Below, piece after piece: positions 1 through 37,846 of a stretch of DNA of 37,846 bases (positions are counted from its first letter, which is position 1; each line of letters begins with the position of its first letter). The DNA is from Candidatus Omnitrophota bacterium (GTDB lineage: Bacteria; Omnitrophota; Gorgyraeia; JACQQV01). The stretch spans positions 1 to 37,846 of the forward strand of contig JACQQV010000034.1 in the NCBI GenBank assembly GCA_016206785.1, read 5' to 3'. The position numbers and the translations under genes were made by a program. Under the pieces are notes generated by a model. The model made no database searches. It saw nothing but the letters and a program-made list of their open reading frames with translations, and was not told the origin of the DNA.

Positions 1-1
1 A

Positions 2-175
2 ACGGCACAGGATATCTTAGGGCTTCTGCTTAAGGGTTATGGAGAAAAGGAGATCTGTCAGAAACTCTCTACTAGGTATGAAGTGGAAAACTCCGAGGCC
101 TTCCGTAAAGAGATCTCCTCTTTCTGCGATCAGTTGCGATCCACAAAACTTCTTAAACCCCTCCTTTCTTCCTGA
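2..175 (+). CDS. PqqD-like / RRE-domain protein, C-terminal part only
   Basis: An open frame enters from the left edge and stops at TGA 173-175, giving 57 residues. It reads as the second half of a PqqD-like domain: AQDILGLLLKGYGEKEIC, a short helix, then a C-terminal helix ending in QLRSTKLLKPLLSS. This is the family pattern of a winged-helix fold (a..Il.ll..g.s..eI...l, then fl..L...gll). PqqD-like proteins are peptide-recognition elements that present a precursor peptide to modifying enzymes. The gene converges on the kinase gene of the neighbouring cassette and overlaps its 3' end by 46 nt, so no terminator separates them. The start and any partners lie outside the window. It is a second PqqD-like protein within 1.5 kb, which suggests a bigger peptide-modification locus to the left. 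Confidence 0.6.
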   Translation, partial: TAQDILGLLLKGYGEKEICQKLSTRYEVENSEAFRKEISSFCDQLRSTKLLKPLLSS

Positions 176-1026
176 AAAGAATTTCTTAGGAAAGAAATGA
201 CATGCTCATCAGGAACAAATGCCAATTCATACGTTGGAATCTGGGTGCAGAGATCGAGAGAGAACTCTGCAGAAAAAAAGAGACCTTCTCGTAACCAAGG
301 GGTCACATGCATTTCTGGAAGAAATTGTTCAAGGGATTTCTTGGGTGTCAAGCGCCTTAGCCGATTCTTTTTACCGTGGGTTAAAAAAAGGATCGCCGAA
401 AGCGATGTCCCTTTGGGGGAGCATGAAGGAAAAGAACTGGCAAGGGGGGTCCCATAGATGCGAATTCCCTTTTTCTCTCTACAGACCCCAATATATTCAT
501 CACCCAGGACAAGGGCATTTTTCTCCTGTCCAAAAAGTCTCGCCATTGTGCTCTTTCCTGCACCTTGAGGACCTACAAAAAGAAATCCTTTCCCCCCATC
601 GCGAATCCCTGCCGCATGAACAAAAAGTCCGCGTCCCTGATACAAAAAAGAAGAGAGGAGTGGGAAAACATAAGACCAAAAGATGGGAAGAGAAGGCATC
701 CGTCCATTCCTGGATTCTAAAAAGAAGGTTGCTCTTCTCGCACAAGAATCGAGTAGAATCGCCTTGGGAGGATTTTTAGAGAAAGAGGGATCGATCTCCA
801 TCAAGGTTCCCTCCGGAATTTGATAAAATCGAGAGATGTTTTTGAATTGGAAGATAGGACTACCCTTTTTGAAGGAGGGAGGTCTTGAAAAAGAACCCTT
901 TACAATAAGAAAGGGGGGATTTTGAGTGACAAAAGGAGAAAGGGATTTTTCGAGAAGGAGTCTTTCAGCCTCAAAGGAGATAGCGATCCCAGCGATCTCT
1001 AAAATCACCTTTTGTGTTCCGGTCAC
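130..1026 (-). CDS. HPr-kinase-like P-loop kinase (lasso-peptide-kinase type)
   Basis: A 298-residue protein with a Walker A loop GPQGAGKST at about residues 152-160, preceded by HAAG at 137-140 and followed by LGDEYIGV at 174-181 and a YGTP segment near 191. This order (HAAG, P-loop, acidic D/DE strand, GTP turn) is that of HPr kinase C-domain relatives, which include kinases that phosphorylate RiPP precursors such as paeninodin-type lasso peptides. It lacks the N-terminal domain of a true HprK, and there is no HPr gene nearby. It starts with GTG at 1026, 23 nt after the 42-residue peptide gene, and is the third gene of that cassette. Its likely substrate, by inference from context, is the small peptide. 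A role in exopolysaccharide loci, where such kinases also occur, is an alternative. Confidence 0.72.
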   Translation of the reverse strand: MTGTQKVILEIAGIAISFEAERLLLEKSLSPFVTQNPPFLIVKGSFSRPPSFKKGSPIFQFKNISRFYQIPEGTLMEIDPSFSKNPPKAILLDSCARRATFFLESRNGRMPSLPIFWSYVFPLLSSFLYQGRGLFVHAAGIRDGGKGFLFVGPQGAGKSTMARLFGQEKNALVLGDEYIGVCREKKGIRIYGTPLASSFPSCSPKGTSLSAILFLTHGKKNRLRRLTPKKSLEQFLPEMHVTPWLREGLFFSAEFSLDLCTQIPTYELAFVPDEHVISFLRNSFQEERRGLRSFVDRN

Positions 1027-1049
1027 AAGAACCTAACAATCCATCATCC

Positions 1050-1178
1050 TTACGGCCCAATAGGAGTAATAGCTGTCCGTGCCGTGATCTCCATATCGAC
1101 TCGGCGAAGAGTCGGCTTTTTATAACGCTTCTTGGAAGAAATTTCTTTTTTCACCTTGCGTCTTTTTGGGTCTGTCAT
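1050..1178 (-). CDS. 42-residue peptide with lasso-RiPP-like leader motif
   Basis: A small gene with a very good ribosome site (GGAGG, 5 nt before ATG 1178) and an ATGA overlap with the upstream PqqD-like gene, so it is probably translated. The product is very basic in its first half and contains Y19-K-K-P22-T-L24, followed by EIT32-A33 and ending TPIGP. Lasso-type RiPP leaders carry a Y-x-x-P-x-L motif that docks on a PqqD-like RRE and a conserved Thr near the leader end; this peptide matches both. Only nine or ten residues follow the conserved Thr, which is short for a threaded lasso core, and no B2 protease or cyclase is present in the window. It may be a phosphorylated or differently processed peptide (T35 and T38 lie in the tail). 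Precursor status is inference. Confidence 0.7.
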   Translation of the reverse strand: MTDPKRRKVKKEISSKKRYKKPTLRRVDMEITARTAITPIGP

Positions 1179-1468
1179 GAAGTCCTCCGTATGAGTCCTT
1201 CTTTTTGAAGTTCCTCAAGAAAAAGAAGGATCTCTTTCCCTGCCCGTTTTTTCTTCACACGAAACTCTGAAACCATCTCCTCGATAATTGCTTGGCAATT
1301 CAGACGTCCATCTACAAGTTCCCAAATCCGCCCCTCCACTCCTTCCATGAAATAGAATCTCCCTTTTTTCTCTTTTCTGGGCAGGATCGGAACAAGGATC
1401 CATTCGCCATCCACTTTTCGATGAACGATGTCCGGATCCTTTGTGAATCGATCCTCTAAATGGATCAT
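1175..1468 (-). CDS. PqqD-like RiPP recognition element protein
   Basis: A 97-residue protein of PqqD/RRE size. The N-terminal half (RFTKDPDIVHRKVDGEWILV) gives the beta-strand pair, and the C-terminal half (GRIWELVDGRLNCQAIIEEM, then FLEELQKEGLI) gives the winged-helix signature of PqqD-like proteins. Members bind the leader of a precursor peptide, alone or as the B1 protein of lasso systems. It is the first gene of a three-gene unit; its TGA overlaps the ATG of the 42-residue peptide. The start ATG at 1468 follows a G-rich ribosome site (GGGGGGGAGAG), and a promoter lies at 1487-1515. A PqqD-like protein directly in front of a YxxP peptide is the strongest contextual support for both calls. 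Confidence 0.75.
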   Translation of the reverse strand: MIHLEDRFTKDPDIVHRKVDGEWILVPILPRKEKKGRFYFMEGVEGRIWELVDGRLNCQAIIEEMVSEFRVKKKRAGKEILLFLEELQKEGLIRRTS

Positions 1469-1486
1469 CTCTCCCCCCCTATTTTT

Positions 1487-1515
1487 ATCTTATCATGACT
1501 CACTCACTATTGCAA
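1487..1515 (-). promoter_or_regulatory. Sigma70-type promoter for the PqqD/peptide/kinase cassette
   Basis: On the minus strand TTGCAA (1510-1515) and TAAGAT (1487-1492) are separated by exactly 17 nt, and the -10 is preceded by TG in the extended position (TGATAAGAT). Transcription would start near 1480, about a dozen bases before ATG 1468, leaving room for the G-rich ribosome site. Confidence 0.5.
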
Positions 1516-1534
1516 GCCGCTCAAAAGCCACACA

Positions 1535-1563
1535 TTGACGCCCTCACAGGCTTTTGTTAGACT
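1535..1563 (+). promoter_or_regulatory. Sigma70-type promoter giving a leaderless GT39 mRNA
   Basis: TTGACG (1535-1540) and TAGACT (1558-1563) are 17 nt apart. Seven bases separate the -10 from ATG 1571, so the predicted start of transcription falls on or next to the A of the start codon. No Shine-Dalgarno sequence precedes that ATG. It lies 20 nt from the divergent promoter of the peptide cassette, so one regulator could act on both. Confidence 0.45.
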
Positions 1564-1570
1564 GACACCA

Positions 1571-3112
1571 ATGAAAAAAGGGTCTTTTTTTTGGATTCTT
1601 CTTGCCGTTGTCTCGATCTTCCTCCAATTTTACCAGTTAGGGGAAAGGAGCCTCTGGGAGGATGAGGCCCAAGTTGCGGGCAAGGCCTCTTGGAAACTTA
1701 AAGGGATTCTCCTCTATCAAAAAAATGCCCTCTATAACATCATTTTATCCTTTTGGGGCCGTTTCGGAAAGGACGAATTTTGGCTGAGGATTCCCTCGGC
1801 CCTTTTTGCCCTCTTTTCTCTTGTCGCCCTCTACGAATTAGGGAAAAAACTTTTCTCAAGGAAGGAGGCCTTTCTTGCAACGGTCCTTCTAAGTACATCT
1901 CCCTTCTTCCTCCTCGGATCCCGCCAAGTCAAAATGGAGAGTCTTGTCCTTTTTCTATCCCTCGTGAGTGTTATTTTTTTAACTCAATTCGTCGAAACGG
2001 GTCGTCTCGGAAAACTTCTTGGGTATATCGGGATCTCTCTCATGGCGATTTTAACGCACTATATGTTTTTCCCGCTCCTTCTTGCCCAATGCATTTTTGT
2101 CGTTATCTCGTTAAGAAATAAACCGCATCTCATCCTCCGCTATTTTGCGATCTGGCTTCTTGTTTTTCTTCTTTTTCTCCCGTCCTTTCCAAATCTTATG
2201 AAGCGCCTCGCCTATCTTCAGGGGGTCTACCTCTCTCCAAAAACCCCGGAGACCCTTTCTATGCCCTTCGGTTATTTTGGAAAAATGGCTCTGGTCTATT
2301 ATCTTTTCACGGCGGGTCCGACGATCGTCCCCTGGAATCTTCTCTGGGTCGTTCCTGCCACCCTTCTCTCAGGAGTCCTCCTCCTTTGCTCTTTCAACGT
2401 CTGCTTGAGGAGATCTTCTCGGCTCATTCCCCTCGCTTTTCTCTTCCCCATTCTCTTCTTATCAGCGATGCGAAACGCACAACCCCGCTACTGCTTTGTC
2501 TCTCTCCCGTTTTACACCCTCCTCCTTTCCACAGCCCTTTTTTCCCTCCGCCCCCTCTTAAGGAATCTCTTTCTATCCTGTCTTATTGTTGTGAATACCT
2601 ATGGCCTTGTCAATTACTTCGCGGGACGTCAATATCTCTTCATCACCTATTTAGAACCTTACCGACAAATCGTTTACTCTGTTCAAAAGGCGTTCGCCCC
2701 GGGGGACTTTCTCCTCCACACCCAAGAGAATCCCTCCTTTGATTATTACTTCCATGGATTGTTTCAAAAGGACGCCCCTCAAGGAAAACTTCACACGGTC
2801 GACCGGGAAAGGAGAATTCATGTAGTGAGTTGGGAAGAATTAAAAAACAAATTTCCTCCCAGCATCAACCGCCTCTGGTACATTGAACGGACGCCGGGCC
2901 AATACGTAGAGGCAACCCCCATTTCGGATGCCGAAAGGATCTATCGTGAAAATTTATCTTTTCGCTCATGGCTTGATGAGCACTTTCGTCTTTTGGATCG
3001 AAAAGCGTATCTGAAGGATTTAGAGGTGGGGAAAAAAAGAAAGATTGTTTCTAAGCTCTATCTTGAAGAAAGAATTGTCGTTTCCCTCTACGACCTCAAG
3101 AACACCCCTTAA
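1571..3112 (+). CDS. GT39-like integral membrane glycosyltransferase
   Basis: A 513-residue polytopic membrane protein of the PMT/ArnT clan (GT39/GT83-like, PMT_2 type). The first helix (FFWILLAVVSIFLQFYQLG) is followed by RSLWEDEAQVAGKA, the acidic D/E loop that in this clan binds the metal and lipid-phosphate sugar donor. About ten further hydrophobic segments follow, then a soluble C-terminal domain from about residue 370. Such enzymes move a sugar from a polyprenyl-phosphate carrier to a lipid, glycan or protein on the outer face of the inner membrane; the acceptor cannot be told. The ATG at 1571 is preferred over an in-frame TTG at 1535 because that TTG is the promoter -35. The gene converges with the tyrosine kinase gene, the two stop codons sharing TTAA. 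Confidence 0.75.
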   Translation: MKKGSFFWILLAVVSIFLQFYQLGERSLWEDEAQVAGKASWKLKGILLYQKNALYNIILSFWGRFGKDEFWLRIPSALFALFSLVALYELGKKLFSRKEAFLATVLLSTSPFFLLGSRQVKMESLVLFLSLVSVIFLTQFVETGRLGKLLGYIGISLMAILTHYMFFPLLLAQCIFVVISLRNKPHLILRYFAIWLLVFLLFLPSFPNLMKRLAYLQGVYLSPKTPETLSMPFGYFGKMALVYYLFTAGPTIVPWNLLWVVPATLLSGVLLLCSFNVCLRRSSRLIPLAFLFPILFLSAMRNAQPRYCFVSLPFYTLLLSTALFSLRPLLRNLFLSCLIVVNTYGLVNYFAGRQYLFITYLEPYRQIVYSVQKAFAPGDFLLHTQENPSFDYYFHGLFQKDAPQGKLHTVDRERRIHVVSWEELKNKFPPSINRLWYIERTPGQYVEATPISDAERIYRENLSFRSWLDEHFRLLDRKAYLKDLEVGKKRKIVSKLYLEERIVVSLYDLKNTP

Positions 3113-5022
3113 GACTTTTCGTTCTCGGCTTCTTTCTTTAACTCCTTCTTCATCTCATCCGAATAGTATTTCCGGTAGCGGTAATAGTAGGAAGAAGTCG
3201 ATTCGATTTCGACGGGCTTAAAATCATTAAACACAACCCCCAGAACCTTCGCCTGGGCCGTATCCAAGAGAACCTTGGCCCGTTTGAGGGCGTTGCGAGC
3301 GGTGCGTCCCGCCTGGTAGACGAGAATGACGCCGTCGAGTTTTGGGGCAAGGATCAAGGTATCTGTCACGGGAAGAATAGGAGGAGCGTCAAAAATTAAA
3401 ATATCGAATTCCACCAAAAGAGATCGAATGAGTTCGCCCATTTCCGCGGAGTGAAAAAGTTCCGGAGGATTGGTAGGAAGATGTCCGGCGGTCAGGAAGT
3501 TCAGATAAGCAAGGTGCGGTGTTTTGAGCGCTTCCTGCCAGTGGGCATCTCCCATGAGGAGATCCGTAATGTTTTTCAGGGCGCGGTCGTGGCTCACGGT
3601 TTTCGTCAGCACTTCGAAGAGGCCGGGGCTTCGGTCCATTTTAAAAAATTGATGGATCACCGGCCTGCGGAAATCGGCGTCGATGAGAAGGGTCTTTTTC
3701 CCGATCTGGGCTGAGGCAATCGCAAGATTTGCGCTCGTAATCGACTTACCTTCGCGGGGTGCAGTGCTGGTGATACCGATCGCCAGTTTCTCCTTTTGAG
3801 GCAACACCGAGTAGATCGCTGTCCGAAGCGTATGATACGATTCCGCCTCGGGAGAGCGGGGATCAAATTGAGTAATGAGCCTCAACTGTATCGATCTTGC
3901 CCTTTCCTCCTGGTTTTTAAAGGGGGAGGAGAAAAGTTTCTTCTTGCCGGACTCTTTCACGATATGGGGAATGACCCCCAAGACTCTGACCCCCAAAAAG
4001 GACTCCATCTCTTCGATTGCACCGATAGAGGTATCCAATCCCTCCTTAAAGAAAGCGAATACAAACCCCACCAAAATTCCCAGTACGGCACTGAGGGTAA
4101 GGCCCATCGACCGGTTCGTCCCGAAGGTAGGCCGGGGGGGAGAGGCCCCCTCAATAATGTTTAAATCTGTTACATTTTCTGCTTCTTCGATGCGTGCTGC
4201 GTTAAATCTCTCTCTCAGTTGAGAGACAACTTTTTGATTGCTCCCCACCTCCTGCGTCAGCCGAGAAAACGTCAGTTCTTCTTGAGGAAGTCTTCTGAGT
4301 TCTTCTTTCGCGGTATCGAGCTGCTGTTGTAACCGTTCCACGTCCGGATGTCTCGGTGTGGCCCGAGCAAGAAGATCCTGCAGCTTAAGCTCTAACGAGG
4401 CGATCTCCTCCTGGAATTGCCCTGCACGACTCGTGTGAAGGGTCCCCTCTTGAAATCGCTTTAAGGCTTCTTCGGAGGCCTTGAGCTTCTCCACGGCCTT
4501 TTTTAATTCTCCTTCGATAAACGCACGGACAGTGGTGATGGTACGACCTTTTTCCTCTTGATCGAAGGCGAGATACGCCTTTGCAACGGCTTCCACGATT
4601 TGTCTCGCCGTTTCAGCCTCAGGGGTGGTTGCCGTGATGCGAATGACGCTCGTCTCTCCAATCTGCTCGGTAGCGATGGCTCGCTTAATCTTTTGAATCA
4701 TCTGATCGATTTCGCGGGGATCAGAGAGTCCCTCAAGCCAACCGAGAATTTTTGCTGCGCGCTCCGCGACAGGATGACTCTTAATGATCTCCAGATGGGT
4801 CTTTATAACATAGTCTGCGGGTAGGGCACGACCGTAGACCATCCCCGTAACGGGAGCCTGAAAAGTATACTGCACCTTGATGGAAGACTGATACACGACT
4901 TTCTGGGAGGAGAGGTAATAATAAGCACCCCCCATCACCATGCAGAAAATGAGAAGGATGGTCACTTTCCTTCTTCTAAAAATACGATAGTAATCTCGTA
5001 GGTTTAGGTCGTATTGAGCCAT
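3109..5022 (-). CDS. Wzc-like polysaccharide co-polymerase with BY-kinase domain
   Basis: A 637-residue protein fusing a Wzz-type chain-length domain to a bacterial tyrosine kinase. The first membrane helix is at about residues 20-38 (VTILLIFCMVMGGAYYYL), a long coiled-coil periplasmic region spans roughly 160-290, and the second helix is at about 305-328. The cytoplasmic kinase has Walker A TAPREGKS near residue 425, Walker A' LLIDADFRRP near 450 and Walker B ILIFDAPP near 545. The tail holds the expected tyrosine cluster (SSYYYRYRKYYSDEM). It would control polymer length and export of an exopolysaccharide, cycling through autophosphorylation. It is the last gene of the enoyl reductase/ATPase/HD-GYP operon and overlaps the HD-GYP gene by 19 nt. 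No Wzx, Wzy or outer-membrane Wza-like gene is in the window. Confidence 0.9.
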   Translation of the reverse strand: MAQYDLNLRDYYRIFRRRKVTILLIFCMVMGGAYYYLSSQKVVYQSSIKVQYTFQAPVTGMVYGRALPADYVIKTHLEIIKSHPVAERAAKILGWLEGLSDPREIDQMIQKIKRAIATEQIGETSVIRITATTPEAETARQIVEAVAKAYLAFDQEEKGRTITTVRAFIEGELKKAVEKLKASEEALKRFQEGTLHTSRAGQFQEEIASLELKLQDLLARATPRHPDVERLQQQLDTAKEELRRLPQEELTFSRLTQEVGSNQKVVSQLRERFNAARIEEAENVTDLNIIEGASPPRPTFGTNRSMGLTLSAVLGILVGFVFAFFKEGLDTSIGAIEEMESFLGVRVLGVIPHIVKESGKKKLFSSPFKNQEERARSIQLRLITQFDPRSPEAESYHTLRTAIYSVLPQKEKLAIGITSTAPREGKSITSANLAIASAQIGKKTLLIDADFRRPVIHQFFKMDRSPGLFEVLTKTVSHDRALKNITDLLMGDAHWQEALKTPHLAYLNFLTAGHLPTNPPELFHSAEMGELIRSLLVEFDILIFDAPPILPVTDTLILAPKLDGVILVYQAGRTARNALKRAKVLLDTAQAKVLGVVFNDFKPVEIESTSSYYYRYRKYYSDEMKKELKKEAENEKS

Positions 5023-6053
5023 GTCTTATCCTTTGCCGCCTCAAGAATATCGACAGACTTCTTAATGTGTAGAAGGGGTTCCTGTGCCAGATTGACCCGC
5101 TTGATCTCCGGGAGGCGATCCCCACTCGCGTCCAGCCAGACGTCGATAACGGGTAGAAGCGGAAAATTTTTGTTGACCCTCACCACCTGGCCGATCTCTT
5201 TGGTGTTGAGCTGGATAAAACTTCCCACCGGATAGATGGAGAGCTCTTTCACCAAGGCCTTGAGGATGCGAACATGCTCCCCTTTAAACTGATTCCCCAT
5301 GGAATAGGCGATCATCTTCATCGCTTCGTCCTGCGTGTACCGTTTTCGATAGGGGCGGGGGTGGGTAAGCGCTTCATAGACATCCACGATGGCGATCGTG
5401 CTTCCAAATTCACTGAGCTGTTCTCCCTGGAGTCCTGCGGGGTACCCGGTTCCATCTATCCGTTCATGTTCATGCAGAATTGCATCCAACATGGTGCGGT
5501 CTAATCCCTTGGTTCCTTCCAGAAGTTCGACGGTGTAAATGGGATGCTTCTTCACAATCGCCAGTTCTTCTTCGGACAAACCGCCTCTTTTCTCCACCAA
5601 CTCCCTGGGCACCTTGGCCATTCCCACATCATGGATGAGCGCTGCAACTCCCAACTGAATAAGTTCCTGTGGCCGGTAATGGAGCCCTAACCCGACTTTG
5701 ATGGAGAGGATAGAAACATTCACGCAATGGGAATAAAGATGGTATCCTTCTTTGGGGGTGGCAGCTAACGTTAAAAGGGACTCCCCACCGCCGGTAAGGA
5801 TCTTAACCATCTTTCCTGCAATTTCCATGCCGCCGCTTATCTCAGCGATCGAGCCGCTTTCTGTCTCCTTGAATTTCTTCGTGACCCACTCGATGGCTTC
5901 CTGATAGATGAGACTTGCTTCTCCCCGTTCTGGCTCCGCCAAAGGAGGAATTGTTTCTTGGGGAGCGGTTTTTCCCTGCGGCGCCTTCTCTGTTCCTTTT
6001 GAAGAGGGTTTCAGACTTCCATCAGGCCCTAAGACATCTGAAAGGCGTACCAT
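5004..6053 (-). CDS. HD-GYP domain protein, likely c-di-GMP phosphodiesterase
   Basis: A 349-residue soluble protein. The HD-GYP core is intact: His109 in YSHCVNVS, HD at 141-142 (LIHDVGMAKVP), HEH at 194-196, and DGTGYPAGL at 200-208, followed by the conserved VDVYEALTHPRPYR block. HD-GYP enzymes hydrolyse cyclic di-GMP with a bi- or tri-metal centre. The residue after HDxG is Met rather than the usual Lys, a known variation. The N-terminal 45 residues are Pro/Lys-rich and probably disordered; there is no receiver domain, so the input signal is unknown. The ATG overlaps the ATPase gene by 1 nt (TAATG). Its place between an export ATPase and a Wzc-like kinase suggests local control of exopolysaccharide output by c-di-GMP. 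Confidence 0.88.
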   Translation of the reverse strand: MVRLSDVLGPDGSLKPSSKGTEKAPQGKTAPQETIPPLAEPERGEASLIYQEAIEWVTKKFKETESGSIAEISGGMEIAGKMVKILTGGGESLLTLAATPKEGYHLYSHCVNVSILSIKVGLGLHYRPQELIQLGVAALIHDVGMAKVPRELVEKRGGLSEEELAIVKKHPIYTVELLEGTKGLDRTMLDAILHEHERIDGTGYPAGLQGEQLSEFGSTIAIVDVYEALTHPRPYRKRYTQDEAMKMIAYSMGNQFKGEHVRILKALVKELSIYPVGSFIQLNTKEIGQVVRVNKNFPLLPVIDVWLDASGDRLPEIKRVNLAQEPLLHIKKSVDILEAAKDKTWLNTT

Positions 6054-6859
6054 TAACTCCGCCCTTCAACGCTCGCCATCGCTTCTTCCACAATGGGACG
6101 ATCTACCTGATCTCGCTTCTGGACATATCCTGTAAAAAGACACATGTCGCATATTTGATTGATGCGCCGTGGAATTCCCCCTGCTCCCTCATACACCAAT
6201 TGGATCGCCTCCTTGTTGAAAAGGGGATCGGTTCTGCCGGCAACCGAGAGGCGGTGGGAGATATATCGCTCTGTTTCTTCTTCCGTGAGGGGACCCAGAT
6301 GAAATCGTATGGAGATCCGCTGGGCAAAAGCTTTGTTGATATCTACCTGATCCTGCAGTTCCGGCTGTCCAATGAGAAGGAGGGTCACCAGGAATTTCTC
6401 TTCCATTTGAAAATTGAGAAGGAGTCGTATTTCTTCGAAGATGTCGGGGTCTTGGATGACATGCGCTTCATCAATCACCACCACCGTCTCATGGCCATCG
6501 CGGCTATTGTTTGAGAGTAGTTCCTGGAGATGAAAAAGGACATCACTTTTATGGAGGGGAGGACTTGAAACACCTAATTCGTAGAGGATCATGCGAAGCA
6601 TCTCTAGAGGATCCAGACGAGGATTGGTGATAAAGGCGATCCGGTGGCCCGATTTCTGGAGTCCCCGGATGACGGCCCGGGCCAGGAGCGTTTTCCCGCA
6701 TCCAAAAACCCCGGTCATCATCCCAGCCCCCTTCTTGCTTCTCACCACATAGAAAAGCCTCGTGAGCCCCTCTTCATGCTGCTTGGAAAGATAAAGGTAG
6801 CGGGGATCGGGCGTATTCTCAAAGGGGGCTTCTGAGAGGCCCCAGTGGGTTTCATACAT
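6053..6859 (-). CDS. ExeA/GspA-like AAA ATPase of XrtA/exopolysaccharide type
   Basis: A 268-residue ATPase starting MYETHWGLSEAPFENTPDP, the typical opening of ExeA-like proteins (Y...fgl...PF..tPdp.ylY). Walker A is GVFGCGKT, Walker B is VVVIDEAHVI, and the C-terminal part (GGIPRRINQICDMCL) is the sensor-2/lid region. Family members work in type II secretion or, as stand-alone forms, in exopolysaccharide/exosortase loci beside Wzc-like kinases. The ATG at 6859 was chosen because the family N-terminus begins there; the longer in-frame start at 6916 would overlap the reductase gene and add a non-conserved basic stretch. It follows the reductase gene by 2 nt and overlaps the HD-GYP gene by 1 nt. 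Confidence 0.85.
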   Translation of the reverse strand: MYETHWGLSEAPFENTPDPRYLYLSKQHEEGLTRLFYVVRSKKGAGMMTGVFGCGKTLLARAVIRGLQKSGHRIAFITNPRLDPLEMLRMILYELGVSSPPLHKSDVLFHLQELLSNNSRDGHETVVVIDEAHVIQDPDIFEEIRLLLNFQMEEKFLVTLLLIGQPELQDQVDINKAFAQRISIRFHLGPLTEEETERYISHRLSVAGRTDPLFNKEAIQLVYEGAGGIPRRINQICDMCLFTGYVQKRDQVDRPIVEEAMASVEGRS

Positions 6860-6861
6860 GG

Positions 6862-7674
6862 TTAACCGACGATATCCTCTCCACCGTCTACCCCGATCAC
6901 ATTGCCGGTCATCCAATGGGACTCTTCGAGGCAGAAAGTACCGATCGCCTGGGCCACATCTTTGGGTGTCGTCATCCGGCCCGAAGGATTTCTATCCAGC
7001 GCGATCTGGATCATCTTTTCATTTCCCGGAATCTTCCGAAGGGCAGGGGTATCGGTCACCCCTGCACGAACACAATTGGCGGTGATGCCAAAGGGTGCTA
7101 ACTCAAGCGCCAGTTGACGCATGTGAGATTCGAGTGTCGCCTTTGCGGCAGAAACCGCCCCATACGTTGGCCAAACCCGCGTACCGCCGGACGAGGTCAT
7201 CGCGAAAATCCGACTTCCCTTTCCCAAGAGTCTGCGCTGAACCAAATCCTGAACCCAGTAGACGAGGCTGTGGGCCATGACGTCGACGGTCATCTCCATT
7301 TGGGGTTGCGTCATCGCTTCATGGGGGTCTGAGGCGATGTACGGTTTGAGCGTTCCGAAAGCGAGTGAGTGAAAAAAGACTTTTACAGAAGGAATAGCGG
7401 ATGCATTTAACTTTTGTTGAACCGCGTCGAGTACCTCCTTTCGTTTGAGAGGGTCTGCGGCGTTCACATTAAAAAAAAGGGCCTGCCGACCCTTCGATTG
7501 AATGGTTTGGACGATCTCTTCGACATGCGGGAGTGTGTTCTTCCGATCCAGATGCACTCCGAAGATATTCATCCCTTTGCTGGCAAGTTCCAGTGAAAGG
7601 GCCTCCCCAAAGCCGCTGGAGGAACCTAAAATAAGAGACCATTCCTTCTCAAAGTGAGGAGAATTCGAAGACAC
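6862..7674 (-). CDS. Enoyl-ACP reductase, FabI/FabL-like SDR
   Basis: A 270-residue short-chain dehydrogenase. The nucleotide-binding turn is GSSSGFGEA, and the active site is Y-G-A-V-S-A-A-K, i.e. Tyr-x6-Lys, the spacing of enoyl-ACP reductases rather than the Tyr-x3-Lys of FabG. The segment VFFHSLAFG resembles the FabI HSIAF strand, while RAGVTDTPALRKIPGNEKM and NPSGRMTTPKD resemble FabL. It would carry out the last reduction in each fatty-acid elongation cycle. Start GTG 7674 has GGAGG four bases upstream. Although next to fabF, it has its own perfect consensus promoter and heads the operon with the ExeA-like ATPase. FabL versus FabI cannot be settled by eye. Because fabG is broken in this locus, a dual role deserves testing. 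Confidence 0.82.
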   Translation of the reverse strand: MSSNSPHFEKEWSLILGSSSGFGEALSLELASKGMNIFGVHLDRKNTLPHVEEIVQTIQSKGRQALFFNVNAADPLKRKEVLDAVQQKLNASAIPSVKVFFHSLAFGTLKPYIASDPHEAMTQPQMEMTVDVMAHSLVYWVQDLVQRRLLGKGSRIFAMTSSGGTRVWPTYGAVSAAKATLESHMRQLALELAPFGITANCVRAGVTDTPALRKIPGNEKMIQIALDRNPSGRMTTPKDVAQAIGTFCLEESHWMTGNVIGVDGGEDIVG

Positions 7675-7711
7675 AAGACCTCCTAACCCTAATTTCCACT
7701 ATAAATTAGAT

Positions 7712-7740
7712 ATTATACTAAAGAAAGACAAAAGTGTCAA
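7712..7740 (-). promoter_or_regulatory. Perfect consensus sigma70 promoter of the reductase/EPS operon
   Basis: TTGACA (7735-7740), 17 nt, TATAAT (7712-7717) on the minus strand: all twelve hexamer bases match. Transcription would begin near 7705, leaving about 30 nt of leader with GGAGG before GTG 7674. It sits in the 76-nt gap after fabF. Confidence 0.8.
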
Positions 7741-7750
7741 CGGTTTTTGC

Positions 7751-8986
7751 CTAAACCCGCTTAAAGACGAGGGTGGCGTTGTGGCCACCGAAGCCGAAGG
7801 AGTTGGAAAGGGCCACGTCCACCTTGGCCCTGCGCGCAGCATTGGGAACGTAGTCAAGGTCGCATTCAGGATCTTGGTTTTCGTAATTGATCGTGGGATG
7901 AATGATCCCCTCCTGAATCGTGAGCGCGCAGACTACCGCCTCCACACCTCCCGCAGCGCCCAAGAGATGACCGGTCATGGATTTCGTGGAGGAGATCGGA
8001 ATTTTTTTGGCATCCTCTCCAAAGACCTGTTTGATGGCGACCGTCTCCATCTTGTCATTGAGAGGGGTGGAGGTCCCATGGGCATTGATATAGTGGACCT
8101 CGGAGGGAGAAATCTTGGCGCGCTCCAGGGCTTGACGCATCGCGTTCGCAGCCCCCATCCCGTCTTGAGGGGGGGCGGTCATGTGATAGGCATCTCCTGT
8201 CATGCCGTAGCCGACGATCTCGCAATAGATGTGGGCTCCCCGTTTCCTGGCACGCTCATATTCTTCAAGAATGAGAATTCCGCATCCCTCCCCCATGACG
8301 AACCCATCCCGATCCCGCTCGAAGGGACGGGATGCCCTCGGAGGATCATCGTTTCGCAGAGAGAGCGCTTTTAAGGCGCAGAATCCGCCGATGCCCATCG
8401 GGGTAATACAACTTTCTGTACCGCCCGCCACCATGGCATCGGCATCTCCCCTTTGAATGATCTGAAATGCATCCCCCACCGCGTGGCTCCCAGAGGCGCA
8501 GGCGGTCGCCACACACGAATTGGGACCCTTGAGCCCAAGGCTAATCGATACCTGTCCAGGGGCCATATTGACAATCAGCATCGGGATAAGAAACGGAGAG
8601 ATCTTGCCTGGGCCTTTTTCAAGAAGGATCTTATGCTGCTCTTCAATAACATGGAGGCTTCCGATACCGGAGCCCAGAAGAACTCCAAAGCGGTAGGCAT
8701 CCTCTTTGGAAAGGTCGACCCCGGAATCTTGAATCGCCATCTTGGTGGCACAGACTGCAAATTGAACAAAGAGCTCCATCCGCCTCTGGTCTTTTGCGGA
8801 AATAAATGGGTTAGGATCGAACCTTTTTACCTCTCCGGCAATGCGAGACTCATAGGCCGACGCATCAAAAGAGGTGATGCCTCCTATGCCACTTTTCCCT
8901 TCTACGAGCGACTTCCAGAAGTCTTGGACTGTATTCCCTACAGGAGTAATCACGCCGACTCCTGTTGCTACAACCCGTCGTCCCAC
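7751..8986 (-). CDS. fabF: 3-oxoacyl-ACP synthase II
   Basis: A 411-residue condensing enzyme of full FabF length. The catalytic triad is visible: Cys in VATACASGSHAV, His in NAHGTSTPLND, and His in SMTGHLLGAAGG. It elongates acyl-ACP with malonyl-ACP in the cytoplasm. Start GTG 8986 follows GGAGGGG closely. It is separated from acpP by 97 nt that contain a terminator-like hairpin, so it probably receives less transcription than acpP. The next gene downstream has its own promoter, so this is the likely end of the recG-to-fabF transcript. Confidence 0.95.
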   Translation of the reverse strand: MGRRVVATGVGVITPVGNTVQDFWKSLVEGKSGIGGITSFDASAYESRIAGEVKRFDPNPFISAKDQRRMELFVQFAVCATKMAIQDSGVDLSKEDAYRFGVLLGSGIGSLHVIEEQHKILLEKGPGKISPFLIPMLIVNMAPGQVSISLGLKGPNSCVATACASGSHAVGDAFQIIQRGDADAMVAGGTESCITPMGIGGFCALKALSLRNDDPPRASRPFERDRDGFVMGEGCGILILEEYERARKRGAHIYCEIVGYGMTGDAYHMTAPPQDGMGAANAMRQALERAKISPSEVHYINAHGTSTPLNDKMETVAIKQVFGEDAKKIPISSTKSMTGHLLGAAGGVEAVVCALTIQEGIIHPTINYENQDPECDLDYVPNAARRAKVDVALSNSFGFGGHNATLVFKRV

Positions 8987-9021
8987 ATCCCCTCCGTCTG
9001 TTTTGGAAATCCCCTTTGCTG

Positions 9022-9058
9022 AAAAGGGCGCCCGCCAAATCCTTTAGCGAACGCCCTT
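9022..9058 (-). terminator. Terminator or attenuator hairpin after acpP
   Basis: On the minus strand a 12-bp stem, AAGGGCGTTCGC with GCGGGCGCCCTT (two G-U pairs), has an 11-nt loop and leads into TTTTC. It lies between acpP and fabF on the same strand. The U tract is short, so partial termination is more likely than a full stop; this would raise the acpP to fabF mRNA ratio. Confidence 0.6.
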
Positions 9059-9083
9059 CTCTTTAATTTAATGAAAAATAGGT

Positions 9084-9323
9084 TTAATTGCCGGTGGTCT
9101 TCTTCTCAATATATTTAATGGCATCCTCGACGGTGATGATCTTCTCCGCATCCTCATCAGGAATCTCTACACCAAATTCCTCCTCAAGGGCCATGACCAA
9201 TTCGACGGTGTCGAGGGAATCCGCCCCCAAATCATTGACAAAGGATGCGGTCGGCGTGACCTCTTCCGGTTTGGCACCTAACTGTTCTACGATGATCGCC
9301 TTGACCTTTTCAGCAACGGACAT
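9084..9323 (-). CDS. acpP: Acyl carrier protein
   Basis: A 79-residue acidic protein with the phosphopantetheine site in [19 protein letters not shown]; Ser of DSL is the attachment residue. It carries growing acyl chains for the Fab enzymes and for PlsX. Length and the four-helix pattern are standard. A strong ribosome site (AAAGGAGGGAAGG) precedes ATG 9323. The region upstream, where fabG would normally be, holds only a fragment of that gene with a promoter-like sequence inside it; downstream is a terminator-like hairpin. Together these would make acpP a separately transcribed, abundant message. Confidence 0.97.
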
Positions 9324-9367
9324 TCCTTCCCTCCTTTAATGCGCTAATCCTCACGAAGTGACTATCC

Positions 9368-9475
9368 TTAAAGAGCTTCCGCGGTGATTCCCGCATTGTT
9401 GACCAGTATATCAATCGTTCCAAATTTGTCAAGGGTTTTCTCCGCCAACTCTTTCACTTGGTCAGGCTTAGAGAT
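9368..9475 (-). pseudogene. fabG: Internal fragment of 3-oxoacyl-ACP reductase (fabG remnant)
   Basis: The gap between fabD and acpP, the usual place of fabG, still encodes a FabG-like stretch on the minus strand: ISKPDQVKELAEKT, then LDKFGTIDILVNNAGIT, then AEAL and a TAA. The DILVNNAGIT strand is the highly conserved NNAG motif of FabG and related SDR reductases. Only 35 codons are left (about residues 60-95 of a normal 245-residue FabG). The N-terminal Rossmann turn, the Ser-Tyr-Lys active site and the C-terminus are absent. The fragment is in a different frame from fabD and has no ribosome site, and its first codons overlap the last codons of fabD, as if a deletion fused the two. An assembly collapse is possible but would have to remove two separate parts of the gene. 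Confidence 0.82.
9405..9432 (-). promoter_or_regulatory. Candidate acpP promoter inside the fabG remnant
   Basis: TTGACA (9427-9432) and TATACT (9405-9410) are 16 nt apart on the minus strand; 11 of 12 hexamer bases match consensus. The start of transcription would be near 9398, about 75 nt before the acpP ATG. These bases encode part of the LDKFGTIDILV stretch of the fabG remnant. Confidence 0.5.
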
Positions 9476-10388
9476 ATAAGAGTTTAGTCTCTTCAAGGGT
9501 TTCTACATGAGAACAGGCAACTGTCGGGTCTATTTTCCGTAGGAGTCCTGTCAAGACCTTCCCCGGTCCAATTTCCACAAACTGGCGGATCCCTTTCCCG
9601 ATCAGAAACCGCATCGATTCCTCCCAGAGAACCGTTTCACTCACCTGCCTTACAAGACCTTTCCGAATCTGCGAGGGGTCTTCCTCGAAATGAGCCGTCA
9701 CATTGCTGACAAAAGGAACTTTGGGCGGCTTCAGAGGAAGATCCTGGAGAACTTTCTCAAGGGCCTCTCCTGCTTCTTTCATGAAACGGGAATGAAAAGG
9801 ACCGCTCACCTCCAAGCGGGTCACTCTTTTGGCTCCAGCCTCCTTCGAAAGGGTCATGACCCTTTCGATATCAGAGACGCGGCCTGAGACAACGATTTGG
9901 TCGGGACAGTTGAGGTTTGCCACTTCGGTTCTTGTTCTCTCACAAAGTTCCTTGACGGTTTGAAGGTTCAATCCGAAGAGGACAGCCAACGTCCCGGGTG
10001 TCTTTTTGGACGCTTCCTCCATGAAACGTCCCCTCGCTGCGACGGCGCGAAGGGCCTCCTCAAAGGAAAGAACCCCGGAAGCGTAAAGGGCCGTATATTC
10101 TCCCAAGCTGAGTCCACAGGTTGCCTGCGGCTGATACGGATTTTTCGAAGTGTGGGTCAGTGCAGCAAGCGCAGCCGCACTGGTCACAAAAATAGCAGGT
10201 TGACTATTCTGGGTAAGGGTCAGTGTCTGGAGGGGTCCTTCAAAACAGAGGGCGGTGAGTTTAAATCCGAGAAGCCTATCCGCTTTTTCGAAAATGGCTC
10301 TGGCGTCTTTGGAGTGCTCGTAGAGCTCCTTCCCCATTCCTACGAATTGGGCTCCTTGGCCGGGAAAGAGGTAGGCGCAGACTACCAT
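9468..10388 (-). CDS. fabD: Malonyl-CoA:ACP transacylase
   Basis: A 306-residue protein of normal length opening with AYLFPGQGAQFVGMGKEL. The nucleophile Ser is in CGLSLGEYTAL and the catalytic His in SGPFHSRFM; the FVEIGPGKVLTGLL block is also present. It loads malonate on ACP for FabH and FabF. ATG 10388 overlaps fabH by 7 nt. Its last codons (TKLLYL) overlap the start of the fabG remnant in another frame, so the natural C-terminus may have been replaced by a few residues at the deletion joint. Confidence 0.95.
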   Translation of the reverse strand: MVVCAYLFPGQGAQFVGMGKELYEHSKDARAIFEKADRLLGFKLTALCFEGPLQTLTLTQNSQPAIFVTSAAALAALTHTSKNPYQPQATCGLSLGEYTALYASGVLSFEEALRAVAARGRFMEEASKKTPGTLAVLFGLNLQTVKELCERTRTEVANLNCPDQIVVSGRVSDIERVMTLSKEAGAKRVTRLEVSGPFHSRFMKEAGEALEKVLQDLPLKPPKVPFVSNVTAHFEEDPSQIRKGLVRQVSETVLWEESMRFLIGKGIRQFVEIGPGKVLTGLLRKIDPTVACSHVETLEETKLLYL

Positions 10389-11386
10389 CGAACAAGACAG
10401 GAGCCCCAGACAAGTCCTCCCCCCACGGCGACGAGGACCACGAGGTCGCCCCTCTTCACCCTTCCCTCTTCCACCGCTTCACAGAGGGCGGTCACCGTCG
10501 AGGCGCTCGACATGTTACCATAACGGTTCAAATTCAAATAAATCTTTGAAAGGGGATACCCTAACCGCTCGGCCATCGCTTCAATAATGCGCACGTTGGC
10601 TTGATGGGGAATAAGACAAGTGATTTGATCCATCGTGAAACCGTTTTCCCGGACTATCCTTTCCACCGATTCTGTCATCGCCCTTACAGCCAATTTGAAG
10701 ACCTCACCCCCATTCATTCTCATATAATGAAGCCCTTCCCGAATCGTCTTTTCGCTGGCCGGAAAACGTGCTCCCCCTCCTGGAATCATCAGAAGTTCTC
10801 CATAACCCCCGTCGGATCCAAGGTAGGTGGAAAGAATCCCTCCTTCTGAGACAGGGGCCATCACCGCTGCGCCTGCCCCGTCTCCAAAAAGGACGCAGGT
10901 ATTCCGGTCCTTCCAGTCGACAATGGTGGAAAGGGTCTCGGCGCCGACGACGAGGGCGTTCTTGTAGGTCCCTGCTGCAATAAACTGCTTGGCGATAGTC
11001 AAGGCATGGATAAATCCTGAGCACGCTGCGGAGACATCAAAACAGGCGGCCCGCTTTGCGCCCAATTTTTCCTGGATAAGACAACTGGTGGCGGGAAAAG
11101 GCATATCGGGGGTAATGGTAGCGACGACGATGAGATCCACCTCTTCTGGACGAAGACCCGCTCGGGCAATGGCCGCTTCCGAGGCCCGCGCCCCCAGATC
11201 ACTGGTGACCATTCCGTTGGAGACGACCCGTCGCTCCTTAATGCCTGTACGGGTGGCGATCCACTCATCCGAGGTATCGACCATCCTTTCAAGGTCGTGA
11301 TTGGTGAGAACCTTCTCAGGAAGATATTTTCCTAATCCGATAAAACCGACGGGGAGGAGTCCTTTCTTATCTTTGGATTCAAACAT
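10382..11386 (-). CDS. fabH: 3-oxoacyl-ACP synthase III
   Basis: A 334-residue KASIII. Catalytic Cys is in DVSAACSGFIHAL, His in IPHQANVRII and Asn in YGNMSSAS; the order and spacing are normal. It starts fatty-acid synthesis by condensing an acyl-CoA primer with malonyl-ACP. It overlaps plsX upstream by 8 nt and fabD downstream by 7 nt, the usual plsX-fabH-fabD order. About a dozen residues precede the conserved PVGFIGLGKYLPEK opening. Confidence 0.96.
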   Translation of the reverse strand: MFESKDKKGLLPVGFIGLGKYLPEKVLTNHDLERMVDTSDEWIATRTGIKERRVVSNGMVTSDLGARASEAAIARAGLRPEEVDLIVVATITPDMPFPATSCLIQEKLGAKRAACFDVSAACSGFIHALTIAKQFIAAGTYKNALVVGAETLSTIVDWKDRNTCVLFGDGAGAAVMAPVSEGGILSTYLGSDGGYGELLMIPGGGARFPASEKTIREGLHYMRMNGGEVFKLAVRAMTESVERIVRENGFTMDQITCLIPHQANVRIIEAMAERLGYPLSKIYLNLNRYGNMSSASTVTALCEAVEEGRVKRGDLVVLVAVGGGLVWGSCLVRW

Positions 11387-12383
11387 AGGTTCCCTTCTTT
11401 CCTAAGGTGGCCTGAATTTTTTCATTCAGTTGAGAACTGACGAACTCCCCCGCGACCCGGATCGCATTTTTAATCGCTTTTGCAGAAGAAGCCCCGTGAC
11501 AGATGATGCAGGCCCCGTTCACCCCCAAAAGGGGCGCTCCTCCGAATTCAGTATAATCCAATCGTTTTTTAAGGCGTGAGAGGGTCGGTTTAATGAGGAG
11601 TGAGCCCATTTTACTCAAAAAACTTGACATGAGTTCCCGACGGAGAAGAATATTGGTCGATTCCGCGAGGGATTCTGTGACCTTGAGCACAACATTTCCC
11701 ACAAACCCGTCACAGACGACCACATCGATTTTTCCGGAGAAGATGTCCCTTCCCTCAATATTCCCGACAAAGTTCAGACGGCTTTCCTCGATCAGTTTGT
11801 GGGTTTCCTTCATGAAATCGGGTCCCTTGGACTCTTCCTCCCCAATATTCAGAAGACCGACGCGAGGCTCTTTCTTGTGGAGGATGAGTGACGCATAAGT
11901 GGATCCCATCACGGCATACTGGAGGAGGTGCTCCGGCTTGGCATCGATATTGGCGCCGATATCGATGATGACCGAATGTCCATTCAGGGTGGGATAGGCG
12001 ATGGCAATCCCAGGCCGCTCGATCCCCTCCAATAGACCAAGGGTCAGCGTCGTTGCGACGACGGCCGCCCCGGTGTGCCCAGCACTCACGACCGCGTCCG
12101 CTTCTTTCTTTTTGACAAGTTCCGCGGCCACGACAATGGAAGAGTCCCGTTTTTTCCGAACCGTGACCGCCGCAGGTTCCGCCATATCGACTACTTCCGA
12201 GGCGGGCCGAATCGTGACACAAGAAGGGACCGGTTTAAGTTTCGCGAGTTCCTTTTCCAAAAGGTCTTGCCGGCCCACCAGGATCACCTCGATGCCATAG
12301 GCTCTCGCCGCGTTTACCGCTCCTTCAACAACGACACGAGGGGCATGGTCTCCCCCCATTCCATCTACAGCGACTCTCGCCAT
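11379..12383 (-). CDS. plsX: Phosphate acyltransferase
   Basis: A 334-residue PlsX. It begins MARVAVDGMGGDHAP, the family hallmark, and keeps AGHTGAAVVATTLTLG, the GIERPGIA strand and the late LLGVNGACIICHGAS motif. It makes acyl-phosphate from acyl-ACP for membrane phospholipid synthesis, acting at the cytoplasmic membrane surface. It follows rpmF by a single base (TGA-G-ATG) and overlaps fabH, so it is translationally coupled to both. The rpmF-plsX-fabH order is conserved in many bacteria. Confidence 0.96.
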   Translation of the reverse strand: MARVAVDGMGGDHAPRVVVEGAVNAARAYGIEVILVGRQDLLEKELAKLKPVPSCVTIRPASEVVDMAEPAAVTVRKKRDSSIVVAAELVKKKEADAVVSAGHTGAAVVATTLTLGLLEGIERPGIAIAYPTLNGHSVIIDIGANIDAKPEHLLQYAVMGSTYASLILHKKEPRVGLLNIGEEESKGPDFMKETHKLIEESRLNFVGNIEGRDIFSGKIDVVVCDGFVGNVVLKVTESLAESTNILLRRELMSSFLSKMGSLLIKPTLSRLKKRLDYTEFGGAPLLGVNGACIICHGASSAKAIKNAIRVAGEFVSSQLNEKIQATLGKKGTYV

Positions 12384-12384
12384 C

Positions 12385-12594
12385 TCAGGCCTTCACCTCT
12401 TTCTCCTTCTTTGCCCCTTCCCCCATCGCCTTGACCTGTTTTCCAGCATAATAACCACAGGAAACACAGAGGCGGTGGGGCCTCTTCAGGGCCCCACACT
12501 GCGGACAAGGAACGAGGGTGATCGCTTTCAACCGATCGTGGGTACGCCGTTTCGCCTGCCGCTGTCGTGAATGTCGTCTTTTGGGTAATGCCAT
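12385..12594 (-). CDS. rpmF: 50S ribosomal protein L32
   Basis: A 69-residue basic protein beginning MALPKRRHSRQRQAKRRTHD. The zinc ribbon CPQC...CVSC is complete, so this is the Zn-binding form. The acidic/lysine tail (EGAKKEKEVKA) is slightly longer than usual. TAAGGAGG stands 5 nt ahead of ATG 12594. A palindromic repeat separates it from DUF177, which normally sits directly upstream; both lie in the same transcript by orientation. Confidence 0.96.
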   Translation of the reverse strand: MALPKRRHSRQRQAKRRTHDRLKAITLVPCPQCGALKRPHRLCVSCGYYAGKQVKAMGEGAKKEKEVKA

Positions 12595-12619
12595 TTTGCC
12601 TCCTTAAATCTAGAAATTA

Positions 12620-12715
12620 AAAAGTCAAAACGCAAAATTTAAAAGTACAATTCAAAATTAAAAACTTTTGAATTTTGAATTTCAATTTTGCCTTTTTCGT
12701 TTTACGTTTTGACTT
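12620..12715. repeat. AT-rich imperfect palindromic repeat between DUF177 and rpmF
   Basis: Outer arms AAGTCAAAACG (12622-12632) and CGTTTTGACTT (12705-12715) are exact reverse complements. Inside, CAAAATT/AATTTTG and TTCAAAATT/TTTTGAATTTTGAA continue the pairing around a centre near 12665. The run of A/T stands out sharply from the surrounding genes. It has the look of a short non-autonomous palindromic element. Its right arm lies inside the DUF177 gene and supplies the final codons and stop. Confidence 0.8.
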
Positions 12716-13121
12716 CGTTGGAGCAGCTACATGTTGCTTCATTGAGGTTCTGCCCACACGCCCCGCAGACCCCTTTGCATCCTTCCTGACAAAGAGGTTT
12801 CATCGGGTACTCCAAGAGAATTTCTTGGCGGATATCATCCGTCAGATCGATGACCTTGGCCTTCTCGATAGGATAGGTCAGTTCGACCTCTTTGACAAGG
12901 GGAGACTCATAAAAGGCAAGGCAACGACCACATTGGAGTCGCATGACGTAAGAGAGCGACAGATGAACAAACAGATCCCCTCCCTCCCGGTAAAGTTGAT
13001 AAGAGATCTCAAAAGGGGAGAGGACCTGAACATCTTCTGTATCGAGATCATAAGGAATGGCACTCAGCGATTCCTTCGCCGAAAGCCCCCCCTCCGGGAT
13101 TTGATTGGGATACACTTTCAT
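12702..13121 (-). CDS. YceD/DUF177 family protein, C-terminus altered
   Basis: A 139-residue protein. The central CGRC pair (LQCGRCLAFYESPL) and the later CKGVCGACGQNLN and CSC cysteines are typical of DUF177 proteins, which are linked to 23S rRNA maturation and almost always sit beside rpmF. It is probably cytoplasmic and may bind zinc. The family normally continues after the CSC motif with a short Asp-Pro-Arg-containing tail; here the sequence ends NEVKT and a TAA that come from the arm of the palindromic repeat. The N-terminal domain and cysteines are intact, so the protein may still work. It follows coaD by 6 nt. Confidence 0.85.
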   Translation of the reverse strand: MKVYPNQIPEGGLSAKESLSAIPYDLDTEDVQVLSPFEISYQLYREGGDLFVHLSLSYVMRLQCGRCLAFYESPLVKEVELTYPIEKAKVIDLTDDIRQEILLEYPMKPLCQEGCKGVCGACGQNLNEATCSCSNEVKT

Positions 13122-13127
13122 ACGGAC

Positions 13128-13616
13128 TTACTTTCGACGAAGCTTCTCCTTCAAACGCCTCTCTACGAAGGGAGGAACAAAATCGGAAACCCTCGCCCCC
13201 AATGCTGCCGCCTCTTTAATGAGACGGGATGAAAGATAGGCATAATTTTCAGAGGGCATGAGAAAGATCGTCTCAACCCGTCGATCCAACTTCCGGTTCG
13301 TGAGAGCCATCTGAAATTCATACTCAAAATCTGAGATCATCCGGAGCCCCCGGATTACCACCTTCGCTTTCTTTCGCCGTACATAATCCACGACCAGCCC
13401 GTCAAAGGGTTCCACCTTCACCCTTTTCATCGAACGGGTCGCCTGTTGCATCATCCCCAACCGTTCCGAAAGGGTAAAAAGAGGTTTTTTCCCAATGTTC
13501 TTCGCGATGGCGACCGTCACCCCATCAAAAATGCTGAGCGCCCGTTTGATGAGGTCGAGATGACCATAGGTGACAGGATCAAAACTTCCCGGATAGACCG
13601 CGTAAGCGTCGTTCAC
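13128..13616 (-). CDS. coaD: Phosphopantetheine adenylyltransferase
   Basis: A 162-residue nucleotidyltransferase of normal size. The start YPGSFDPVTYGHLDLI contains the T-x-G-H signature that binds ATP, and YLSSRLIKEAAALG matches the ISS-type phosphate loop. It makes dephospho-CoA, the fourth step of CoA synthesis, and so also feeds 4'-phosphopantetheine to ACP. Start is GTG 13616, overlapping the rsmD stop as GTGA. The rsmD-coaD pair is common in bacteria. Confidence 0.96.
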   Translation of the reverse strand: MNDAYAVYPGSFDPVTYGHLDLIKRALSIFDGVTVAIAKNIGKKPLFTLSERLGMMQQATRSMKRVKVEPFDGLVVDYVRRKKAKVVIRGLRMISDFEYEFQMALTNRKLDRRVETIFLMPSENYAYLSSRLIKEAAALGARVSDFVPPFVERRLKEKLRRK

Positions 13617-14176
13617 GATGAGTCATGCTTCCTCTGGTAGAAAGAAAGGGTGGTCTCTCCATACCGCTTTTGCCGGAAAAGGGAAAGAGCCCCGACCGCA
13701 ACCGGTAGGTTCTCCTTTTTGGAGTGGCGGATCACCAAAATCGCATCGGGCGTTAGTATATCATACTTGTCCACCTGACGCAAGCACTTTGTTGTAACCC
13801 CTTTCAAATAAGGTGGATCCATAAATATGATATCAAAATTCTTCTTTTGTCTATAAAGTTTTCCAAGAACCTTTAAGGCATTTTCCTGAAGACAGATAAC
13901 CGGAGAGGCGCCCCGGAGTTTTTTGAGATTCTCCTTTAACAGTCTCATACAGAGAGGGTCCCATTCCACACAGGTCACCTCCTGCGCCCCCCGGGAAAGG
14001 GCCTCGAGGCCGAGTGTGCCGCTTCCTGAGAAAAGGTCGAGTACCCGGCTTTCCTCTAAGTGGGCCCCCAGCATGTCGAAGAGGGATTTCTTCACCCGCT
14101 CCTGCGTGGGACGAGAGAGGGTTGGATGGGGGTGTTTGAGTGAAAGGCCTTTCCAGACTCCTCCAAGAATTTTCAT
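13613..14176 (-). CDS. rsmD: 16S rRNA (guanine966-N2)-methyltransferase
   Basis: A 187-residue Rossmann methyltransferase. It has GGVWKGLSLKHP at the start, the SAM motif VLDLFSGSGTLGLEALSRGA, and the catalytic DPPY (FMDPPYLKG). The early SRPTQERVKKSLFDML segment is specific for RsmD. It methylates 16S rRNA in the small subunit. ATG 14176 lies 2 nt after the recG stop; the 3' end overlaps coaD by 4 nt. Confidence 0.95.
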   Translation of the reverse strand: MKILGGVWKGLSLKHPHPTLSRPTQERVKKSLFDMLGAHLEESRVLDLFSGSGTLGLEALSRGAQEVTCVEWDPLCMRLLKENLKKLRGASPVICLQENALKVLGKLYRQKKNFDIIFMDPPYLKGVTTKCLRQVDKYDILTPDAILVIRHSKKENLPVAVGALSLFRQKRYGETTLSFYQRKHDSS

Positions 14177-14178
14177 CG

Positions 14179-16299
14179 TTATCCGGTAACAACCAGTTCG
14201 CTTTTGCTTCTAAATTTCTCAATAAATTTTTTACGGAGCGCGGCGTGGGAGGGGTGAGTGAGTCGAGGATCCTCCTCCAGAAGATGGCTCGCTTCCCTTT
14301 TGGTCTCTTCCAGGAGTGCGACATCCCGAATGAGATCAGCAATCTTCAATTCAAGTGCACCATGCTGGCGCTTTCCAAAAAAATCGCCCGGTCCCCGGAG
14401 GAGAAGATCCTCTTCAGCGATCCGAAAACCATCTAGATAACGAGAGAAAATGGTGAGTCTTTTCCGTGCCTCTTCCGTTTTGGGGGTGGACAAGACAAAA
14501 CAGGAGGCGGGGTAACGGCTTCGTGCGATCCGGCCACGGAGTTGATGGAGCTGACTCAATCCAAAACGTTCCCCATGTTCAATCACCATGACCGTCGCGT
14601 TCGGGACATCGATCCCCACTTCCACGACGATGGTGGAGACAAGAAGCGAGAGGTTTCCTTTTCGAAATTCCCTCATGAGTCGCTCTTTTGTGTCGCTTTT
14701 CATCCGCCCGTGCAAGAGCCCCACCCGAAATTCCGGAAGGACCTTTTGAAGGGTTTCCGCCATCTGGGTCGCCGCCAAGAGGTCCAGCCTTTCCGATTCT
14801 TCGATAAGGGGATAGACGACGTACCCCTGACGACCGGCTGTCAGTTCCCGACGGAGAAACGCGTAGATCTCCTCTCGTTTCTCCTCTTCCATCCAGCGGG
14901 TCTGAATGGTCGAGCGTCCTGGTGGCATTTCATCCAGGACCGAGATGTCCAAATCTCCGTAAAGGGTCAGCGCCAGTGTCCGGGGAATGGGGGTTGCTGT
15001 CATCACCAGGACATCCGGGTTTTCCCCTTTCTTACGCAAGAGGGCCCTCTGGACCACGCCAAACTTATGCTGTTCATCAATGGCGACGATTCCCAATTGT
15101 TTAAAACGGACCCCCTCCTCGACCAAGGCATGGGTCCCGATCACAAGATCAATTTGTCCCCTCTCGATCTGTCTTAAGATACGTCTCCTTTCAATCGCCC
15201 TTCCCCCTCCTGTAAGGCTAGCGAGCCGGATGTCCAACGGTGCCAAAAACTCTTTAAAGGTTGATGCATGCTGCTCGGCCAAAATTTCTGTCGGAACCAT
15301 GAGTGCCGCCTGGAATCCATTTTTGATCGCGAGAAGCATCGCATAAAGAATCACAAGAGTCTTTCCGGAACCGACATCTCCCTGGAGGAGGCGGTTCATC
15401 GGGATGCGATTTTCCATATCGCGACAGATCTCCCCCATCACCCTCCGCTGGGCGCTGGTCAAAGAAAAAGGGAAAAGACGTTCAAACGCTTCTACGGGAT
15501 AAAGGTCCCCCTGGGCCACCTGCTGTTTGGGGTTGGCACGGCTCTTTGTCCGACGGTAAGCGATGCTCAGTCCAAAGAGGAACAGTTCATTGAAAACCAG
15601 TTTGCGGCGTGCCTGTTCCGCCTCCTCCATCGACTTCGGAAAATGGACGGCACAGACCGCTTCTTGGAAAGAGGGGAGGCGGTATCGCTCGTGGGTCTCC
15701 TCGGGAAGGGGATCCACAAGAGACCGCCCATACCGAAGGATCCCTTCATGCACCACAGACCGAAGCCACCGCTGGGAGATCTCGGCGGTGAGTGGATAAA
15801 TCGGAACGATCCGGCCGACATGAAGCGAAGAAGCGTTTTCCTCTCCCGGTTCCACCCCTTCATGTTCCGGCTGATTCATCTGAAGCGAGTGAAACCGTTC
15901 CACCTTTCCATGGAGAATGATTTTTTGGCCAGGCGAAAAAAGGTATTTGAGATAAGGTTGGTTAAACCAGACGGCGCGAAGGATGCCGGTCTCATCCTTA
16001 AACGCCGCTTCCACGATCGAAAGTCCTTTTCGGGTTTTCCTCTCCCCCACCTTTAAAACAGTTCCCACCGTCGTCTGAATCTCCCCCACCTTGAGGGAAC
16101 GGATGGGAGAAAGATGGGAGCGGTCTTCATACCGCTTGGGAAGAGTAAGTAAAAGGTCCTCAATGGTCGTAATCCCCAAGCGAGACAAAAGCTCCGCCCG
16201 CTTGGGTCCTACCCCTTTGAGGTAACGGACGGGGATCTTTTGGGGATCCTTTTTCTCTTGATGTCGTCTTTCAAATGTGATAGGTTGATTAAACGACAT
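14179..16299 (-). CDS. recG: ATP-dependent DNA helicase RecG
   Basis: A 706-residue protein. After a short N-terminal stretch comes VRYLKGVGPKRAELL, the RecG wedge-domain entry, then the OB wedge. The helicase core has GDVGSGKT (motif I), AIDEQHKFGV (motif II), MTATPIPRTLAL (motif III) and QLRGRIARS (motif VI; QLRGRVGR in most RecGs). It remodels stalled replication forks. ATG 16299 is preferred because an extended -10 (TGTTATAAT) lies immediately upstream, which would make the mRNA begin at this codon; a TTG at 16338 is the longer alternative and would contain the promoter. Confidence 0.93.
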   Translation of the reverse strand: MSFNQPITFERRHQEKKDPQKIPVRYLKGVGPKRAELLSRLGITTIEDLLLTLPKRYEDRSHLSPIRSLKVGEIQTTVGTVLKVGERKTRKGLSIVEAAFKDETGILRAVWFNQPYLKYLFSPGQKIILHGKVERFHSLQMNQPEHEGVEPGEENASSLHVGRIVPIYPLTAEISQRWLRSVVHEGILRYGRSLVDPLPEETHERYRLPSFQEAVCAVHFPKSMEEAEQARRKLVFNELFLFGLSIAYRRTKSRANPKQQVAQGDLYPVEAFERLFPFSLTSAQRRVMGEICRDMENRIPMNRLLQGDVGSGKTLVILYAMLLAIKNGFQAALMVPTEILAEQHASTFKEFLAPLDIRLASLTGGGRAIERRRILRQIERGQIDLVIGTHALVEEGVRFKQLGIVAIDEQHKFGVVQRALLRKKGENPDVLVMTATPIPRTLALTLYGDLDISVLDEMPPGRSTIQTRWMEEEKREEIYAFLRRELTAGRQGYVVYPLIEESERLDLLAATQMAETLQKVLPEFRVGLLHGRMKSDTKERLMREFRKGNLSLLVSTIVVEVGIDVPNATVMVIEHGERFGLSQLHQLRGRIARSRYPASCFVLSTPKTEEARKRLTIFSRYLDGFRIAEEDLLLRGPGDFFGKRQHGALELKIADLIRDVALLEETKREASHLLEEDPRLTHPSHAALRKKFIEKFRSKSELVVTG

Positions 16300-16313
16300 G
16301 CCTTTATTATAAC
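16285..16313 (+). promoter_or_regulatory. Promoter of rpmB overlapping the recG promoter
   Basis: TTGATT (16285-16290), 17 nt, TATAAC (16308-16313). Transcription would start near 16320, just before the twin palindromes. The -10 hexamer overlaps the -10 of the opposite-strand recG promoter, so the two cannot be opened by two polymerases at once. Confidence 0.55.
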
Positions 16314-16314
16314 A
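16306..16314 (-). promoter_or_regulatory. Extended -10 promoter of recG, leaderless
   Basis: TGTTATAAT on the minus strand has a perfect TATAAT (16306-16311) and the TG extension. Six bases (AAAGGC) separate it from ATG 16299, so transcription is predicted to start at the initiation codon. No good -35 is seen, as often with extended -10 promoters. Confidence 0.5.
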
Positions 16315-16323
16315 TGGACAAGC

Positions 16324-16358
16324 GGGACTAAGTCCCAAAGATGGAGGGACTTAGTCCC
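16324..16358. promoter_or_regulatory. Twin GGGACT-N-AGTCCC palindromes forming a hairpin
   Basis: GGGACTAAGTCCC (16324-16336) and GGGACTTAGTCCC (16346-16358) are exact reverse complements, separated by 9 nt, and each is itself a perfect 6+1+6 palindrome. As DNA they look like two operators 22 bp apart; as RNA they fold into a 13-bp stem at the 5' end of the rpmB message. Confidence 0.6.
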
Positions 16359-16382
16359 TGTGAAGACTTCAAGGAGAAAAAG

Positions 16383-16637
16383 ATGGCAAGGGTTTGTGAG
16401 ATTTGCGGCAAGGGACCTGTCGCCGGCCGCGTCATTTCCCGACGGGGTATGGCGAAGAAAAAAGGGGGCGTTGGAAAAAAGGTGACAGGGATCGCCAAAC
16501 GCCGTTTCTTTCCGAACCTTCAAAAAATCCGGGCCACCCTGCATGGCGTCCGGAAGACCATTCAGGTCTGTACCAAATGTCTGAAAACAGGAAAAATTGA
16601 AAAGGGGATTTTTAGGATCCGGCCGGAACAAGCCTAG
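16383..16637 (+). CDS. rpmB: 50S ribosomal protein L28
   Basis: An 84-residue basic protein starting MARVCEICGKGPVAGRVISR. Four cysteines (CEIC near the start, CTKC near the end) make the zinc-binding form. The body matches L28 (RRFFPNLQKIRATL). AAGGAG lies 6 nt before ATG 16383, which rules out the longer in-frame start at 16341 inside the hairpin. The gene diverges from recG and converges on recJ, overlapping its 3' end by 26 nt, so the L28 tail (RIRPEQA) is also antisense to recJ. Confidence 0.95.
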   Translation: MARVCEICGKGPVAGRVISRRGMAKKKGGVGKKVTGIAKRRFFPNLQKIRATLHGVRKTIQVCTKCLKTGKIEKGIFRIRPEQA

Positions 16638-18336
16638 AAGGAGCGAAATCTTTGATATGTAAACAAGGTGTCCCTCTTTCCTCGTTCTTCTTGTGAACCG
16701 GATGATAAACCAGATCGATCGGCTGATCGAGAAAAGGGGTCACTTCTCTTGCGAGTTGCGAAGAGAGGGTGGCCTCAAAAGAAAGATCTCCTTTGCGCTC
16801 GCTCACCTCACCCCTCACTTCCCCTCCCTGTTTGAAGCAGTTCCGCAGCAAAAGCCTTTTTGAAAGGAAAAGAGGTTCCGGATTTCCTGGCCCGAAGGGC
16901 TGAAGTTGTTTGAATTCTTCAAGAAGCGACGCTTGAAGTGTACCGAGGGGAATCTCCATATCCACTAAGAGGGTTGGAACAAGATCCTCCGCGTCCAACG
17001 TTTGAGAAGCGATCCGATTGATCGATTCTCGAAACGGCTGAATATTTTCTTCCCGAAGGGTCACCCCACAGGCGAACTTGTGCCCCCCGAATTCATCCAG
17101 GTATTCCTTGCACTGATCGAGAGCGGCCGGAAGCGGAAATCCTTGAATCGATCGGGCCGAACCGCGTCCGATCCCTCCCGTGACGGCGATGACAATGGTG
17201 GGTCGATAAAACCGATTGAGGATCCGTGAAGCGATAATGCCAACGACTCCCGGATGCCATCTTTCATCCTGAAGGACGATGACCCGCTCATGCTTAAAAT
17301 TAATTTCCCGCTCGACCTTTGCGATCGCCTCTTTGAGCATCTGGGTCTCGATGCGACGGCGGTTCTTGTTTCCTACCTCCAATTGTTGAGAGAGTCGCCC
17401 TGCCTCCTCTTCATCGTCGGTGAGGAGAAGCTTGAGGGAGATCTCTGCAGAACCGAGTCGACCAGAGGCATTAATCCGAGGGGCCACAATAAAGCCGATG
17501 TCCCTTGGAATGAGCGTTTGTCGACGGATCCCTCCCAGGGAAAGGAGGGCCCGGAGCCCCGGTTTTTGTCTCTTCTCGAGCATCCTCAATCCATGGTGAA
17601 CCAAGATGCGGTTCTCCCCGATCATCGGCACCACATCCGCAACAGTCCCCACGGCAACAAGATCCAAATGGGCCTGAATTTTTTCTTCCATCTCTGGTAA
17701 AACCGTCTTTGCCACCGCAGAAGCAAGTTTATAGGCAAGCCCCACGCCGGAAAGAAAACGGAAGGGATACGCACATCCTTTTTGCAGCGGATTAATGATC
17801 GCGTACGCCTTCGGAAGTTCCCTCTTCGGCTCATGATGATCGGTAAGGATAATATCCATCCCCAATTCTTTTAAATGCGCCACCGCTTCATGTCCGGCGA
17901 TCCCTGTGTCCACACTGATGATGACTGCAACCCCCTTTTTCTTCGCAAGGGTCAGAAACGTTTTATTGAGACCGTAGCCGTCGGTCAAACGGTTCGGGAT
18001 ATGGTGAAGGGTATGAAACCCAAACGCATTCAGACTCCGCACAAGAAGAGAGGTGCTCGTGACACCGTCGACGTCGTAATCACCCCAGACGAGAACCTTT
18101 TCCTTCTCCTTCAAAGCCCTTTTGAGTCTCCCGACCGCTTTCTCCATATCTTTAAGGTTAAAGGGATCGTGACAAGAAGAAAGGTCGTGGGAGAGAAAGG
18201 CGCGGGCTTGAGAAGCGGTCTCAACGCCTCGATGGATCAAAAGTTGGGCCGTCACTGGATGAAGATGGAGGGCTTCTGCCAATTCTTCCCGCAATGTCGG
18301 ATTGGGAATTCTAATCTCCCACCTTTTAAGGGTCAT
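16612..18336 (-). CDS. recJ: Single-stranded-DNA-specific exonuclease RecJ
   Basis: A 574-residue DHH-family nuclease. Motifs: WGDYDVDGVTSTSLL, SVDTGIAGHEAV, LTDHHEP, then GRLGSAEISLKLLLTDD, and the DHHA1 motif GGHKFACGVTL, all in normal order. It degrades single strands 5' to 3' in recombination and mismatch repair. ATG 18336 overlaps the secDF stop as ATGA; a GTG at 18354 is possible. It ends the long yebC-recJ operon and runs head-on into rpmB with no terminator between them. Confidence 0.94.
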   Translation of the reverse strand: MTLKRWEIRIPNPTLREELAEALHLHPVTAQLLIHRGVETASQARAFLSHDLSSCHDPFNLKDMEKAVGRLKRALKEKEKVLVWGDYDVDGVTSTSLLVRSLNAFGFHTLHHIPNRLTDGYGLNKTFLTLAKKKGVAVIISVDTGIAGHEAVAHLKELGMDIILTDHHEPKRELPKAYAIINPLQKGCAYPFRFLSGVGLAYKLASAVAKTVLPEMEEKIQAHLDLVAVGTVADVVPMIGENRILVHHGLRMLEKRQKPGLRALLSLGGIRRQTLIPRDIGFIVAPRINASGRLGSAEISLKLLLTDDEEEAGRLSQQLEVGNKNRRRIETQMLKEAIAKVEREINFKHERVIVLQDERWHPGVVGIIASRILNRFYRPTIVIAVTGGIGRGSARSIQGFPLPAALDQCKEYLDEFGGHKFACGVTLREENIQPFRESINRIASQTLDAEDLVPTLLVDMEIPLGTLQASLLEEFKQLQPFGPGNPEPLFLSKRLLLRNCFKQGGEVRGEVSERKGDLSFEATLSSQLAREVTPFLDQPIDLVYHPVHKKNEERGTPCLHIKDFAPSRLVPAGS

Positions 18337-20501
18337 CGTCTTCGACCGCTCCACGCAATGACAAGAGGGGATGCGATATAGACCGTAGAATAGACGCCGG
18401 AGATAAAGCCGACCAAAAGACTAAAGGAAAAATCATTAATCACCTTTCCGCCGAAAAGGAAAAGGGCGAGCACGGACAAAAGGGCCGTAAAGGAGGTGAG
18501 GAGTGTTCTGGAGAGCGTTTCATTCACACTTAAATTAACCACTTCGACAAGGGTGGCCTTCCGCATCGTCCGAAGTTTCTCGCGAATCCGATCGTAGATC
18601 ACAATGGTATCGTTGATTGAAAACCCTGCAATCGTGAGGATCGCCGCAAGAACGGTAAGATCGACTTCCCGATGGGTGACGGCCAACATTCCCAGCGTGA
18701 CAAAGACGTCGTGAAAAAGGGCAATGATGCCGGCTACGGCAAATGCCGCATTCTTAAACCGAAACCAGACATAGATGAGAATCCCCCCCAACGCATAGAA
18801 GAGGGCCAAGGTCGCTTGAAACCGGAGACGCTTCCCTACCGAGGGACCCACTTTTTCGACTCGGAGGATTTCAACGGGATTGTTTGGAAAATCCTTTTTG
18901 AGTTCCGAAGAAACCTCCTTGGCGGTGTCTCCGGAAGTCCTGATGAGAAGGGCATGGGTTTCCTGAAACTGTTGGAGGGAGACATCCGCCAGTCCGATGT
19001 CCGAAAGGGAAGAGCGGACCTGTTCCGCCGAGAGAGATTCCTTAAACCGATACTCCTGAATCTGGCCCCCCGTAAAATCAATCCCGTACGCTTTGTCTCC
19101 CTGCAGCAAGAAATAGATCATCCCTCCTAAGATCACAACCAGAGAGAGGAGGTAACAGATTCTCCGCTTCCCGATGAAGTCGATTTTTGTTGGGCCGATG
19201 AGTTGGAACATCCGAATGTTTTTCAAGAGCTTTGATTCGACCAAAAGATCGAAGAAGACACGGGTCACATAAATCGCCGTGAACATACTCGCGATAAGGC
19301 CCAGCGTCAGCGTCACCCCAAACCCGCGGATAGGTCCTGAACCGAACCAGAAAAGGAGAATGGCGGCAATGAGTGTCGTCACATTGGAATCAAAGATGGC
19401 GGTAAAAGCTTTGTGATAGCCGGTCGTGATCGCGTTCCGGATCGGTCTTCCTCCGCGAAGTTCTTCCCGGATCCGCTCATAAATGAGGACGTTGGCATCG
19501 ACCGCCATTCCGACGGTTAAAATCATCCCGGCAATACCAGGGAGAGTGAGTGTGGCATGAAGGAGAGCAAGTCCCGCCAAAATCAAAAGAAAATTGAAAA
19601 TGACTGCAAGGCTCGCAACGATTCCCGCCAGAAGATAATAGAGACACATAAACAAAACGACAAGAACACCCCCCAACAGAGAGGCCTTAATCCCTGATTG
19701 AATGGAATCTTTCCCCAACAAAGGGCCGATCGTCCGTTCTTCTTCAATGTGAATCGGCGCGGGGAGTGCTCCTGCCCGGAGCACAATGGCAAGGTCTGAA
19801 GCTTCCTCCATACTAAAACGCCCTGTAATCTGGGCGTGACCTGAAGGGATCCGTTCCTTAATGACCGGGGCGGATTGGACTTTCCCATCCAGAACAATGG
19901 CGAGGCGTCGTCCCACGTTGTCGCGGGTGATTCTCGAAAATTCTCGCCCGCCCTGGGCGTTGAATTCGAGAGAAACATACGGTTCGTTAAACTGACTCTG
20001 ATCGAATGAGACGGTGGCGGTCACCAGCGCCTCCCCTGTCAAGGCAGCTTTTCTTTCAAGGAGGAGCTGTTCTTTTTCGTGAGGAACGAGTTCATATCCC
20101 TCCGGGGCTTCCCCCGATTTCGCCTTTTCCAAAAGTCCCAGATCATCTGAGACCAGTTTAAATTCAAGGTGTGCCGTTTTCCCAATGAGATCGAGCGCCC
20201 GTTCCCTATCCGTGATCCCGGGAAGTTGAACGACGATTTCGTCTTTCCCTTGCTGGTGAATGACCGGCTCTTTCACGCCAAATTGGTCGATCCTGTTCCG
20301 GATAATCTCAAGGGCCCTCTCCGCAGCATCCTCCGCCTGCTTCTTGTTAAGGCCCGTCGTATCAACCTTTAAAATAAGATGCATCCCCCCTTGAAGATCG
20401 AGCCCCAAATTGATCTTTTGAGAAAGAGGATAAATGCTCCACAATGAGCCGAATAAAATGGCGAGAATCAAAAGAACTTTCCACTTGAGTTGACGCCCCA
20501 T
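18333..20501 (-). CDS. secDF: Fused protein-export membrane protein SecDF
   Basis: A 722-residue protein joining SecD and SecF. The SecD part opens with a signal-anchor helix and LGLDLQGGMHLIL, then the large periplasmic region and helices with GMAVDANVLIYERIREEL, whose Asp is the proton-relay residue. SecF begins near residue 440 (IDFIGKRR) with its own DFTGG loop and FSINDTIVIYDRIRE. SecDF uses the proton gradient to help proteins leave the Sec channel. Fusion is usual in Bacillus, Bacteroidetes and several deeply branching phyla, while proteobacteria mostly keep two genes; it is a taxonomic hint. It follows yajC by 1 nt and overlaps recJ. Confidence 0.96.
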   Translation of the reverse strand: MGRQLKWKVLLILAILFGSLWSIYPLSQKINLGLDLQGGMHLILKVDTTGLNKKQAEDAAERALEIIRNRIDQFGVKEPVIHQQGKDEIVVQLPGITDRERALDLIGKTAHLEFKLVSDDLGLLEKAKSGEAPEGYELVPHEKEQLLLERKAALTGEALVTATVSFDQSQFNEPYVSLEFNAQGGREFSRITRDNVGRRLAIVLDGKVQSAPVIKERIPSGHAQITGRFSMEEASDLAIVLRAGALPAPIHIEEERTIGPLLGKDSIQSGIKASLLGGVLVVLFMCLYYLLAGIVASLAVIFNFLLILAGLALLHATLTLPGIAGMILTVGMAVDANVLIYERIREELRGGRPIRNAITTGYHKAFTAIFDSNVTTLIAAILLFWFGSGPIRGFGVTLTLGLIASMFTAIYVTRVFFDLLVESKLLKNIRMFQLIGPTKIDFIGKRRICYLLSLVVILGGMIYFLLQGDKAYGIDFTGGQIQEYRFKESLSAEQVRSSLSDIGLADVSLQQFQETHALLIRTSGDTAKEVSSELKKDFPNNPVEILRVEKVGPSVGKRLRFQATLALFYALGGILIYVWFRFKNAAFAVAGIIALFHDVFVTLGMLAVTHREVDLTVLAAILTIAGFSINDTIVIYDRIREKLRTMRKATLVEVVNLSVNETLSRTLLTSFTALLSVLALFLFGGKVINDFSFSLLVGFISGVYSTVYIASPLVIAWSGRRR

Positions 20502-20502
20502 G

Positions 20503-20811
20503 TCACCCCCTCTTCGGTTCGATGCCCTGTTCCTCGGTCCGAGACTTCTGAACCTTGGTGATGGCGCTCCGCTCCACCTCGATCTTCACATTCTCCGCAA
20601 CGCGGAGGAGAACGCTCTCCTCTTTCAAGCCAACCACCGTTCCATGGATACCGCCACTGGTAACGACCTCGTCATTTTTACTGAGATTTTTGATCATCTC
20701 TTGATGCCGTGCCTGCTGTTTCTGTTGCGGCCGGATGAGAAGGAAGTAAAATACAAGAAACATAAGAAGGATCGGAAAAAATGAGAAAAGAGGGGAAGGT
20801 CCTTGGTTCAT
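20503..20811 (-). CDS. yajC: Preprotein translocase subunit YajC
   Basis: A 102-residue protein with one N-terminal membrane helix (FSFFPILLMFLVFYFLLI) followed at once by RPQQKQQ, the YajC hallmark, and a small soluble beta domain (GDEVVTSGGIHG type: NDEVVTSGGIHGTVVG). It is an accessory part of the SecDF-YajC complex. ATG 20811 overlaps the tgt stop as ATGA; the longer start at 20829 is less likely. Confidence 0.95.
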   Translation of the reverse strand: MNQGPSPLFSFFPILLMFLVFYFLLIRPQQKQQARHQEMIKNLSKNDEVVTSGGIHGTVVGLKEESVLLRVAENVKIEVERSAITKVQKSRTEEQGIEPKRG

Positions 20812-21974
20812 GGATGTCTCCTGACCCATTGGTGAATCTGGTCTTTATAGTCGTTGAACCGCTTCTGCGCAATCGCCACTCTCGCTTCCCTCATCAAGCG
20901 GAGATAAAATGAAACGTTGTGAAGTGTCGTCAGTCTTACTCCCAAGATCTCCTTTGCATCGAGAAGGTGGTGGAGATACGCACGACTGTATCCCCTGCAA
21001 GCGAGACAGTCACATCCTTCTTCAATGGGCCCGGACTCTAAAGCGTAGGAAGCGTTCTTGAGGTTTAGTATACCATAAGAAGTAAAAACTTGACCATTTC
21101 TTCCATTTCGGGTTGGAAGGACACAGTCAAAAAGATCGATCCCGAGCGCAATCCCTTCCAAAATATCTTGCGGCATCCCGACTCCCATCAGATACTTCGG
21201 TTTGTCAGGAGGAAGATGTCCCGCACAGACGGCGCTACTCTCCCAAAGAAGCTCCTTCGACTCTCCGACACTTAACCCGCCAATGGCATATCCATCAAAT
21301 CCGATGGCCACAAGAGTCTCGCAACTTTCTTTTCGAAGATCCCGATAAGTCCCCCCCTGAACGATGCCGAAGAGAAGCTGCTCCTTGTTCGTCGTTCGTC
21401 GTTCGTCGTTCGTGATGCGTCTGAATTCCCTCTTCGAACGCTCGGCCCACACATGGGTCCGACGCATCGCCTCCTCTGTCTCTTTTCTCCCGCTCGGATA
21501 AGCGGTGCATTCATCCAGAACCATCGCGATGTCACTTCCGAGAAGGCGTTGGAACTGAATGATCTTTTCGGGAGTGACAAATTGTTTCGAACCGTCAATA
21601 TGAGATTGAAAGGAGAGACCTTCATCAGTCACTTTTCTCAAGGGGGCAAGGCTAAAAATCTGGAAGCCGCCGCTATCGGTCAACATCGCACCTTTCCAGT
21701 TCATAAAGGCATGGAGGCCCCCAACGTTTTGAAAGATCTTCTCCCCTGGCCGTAAATAAAGATGATACGCATTGGAAAGGATCATCTGCGCACCCAATGT
21801 TTCGAGTTCTTCACTCGAAAGGGCCTTGACGGTCCCTTGGGTGCCGCATGGCATGAAACAAGGGGTTTCGATTTCACCGTGAGCCGTCTGGAGTTTGCCT
21901 ATGCGCGCTTTCGTCGCAGTATCGTGGGAAACGATCTGAAAAGGATTCTCTATGGTTTGGTCTACGGTCCTCAT
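20808..21974 (-). CDS. tgt: tRNA-guanine(34) transglycosylase with in-frame repeat insertion
   Basis: A 388-residue bacterial Tgt. Seen are MLTDSGGFQIFSL with the active Asp, GIVQGGTYRDLR, AIGGLSVGE, the second catalytic Asp region (DLFDCVLPTRNGRNG) and the zinc site CDCLACRGYSRAYLHHL. It swaps guanine 34 for preQ1 in Asp, Asn, His and Tyr tRNAs. Between WAERSKREFRR and LLFGIVQGG it has about 13 extra residues (TNDERRTTNKEQ) compared with the usual family spacing, encoded by a 7-nt tandem repeat. The insert lies on a surface segment before the QGG strand, so activity may survive. It overlaps queA and yajC by 4 nt each. Confidence 0.94.
   Translation of the reverse strand: MRTVDQTIENPFQIVSHDTATKARIGKLQTAHGEIETPCFMPCGTQGTVKALSSEELETLGAQMILSNAYHLYLRPGEKIFQNVGGLHAFMNWKGAMLTDSGGFQIFSLAPLRKVTDEGLSFQSHIDGSKQFVTPEKIIQFQRLLGSDIAMVLDECTAYPSGRKETEEAMRRTHVWAERSKREFRRITNDERRTTNKEQLLFGIVQGGTYRDLRKESCETLVAIGFDGYAIGGLSVGESKELLWESSAVCAGHLPPDKPKYLMGVGMPQDILEGIALGIDLFDCVLPTRNGRNGQVFTSYGILNLKNASYALESGPIEEGCDCLACRGYSRAYLHHLLDAKEILGVRLTTLHNVSFYLRLMREARVAIAQKRFNDYKDQIHQWVRRHP
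21387..21414. repeat. Four tandem copies of a 7-nt repeat inside tgt
   Basis: GTTCGTC is repeated three times and followed by GTTCGTG (plus strand), 28 nt in all. Seven is not a multiple of three, so gain or loss of one copy would shift the tgt frame. On the coding strand it reads as repeats of GACGAAC. Confidence 0.85.
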
Positions 21975-23137
21975 AGAATGAGCATTGCGTCTCCATAACT
22001 GTAAAACCGATATCTTTGTCGAATCGCTTCCTCATAGGCCTTTCGGATAAGGTCGATTCCTGCAAAGGCAGAGACCAACATGAAAAGGGTCGATTTCGGC
22101 AGATGAAAATTCGTGAGAAGCGCATCGGTGCCGAGAAATTCATAGGGAGGATAGATAAAAAGATCTGTCCATCCCCTCATTGAACAGAATGGAGGTGGCG
22201 ACTGGTTGTGGTGAGAGGCATGTCGCGAGCCTGAGCGGGCACGGTCACCCCCGCCGAACAGGCGGGGAGGAGCGAAGGCGAGCGCCAAGCGCAGCGGCGC
22301 ACGCTGGGCGCCGCAAGCGGTGCCTCGAACCACACCAGGAGCCACGACCCCCTTGATGCTGGTCTCGAGCACGCGACAACTTGTTGTACCGACCGCGATG
22401 ATCCGACCCCCCTTTTTCTTTGTCTCATTCAAAATTCTCGCCGCTTTCGAGGAGAGTTCGAAATATTCCTCATGCATTTTGTGATCTTCGATCTCCTCAC
22501 TCCGGACCGGCTCAAACGTCCCATAACCGACATGAAGCGTTATGCCGCAAAGGCAAACCCCCTTTGCTTCGATTTTTCGAAGAAAGGGCTTCGTGAAATG
22601 GAGCCCGGCGGTCGGTGCGGCGACCGCTCCCTCCTTTCTGGCATACACCGTCTGGTAACGGTGGATGTCTTCCCTGTCCGGAAGCCGCCGGATATAAGGC
22701 GGCAGTGGCGGTGTCCCCTTCTGTCTGAGCCACTTCATTACATTTCCTTTTTGGAATCGAATCGTTTTCACGATTCCATTACCGCCGACGACTTCCGCTT
22801 CCCTATGCTGATCAAAAAGAATCCGACTTCCGATTTTCGATGCGGAAGGATTCAATAGGGCTTCATAGGTCGAGGGAGAAACACTTCGGAGAAGAAGGGC
22901 TTCTATCCTTCCCCCTGTCTCTTTTCTTCCAAAGAGTCTTGCCCGTCTTACTTTTGTGTCATTCAGGACGAGTGTATCCTGTTGATGGAGAAAGTGGAAG
23001 AGATCTCGAAAAGTTCGGTGCTCGATCTCTCCACTTTCTCGATGAAGAACAAGGAGACGGGACCGATCCCGCTGCTTAAGGGGATACTGAGCGATGAGTT
23101 CCTTCGGAAGGGTGTAATCAAATTCGGATAATTTCAC
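21971..23137 (-). CDS. queA: S-adenosylmethionine:tRNA ribosyltransferase-isomerase with in-frame insertion
   Basis: A 388-residue QueA; the family is usually about 340-350. The N-terminal region (FDYTLPKELIAQYPLKQRDR, LVLNDTKV), the central TAGLHFT and VGYGTFEPVR, and the C-terminal ALLTNFHLPKSTLFMLVSAFAG and YRFYSYGDAML are all normal. Between TTSCRVLETS and GWTDLFIYP, a gap of roughly 10-15 residues in homologues, about 50 extra residues appear, encoded by a GC-rich palindromic element. The frame stays open through it. QueA makes epoxyqueuosine from preQ1-tRNA, the step after Tgt. Start GTG 23137 overlaps spoIID (GTGA). Either the insert is tolerated as a loop or the enzyme is dead. Confidence 0.92.
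   Translation of the reverse strand: MKLSEFDYTLPKELIAQYPLKQRDRSRLLVLHRESGEIEHRTFRDLFHFLHQQDTLVLNDTKVRRARLFGRKETGGRIEALLLRSVSPSTYEALLNPSASKIGSRILFDQHREAEVVGGNGIVKTIRFQKGNVMKWLRQKGTPPLPPYIRRLPDREDIHRYQTVYARKEGAVAAPTAGLHFTKPFLRKIEAKGVCLCGITLHVGYGTFEPVRSEEIEDHKMHEEYFELSSKAARILNETKKKGGRIIAVGTTSCRVLETSIKGVVAPGVVRGTACGAQRAPLRLALAFAPPRLFGGGDRARSGSRHASHHNQSPPPFCSMRGWTDLFIYPPYEFLGTDALLTNFHLPKSTLFMLVSAFAGIDLIRKAYEEAIRQRYRFYSYGDAMLIL
22195..22345. repeat. GC-rich palindromic element inserted in frame in queA
   Basis: Imperfect terminal inverted repeats of about 25 nt (22195-22220 against 22321-22345, sharing CTGGT, GTGGT and GAGGCA in order) flank a very GC-rich core with its own short hairpin (CCCCGCC-GAACA-GGCGGGG, near 22248-22267). 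The base composition is clearly above that of flanking queA. It encodes no transposase and resembles a MITE or REP-like element. Exact ends and any target duplication are unclear by eye. Confidence 0.75.
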
Positions 23138-24318
23138 TTCTTATGCCATGGAATGTTTGGAAGGTCGCGAATTTCGCTTCCGGGATAATAGAAAGTAAGG
23201 ATCTCTTCAATGGAGAACCCCCTCTCGGCCATCTCATTTGCGCCCCATTGGCAAAGCCCTGCCCCATGTCCCCACCCAAATCCTTCAAAGGTGACTTTTC
23301 CCTCCCTCACCGTCAGATCAAATTTAACGCTCCGGAGATCCGTGGGGCTTATGGCCAGACGGAACGCCGTCGCAGGAATCTTAAGAACGGTGTCCTCACT
23401 CTCCACCACCATCGTCTTCACCCGCCCTGAAGCGGTCTTGTCTTCGGCGTGGAGGTTCACCACTTTTTTGACGGCATAGCCCGCCTTACGAAGCCGGTAG
23501 GCAATATCTTCCAGGGAAAATGACCGTTTCCAACGGTAAAAGGGAGAATGCCCACAGGTGGTACAGCGTACACCCCCATGGAGTGGAAAAAGACTTATTT
23601 TCCAGAGACCTGCCACAACGGCATCTTCGGTCTGCCCCCCACACGTCGAATGATAAAAGGTCGGAAAGAGTGTTCCCTGATAGGTGAGAATCTTTCCAGC
23701 CGTCCGATCCACGGCGCGCCGAGCCCGACGTTTTTCCTCCTCACGCCCCCCATAGACCTGCGAGAGGACGGTGGCCTTGACATCGTAATCCTCGTTTTGA
23801 TGTTCCACCTTTTTAAAAAGGGCGTACGTTCTTGCGAGGATCGCCTGAACCTCCAGCATCTCCTCTGACCAGTGGTGAGGCACTTCGTGCGGAAGGACGC
23901 CGTACAGATATTCTTCGATGTCTAAGTGATTGACAATGAGAAGGGTCGTATCGGCCTGCCGGAGGATGTCGACCCGGCCGCGAAACCGTCTCCCTCCAAG
24001 AGAAATAGCGGCCTCCCGTTTGGGAATGATGCGTACACCGTAAAGTTTCAAGGACTCTTCCCCTAATCGGATCCCCTCCGGTTCCGGGGTCAACACCGTT
24101 TCCAGGGATCGTCCTTCTTTGAGGAGAACTCCGGTATGAAGTTGGCGGATTTCGTAAGGACCGAGCACTTTGAGCGACACGCTTTTTTCTCCGTTCACCA
24201 CAGCGACACGAAGGGACCGGCTTTCGTCGAGGAGGGGATAATTCCCCATGGCCCAAAGAGGATTCGACCCCAATAACAAGAACGAAACCACCCATAAGGA
24301 AAGGTGTGGTAAGGTCAT
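23134..24318 (-). CDS. SpoIID/LytB-domain protein, probable peptidoglycan lytic enzyme
   Basis: A 394-residue protein with an N-terminal signal or anchor (LSLWVVSFLLLGSNPLWA). The SpoIID domain shows IEEYLYGVLPHEVP with the catalytic-type Glu, AILARTYAL, FYHSTCGGQTE, and the C-terminal GWGHGAGLCQWGANEMA. The family cleaves glycan strands stripped of stem peptides. No other sporulation gene is present, and SpoIID proteins are common in non-spore-formers, where they act in division or envelope remodelling. It overlaps DUF2905 and queA by 4 nt each. Confidence 0.9.
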   Translation of the reverse strand: MTLPHLSLWVVSFLLLGSNPLWAMGNYPLLDESRSLRVAVVNGEKSVSLKVLGPYEIRQLHTGVLLKEGRSLETVLTPEPEGIRLGEESLKLYGVRIIPKREAAISLGGRRFRGRVDILRQADTTLLIVNHLDIEEYLYGVLPHEVPHHWSEEMLEVQAILARTYALFKKVEHQNEDYDVKATVLSQVYGGREEEKRRARRAVDRTAGKILTYQGTLFPTFYHSTCGGQTEDAVVAGLWKISLFPLHGGVRCTTCGHSPFYRWKRSFSLEDIAYRLRKAGYAVKKVVNLHAEDKTASGRVKTMVVESEDTVLKIPATAFRLAISPTDLRSVKFDLTVREGKVTFEGFGWGHGAGLCQWGANEMAERGFSIEEILTFYYPGSEIRDLPNIPWHKK

Positions 24319-24539
24319 TTTTTCCCAAAAAGGGAAAAGAGGAGGGTGAGGAGTAAGCTGAGGAGAAGAGACGTGGCGAGGGGAAAATAGAAGTGAAAGT
24401 TCTTTTTTTGGACCACAATATCCCCCGGCAGGTGGCCCAACCAGGGAACTTTTCCAGTCAGAAGGAGAAAAGTTCCAATCAGGAGAGAAAAGATTCCGAA
24501 AAAAATGAGGATCTTTCCAAGTTCAGGAAGGGGATTCAT
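24315..24539 (-). CDS. DUF2905 family small membrane protein
   Basis: A 74-residue protein with two membrane helices (LIFFGIFSLLIGTFLLL and a C-terminal FPLATSLLLSLLLTLLF) and the motif WLGHLPGDIVVQKKNFHFYFP between them, which defines DUF2905. Function unknown. It sits between ruvB and spoIID with ATGA overlaps on both sides, the same neighbourhood as in many other genomes. Confidence 0.92.
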   Translation of the reverse strand: MNPLPELGKILIFFGIFSLLIGTFLLLTGKVPWLGHLPGDIVVQKKNFHFYFPLATSLLLSLLLTLLFSLFGKK

Positions 24540-25573
24540 GATTTTTGGAAAAGTTCTTTTTGAGGTTCTTTCGGATAGGCCTTTTGAAAATGCCCATACG
24601 CAAGGCGGGTCGCCTCGCGTCCCCGCGGTGTCCTCTTGAGATATCCGATCTTCAAAAGATACGGTTCCACCACATCCAGAAGAGTATCGGTCTCTTCATT
24701 CAACGTTGCAGAAAGGGATTCCAATCCTACAGGGCCTCCGTCGTAGAAATCGATAATCGCCCGAAGAACTCGTCGATCCACATCATCGAGTCCGACCTCA
24801 TCCACTCCCAGCGCAGAAAGCGCTTTTTCCGCCACTGACTGGGTAATCTTTCCCTTTTCTTTGACCTCGGCATAATCCCGAACCCGGCGGAGAAGCCGAT
24901 TGGCGACCCGCGGCGTCCCGCGGGACCGCCGCGCAATCTCATAAATTCCTCCTTCATCGGCAGTTAATTTTAGGATCTTGCAGGAGCGGCGGACGATCTG
25001 CGAAATTTCTTCCACTTCATAAAAATGAAGGTGGTGAAAGATCCCAAACCGCTCTCGGAGGGCGGTGGTAAGAAGTCCTGCTCGGGTCGTTGCCCCGATT
25101 AGTGTAAAGTGCTTCAGGTTAAATTTGATCGTTTTGGCATAAGGTCCTTTGTCAATCACAAAATCGATCTGAAAACTTTCCATGGCAGGATAGAGGAATT
25201 CTTCCACCACTTTCGGGAGGCGGTGAATCTCATCGATAAAGAAAATGTCCGCGGCTCCGAGGTTCGTCAAAATTCCGATGAGGTCCCCCGGCCGACTGAT
25301 CGCAGGTCCTGAGGTCGATGTAATCCGGCTTTCCGTCTCATGGGCGATAATGTGGGCAAGACTTGTTTTCCCCAATCCGGGCGGTCCGGAAAAAAGGATA
25401 TGCTCGACAGGCTCCTTCCGCTTCCGCGCCGCCTTGAGCGCGACCTGAAGATTCTCAATCACCTCTTTCTGGCCGATGAATTCTTCGATCTGACCGGGCC
25501 GAAGGGAGATATTGAGAATTTGGTCCTCTTCGGTGTCCTCACTGGAAAGAAGCGGTTTCTTTTCAGAGACCAT
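24536..25573 (-). CDS. ruvB: Holliday junction DNA helicase RuvB
   Basis: A 345-residue AAA motor. Seen are LRPGQIEEFIGQ, Walker A GPPGLGKTSLAH, Walker B DIFFIDEIHRL, LIGATTRAGLLTTALRERFG and the winged helix with KIGYLKRTPRGREAT. It drives branch migration with RuvA. TAATG overlap of 1 nt with ruvA. Confidence 0.97.
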   Translation of the reverse strand: MVSEKKPLLSSEDTEEDQILNISLRPGQIEEFIGQKEVIENLQVALKAARKRKEPVEHILFSGPPGLGKTSLAHIIAHETESRITSTSGPAISRPGDLIGILTNLGAADIFFIDEIHRLPKVVEEFLYPAMESFQIDFVIDKGPYAKTIKFNLKHFTLIGATTRAGLLTTALRERFGIFHHLHFYEVEEISQIVRRSCKILKLTADEGGIYEIARRSRGTPRVANRLLRRVRDYAEVKEKGKITQSVAEKALSALGVDEVGLDDVDRRVLRAIIDFYDGGPVGLESLSATLNEETDTLLDVVEPYLLKIGYLKRTPRGREATRLAYGHFQKAYPKEPQKELFQKS

Positions 25574-26211
25574 TATTTTTTCCCCACAGTTCGCTGTCGG
25601 TACACTTCATTGAGCAGATCCTCTGCGCTCTTCGGCTTCGGCTGTCTCGCCAGGGCCTCTTGGATCATCGCCATCGCTTCCTGACGTTTGTATTGAAGTT
25701 GAAGAAGAACCTCCAACGCCTCCGAGGAAACGTCTCCGTCCAAAGACCTCACCCCTTGAGGCATCTCCTGATCTTGAATGAGACCAAACTTCCCAACTTT
25801 CCCTTGAAGTTTTGCGATAATCTCTTTTGCCCTCTGGATTCCGATGCCTGGAAGAGACTCCAAAACGGACTGGTCTCCTTCATCAATCGCACGCGCAATG
25901 ATGGAGATGGGAAGACTCAACGCCCTGCAGGCCGCTCTGGGGCCGACGCCTGAAACGGTGATGAACTTCTCGAAGAATTCACGCTCGATCTCTTTGAGGA
26001 AACCGATAAGAACCGGAATGCCGCGGGAAGGTTCTACCTGCAAATAATGATAAGTGATCAGTTCAATCGCATCGCCTTCTTTCAGAGGGTCCTGTTCGAT
26101 GGCCTTCATCACCGCAACCGGCACGAGAATCTCGTACACGAGTCCCTGAACATCGATGAAGAGACGATCTTCCTTTTTCCGCTTTAGTTTTCCGCAGACG
26201 TGGGAGATCAT
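25573..26211 (-). CDS. ruvA: Holliday junction DNA-binding protein RuvA
   Basis: A 212-residue RuvA. The OB domain begins MISHVCGKL; two helix-hairpin-helix motifs follow (TVSGVGPRAACRAL and LPGIGIQRAKEIIAKL), and a C-terminal three-helix domain (SEALEVLLQLQYKRQEAM) contacts RuvB. It is slightly longer than the common 190-200. ATGA overlap with ruvC. Confidence 0.97.
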   Translation of the reverse strand: MISHVCGKLKRKKEDRLFIDVQGLVYEILVPVAVMKAIEQDPLKEGDAIELITYHYLQVEPSRGIPVLIGFLKEIEREFFEKFITVSGVGPRAACRALSLPISIIARAIDEGDQSVLESLPGIGIQRAKEIIAKLQGKVGKFGLIQDQEMPQGVRSLDGDVSSEALEVLLQLQYKRQEAMAMIQEALARQPKPKSAEDLLNEVYRQRTVGKK

Positions 26212-26690
26212 GGGAGTCTATTTCCTAAATAGACGTAGCTCATCGCCAGGGCGAGGGCATCAAAGACGTCGGTAGGACAAGAAGTTTCTTTGAGACGGAG
26301 CAACATCTTCACCATCTCCTGCATCTGCCCTTTTGTTGCATTTCCATTTCCCGTGATCGCCTTTTTCACCCGCTTTGCTGGGAAATCGACCACGGGTAAT
26401 TTCTTCTCGGAACAGGCGGAAAGCAACACCCCGCGGGCATGACCCATCAGGATTGCGGTGCGAGGATGCTGGGCGTGCGAGTAGAGTTCTTCGACAATCA
26501 CAATTTCAGGCTGGCAGTTTTCAAGGACCTGACGGAGTCCCCGACGGAGCCTTTCAAGTCTTTCTGCAAGGGGTTTGTTTCTCGGAGTGGAAACGACCCC
26601 GGCTTCAATCAGTCGAAACGATTTCCCTTCCGTCTGAATCGCCCCGTATCCGGTACTCTGGATGCCCGGATCGACTCCTAAAATCCTCAA
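26208..26690 (-). CDS. ruvC: Crossover junction endodeoxyribonuclease RuvC
   Basis: A 160-residue resolvase. Acidic catalytic residues are seen in ILGVDPG (Asp7), IVIVEELY (Glu) and CPTDVFDALALA (Asp pair). It cuts Holliday junctions symmetrically. The start is TTG 26690 with AAAGG upstream; no ATG is available before the conserved DPG. It follows yebC by 15 nt. Confidence 0.96.
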   Translation of the reverse strand: MRILGVDPGIQSTGYGAIQTEGKSFRLIEAGVVSTPRNKPLAERLERLRRGLRQVLENCQPEIVIVEELYSHAQHPRTAILMGHARGVLLSACSEKKLPVVDFPAKRVKKAITGNGNATKGQMQEMVKMLLRLKETSCPTDVFDALALAMSYVYLGNRLP

Positions 26691-26705
26691 CAGAGTACCT
26701 TTATC

Positions 26706-27461
26706 CTAACCCTCCTTAGAGGAAGCCTGTAAAATTTCATCAGGGATGTCAAAATTCGCATAGACGTTTTGGACGTCGTCATGGTCTTCCAAAAGTTCGA
26801 CAAGTTGCAGGACCTGCCTGGCCGTTTCCCCTTCTAACTTGACAGAACTTGTCGGTATTTTGGTGATCGCCGCCGTCTGAATTTTTACCTTATTCTGCTC
26901 GAGGGCTTTTTTGACCGCTTCGAATTCTTTAGGGTCGCAGGTGACTTCATAAACGCCCTCTTCCGTCTTCATGTCCTCCGCCCCGTTTTCCAGTACAATA
27001 CCCATCAGTTTTTCTTCGTCGATGCCGCTCCGTTCTACAAGAAAATACCCTTTCATCTTAAAGATCCAGCTCACCGACCCGGAACCTGCCATGCTCCCAC
27101 CCTTCTTGGAAAAAATATTTCTCACTTCCGACGATGCCCTGTTCTTGTTGTCGGTTAAAGCCTCCACCAGGATCGCGACTCCACCGGGACCGTATCCCTC
27201 GTAGAGCACCTGCTCGTAGGAAACCCCTGGGAGTTCACCCGTTCCCTTCTTGATGGCACGATCAACATTCTCACCCGGCATATTCGCCTCGCGCGCCCGC
27301 TCAAGGGCAAGACGCAATTTCGGATTGTTCTCCGGGTGACCGCCTCCTTCACGTGCCGCGACCGTGATCTCCCGGATGAGTTTCGTAAAAATCTTTCCCT
27401 TCTTGGCATCGGCCGCCGCCTTCTTATGTTTTGTGGTGGCCCACTTAGAGTGACCTGACAT
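26706..27461 (-). CDS. yebC: YebC/PmpR family protein
   Basis: A 251-residue protein opening MSGHSKWATTKHKKAAADAKK, with YEGYGPGGVAILVEALTDN in the middle; this is the complete YebC fold. Members are DNA-binding regulators or, in recent work, ribosome-associated factors that help at polyproline stalls. ATG 27461 is chosen on the family N-terminus; an upstream start at 27497 would fall in the repeat region. yebC-ruvCAB is a conserved order. Confidence 0.95.
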   Translation of the reverse strand: MSGHSKWATTKHKKAAADAKKGKIFTKLIREITVAAREGGGHPENNPKLRLALERAREANMPGENVDRAIKKGTGELPGVSYEQVLYEGYGPGGVAILVEALTDNKNRASSEVRNIFSKKGGSMAGSGSVSWIFKMKGYFLVERSGIDEEKLMGIVLENGAEDMKTEEGVYEVTCDPKEFEAVKKALEQNKVKIQTAAITKIPTSSVKLEGETARQVLQLVELLEDHDDVQNVYANFDIPDEILQASSKEG

Positions 27462-27481
27462 ATGAGAGTTAATCCTTATCA

Positions 27482-27613
27482 AATCACCAATAACCAAATT
27501 CCAAGCTCCAAATAAATTCCAATCACCAATGACTGAATAACCAAACCCCCGTTGGGTGATTGGTTATTGGGTATCGGTGATTATTTGGTTATTGGAATTT
27601 GGTGTTTGGTTAT
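27482..27613. repeat. Palindromic CCAATAACC-type repeat upstream of yebC
   Basis: An AT-rich imperfect palindrome fills almost the whole gap between the EF-G-like gene and yebC. AATAACCAAATTCCAA on the left pairs with TTGGAATTTGGTGTTTGGTTATT-like sequence on the right, with internal repeats of CCAAT and AACCAA. It has no coding sign. It resembles the element near 12.6 kb in style but not in sequence. Confidence 0.75.
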
Positions 27614-27615
27614 TC

Positions 27616-29640
27616 CTATTCTACCGCCTCCCTCACCGGGACCTTCGCATGCTGTATAATCTCCTGACTAAATCGTTGAGGAACAATTTCATAATGAGAA
27701 AATTTCATCGTGTAAGAACCCCGCCCGCCGGTAAGGCTCTTCAGGTCCGGGGCATACTTCAATATCTCTGCAAGGGGAACCTTTGCATGGAGAACTTCCG
27801 TTTTTGTCTTCATGTCCATTCCAAGCACCTTTCCCCGTCGGCTGTTCAAATCTCCTGTGACAGCACCCATATACTCTTCCGGAATGGAGACCTCCACATC
27901 CATGATCGGTTCAAGAAGAACGGGAGATGCTTCCAGCACCGCTTTGCGCAGCGCCATCGCTCCCGCAATCTGAAAGGCAAGGTCCGAAGAATCGACCGGA
28001 TGAAAAGAGCCGTCGTCTACAGTCACCTTGATATCGACAAGGGGATAGCCTGCCAAAACCCCCTCACCCATCGCCTGTCGGACCCCCTTTTCCACAGAGG
28101 GAATATAGTTTCGAGGAATCGCCCCTCCCACAACCTTGTCTACAAATTCGAAATTGGCGCCGCGCGTAAGGGGTTCGACCTGAATCCAGCAATCCCCATA
28201 CTGACCATGTCCGCCGGACTGCTTTTTGTATTTTCCCTGCACCCGCACCTTTCTGGTGATGGTCTCTTTATAAGCAACCTTTGGCGTTCCGACCTCCACC
28301 CCCACCCCAAAACGGCTCTGAAGCCGACCGACCATCACGGTCAAATGCAAATCCCCCATTCCCGAAAGAATCAGTTCCTTGGTCTGGGCATCGCGCGTCA
28401 TCCGAAAAGAAAGATCCTCTGCCGTCAGTTTTGAAAGGGCATCTGAAATCTTGTCCTCGTCGGTCCTGGTCTTCGGTTTCACAGAAACCGAAATCGCCGG
28501 TTCCGGAAATGGGATTGTTTCAAAGAGAATCGGATGCTTTTCATCCGCAAGCGAATCTCCCGTGCGGGTCTCTTTTAATTTTGCGACGCCGACGATCTCT
28601 CCCGCCTCCGCCTTCTCCTGAACCGTCTGGGACTTTCCCTGGAGGAGAAAGATCTTTCCGATCCTCTCTCTCGTCTGTCGCGTCACATTGTAAAAGGTGG
28701 CCTCCGGAAGGAGTGTCCCTGAAAAGATTCGAAAGATCGTGAGCTGCCCAAGATAAGGATCCGAAATCGTTTTAAAGACCTGGGCGCTGAAAGGCTCCTT
28801 GGGATCCGCCTTCCGTTCCTGGTCCTCTCCGGAGGCAGGATCCTTTCCTTTGATCGCCCCCCGTTCTGAGGGAGAGGGAAGATAGGCGACGATCGAGCGC
28901 AGGAGCATTTTGACAGCATCTCCCTTGGTCGAAGAACCACATAAAATGGGGGTGAGTTTGCTCGACATCACGCCAGAGCGCAAACCCTTCTGAATGTCGG
29001 CGACGTCCAAAGTTCCCTTTTCGAGATATTTTTCAAGAAGCGCATCGTCCTGTTCTGCGATGCCTTCGACCAGTTTATCCCGGACACCTTGGGCCCCTTC
29101 GGAAACCGTTGTCCCTTCGACCAGATCCGCGACCGCCCCAAATGAAGCACCCTCTCCTTCTGGAAATTGGATCGGAACGCAATTTCTCCCCAGCTGTTCC
29201 TGGATGGCGGCGAGGGTTTTGGCAAAACTGGCGTTCTCTTTGTCGAGTTTATTGATGAAAAGGAGGTGCGGGATCTTTCGCGATTCCAAAAGTTCCCAGA
29301 CCCTTTCCGTGCCGACCTCTACACCCGTCCCTCCGTCGAGTACCACAATCGCTCCATCAATGGCATAGAGAGGGGCGATCGTCTCGCTGATAAAATCGGC
29401 ATACCCAGGGGTGTCGATGAGGTTGATCTGGCATCCCTCCCAATGACAGTGAAGGATACTTGCATTGATCGAGATCTTACGCTCGATTTCGTCGCTACTA
29501 TAATCGCTTAAAGTGGTCCCTTCGGGAACAGAACCGAGCTTTTTTGTGACACCCGTATGGAAAAGGAGGGCTTCTGAAAGCGAGGTCTTCCCTGCTCCTG
29601 AATGGCTCAGAAGGGCGATATTTCGGATCTGCTTGGCCAT
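27616..29640 (-). CDS. Elongation factor G-like translational GTPase (EF-G type II)
   Basis: A 674-residue GTPase with the five EF-G domains. G1 is SHSGAGKT (residues 12-19), G3 is DTPGYADF, G4 is NKLDKE. The domain IV/V region (VDIKVTVDDGSFHPVDSSDLAF, EPIMDVEVSIPEEYMGAV, SLTGGRGSYTM) is intact. The G1 motif and the loss of the RGITI effector sequence place it with EF-G-like paralogues rather than the main FusA, which is normally in the str operon and not here. Role unknown; some act in ribosome recycling or under stress. It has its own promoter at 29663-29691. The ribosome site is weak (AAGG far upstream). Confidence 0.88.
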   Translation of the reverse strand: MAKQIRNIALLSHSGAGKTSLSEALLFHTGVTKKLGSVPEGTTLSDYSSDEIERKISINASILHCHWEGCQINLIDTPGYADFISETIAPLYAIDGAIVVLDGGTGVEVGTERVWELLESRKIPHLLFINKLDKENASFAKTLAAIQEQLGRNCVPIQFPEGEGASFGAVADLVEGTTVSEGAQGVRDKLVEGIAEQDDALLEKYLEKGTLDVADIQKGLRSGVMSSKLTPILCGSSTKGDAVKMLLRSIVAYLPSPSERGAIKGKDPASGEDQERKADPKEPFSAQVFKTISDPYLGQLTIFRIFSGTLLPEATFYNVTRQTRERIGKIFLLQGKSQTVQEKAEAGEIVGVAKLKETRTGDSLADEKHPILFETIPFPEPAISVSVKPKTRTDEDKISDALSKLTAEDLSFRMTRDAQTKELILSGMGDLHLTVMVGRLQSRFGVGVEVGTPKVAYKETITRKVRVQGKYKKQSGGHGQYGDCWIQVEPLTRGANFEFVDKVVGGAIPRNYIPSVEKGVRQAMGEGVLAGYPLVDIKVTVDDGSFHPVDSSDLAFQIAGAMALRKAVLEASPVLLEPIMDVEVSIPEEYMGAVTGDLNSRRGKVLGMDMKTKTEVLHAKVPLAEILKYAPDLKSLTGGRGSYTMKFSHYEIVPQRFSQEIIQHAKVPVREAVE

Positions 29641-29662
29641 AGATGGCTTAGACCTTCTTTAT

Positions 29663-29691
29663 ACTATAAAGGATTTTGGGTTTTCTGTCAA
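29663..29691 (-). promoter_or_regulatory. Consensus promoter of the EF-G-like gene
   Basis: TTGACA (29686-29691), 17 nt, TATAGT (29663-29668) on the minus strand; 11 of 12 bases match. Start of transcription near 29656, about 16 nt before the ATG. Confidence 0.75.
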
Positions 29692-29710
29692 ATGAAGCCC
29701 GAATGTCTCT

Positions 29711-30679
29711 TTAGTTAGGGCGCGATGCCTCTTGGATTAAAAGGTGGGTCACTTCATCCACGAGGGACTCAAGATAGGCGTTGGAATTTTGGGAAGGAAA
29801 GGGGGTCACATCCTTCTCGGCGAACCGGTGCACCGGTGCTTCACAGAAAAGATACCCCACCCCACGCATCCGGACGAATTTCATCTTTCTCTCTTTGAGT
29901 TCTCCCACATGGTAAGCAATTTCATCCACTTCCAAGGAAGGGAGAAAGTGGGAGATCAAAGAAAGTTGTCTTTCCGTCAAGGGGGCGGCAAAGATGTGGT
30001 GAGACTCCATCAAACGGTGAAAGGCGTTCATCGGAAGAGTGTTGACATCATACGCACAGAGCGCCTGCATCGCCATATTCCCGAGCAGGCCATGCATTTT
30101 CTCTTCGTAGCCAAGGAGCTCTTCGAGACTCTCCCCTTTGACCCTTTGAAAAAGGGAACCTCCGTCCCCAATCACCCGCAAACCCGCATATCCCTCTTGG
30201 ATCGCCTGGGCCATCGTTTCTTCATACTTCTTTTGGGAAGAGACCGCATCAAATTTTCCGCCGGCCAAATACCAATCGGTGCTCGGTAGCACATCGACCT
30301 TTCCCGGCGGAATCCCGCCGCTATTCAAATAGATGCGGACCTGACTTGGGAAATCATCCATCGAAAGATAAAGGCACTTTTCATTCTTTGCAATCCCATC
30401 CAAAAGGAAGGGGATAAAGACTTGCATTTTACTAAAGGTGTCTCGATAGAAAAAGAGGAAGTGATTGAGGTGGGTCTCCGGAAGAAGCACAGGACCGCTC
30501 CCCAAAAAAACTTTCTTTTCTAAAGCGGCGATATCCTTTGCCACGAGTTCCGGATAGATGTGACAACTTTTATGTTGCCCCCCTCCCCCGCAGTAGTAAT
30601 ACGCCTTGTCTCGATTCTCATCCGTGAGGTGGGTCACATAACACTTATCGTAACCTGCGTTACTGTAAGGACATACCAT
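29711..30679 (-). CDS. MEDS-domain sensory protein with N-terminal cysteine cluster
   Basis: A 322-residue soluble protein. Residues about 65-240 match the MEDS (DcmR-type sensory) fold: HFLFFYRDTFSKMQVFIPFL, NEKCLYLSMDDFPSQVRIYL, GLRVIGDGGSLF and a late YDVNTLPM segment, in the order known from MEDS proteins. Before it lies a cysteine cluster, Cys3, Cys13, Cys30 and Cys39 (CPYSNAGYDKC...YYCGGGGQHKSC), which could bind zinc or an iron-sulfur cluster. After it is a region (LTERQLSLISHFLP) with no kinase or DNA-binding domain I can name. The MEDS domain is linked to one-carbon and signalling proteins; the ligand is unknown. It stands alone behind a near-perfect promoter. Confidence 0.72.
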   Translation of the reverse strand: MVCPYSNAGYDKCYVTHLTDENRDKAYYYCGGGGQHKSCHIYPELVAKDIAALEKKVFLGSGPVLLPETHLNHFLFFYRDTFSKMQVFIPFLLDGIAKNEKCLYLSMDDFPSQVRIYLNSGGIPPGKVDVLPSTDWYLAGGKFDAVSSQKKYEETMAQAIQEGYAGLRVIGDGGSLFQRVKGESLEELLGYEEKMHGLLGNMAMQALCAYDVNTLPMNAFHRLMESHHIFAAPLTERQLSLISHFLPSLEVDEIAYHVGELKERKMKFVRMRGVGYLFCEAPVHRFAEKDVTPFPSQNSNAYLESLVDEVTHLLIQEASRPN

Positions 30680-30717
30680 AAAGGCCCTGCAGGCTCCTGG
30701 TGAGGGGTACCCACGGA

Positions 30718-30746
30718 AGTATACCTTTCCTAAATTGTTTTGTCAA
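30718..30746 (-). promoter_or_regulatory. Near-perfect promoter of the MEDS-domain gene
   Basis: TTGACA (30741-30746), 17 nt, TATACT (30718-30723) on the minus strand. The leader of about 32 nt holds GGGTACCC and an AGGG ribosome site before ATG 30679. The rest of the 263-nt divergent gap (about 30747-30896) shows no gene or clear structure. Confidence 0.78.
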
Positions 30747-30896
30747 GATCGCGAAATCATCCCTTCAAAAACCCAAGGCCAGAAAGGTTCGCTGAACCGA
30801 ATCTTTCCTTTTGTTAATACAATAAGATTCTATCGTAGTGGAGGCCGGGTTCGTCAAGATGAGGAAGGGAAAGACAGAGGCGGCATGCTTTTTATT

Positions 30897-30925
30897 TTGA
30901 CACACGCACCCGAATCTTTTAAGAT
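30897..30925 (+). promoter_or_regulatory. Promoter of the plus-strand glycan operon
   Basis: TTGACA (30897-30902), 17 nt, TAAGAT (30920-30925). Transcription would begin about ten bases before GTG 30943, with GGGTGGAG as ribosome site. The same TAAGAT -10 is used by the peptide-cassette promoter at 1487. Confidence 0.75.
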
Positions 30926-30942
30926 GAAGGAAGGGTGGAGAC

Positions 30943-31638
30943 GTGATTTCGATTGTCCTTCCGACCTATAACGAAAGAGAAAATATTTCCCAACTTGTTG
31001 AAGCCATACTCCACTCTGTTTCCGAACCCCTAGAACTTCTCATTGTCGATGACAACTCCCCCGATCGGACGTGGGAGGTTGCAGAAGCGCTTGAAAAGCG
31101 GTTTAGAGGAGTCCGTCTGATCCGACGGATGGAAAAGAGAGGACTCACCGCGGCCCTGAACGAGGGCCTTTCCCGTTCAAAAGGAGAAAAACTCCTCTGG
31201 ATGGATGCGGACTTTTCGATGCCTCCCGAGTCGATTCCTCATCTCCTCGCGGCCCTTGAGCAGGCCCCTGTGGCGATCGGCTCCCGTTATGTAAAAGGAG
31301 GAAGGGATTTGCGCGATGCGCGAATGGCCGTCCTTCTCAGCGGGTGGTTCAACCGTCTCGCCACGTTTCTTTTGGGAAATGTCACCGATTACACATCCGG
31401 ATTTGTTGCAATCCGAAAGGAAGTTTGGGAACAAATCGGTCTTTCTGGAAGGCATGGTGAATACTGCATCCGCCTTCTCTACGAGGCAAAACGGGCCGGC
31501 TATCCGATCAAAGAGATTCCCTACGCATGCCGCCCCCGAAGGAGAGGACAATCAAAAACGTTCGCCTCCCCGTGGGAAGCGTTTCGCAACGGGAAAGAAT
31601 ATCTATGGACACTTCTATCACTCTGGCTAAGACGTTAG
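30943..31638 (+). CDS. GT2 glycosyltransferase, DPM1/polyprenyl-phosphate-sugar type
   Basis: A 231-residue soluble GT-A enzyme. ISIVLPTYNERENI, LIVDDNSPDRT, KGEKLLWMDADFSMPP (DxD) and GSRYVKGG are in order, followed by VTDYTSGFVAIRKEVW. This is the polyprenyl-phosphate mannose/glucose synthase pattern without C-terminal membrane helices. It would make lipid-linked sugars, the donor used by the GT39-like enzymes in this window. GTG 30943 fits the family N-terminus. It overlaps the aminotransferase gene by 34 nt. Confidence 0.85.
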   Translation: MISIVLPTYNERENISQLVEAILHSVSEPLELLIVDDNSPDRTWEVAEALEKRFRGVRLIRRMEKRGLTAALNEGLSRSKGEKLLWMDADFSMPPESIPHLLAALEQAPVAIGSRYVKGGRDLRDARMAVLLSGWFNRLATFLLGNVTDYTSGFVAIRKEVWEQIGLSGRHGEYCIRLLYEAKRAGYPIKEIPYACRPRRRGQSKTFASPWEAFRNGKEYLWTLLSLWLRR

Positions 31639-32816
31639 AAACGCAAAAAGAGGTCGCAGTCCTCCTCCCCAAAAAGGAGCCTTCCCTTTGCCCGGGCCCT
31701 GACGGAAAAATCATTCCGGTCTGCGAACCGAGACTTTCAGGACGCGAGGGAGAATATCTGGCGGAGTGTCTAAAGACAAACTGGATTTCCTCCGGAGGCC
31801 CCTTTGTCCCTGCCTTCGAAGAGGCCTTTAGCGTCCAATGCGGTTGTCGATATGGAATCGCCTGTACCAGCGGAACCACTGCCCTTCATCTGGCGATGGC
31901 GACGCTGGGTTTGGGTCGCGGCGATGAGGTCATCCTTCCCACTTTCACGATGATCGCTACAGCCAATGCAGTCGCTTATACCGGTGCCAAACCGGTCCTC
32001 GTCGATTCGGAACCGAAGACCTGGAACATTGATATTGAGCAGATAGAAATGAAAATCACGTCGAGGACGAAAGCGATTGTGCCGATTCATACGTATGGGC
32101 ACCCCGCAGATATGGACCCTCTCGTTTCGCTTTCCCAAAGAAAGAACTTGGTCGTCATTGAAGACGCCGCCCATGCCCATGGCGCCGAATACAAAGGGAA
32201 AAGGGCCGGGGGTTTCGGCCAGGCCGCCTGTTTCAGTTTCTATGCCAATAAAATCATCACAACGGGCGAAGGGGGAATGATCACGACCAACGACGAAGCG
32301 TTCGCCGAGAAGGCCCGAATGCTCCGAGACCACGCTTTCTCAAAAGAACGCCATTTTTGGCATAAGGTTGCGGGATTCAATTACAGAATGACCAACCTTC
32401 AGGCAGCCATCGGACTGGCTCAAACAGAACAGTTTGATTCCCTCGTGGAAGCGAGAATCAAAAATGCAGAGATCTATGAGGCCCTCTTGAAAGAGACCCC
32501 AGGTCTTACCCTTCCCCCACGAACACCGGGAATCAAAAACGTTTTCTGGATGTACGCGATTCTTGTAGAAAAGGAATTTGGTATTTCCCGCGATGCGCTC
32601 CGTCAAAGGCTCGCTTCAAAGGGAATCGAGACACGCACTTTTTTCATACCGATCCATCTTCAGCCGATTTACCGACGTAAATACCGGCGGGAATTCCCGG
32701 TTTCTGAAGAACTCTGCGAAAAGGGCATGTACCTCCCTTCTGCCCCCACGCTGACAAAAAAAGATATCGAAAGAATCGCCTTAGAAATCCGAAGAGCCAG
32801 AACCAGAAAGGGATGA
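31605..32816 (+). CDS. DegT/DnrJ/EryC1 family nucleotide-sugar aminotransferase
   Basis: A 403-residue PLP enzyme. ACTSGTTALHLAM, VEDAAHAHGAEYKGKRAGGFG, and SFYANKIITTGEGGMI with the PLP Lys in ANK are the family motifs, then AGFNYRMTNLQAAIGLAQ. It converts a keto-sugar nucleotide to an amino sugar, for example of PseC or PerA type; the exact sugar cannot be told. ATG 31605 with GGGAAAG upstream is preferred over one at 31527 that would run far into the GT2 gene. The first 30 residues precede the usual family start and are basic and poorly conserved. Confidence 0.88.
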   Translation: MDTSITLAKTLETQKEVAVLLPKKEPSLCPGPDGKIIPVCEPRLSGREGEYLAECLKTNWISSGGPFVPAFEEAFSVQCGCRYGIACTSGTTALHLAMATLGLGRGDEVILPTFTMIATANAVAYTGAKPVLVDSEPKTWNIDIEQIEMKITSRTKAIVPIHTYGHPADMDPLVSLSQRKNLVVIEDAAHAHGAEYKGKRAGGFGQAACFSFYANKIITTGEGGMITTNDEAFAEKARMLRDHAFSKERHFWHKVAGFNYRMTNLQAAIGLAQTEQFDSLVEARIKNAEIYEALLKETPGLTLPPRTPGIKNVFWMYAILVEKEFGISRDALRQRLASKGIETRTFFIPIHLQPIYRRKYRREFPVSEELCEKGMYLPSAPTLTKKDIERIALEIRRARTRKG

Positions 32817-32822
32817 GGTCGT

Positions 32823-33566
32823 TTGGAGAAAGAAGGCTACCGTCAACATTTTGATCTTGAAGAAAGCTTCTGGTGGTTTTTGGGCAGAAGAAGGGCGCTT
32901 CAGACTTTCTTGAGACCTACGGTCAATGGGAAAGAGAAATCAGAAGCCAAACGACTTTCCATCCTCGATGCTGGATGTGGAACAGGAGGGATGTTCCAAC
33001 TTTTTGAAGCCTTTGGAGAGGTTTGGGGCCTTGACCTCTCTTCAGAAGCACTCCATTATTGCCAAAGACGGAATTTGACCGGACGCCTCATTCAGGGGTC
33101 AGCCCTACATCTTCCCTTTCCTGAAAAGCAATTTGACATTGTGTCTGCCTGTGATCTTCTTTCCCATGGTGGGATAAAGGATGATCTCGAAGCCTTAAAA
33201 GAGTTACACCGTGTCTGTAAAAGGAATGGGCATCTTCTCTTGACCGATTCCGCTTTTGAGTGCTTAAAGAGTTCCCATGACCGATTTCTCTACGGAGTCC
33301 GTCGTTATACTGCCCGGTCGCTTAAACGTAAGATCGAAGAAAGCGGTTTCTCAATCAAGCGTATCTCCTACATGAATATGACTCTTTTTCCTTTGATTTA
33401 CATCTGGAGAAGACTCCGGCGAAATTCCACCGGGTCCGATTTAAAACCTATTCCCTCCCCTTTGAATCGCTGTTTGACCTGGCTCTTCTCCAGCGAGGCC
33501 CCATTGCTCAAACAGTGGAATCTTCCCTTCGGCACTTCCCTCATTTGCTTAGCCAAAAAACCGTAA
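32823..33566 (+). CDS. SAM-dependent class I methyltransferase
   Basis: A 247-residue protein. It starts at TTG 32823 with GAGG nearby; the opening HFDLEESFWWFLGRRRAL is typical of methyltransferases in surface-glycan clusters. The SAM motif is ILDAGCGTGGMFQLF, then LDLSSEALHYC and LPFPEKQFDIVSACDLLSH. It probably methylates a sugar or lipid carrier. The C-terminal part is hydrophobic (LFPLIYIWRRLRR) and may touch the membrane. It ends 18 nt inside the converging GT2 gene. Confidence 0.85.
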   Translation: MEKEGYRQHFDLEESFWWFLGRRRALQTFLRPTVNGKEKSEAKRLSILDAGCGTGGMFQLFEAFGEVWGLDLSSEALHYCQRRNLTGRLIQGSALHLPFPEKQFDIVSACDLLSHGGIKDDLEALKELHRVCKRNGHLLLTDSAFECLKSSHDRFLYGVRRYTARSLKRKIEESGFSIKRISYMNMTLFPLIYIWRRLRRNSTGSDLKPIPSPLNRCLTWLFSSEAPLLKQWNLPFGTSLICLAKKP

Positions 33567-34247
33567 CCGATTCCCCAAAAGGATACGCAAGATGGTCAGC
33601 GCATCCAAAGGTCTAAATTTTTTACCCCTTTTTCTAGCCGTGTAATGAATGGGGACTTCGTAAATGGCGATTCCTTTCTTAAGGAGCTTTGTGGTGACCT
33701 CTGGACAAAAACCAAATCCGCCGGATTGAAACGTTACATCGGAAATGGCCTGGCGTGTAAAGACCTTGTAGCAGGTCGCTTCATCGGTGAGATGCGATCC
33801 ATACAGGAGGTTGGTCAGAACTGTTCCGAGTCTATTGGCGATGAAAGAAAGAAGGGACATTTTCATGGGGATGCCCCTTTCCATGAAACGTGAACCGTAG
33901 ACCACTTCTGCTCCTTTTGTCACGATAGGATGGACCAATCTGGGATAATCCTGCGGGTCATACTCCAGGTCGGCATCCTGAATCAGAATGATCTCCCCTG
34001 TGGCAAAGGCCAAACCGGTACGAATGGCCGCTGTTTTCCCTTGATTCCATTTGTGCCGGATCAATCGAATATTGGCAAAGGGACTTACCCGCCGAGCGGT
34101 CTCATCCGTCGATCCGTCGTCTACCACGATGATTTCTTTCTCAAGGTGAAGGCCTGTGAGATCCACATTCAGAATTTTTTCTAATAATTCTCCCACCGTT
34201 TCTTCTTCGTTGTAAGCAGGAATAATAATGGAGATTTTCATGCTCAC
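33549..34247 (-). CDS. GT2 glycosyltransferase, DPM1-like
   Basis: A 232-residue GT-A enzyme. ISIIIPAYNEEETV, IIVVDDGSTDETA, ILIQDADLEYDPQDYP (DxD) and VVYGSRFMERG are present, then LTDEATCYKVF and PIHYTARKRGKKFRP, which mark dolichyl/polyprenyl-phosphate mannosyl- or glucosyltransferases. It is distinct from the plus-strand GT2 (different tail). The start is a GTG at 34247 or the ATG at 34241. It follows the GT39-like gene by 4 nt and likely supplies its lipid-linked sugar. Confidence 0.87.
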   Translation of the reverse strand: MSMKISIIIPAYNEEETVGELLEKILNVDLTGLHLEKEIIVVDDGSTDETARRVSPFANIRLIRHKWNQGKTAAIRTGLAFATGEIILIQDADLEYDPQDYPRLVHPIVTKGAEVVYGSRFMERGIPMKMSLLSFIANRLGTVLTNLLYGSHLTDEATCYKVFTRQAISDVTFQSGGFGFCPEVTTKLLKKGIAIYEVPIHYTARKRGKKFRPLDALTILRILLGNRLRFFG

Positions 34248-34251
34248 AGAC

Positions 34252-35811
34252 CTAACGCTTCTCTAACCGATAAAGTTGAACACCGTTTCGAGAGGCTATT
34301 TCTTTAAAAGAAAATTTCTCCTTCAGTAGAGCGCATTCTAAGGAATAATTTTGACAACTTCTTTCATCGATGTAGATCGGATGTTTAGAGGCGATCAATT
34401 TTTCGATGGATTCCAGTTCTTGAGGTGCCACAAAGAAAGAAATCTTCCTCTTGGGATCCGGATGAAAAGGTTCGTGGACATACTCCAGTTTTTTTGAAAG
34501 AGGCATATAGCGCCTCTTTGTCCCTTCCTGAATTTCATGAGAGAAGGAAACGGGATCCCACCCTGTAATGACAGAGGCATTTTTCTCGGTATTGTTTCGG
34601 ATCAAATCAACGTAGCTCCTCCTCGCAGAGGAGGTACCGCTGATCTTCCACAAAACGAATGGGCTTGCGATAAGCATCGCTCCTGATAAAAGGAGAATAC
34701 TGCGCTGTAGCGTGACAGGCCATCGACTGAAAAGATGATCAAACCCCACTGCCGCGACGATGAGGAGTAACGGGACAACCGGCATGAAGTATCTCACGTT
34801 TTGGGCATAATAGAAACTAAAAAAAATGTAAAGAAATCCCGTTGCAAGGAAAGTGAACAGTAAAAACTCCCTGTTTCTTTTCTTCTGCGAACCGGCCTCC
34901 CGAAGAATCTTCCAGACCCCAACGCCGATGAAAGGGGTGAGAAAAAAGGAATAGGGATTCCAATCCCGCGGGAAAACAATCCCCAAGAGAAATTGACCAA
35001 AAACAAGTAAACTGGGAAGCGGCGCGTGGGCAGGGAGTGGAGGGCTCTGAAAGGCATGCCGTGTTGAGAAGATATTTTCCCATCGAACCCATTCTGGCGT
35101 CCAGAAGGAAAAACCTGTTCGAAAAGGACTTCCAAAGGTCCGTTGGTTATAGAGGAGAAGCGGGATGAGAGAGACGATCATCCCAGAGGCAAAGGAGATT
35201 AGACTAGACAGTTTCTCTTTTACCTTTCCCCTTCGTAATAAAAGAAACAGGGCACAGATGGGAAAAAAGAGGAGATTAAGATACTTCAGCCAAGCCGCGA
35301 CACCGATAAGCATTCCTACCCCAAAAAGCCGTTTGGGTTTGATCTCTTTCCCCAACAAAACCCCGACGGCCGCAAGAGCCATGAAGCAAGAAGGGACATC
35401 GGCCATGATGACGCGGCTCCAGTAAATATGAAGGGGGGACAAGGCCAAAAAAAACGTTGCCCATAAGGCAACTTTTTCTCCAAAAAGCTTTCGGGTAAGA
35501 AAAAAAAGGAGAAGAAGGGTCCCCATGCTAAAAGAAAATGTACAAAAGACACCATTCCCCAATTTTTCGCCGAGAAAAAAATAAAAGGGGGCTAAACAGA
35601 GCGGGTAGCCAAATGGATAATACCTTGGCGGATAGGACGCCCCATTGATGACAAGGACATATCCCATCCCCCGCACGAAATTGACGGATGAAACAGCATA
35701 TTCAAGACCATCGGGAATGATGAGTCTCTCCTCCGCTTGATCGGGGGAGATCGCGCGCAGAAGTGCTGCGCCGAGGAGTATCATCCAAATCAATAACTTA
35801 TCTAATTTCAT
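34252..35811 (-). CDS. GT39-like membrane glycosyltransferase
   Basis: A 519-residue protein with about ten membrane helices. The first helix (LLIWMILLGAALLRAI) is followed by LIIPDGLEYAVSS, equivalent to the acidic substrate loop of the PMT/ArnT clan, and RYYPFGYPLCLAPFYF. A soluble C-terminal domain begins near residue 415. ATG 35811 is chosen since the membrane-protein pattern begins there and overlaps the upstream stop by 14 nt; the longer open frame upstream is an out-of-frame read of the neighbour. Confidence 0.78.
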   Translation of the reverse strand: MKLDKLLIWMILLGAALLRAISPDQAEERLIIPDGLEYAVSSVNFVRGMGYVLVINGASYPPRYYPFGYPLCLAPFYFFLGEKLGNGVFCTFSFSMGTLLLLFFLTRKLFGEKVALWATFFLALSPLHIYWSRVIMADVPSCFMALAAVGVLLGKEIKPKRLFGVGMLIGVAAWLKYLNLLFFPICALFLLLRRGKVKEKLSSLISFASGMIVSLIPLLLYNQRTFGSPFRTGFSFWTPEWVRWENIFSTRHAFQSPPLPAHAPLPSLLVFGQFLLGIVFPRDWNPYSFFLTPFIGVGVWKILREAGSQKKRNREFLLFTFLATGFLYIFFSFYYAQNVRYFMPVVPLLLIVAAVGFDHLFSRWPVTLQRSILLLSGAMLIASPFVLWKISGTSSARRSYVDLIRNNTEKNASVITGWDPVSFSHEIQEGTKRRYMPLSKKLEYVHEPFHPDPKRKISFFVAPQELESIEKLIASKHPIYIDERSCQNYSLECALLKEKFSFKEIASRNGVQLYRLEKR

Positions 35812-37321
35812 AAACGAGATAGACCGGTTGACCATTTCTCTGAAAAAACTCCTTGACCAGATGAGGAGTTTTCTTGAGCGATCGGACAGCCTCAACAAAA
35901 TCATCTGCGTCCACATAGACATGAAACTTTTTTGAGAAAAAGAGATAATAACTGTCCTTCGCCCAACTTTTCTGCTGTAAAAGAGCGGTGAGGTTCTCTC
36001 TTGAGGCCTGACCCCAAATTTCCGAAAAACCTTCAAGGAGTCCTTCGTGATCCGACAAGGTAGCCAGGGTCGCTTCAAACCCCCAATCCGCCAGGATGAT
36101 CTGTCTTTCAGGGTGTTCCTCCAGAAATACCTTTAAAGAATAGATGCTGTCAGAGAAGTGACCTATACCGCCTGTCTCCTTTAAAAGTGCATGCGTCTTT
36201 TGGACAAGTAGAATGCTGCTTCCTATCGAAGTAAAATATAAAACCATCCCAAAAATGCCAGAGAGGCTCTTCGCCATCGATGGCCTCCCCTCCTTCCTCC
36301 TTCCCTTTACGGTCTTACTCAACACCCAGCCACACACTAGCTGAGGAAAGGGGTAGATCATCAAGAAATGATGACCGGTACGCCCACCTGGAATTCCGAG
36401 TAGCAAAAATAATAGAACAGATAGGGAAACGAGAATGAAGAGTTCTCTGCGGGGGCTGTTTTTCCATCTTGACCACAGTTTCCACAAGAAATATGGAACG
36501 CAGAGCCCCCACAAGAGAAGGAACAGGTCCCCTGGAATGACCTCTTCCTTGCCTAACATCTCAAGGGGCAAATACCGCCCATTGAGGATTCCCTTTAATA
36601 GAAGGATTTTTCTCGATCCTGTATTTTCAACCAGCTTGAACTCTCGTGCAAGAAAGAAGGTAAGAAAGAAATAATAGAAAAATATAGCCAGGACCAAAAA
36701 CCCAAAAAGAAGAATCACCCTTCGTTCAGAACGGACCTTCTCCACCAGTTTCTTCGGGGAAATAAGAAATCCACAAATCCCGAGGGGAATAACGTGACCC
36801 AGAAAAAGCATACGGTCATACATACCAAATAGCATCATGATCAGGCCCCAGATGAGGTCTTTTCGTCTTCCCAAAAGCCACCAGCGGGTCAAAAAGAAAA
36901 GCATCGCCATCGCGAAGAAAATTTGAAGAAGAATTGGACCTGCCTCGCATCGGGAATAGAAGACGAGGCTCGGCGTCACGGCAACCAAAAGGGTCGTTAA
37001 AAAAGCTACTGTACGTCCAAAAAGATCCTTTACCCATAGGAAAACAAATACCAAAAAAAGCGAACCGATCGCAATGGTTATTCCCCGAATCACAAACATA
37101 TTCGCACCAAAGAGTGCAAAGAAGGGTACCAAAAGGTAAGATTTCAACGCACCGGAATAACTGTTCATTCCAAACGGAAAAGAAAAACCCTGAAGAATCG
37201 TCTTCGCCTGTCTTGCATGAAGGGCTTCCTCATGATAGAAACCAGGAGACAGAAGATTTTGTAAGCAGAGGAGGATAAAAATGGAGAGAGGGACTCCAAA
37301 AAGAAATGACGTTCTTTTCAT
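35798..37321 (-). CDS. GT39-like membrane glycosyltransferase
   Basis: A 507-residue polytopic protein. The opening FGVPLSIFILLCLQNLLS helix precedes GFYHEEALHARQAKTIL, the acidic loop, and LFFLTRWWLLGRRKDLIWG. The C-terminal soluble domain has IILADWGFEATL and GFSEIWG, a pattern shared with the truncated neighbour upstream. It begins at ATG 37321 overlapping that neighbour as ATGA. Its substrate is unknown; a role in lipid-linked glycan transfer is inferred from the fold and neighbours. Confidence 0.75.
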   Translation of the reverse strand: MKRTSFLFGVPLSIFILLCLQNLLSPGFYHEEALHARQAKTILQGFSFPFGMNSYSGALKSYLLVPFFALFGANMFVIRGITIAIGSLFLVFVFLWVKDLFGRTVAFLTTLLVAVTPSLVFYSRCEAGPILLQIFFAMAMLFFLTRWWLLGRRKDLIWGLIMMLFGMYDRMLFLGHVIPLGICGFLISPKKLVEKVRSERRVILLFGFLVLAIFFYYFFLTFFLAREFKLVENTGSRKILLLKGILNGRYLPLEMLGKEEVIPGDLFLLLWGLCVPYFLWKLWSRWKNSPRRELFILVSLSVLLFLLLGIPGGRTGHHFLMIYPFPQLVCGWVLSKTVKGRRKEGRPSMAKSLSGIFGMVLYFTSIGSSILLVQKTHALLKETGGIGHFSDSIYSLKVFLEEHPERQIILADWGFEATLATLSDHEGLLEGFSEIWGQASRENLTALLQQKSWAKDSYYLFFSKKFHVYVDADDFVEAVRSLKKTPHLVKEFFQRNGQPVYLVYEIR

Positions 37322-37846
37322 GGGGATTGGATGTGAGCCGTATAGGCCACAGAGACGGGGTCTCCCCCCCTATCACGAAAAACCTGTTCCAAGCGTATTT
37401 CTCTGGAAATTTCCTGAGCGACTTTTCTCAGTTTCGGGAGGGTGCCCCCCGCCGGCTTGAGCAAAAAGAGCGTGCGGGGGGAAGCCTGTTGAACAACCTG
37501 TAACAGGATTTCTTGCTTCACCCTTTCATCCGCTGGAATACCCCACAATGGTTCAGTGAAAAGGAGCTCCCCTTTTGTGAGAAGAAAAAGGGGCCGACGA
37601 AATCCCCAATCCAAACAGACGACCTTTTCCCATTGCCCCTTTTTGAGGGTTTCTGCGATAGCATACATCCCATCGCTCCAGAATCCCTTTCCTCCTGTCT
37701 GACGAATCTTCTGATCCGCTTCTTGTTTTAGAAGAATCTGGCCAGAGACGGAGAGGAGGGCGAGGAGGAGGATGCCGGAGGAAGCAACCTTTAGCCAGAG
37801 CCGTTGACTTTTGTAATCCTTAAGAAGTTGGAGACTCTGGGCAATG
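37318..37846 (-). CDS. C-terminal part of a paralogous GT39-like membrane protein
   Basis: An open frame of 175 residues enters from the right edge and stops at TGA 37318-37320. It has one membrane helix (VASSGILLLALLSVSG) and then a soluble domain with FWSDGMYAIAETL, VVCLDWGFRRPLFLLT and FTEPLWG. The same series, DSIYSLKVFL, IILADWGFEATLATL and GFSEIWG, is found in the next gene, so the two are tandem paralogues. The catalytic N-terminal half is outside the window. Confidence 0.7.
   Translation of the reverse strand, partial: IAQSLQLLKDYKSQRLWLKVASSGILLLALLSVSGQILLKQEADQKIRQTGGKGFWSDGMYAIAETLKKGQWEKVVCLDWGFRRPLFLLTKGELLFTEPLWGIPADERVKQEILLQVVQQASPRTLFLLKPAGGTLPKLRKVAQEISREIRLEQVFRDRGGDPVSVAYTAHIQSP

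Follow-up and report, generated by a model that had tools for sequence, protein, structure and literature searches.

The question raised by one end of the window, a 37,846-nt stretch of DNA that makes up an entire contig of a 1.6-Mb, 95%-complete metagenome-assembled genome of Candidatus Omnitrophota, is what kind of peptide is made by three genes that form one compact unit on the minus strand, in the order RRE, YxxP peptide and kinase. The first-pass annotation had described these as three coupled frames encoding a PqqD-like RRE, a 42-aa YxxP peptide and an HPr-kinase-like (HPrK-like) enzyme, and we found all three where it placed them (Table 1). The ATG of the peptide overlaps the stop codon of the RRE (ATGA) and is preceded by CGGAGGA, a strong Shine-Dalgarno sequence, and the kinase begins with GTG, 23 nt beyond the peptide stop. 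The single promoter that had also been proposed was not recovered: a scan for sigma-70-like sites upstream of 1468 gave none at a threshold of 9/12, and the best match by eye reached 8/12 (TTGCAA-17-TAAGAT).

Table 1. Features of the operon and its surroundings in the window.
Feature	Coordinates	Strand	Evidence
Second PqqD-like RRE, C-terminal half, truncated by the contig end	2..175	+	Pfam PF05402, 26.1 bits
HPrK-like kinase, 298 aa, Walker A GPQGAGKST, H137, K158, D176	130..1026	-	Family membership, weak profile matches
42-aa precursor-like peptide MTDPKRRKVKKEISSKKRYKKPTLRRVDMEITARTAITPIGP, YxxPxL = Y19, P22, L24	1050..1178	-	Leader profile, alignment to relatives
PqqD-like discrete RRE, 97 aa, gene 1 of the operon	1175..1468	-	Pfam PF05402, structure model
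PMT_2 membrane glycosyltransferase, divergent neighbour, 5' border of the operon	1535..3112	+	Pfam PMT_2, 53.7 bits
Wzc-like chain-length determinant/tyrosine autokinase, upstream exopolysaccharide locus	3109..5022	-	NCBIfam eps_fam, 163 bits (cut-off 108)
XrtA/PEP-CTERM-associated-type ATPase, upstream exopolysaccharide locus	6053..6916	-	NCBIfam TIGR03015, 220 bits (cut-off 324.5)

Since a divergent gene starts at 1535 and a convergent RRE gene ends at 175, both borders of the operon lie inside the contig. The contig starts at window base 1, so the left neighbourhood is absent beyond the 129 bp that lie left of the kinase gene. The convergent gene, unnoticed in the first-pass annotation, overlaps the 3' end of the kinase gene and encodes part of a second RRE, which exceeds the Pfam cut-off of 23.4 and scores 15.4 bits against a PqqD profile built without it. 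It points to another RRE operon past the contig end, and the absent part is the operon that owns this second RRE. When contig joining was tried across the genome's contigs, none overlapped this one or ended in a partial RRE. No radical-SAM gene was found within 5 kb on the upstream side of the operon or in the 129 bp on its left. A Wzc-like kinase, an HD-domain protein and an XrtA-type ATPase are encoded upstream, and the setting is therefore an exopolysaccharide locus.

The peptide was scored against a leader profile made from peptides adjoining HPrK-like kinases in other genomes, with both paralogues of its own genome left out. The 42-mer ranked first among the 468 ORFs of the window (E=0.0013; runner-up E=2), and none of 2000 residue-shuffled versions reached its score, figures into which the motif is partly built since the profile peptides were chosen by a YxxP-like pattern. 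YxxPx[LIVMF] occurs in 5 of 400 small ORFs, so the motif by itself is insufficient evidence; the match reaches beyond it to K16, K21, V27 and position. K16, Y19 and P22 are invariant in an alignment of the 42-mer with 10 relatives, and the genome holds only three such YxxP peptides and three HPrK-like kinases, one peptide beside each kinase. As judged by sequence comparison, the leader belongs to a genuine family, and YxxP frames beside PqqD/HPrK pairs, as the first-pass proposal implied, are common in related genomes.

The tail of the window peptide, ITARTAITPIGP, is free of Ser and contains Thr35 and Thr38. The peptide ends in GP and has no Cys, no terminal Ser, and neither Ser nor an aromatic residue after Y19; there is no Asp or Glu after E30, and ten residues lie beyond T32. 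The T32-A that had been taken to mark a conserved Thr does not hold up as such, since relatives carry PEEAVLxxC at that place.

The product of the first gene is PqqD-like, as annotated, with 37.3 bits to Pfam PqqD PF05402 against a cut-off of 23.4. Lasso PqqD models score best (NCBIfam lasso_PqqD_Bac, 49.4 bits, below its cut-off of 80), and the AlphaFold2 model (pLDDT 87.9) matches the TbiB1-leader complexes 5V1V/5V1U (E 2e-5, TM 0.80), so that a predicted fold equal to that of lasso B1-leader complexes is well supported. The RRE profile also matches LppB 9X8Z and PbaB1 9X90; its match to TbiB1 (E 2e-15) is stronger than that to LppB (E 8e-9). The window copy has E at position 42, where 61 of 67 relatives have N. 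The equivalent residue of LppB, N33, fixes the Pro kink, and its change to Ala almost abolished binding (PMC13381572). Because E42 replaces this N, docking of the peptide through the standard contacts is not assured. Position 79 (LppB D70) is also E in the window copy, as it is in 16 relatives.

The HPrK-like label stands for the kinase in its catalytic residues and in weak matches, while no Pfam kinase family is reached. The best curated model is ScmC (29.2 bits, cut-off 125), which is also the best curated model for 15 of the 16 kinases of the Omnitrophota HPrK-like family. The structure model, built from a shallow alignment of window sequences and related loci alone, has a pLDDT of 66.7 with a weak N-terminal half, and its P-loop part matches PEPCK structures. 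PEPCK and HPr kinases have this P-loop core in common, and the HPrK-like assignment is built on it together with weak NCBIfam ScmC/HprK-related matches and weak profile matches to the HPr kinase/phosphatases 1KNX and 1KO7. Walker A, H137, G157, K158, T160 and D176 are kept, and four positions conserved among relatives are changed: W195L (W in 94%), G197S (88%), R178Y (77%) and R182C (82%). In a FastTree phylogeny the kinase pairs with a paralogue of the same genome, C11 (support 1.0), followed by three kinases from other genomes, L128, L132 and L146 (support 0.80). A scan of the contig collection with kinase profile A3 gave seven loci, five of them good relatives.

The operon has many kin. Of 384 genomes sampled from the class, within Omnitrophota, 101 (about a quarter) carry kinases of this HPrK-like family; the same kinase type is found elsewhere in the phylum and on contigs titled Nitrospirae. 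Neighbours, named by their Pfam families, were counted at the 56 kinase loci that extend for 4 kb or more to either side. Of these loci, 54 have a radical-SAM gene within 6.5 kb, 45 a YxxP peptide, 43 an RRE, 35 a signal-peptidase-like (S26-like) protein, 33 an NTP_transf_5 protein and 32 an ABC exporter. The family peptides follow the consensus K-K-x-[YFW]-x-x-P-x-[IV]-x-x-[VI]-x-L and continue with PEEAVL and Cys into tails that vary; a typical relative (L049) is MPKRAYKKPDIRKVELVPQEAVLMGCKRSNGQGGKNNRCPPVSGGCKTTSGS. In typical cassettes (L043, L046, L049, L052) a radical-SAM gene lies beside a Cys-containing, usually Ser-ended peptide. Ser is the last residue of 63 of the 84 distinct family peptides, or of 51 of 67 with each locus counted once, compared to 6% of the long ORFs and 10% of the other small ORFs at the same loci. 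The tails are otherwise variable, and the binomial figure for terminal Ser ignores relatedness and is not to be taken at face value. At the level of sequence, the pattern suggests a Cys-modified, Ser-phosphorylated class of RiPPs in Omnitrophota. Among the papers searched, none described HPrK-like kinases alongside radical-SAM RiPPs in Omnitrophota.

Several observations were made in passing on these relatives. Terminal Ser recurs in radical-SAM-associated peptides adjoining HPrK-like kinases at L043, L046, L049, L104 and others. Apparent kinase/radical-SAM fusions, in a frame of 590-700 aa, lie beside WxxP peptides at eight loci (L120, L122, L124, L125, L126, L129, L131, L135). The YxxP peptides of L086 and L151 are identical although their genomes are placed in different classes of the phylum (G123, G452), which would reflect recent transfer or a binning error.

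Measured against this family, which is common in Omnitrophota, the window copy is a stripped-down, diverged member. Its sister cassette C11 (L035, G000:C11:13500-32500, about 7724-11096) encodes a radical-SAM/SPASM protein, a YxxP peptide, a kinase 38% identical to that of the window and a variant radical-SAM protein, so arranged that radical-SAM genes lie on both sides of the kinase, with no RRE nearby. The C11 peptide ends in ...CSPECPPQGASPCG and likewise has no terminal Ser. The third cassette of the genome, C42 (L036, G000:C42:58000-77500, about 4494-17635), is larger: besides its kinase and a YxxP peptide whose last residues are SS, it encodes two RREs and three radical-SAM proteins, as well as an XrtA-type ATPase and an S24/S26-peptidase/GNAT/NTP_transf_5 fusion; the NTP_transf_5 domain of that fusion is the only one in the genome to score over threshold. 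Among the nearest relatives elsewhere, L128 has the order RRE-peptide-kinase of the window, no radical-SAM gene in between and a Cys-less peptide, and, downstream of the kinase, L128, L132 and L146 all have radical-SAM genes of the B12-binding type. The window copy thus falls within a subgroup of unusual layout. The window (T-P), C11 (S-P) and L128 (T-P) peptides all have [ST]-P close to their C-termini, which may be a weak hint of the phospho-acceptor.

The first-pass annotation regarded the system as possibly undescribed, but the combination of a discrete RRE, an HPrK-like kinase and a YxxP precursor without a cyclase is that of the linear polyphosphorylated peptides (LPPs) of Bacillota, which are often found in capsular polysaccharide loci and whose clusters also encode an SpI-like peptidase, an NTP transferase and an MsbA-like exporter (Popov et al. 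2026, PMC13381572). In these systems the kinase adds several phosphates to one Ser; LppK phosphorylates an internal Ser and does not accept Thr at its site (PMC13381572). The window operon shares the three components, the missing cyclase and the polysaccharide locus, and at the family level the Omnitrophota relatives add an SpI-like peptidase, an NTP_transf_5 protein and an ABC exporter. On the other hand, LPPs are stated to be restricted to Bacillota (PMC13381572), whereas Omnitrophota is another phylum and most relatives carry radical-SAM/SPASM enzymes. The leaders differ as well, with YxxPxIxxVxLxPEEAVLxxC in relatives versus YxxPxVLxHQxIxFETxxS in LPPs, and the window peptide, YKKPTLRRVDMEITARTAITPIGP, misses the LPP consensus (relatives, YxKPxIxxVxLxPEEAVLxxC). 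The acceptor of the relatives is apparently the C-terminal Ser, and the window copy has neither Ser nor a peptidase or transporter: genes for an SpI-like peptidase, an NTP transferase and an MsbA-like transporter are absent from the operon, which sits at the contig end. The Omnitrophota family is thus LPP-like and is not filed as LPP, since its leaders diverge from the LPP consensus.

The other known systems are more distant. Paeninodin-type lasso clusters (PadeK/ThcoK) have in common with the window an RRE, a [YW]xxP leader and an HPrK-like kinase, and the conserved C-terminal Ser of their substrates is found in the relatives of the window copy, not in the copy itself; unlike them, the window operon has no B2 protease, no cyclase and no core capable of forming a lasso. 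SynChlorMet (NCBIfam TIGR04248-TIGR04251: ScmC, ScmD, ScmE, ScmF) resembles the relatives in gene content, with a PqqD protein (ScmD) and radical-SAM/SPASM proteins (ScmE/F), and provides the nearest curated models for the family's kinase and radical-SAM proteins, far under cut-off. The window scores are likewise far below the cut-offs (ScmC, 29.2 of 125 bits; ScmD, 26.6 of 100 bits), and a literature search on SynChlorMet found no paper. There is also likeness to the radical-SAM/RRE/HPrK/YxxP cassettes of Omnitrophota and Nitrospirota, in which RRE, kinase and leader are homologous to those of the window and stand in one operon, but which place a radical-SAM gene beside a Cys peptide, usually Ser-ended; the window peptide is neither.

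What, then, would the three genes do? From comparison with the family we infer docking and phosphorylation. The peptide's KKRYKKPTL segment would join the RRE as an extra strand, and the RRE would present the C-terminal tail to the HPrK-like kinase, which would phosphorylate a hydroxyl in that tail. Because the tail is Ser-free, the likeliest acceptor would be Thr35 or Thr38 (the T-P site aligned with the S-P of the C11 paralogue). Leader removal, further modification and export would come from elsewhere, either from the operon of the second RRE or from cassettes C11 and C42, both of which encode radical-SAM enzymes and the latter also the signal-peptidase-like/NTP_transf_5 fusion, as putative helpers. 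The phosphorylated peptide near an exopolysaccharide locus that the first-pass annotation envisaged would fit this setting.

We lean towards the view that this is a complete three-gene operon for a phosphorylated, non-lasso RiPP-like peptide that works like the LPPs of Bacillota. Gene order, the family membership of the three proteins, the modelled RRE fold and the kept catalytic residues are shown by the analysis, and the view draws on the leader homology, the lasso-B1-like fold and kinase residues H137, K158, T160 and D176. It draws further on the relatives' neighbours, which are the LPP core set, radical-SAM enzyme aside; on the family peptides being mostly Ser-ended, since PadeK, an HPrK-like kinase of lasso systems, phosphorylates a C-terminal Ser (PMC9266682); and on one YxxP peptide per HPrK-like gene, no B2 protease and borders within the contig. 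Counting against it are the lack of a terminal Ser, of Cys and of Ser after Y19 in the window peptide, given that LppK refuses Thr, as well as E42 in the RRE, the four kinase substitutions and a kinase model that is only partly confident. It is possible, though we think it less probable, that this is a usual Omnitrophota radical-SAM RiPP cluster whose radical-SAM gene lies past the contig end with the second RRE, so that the peptide is both modified and phosphorylated. All but two of the 56 full-context relatives have such a gene within 6.5 kb, the left side of the window is only 129 bp long with the second RRE exactly there, L128, L132 and L146 have theirs downstream, and C11 is flanked on both sides. 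However, the next gene is convergent and the operon therefore ends at the kinase, and, with no Cys in the peptide and nothing aromatic beyond Y19, the usual thioether or aromatic targets are missing.

The remaining explanations carry less weight. That all three genes have lost positions conserved in the family, and that the genome holds a complete sister cassette on another contig, would suit a decaying duplicate of C11 that has lost terminal Ser, Cys and contact residues and whose product is no longer made; this seems unlikely to us, as the three frames are intact across 437 codons, the strong Shine-Dalgarno sequence and ATGA overlap are kept, and Walker A, H137, D176 and the leader motif are retained. 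It is very improbable that the 42-residue frame is no substrate and that the RRE and kinase serve a peptide encoded elsewhere: the tail has no acceptor residue of the kind found in relatives, but the leader profile match, the overlap coupling and the one peptide per kinase in the genome speak for the frame. A phosphorylated lasso peptide of the paeninodin type is scarcely credible, even though the RRE, YxxPxL leader and HPrK-like kinase are common to paeninodin clusters (PMC9266682, PMC13381572) and the RRE scores highest with lasso PqqD models. We rejected a lasso product, in agreement with the first-pass annotation, because the 95%-complete genome gave no match to the B2 protease (Transglut_core3) at E<=10, in a search whose control gave matches in 7 of 14 genomes, and because the ten-residue tail after T32 is too short and has no Asp or Glu for ring closure; asparagine-synthetase-like genes lie only on other contigs of the genome.

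A broader and more speculative idea, which we hold to be rather doubtful as a whole, is that Omnitrophota and some Nitrospirota make peptides of a large and so far undescribed class, radical-SAM-modified on Cys, phosphorylated on a near-invariant C-terminal Ser and tied to exopolysaccharide loci. The window operon would then be a branch without the radical-SAM step, in which phosphorylation moved to an internal Thr-Pro and the RRE and kinase changed to match.

LPP-type phosphopeptides have been reported only from Bacillota. LPP logic together with radical-SAM enzymes in about a quarter of the sampled genomes of a deep-branching uncultured class would offer a wealth of natural variants. From the family-wide terminal Ser the phosphorylation site can be predicted directly and cheaply, and the three-gene window copy is a minimal set for testing RRE docking and kinase action without other enzymes.

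Two further features of the window lie well away from the operon. The queA-like gene contains, at about 22180-22350 (minus strand) between RVLETSIKG and GWTDLFIYP, an in-frame, G+C-rich stretch of ~50 codons with internal inverted repeats that looks like a small inserted element. In the tgt-like gene, a pattern scan revealed an in-frame tandem run of ACGAACG at 21387-21417 (minus strand), translated as RITNDERRTTNKEQ and far above chance.

Follow-up and report, generated by a model that had tools for sequence, protein, structure and literature searches.

The locus analyzed here raises the question of whether a lipid-biosynthetic enzyme and the control of polysaccharide export have been joined into one regulatory unit. 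Within the window, i.e., the whole stretch of 37,846 nucleotides of Candidatus Omnitrophota DNA analyzed (source genome G000: 1.60-Mb assembly, 50 contigs, 95% complete; locus on contig C13), a run of four minus-strand genes encodes, in this order, a reductase of the enoyl-ACP type, an ExeA-type ATPase, an HD-GYP protein, and a Wzc-type kinase (Table 1). The original prediction held that a perfect consensus promoter drives these genes together, that lipid supply is thereby joined to c-di-GMP and tyrosine-kinase control of polysaccharide export, and that such a mix is unusual. According to our results, the observation itself was correct, but its functional meaning was over-read. With a probability of roughly three in four, the locus represents two known modules lying end to end, their junction being a lineage-specific rearrangement and not a conserved link.

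Table 1. Features of the reductase locus and of the fatty-acid gene cluster preceding it (positions within the window).
Feature	Position	Strand	Remarks
Promoter-like site TTGACA-N17-TATAAT	7712..7740	-	12/12, spacer 17
SDR-type enoyl-ACP reductase (FabL/FabI-like, HSLAF + Yx6K)	6862..7674	-	GTG start, AGGAGG upstream
ExeA/XrtA-associated-type AAA ATPase	6053..6859	-	Walker A GVFGCGKT, Walker B VVVIDEAH; ATG at 6859
HD-GYP domain protein	5004..6053	-	HD (HDVG) and HEHERIDGTGYP present
Wzc-like Wzz-GNVR-BY-kinase	3109..5022	-	Tyr-rich tail SSYYYRYRKYY
fabF	7751..8986	-	TIGR03150, 670.9 bits; directly upstream of promoter
acpP (79 aa)	9084..9323	-	Naming by sequence and synteny
fabG remnant	9371..9484	-	Covers 54-91 of the FabG model; not in the reading frame of fabD
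fabD	9468..10388	-	NCBIfam profile
fabH	10382..11386	-	NCBIfam profile
plsX	11379..12383	-	NCBIfam profile

The four genes were recovered as open reading frames at the expected places within 3109-7740, with family profile matches agreeing with the names proposed for them. The promoter was aptly called perfect: located 5' of the run (7740-7712), it matched the sigma-70 consensus at 12 of 12 positions and was the only exact match in the window, while none occurred in 100 dinucleotide shuffles, ruling out a chance occurrence. It is followed by a 37-nt leader, with AGGAGG placed 4 nt before the reductase start codon. The claimed spacing of 1-2 nt or overlaps also held, the junctions being +2, -1, and -19 nt. 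Two nucleotides separate the TAA of the reductase gene from the ATG of the ATPase gene, a single base is common to the ATPase and HD-GYP genes (TAATG), and the HD-GYP and kinase genes overlap at 5004-5022. An ATPase start at TTG 6916 inside the reductase gene, as in the listed open reading frame, was rejected, since the matches of relatives begin at ATG 6859. No strong promoter belonging to the ATPase gene alone, named in the original prediction as evidence that would count against it, was found: between 7712 and 6859, i.e., within the reductase gene, no minus-strand site reached at least 9/12. Since the genes are of the proposed families, closely spaced, and preceded by a strong promoter-like site, with none found in between, it is plausible that all four are carried on one transcript. 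A weak terminator-like stem at 7789-7772 overlaps the end of fabF, but is of little weight because 22 such sites occur in the region, compared to 14.1 expected.

The reductase matched PF13561 (SDR/enoyl-ACP reductase) with 143.5 bits, and its catalytic stretch YGAVSAAK features the spacing Tyr-x6-Lys. This spacing is given as a criterion for SDR enoyl-ACP reductases of the FabI/FabL class (PMC9260719). Relatives were compared in a tblastn set of 106 rows representing 86 different sequences; all 106 rows contain Yx6K as well as an HSxAF-type motif, and methionine is absent from all of them at the position that it takes in the Yx6K of FabI. The best NCBIfam match was the FabL model NF005975 with 152.6 bits, below its cut-off of 328 bits, and the FabI model NF005717 yielded 83.2 bits, below 337 bits. 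The window reductase falls under every NCBIfam cut-off shown, and all 26 relatives scanned matched the FabL model. The best relative of solved structure was Bacillus subtilis FabL (E 6.7e-27 by sequence, 6.3e-40 by profile). For the predicted structure, a confident model with a mean pLDDT of 88.8, VIA-align placed FabL entries on top (Z 31.0 and 30.9), with many SDRs following within 1-2 Z, so that the fold alone does not discriminate the class; in the Foldseek ranking, FabL entries came second and third behind an E. coli FabI chain. A tree of the reductases gave no supported placement for the window reductase.

Searches for other enoyl-ACP reductases returned no FabK match over the cut-off in any of nine genomes. 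For FabV (PF12242), no match was obtained in the source genome, and the few weak ones in other genomes fall in the reductase itself. The FabI model, applied at E <= 1e-15, matched the reductase alone in the source genome (82.6 bits); the reductase was also its top match in three Nitrospirota genomes, and a 299-bit match was detected in genome G006. This last search is soft, as the cut-off is strict and was exceeded by no genome tested, controls included. Among the candidates found, the reductase seems to be the sole enoyl-ACP reductase of the source genome. The best reading of the sequence data is that it serves as the genome's enoyl-ACP reductase, its model scores placing it in neither the FabI nor the FabL class. 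In the literature searched, mostly at the level of listings, no report of an enoyl-ACP reductase-like subfamily combining HSxAF and Yx6K was found.

The reductase gene is the first after the promoter, as had been predicted, but it also ends a fatty-acid cluster on which the original prediction was silent. Following fabF, and thus linked to fatty-acid genes as a FAS-II enoyl-ACP reductase should be, it closes the order plsX-fabH-fabD-[fabG remnant]-acpP-fabF-ENR. The remnant, a stub of about 38 codons between fabD and acpP, matches TIGR01830 at 26.9 bits (E 2.8e-6), shares 55% identity with FabG from the class relative G042 across 29 residues, and contains an 11/12 promoter-like site (9432-9405). 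Canonical FabG was found over the cut-off in five of the eight genomes tested (327.8-336.4 bits), and not in the source assembly, G161, or G263, the last of which contains FabG in pieces, one of them at a contig start. In the five genomes with FabG over the cut-off, an intact fabG lies directly 5' of acpP-fabF (5/5 loci, L251-L255), and in the four Nitrospirota reductase loci re-searched with a FabG query (L070, L085, L089, and L115) it stands between fabD and acpP.

Further TIGR01830 matches in the source genome were an SDR on contig C19 (187.1 bits), an SDR on contig C42 (134.5 bits), and the reductase itself (80.4 bits). The C19 protein was rejected as a FabG in disguise. Among NCBIfam models it matched pteridine reductase best (225.9 bits, under the cut-off of 288), its gene sits between queC and queD, and Asp occupies the position of the catalytic Ser, a substitution speaking against this function. 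The C42 protein was likewise set aside, its neighbors appearing, from their translations, to be sugar-type genes. Besides a true loss of fabG, an intact copy may lie in the missing 5% or so of the genome. It is also possible, though less likely than not, that the stub reflects a deletion in the assembly and that the living organism has the whole cluster, which would leave the remaining interpretation unchanged. FabG is normally essential and the assembly is fragmented and incomplete, both in line with such an artifact; against it, two distinct breaks fall within some 150 nt, flanked by intact fabD and acpP.

The three genes downstream of the reductase belong to recognizable families. The ATPase matched PF13401 (AAA_22) with 78.3 bits and the XrtA/PEP-CTERM-associated model TIGR03015 with 220.4 bits over 264 residues, below the cut-off of 324.5. 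The signature of HD-GYP phosphodiesterases comprises HD and HHExxDGxGYP residues; the window protein carries HDVG and HEHERIDGTGYP, scored 103.6 bits against PF13487, and is likely a c-di-GMP phosphodiesterase. The kinase reached 163.1 bits with TIGR01007 (eps_fam), above the cut-off of 108.05. By the usual motif definitions of BY-kinases, its score, Walker motifs (Walker A being the slight variant APREGKS), and Tyr-rich tail assign it to this group. None of the Wza, Wzy, and Wzx genes is adjacent to the trio, which is therefore not a Wza-Wzc-Wzy export cluster in itself.

Conservation of the junction between reductase and ATPase, which the original prediction had proposed as a check, was evaluated in 384 genomes of the class, the source genome included (reductase search, E <= 1e-40). 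Matches were obtained in 26 of them, namely the source genome, 23 members of family f9, one of f51, and one of f20. The source genome's own family (f1) had no second member among 59 listed class genomes, itself included, and no second genome with a reductase match among the 384. Loss of linkage in relatives, the other result named beforehand as speaking against the original prediction, was observed: the junction was absent from all 25 other class genomes with a reductase, all belonging to other families and some with contigs ending early. Furthermore, the order reductase-ExeA-HD-GYP-Wzc was absent from all 80 named loci (out of 257 encoding a relative), many of which are shortened by contig ends. 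The proposed joining of lipid supply to c-di-GMP and tyrosine-kinase control is thus not supported by conservation.

The reductase instead keeps other company in its relatives. It was found in a fab cluster in 18 of the 80 named loci, all 18 being Nitrospirota by title or lineage, with fabH upstream in every case and fabD downstream in 17, the contig of L084 ending first. This FAS-II context of the relatives also disfavors a reading of the enzyme as a sugar or polysaccharide SDR. FAS-II linkage was not found in f9 and f51, where smc lies 3' of the reductase gene on the same strand in 24/24 Omnitrophota loci and a secretin gene lies 5' in 22 (the other two showing none within 1.5 kb); the f20 locus is a 4.4-kb contig without smc or secretin. 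In f9, the export operon upstream of the reductase includes an ExeA-family ATPase, about 2.5-3 kb away and approximately 30% identical to the window ATPase in the two genomes compared (G008 and G042). The reductases of these two class relatives are identical to those in named Omnitrophota records (nzgw325 and GWA2_63_20), in agreement with an Omnitrophota host for the window. Such an ATPase was located near the reductase in 16 of the 80 named loci, with several others cut by contig ends, and in locus L102 an HD-GYP match lay upstream at a distance of about 2.5 kb. Given the ATPase gene near the reductase in f9, the reductase may have a recurrent link to envelope export.

The export genes, in turn, recur without the reductase, and this part of the mix is not unusual, contrary to what had been proposed. 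Relatives of the ATPase (E <= 1e-40) were present in 310 and of the HD-GYP protein (E <= 1e-25) in 231 of the 384 class genomes. Among the 29 best HD-GYP loci outside the source genome, 21 have an ExeA gene at most 600 nt upstream on the same strand, two have one farther away, and six have none in the stretch examined. In 12 regions from other genomes picked for HD-GYP/ExeA matches, the order ExeA-HD-GYP-Wza-Wzc-Wzy was found seven times (six in family f36, one in f19, where Wza and Wzc are some 3.5 kb apart). The remaining five had other layouts: ATPases and HD-GYP lacking Wzc, Wzc on the opposite strand, Wzc upstream, HD-GYP alone, and Wza-Wzc-ExeA-Wzy without HD-GYP. The source genome itself carries ExeA-HD-GYP-ExeA-x-Wza-Wzc-Wzy-GT-Wzx beside PBP2 and RodA on contig C2, its Wzc being 39% identical to that of the window. 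The x denotes an opposite-strand open reading frame (132 aa), perhaps not a true gene. Contig C42 carries two more ExeA genes and an exosortase gene. As the set recurs in Omnitrophota without the reductase, also on C2, the window trio represents a reduced version of a recurrent Omnitrophota exopolysaccharide module for which the reductase is not required. No report of an ExeA-HD-GYP-Wzc module was found in the literature searched, again mostly at listing level.

The junction is most simply explained as a rearrangement bringing this module under the reductase promoter. The first module would be the FAS-II/phospholipid cluster plsX-fabH-fabD-(decayed fabG)-acpP-fabF-ENR, in which the reductase is expected to complete fatty-acid elongation. 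The second would be the shortened exopolysaccharide module acting on a Wzy-type polysaccharide: the ATPase may assemble or energize polymer export, the HD-GYP protein would lower c-di-GMP, and the kinase would control polymer length and export. A rearrangement in the source lineage, in this presumed direction, would have set the second module two bases behind the reductase gene, where transcripts from the promoter probably run on into it. The export genes would then be expressed at a constant level linked to growth, making a dedicated lipid-to-polysaccharide regulatory link unnecessary.

A true functional operon, in which the reductase would provide lipid (membrane or carrier) for polysaccharide export and be co-regulated with the genes of c-di-GMP and tyrosine-kinase control, is unlikely. 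The tight, overlapping junctions, the lack of an internal promoter of at least 9/12, and the export operon preceding the f9 reductase are what such an operon would lead one to expect, but the junction is missing from every other genome and named locus compared, the three export genes recur alone, and the reductase is FAS-II-linked in Nitrospirota. Very improbable is a broader scenario in which canonical fabG was lost, an SDR other than FabG took over ketoacyl-ACP reduction, the stub was kept for its acpP-fabF promoter, and an enoyl reductase of an undescribed class became transcriptionally wired to polysaccharide-export control. Very improbable, too, is a takeover of the FabG step by the reductase, alone or beside enoyl reduction: the remnant in the syntenic slot and the assembly's lack of FabG over the cut-off would fit, but the FabI/FabL-like Yx6K spacing is universal in the tblastn set, the window reductase departs from 25 relatives at only four columns conserved to at least 85%, none at Ser, Tyr, or Lys, and the reductase is retained in relatives' genomes with intact fabG.

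The two-module reading shows that a striking gene mix can arise where two known modules meet, and that context in relatives separates such cases from functional links. As by-products, the analysis outlined a broad enoyl-ACP reductase-like subfamily, FAS-II-linked in Nitrospirota and with its window member under the NCBIfam cut-offs, and an Omnitrophota polysaccharide module with an HD-GYP protein between the ExeA ATPase and the Wza/Wzc exporter.

Compared to known systems, the reductase shares with B. subtilis FabL (PDB 3oic/3oid), its closest PDB sequence match, the Tyr-x6-Lys spacing without the FabI methionine, the Ser before Tyr, and the SDR fold; however, identity is only about 28-29%, and FabL has NNAAS where the window reductase has the FabI-like HSLAF. 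With FabI it has in common the Yx6K spacing and the His-Ser-x-Ala-Phe stretch, of which HSIAF is the FabI form, whereas the FabI methionine in Yx6K is lacking throughout the set. The trio resembles the XrtA/PEP-CTERM exopolysaccharide cluster (TIGR03015 ATPase, TIGR03018 kinase, and TIGR03027 export protein): the same ATPase and kinase families occur in the window, the export-protein family is also represented on C2, and the genome has an exosortase. It differs in that all scores lie below the three cut-offs, the exosortase is encoded on the separate contig C42, and an HD-GYP gene stands between ATPase and kinase. With Wzx/Wzy-dependent export (Wza-Wzc), it shares the Wzc-type fused chain-length/BY-kinase with its Tyr-rich tail; the Wza-Wzc-Wzy-Wzx set is present on C2, whereas the window copy stands apart from Wza, Wzy, and Wzx. 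Both halves of the locus are of known kinds, and their arrangement is new.

The remnant of fabG in the fatty-acid synthesis cluster carries a promoter-like site, in which a TG precedes the second hexamer and downstream of which acpP and fabF follow. The fabG stub may have been kept as a promoter. A profile search detected no FabG above the TIGR01830 cut-off in the rest of the assembly.

Features on the contig
Feature	Position	Strand	Remarks
fabG stub	9371-9484	minus	about 38 codons remaining; fabD on one side, acpP on the other
Promoter-like site	9432-9405	minus	11/12, TTGACA-16-TATACT; within fabG stub
PMT_2 glycosyltransferase gene	1535-3112	plus	convergent to Wzc gene

Where fabG is intact in f9/f20 Omnitrophota, an HD-GYP-type gene was located immediately upstream in all five fabG-bearing loci examined (L251-L255); in the class relative G042, its sequence looks like that of a response regulator. 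The Wzc gene and the PMT_2 gene overlap at their stops, sharing four bases (window 3109-3112).

In f9/f51 Omnitrophota (loci L003, L004, and L038-L059), the enoyl-reductase gene was found between a secretin gene (upstream in 22 of the 24 loci) and smc (downstream in 24/24). The ENR-like SDR subfamily featuring HSxAF and Yx6K is widespread (named loci L060-L139), being represented, as the records are titled, in Nitrospirota, Omnitrophota, Methylomirabilota, Rokuibacteriota, Chloroflexota, and other taxa.
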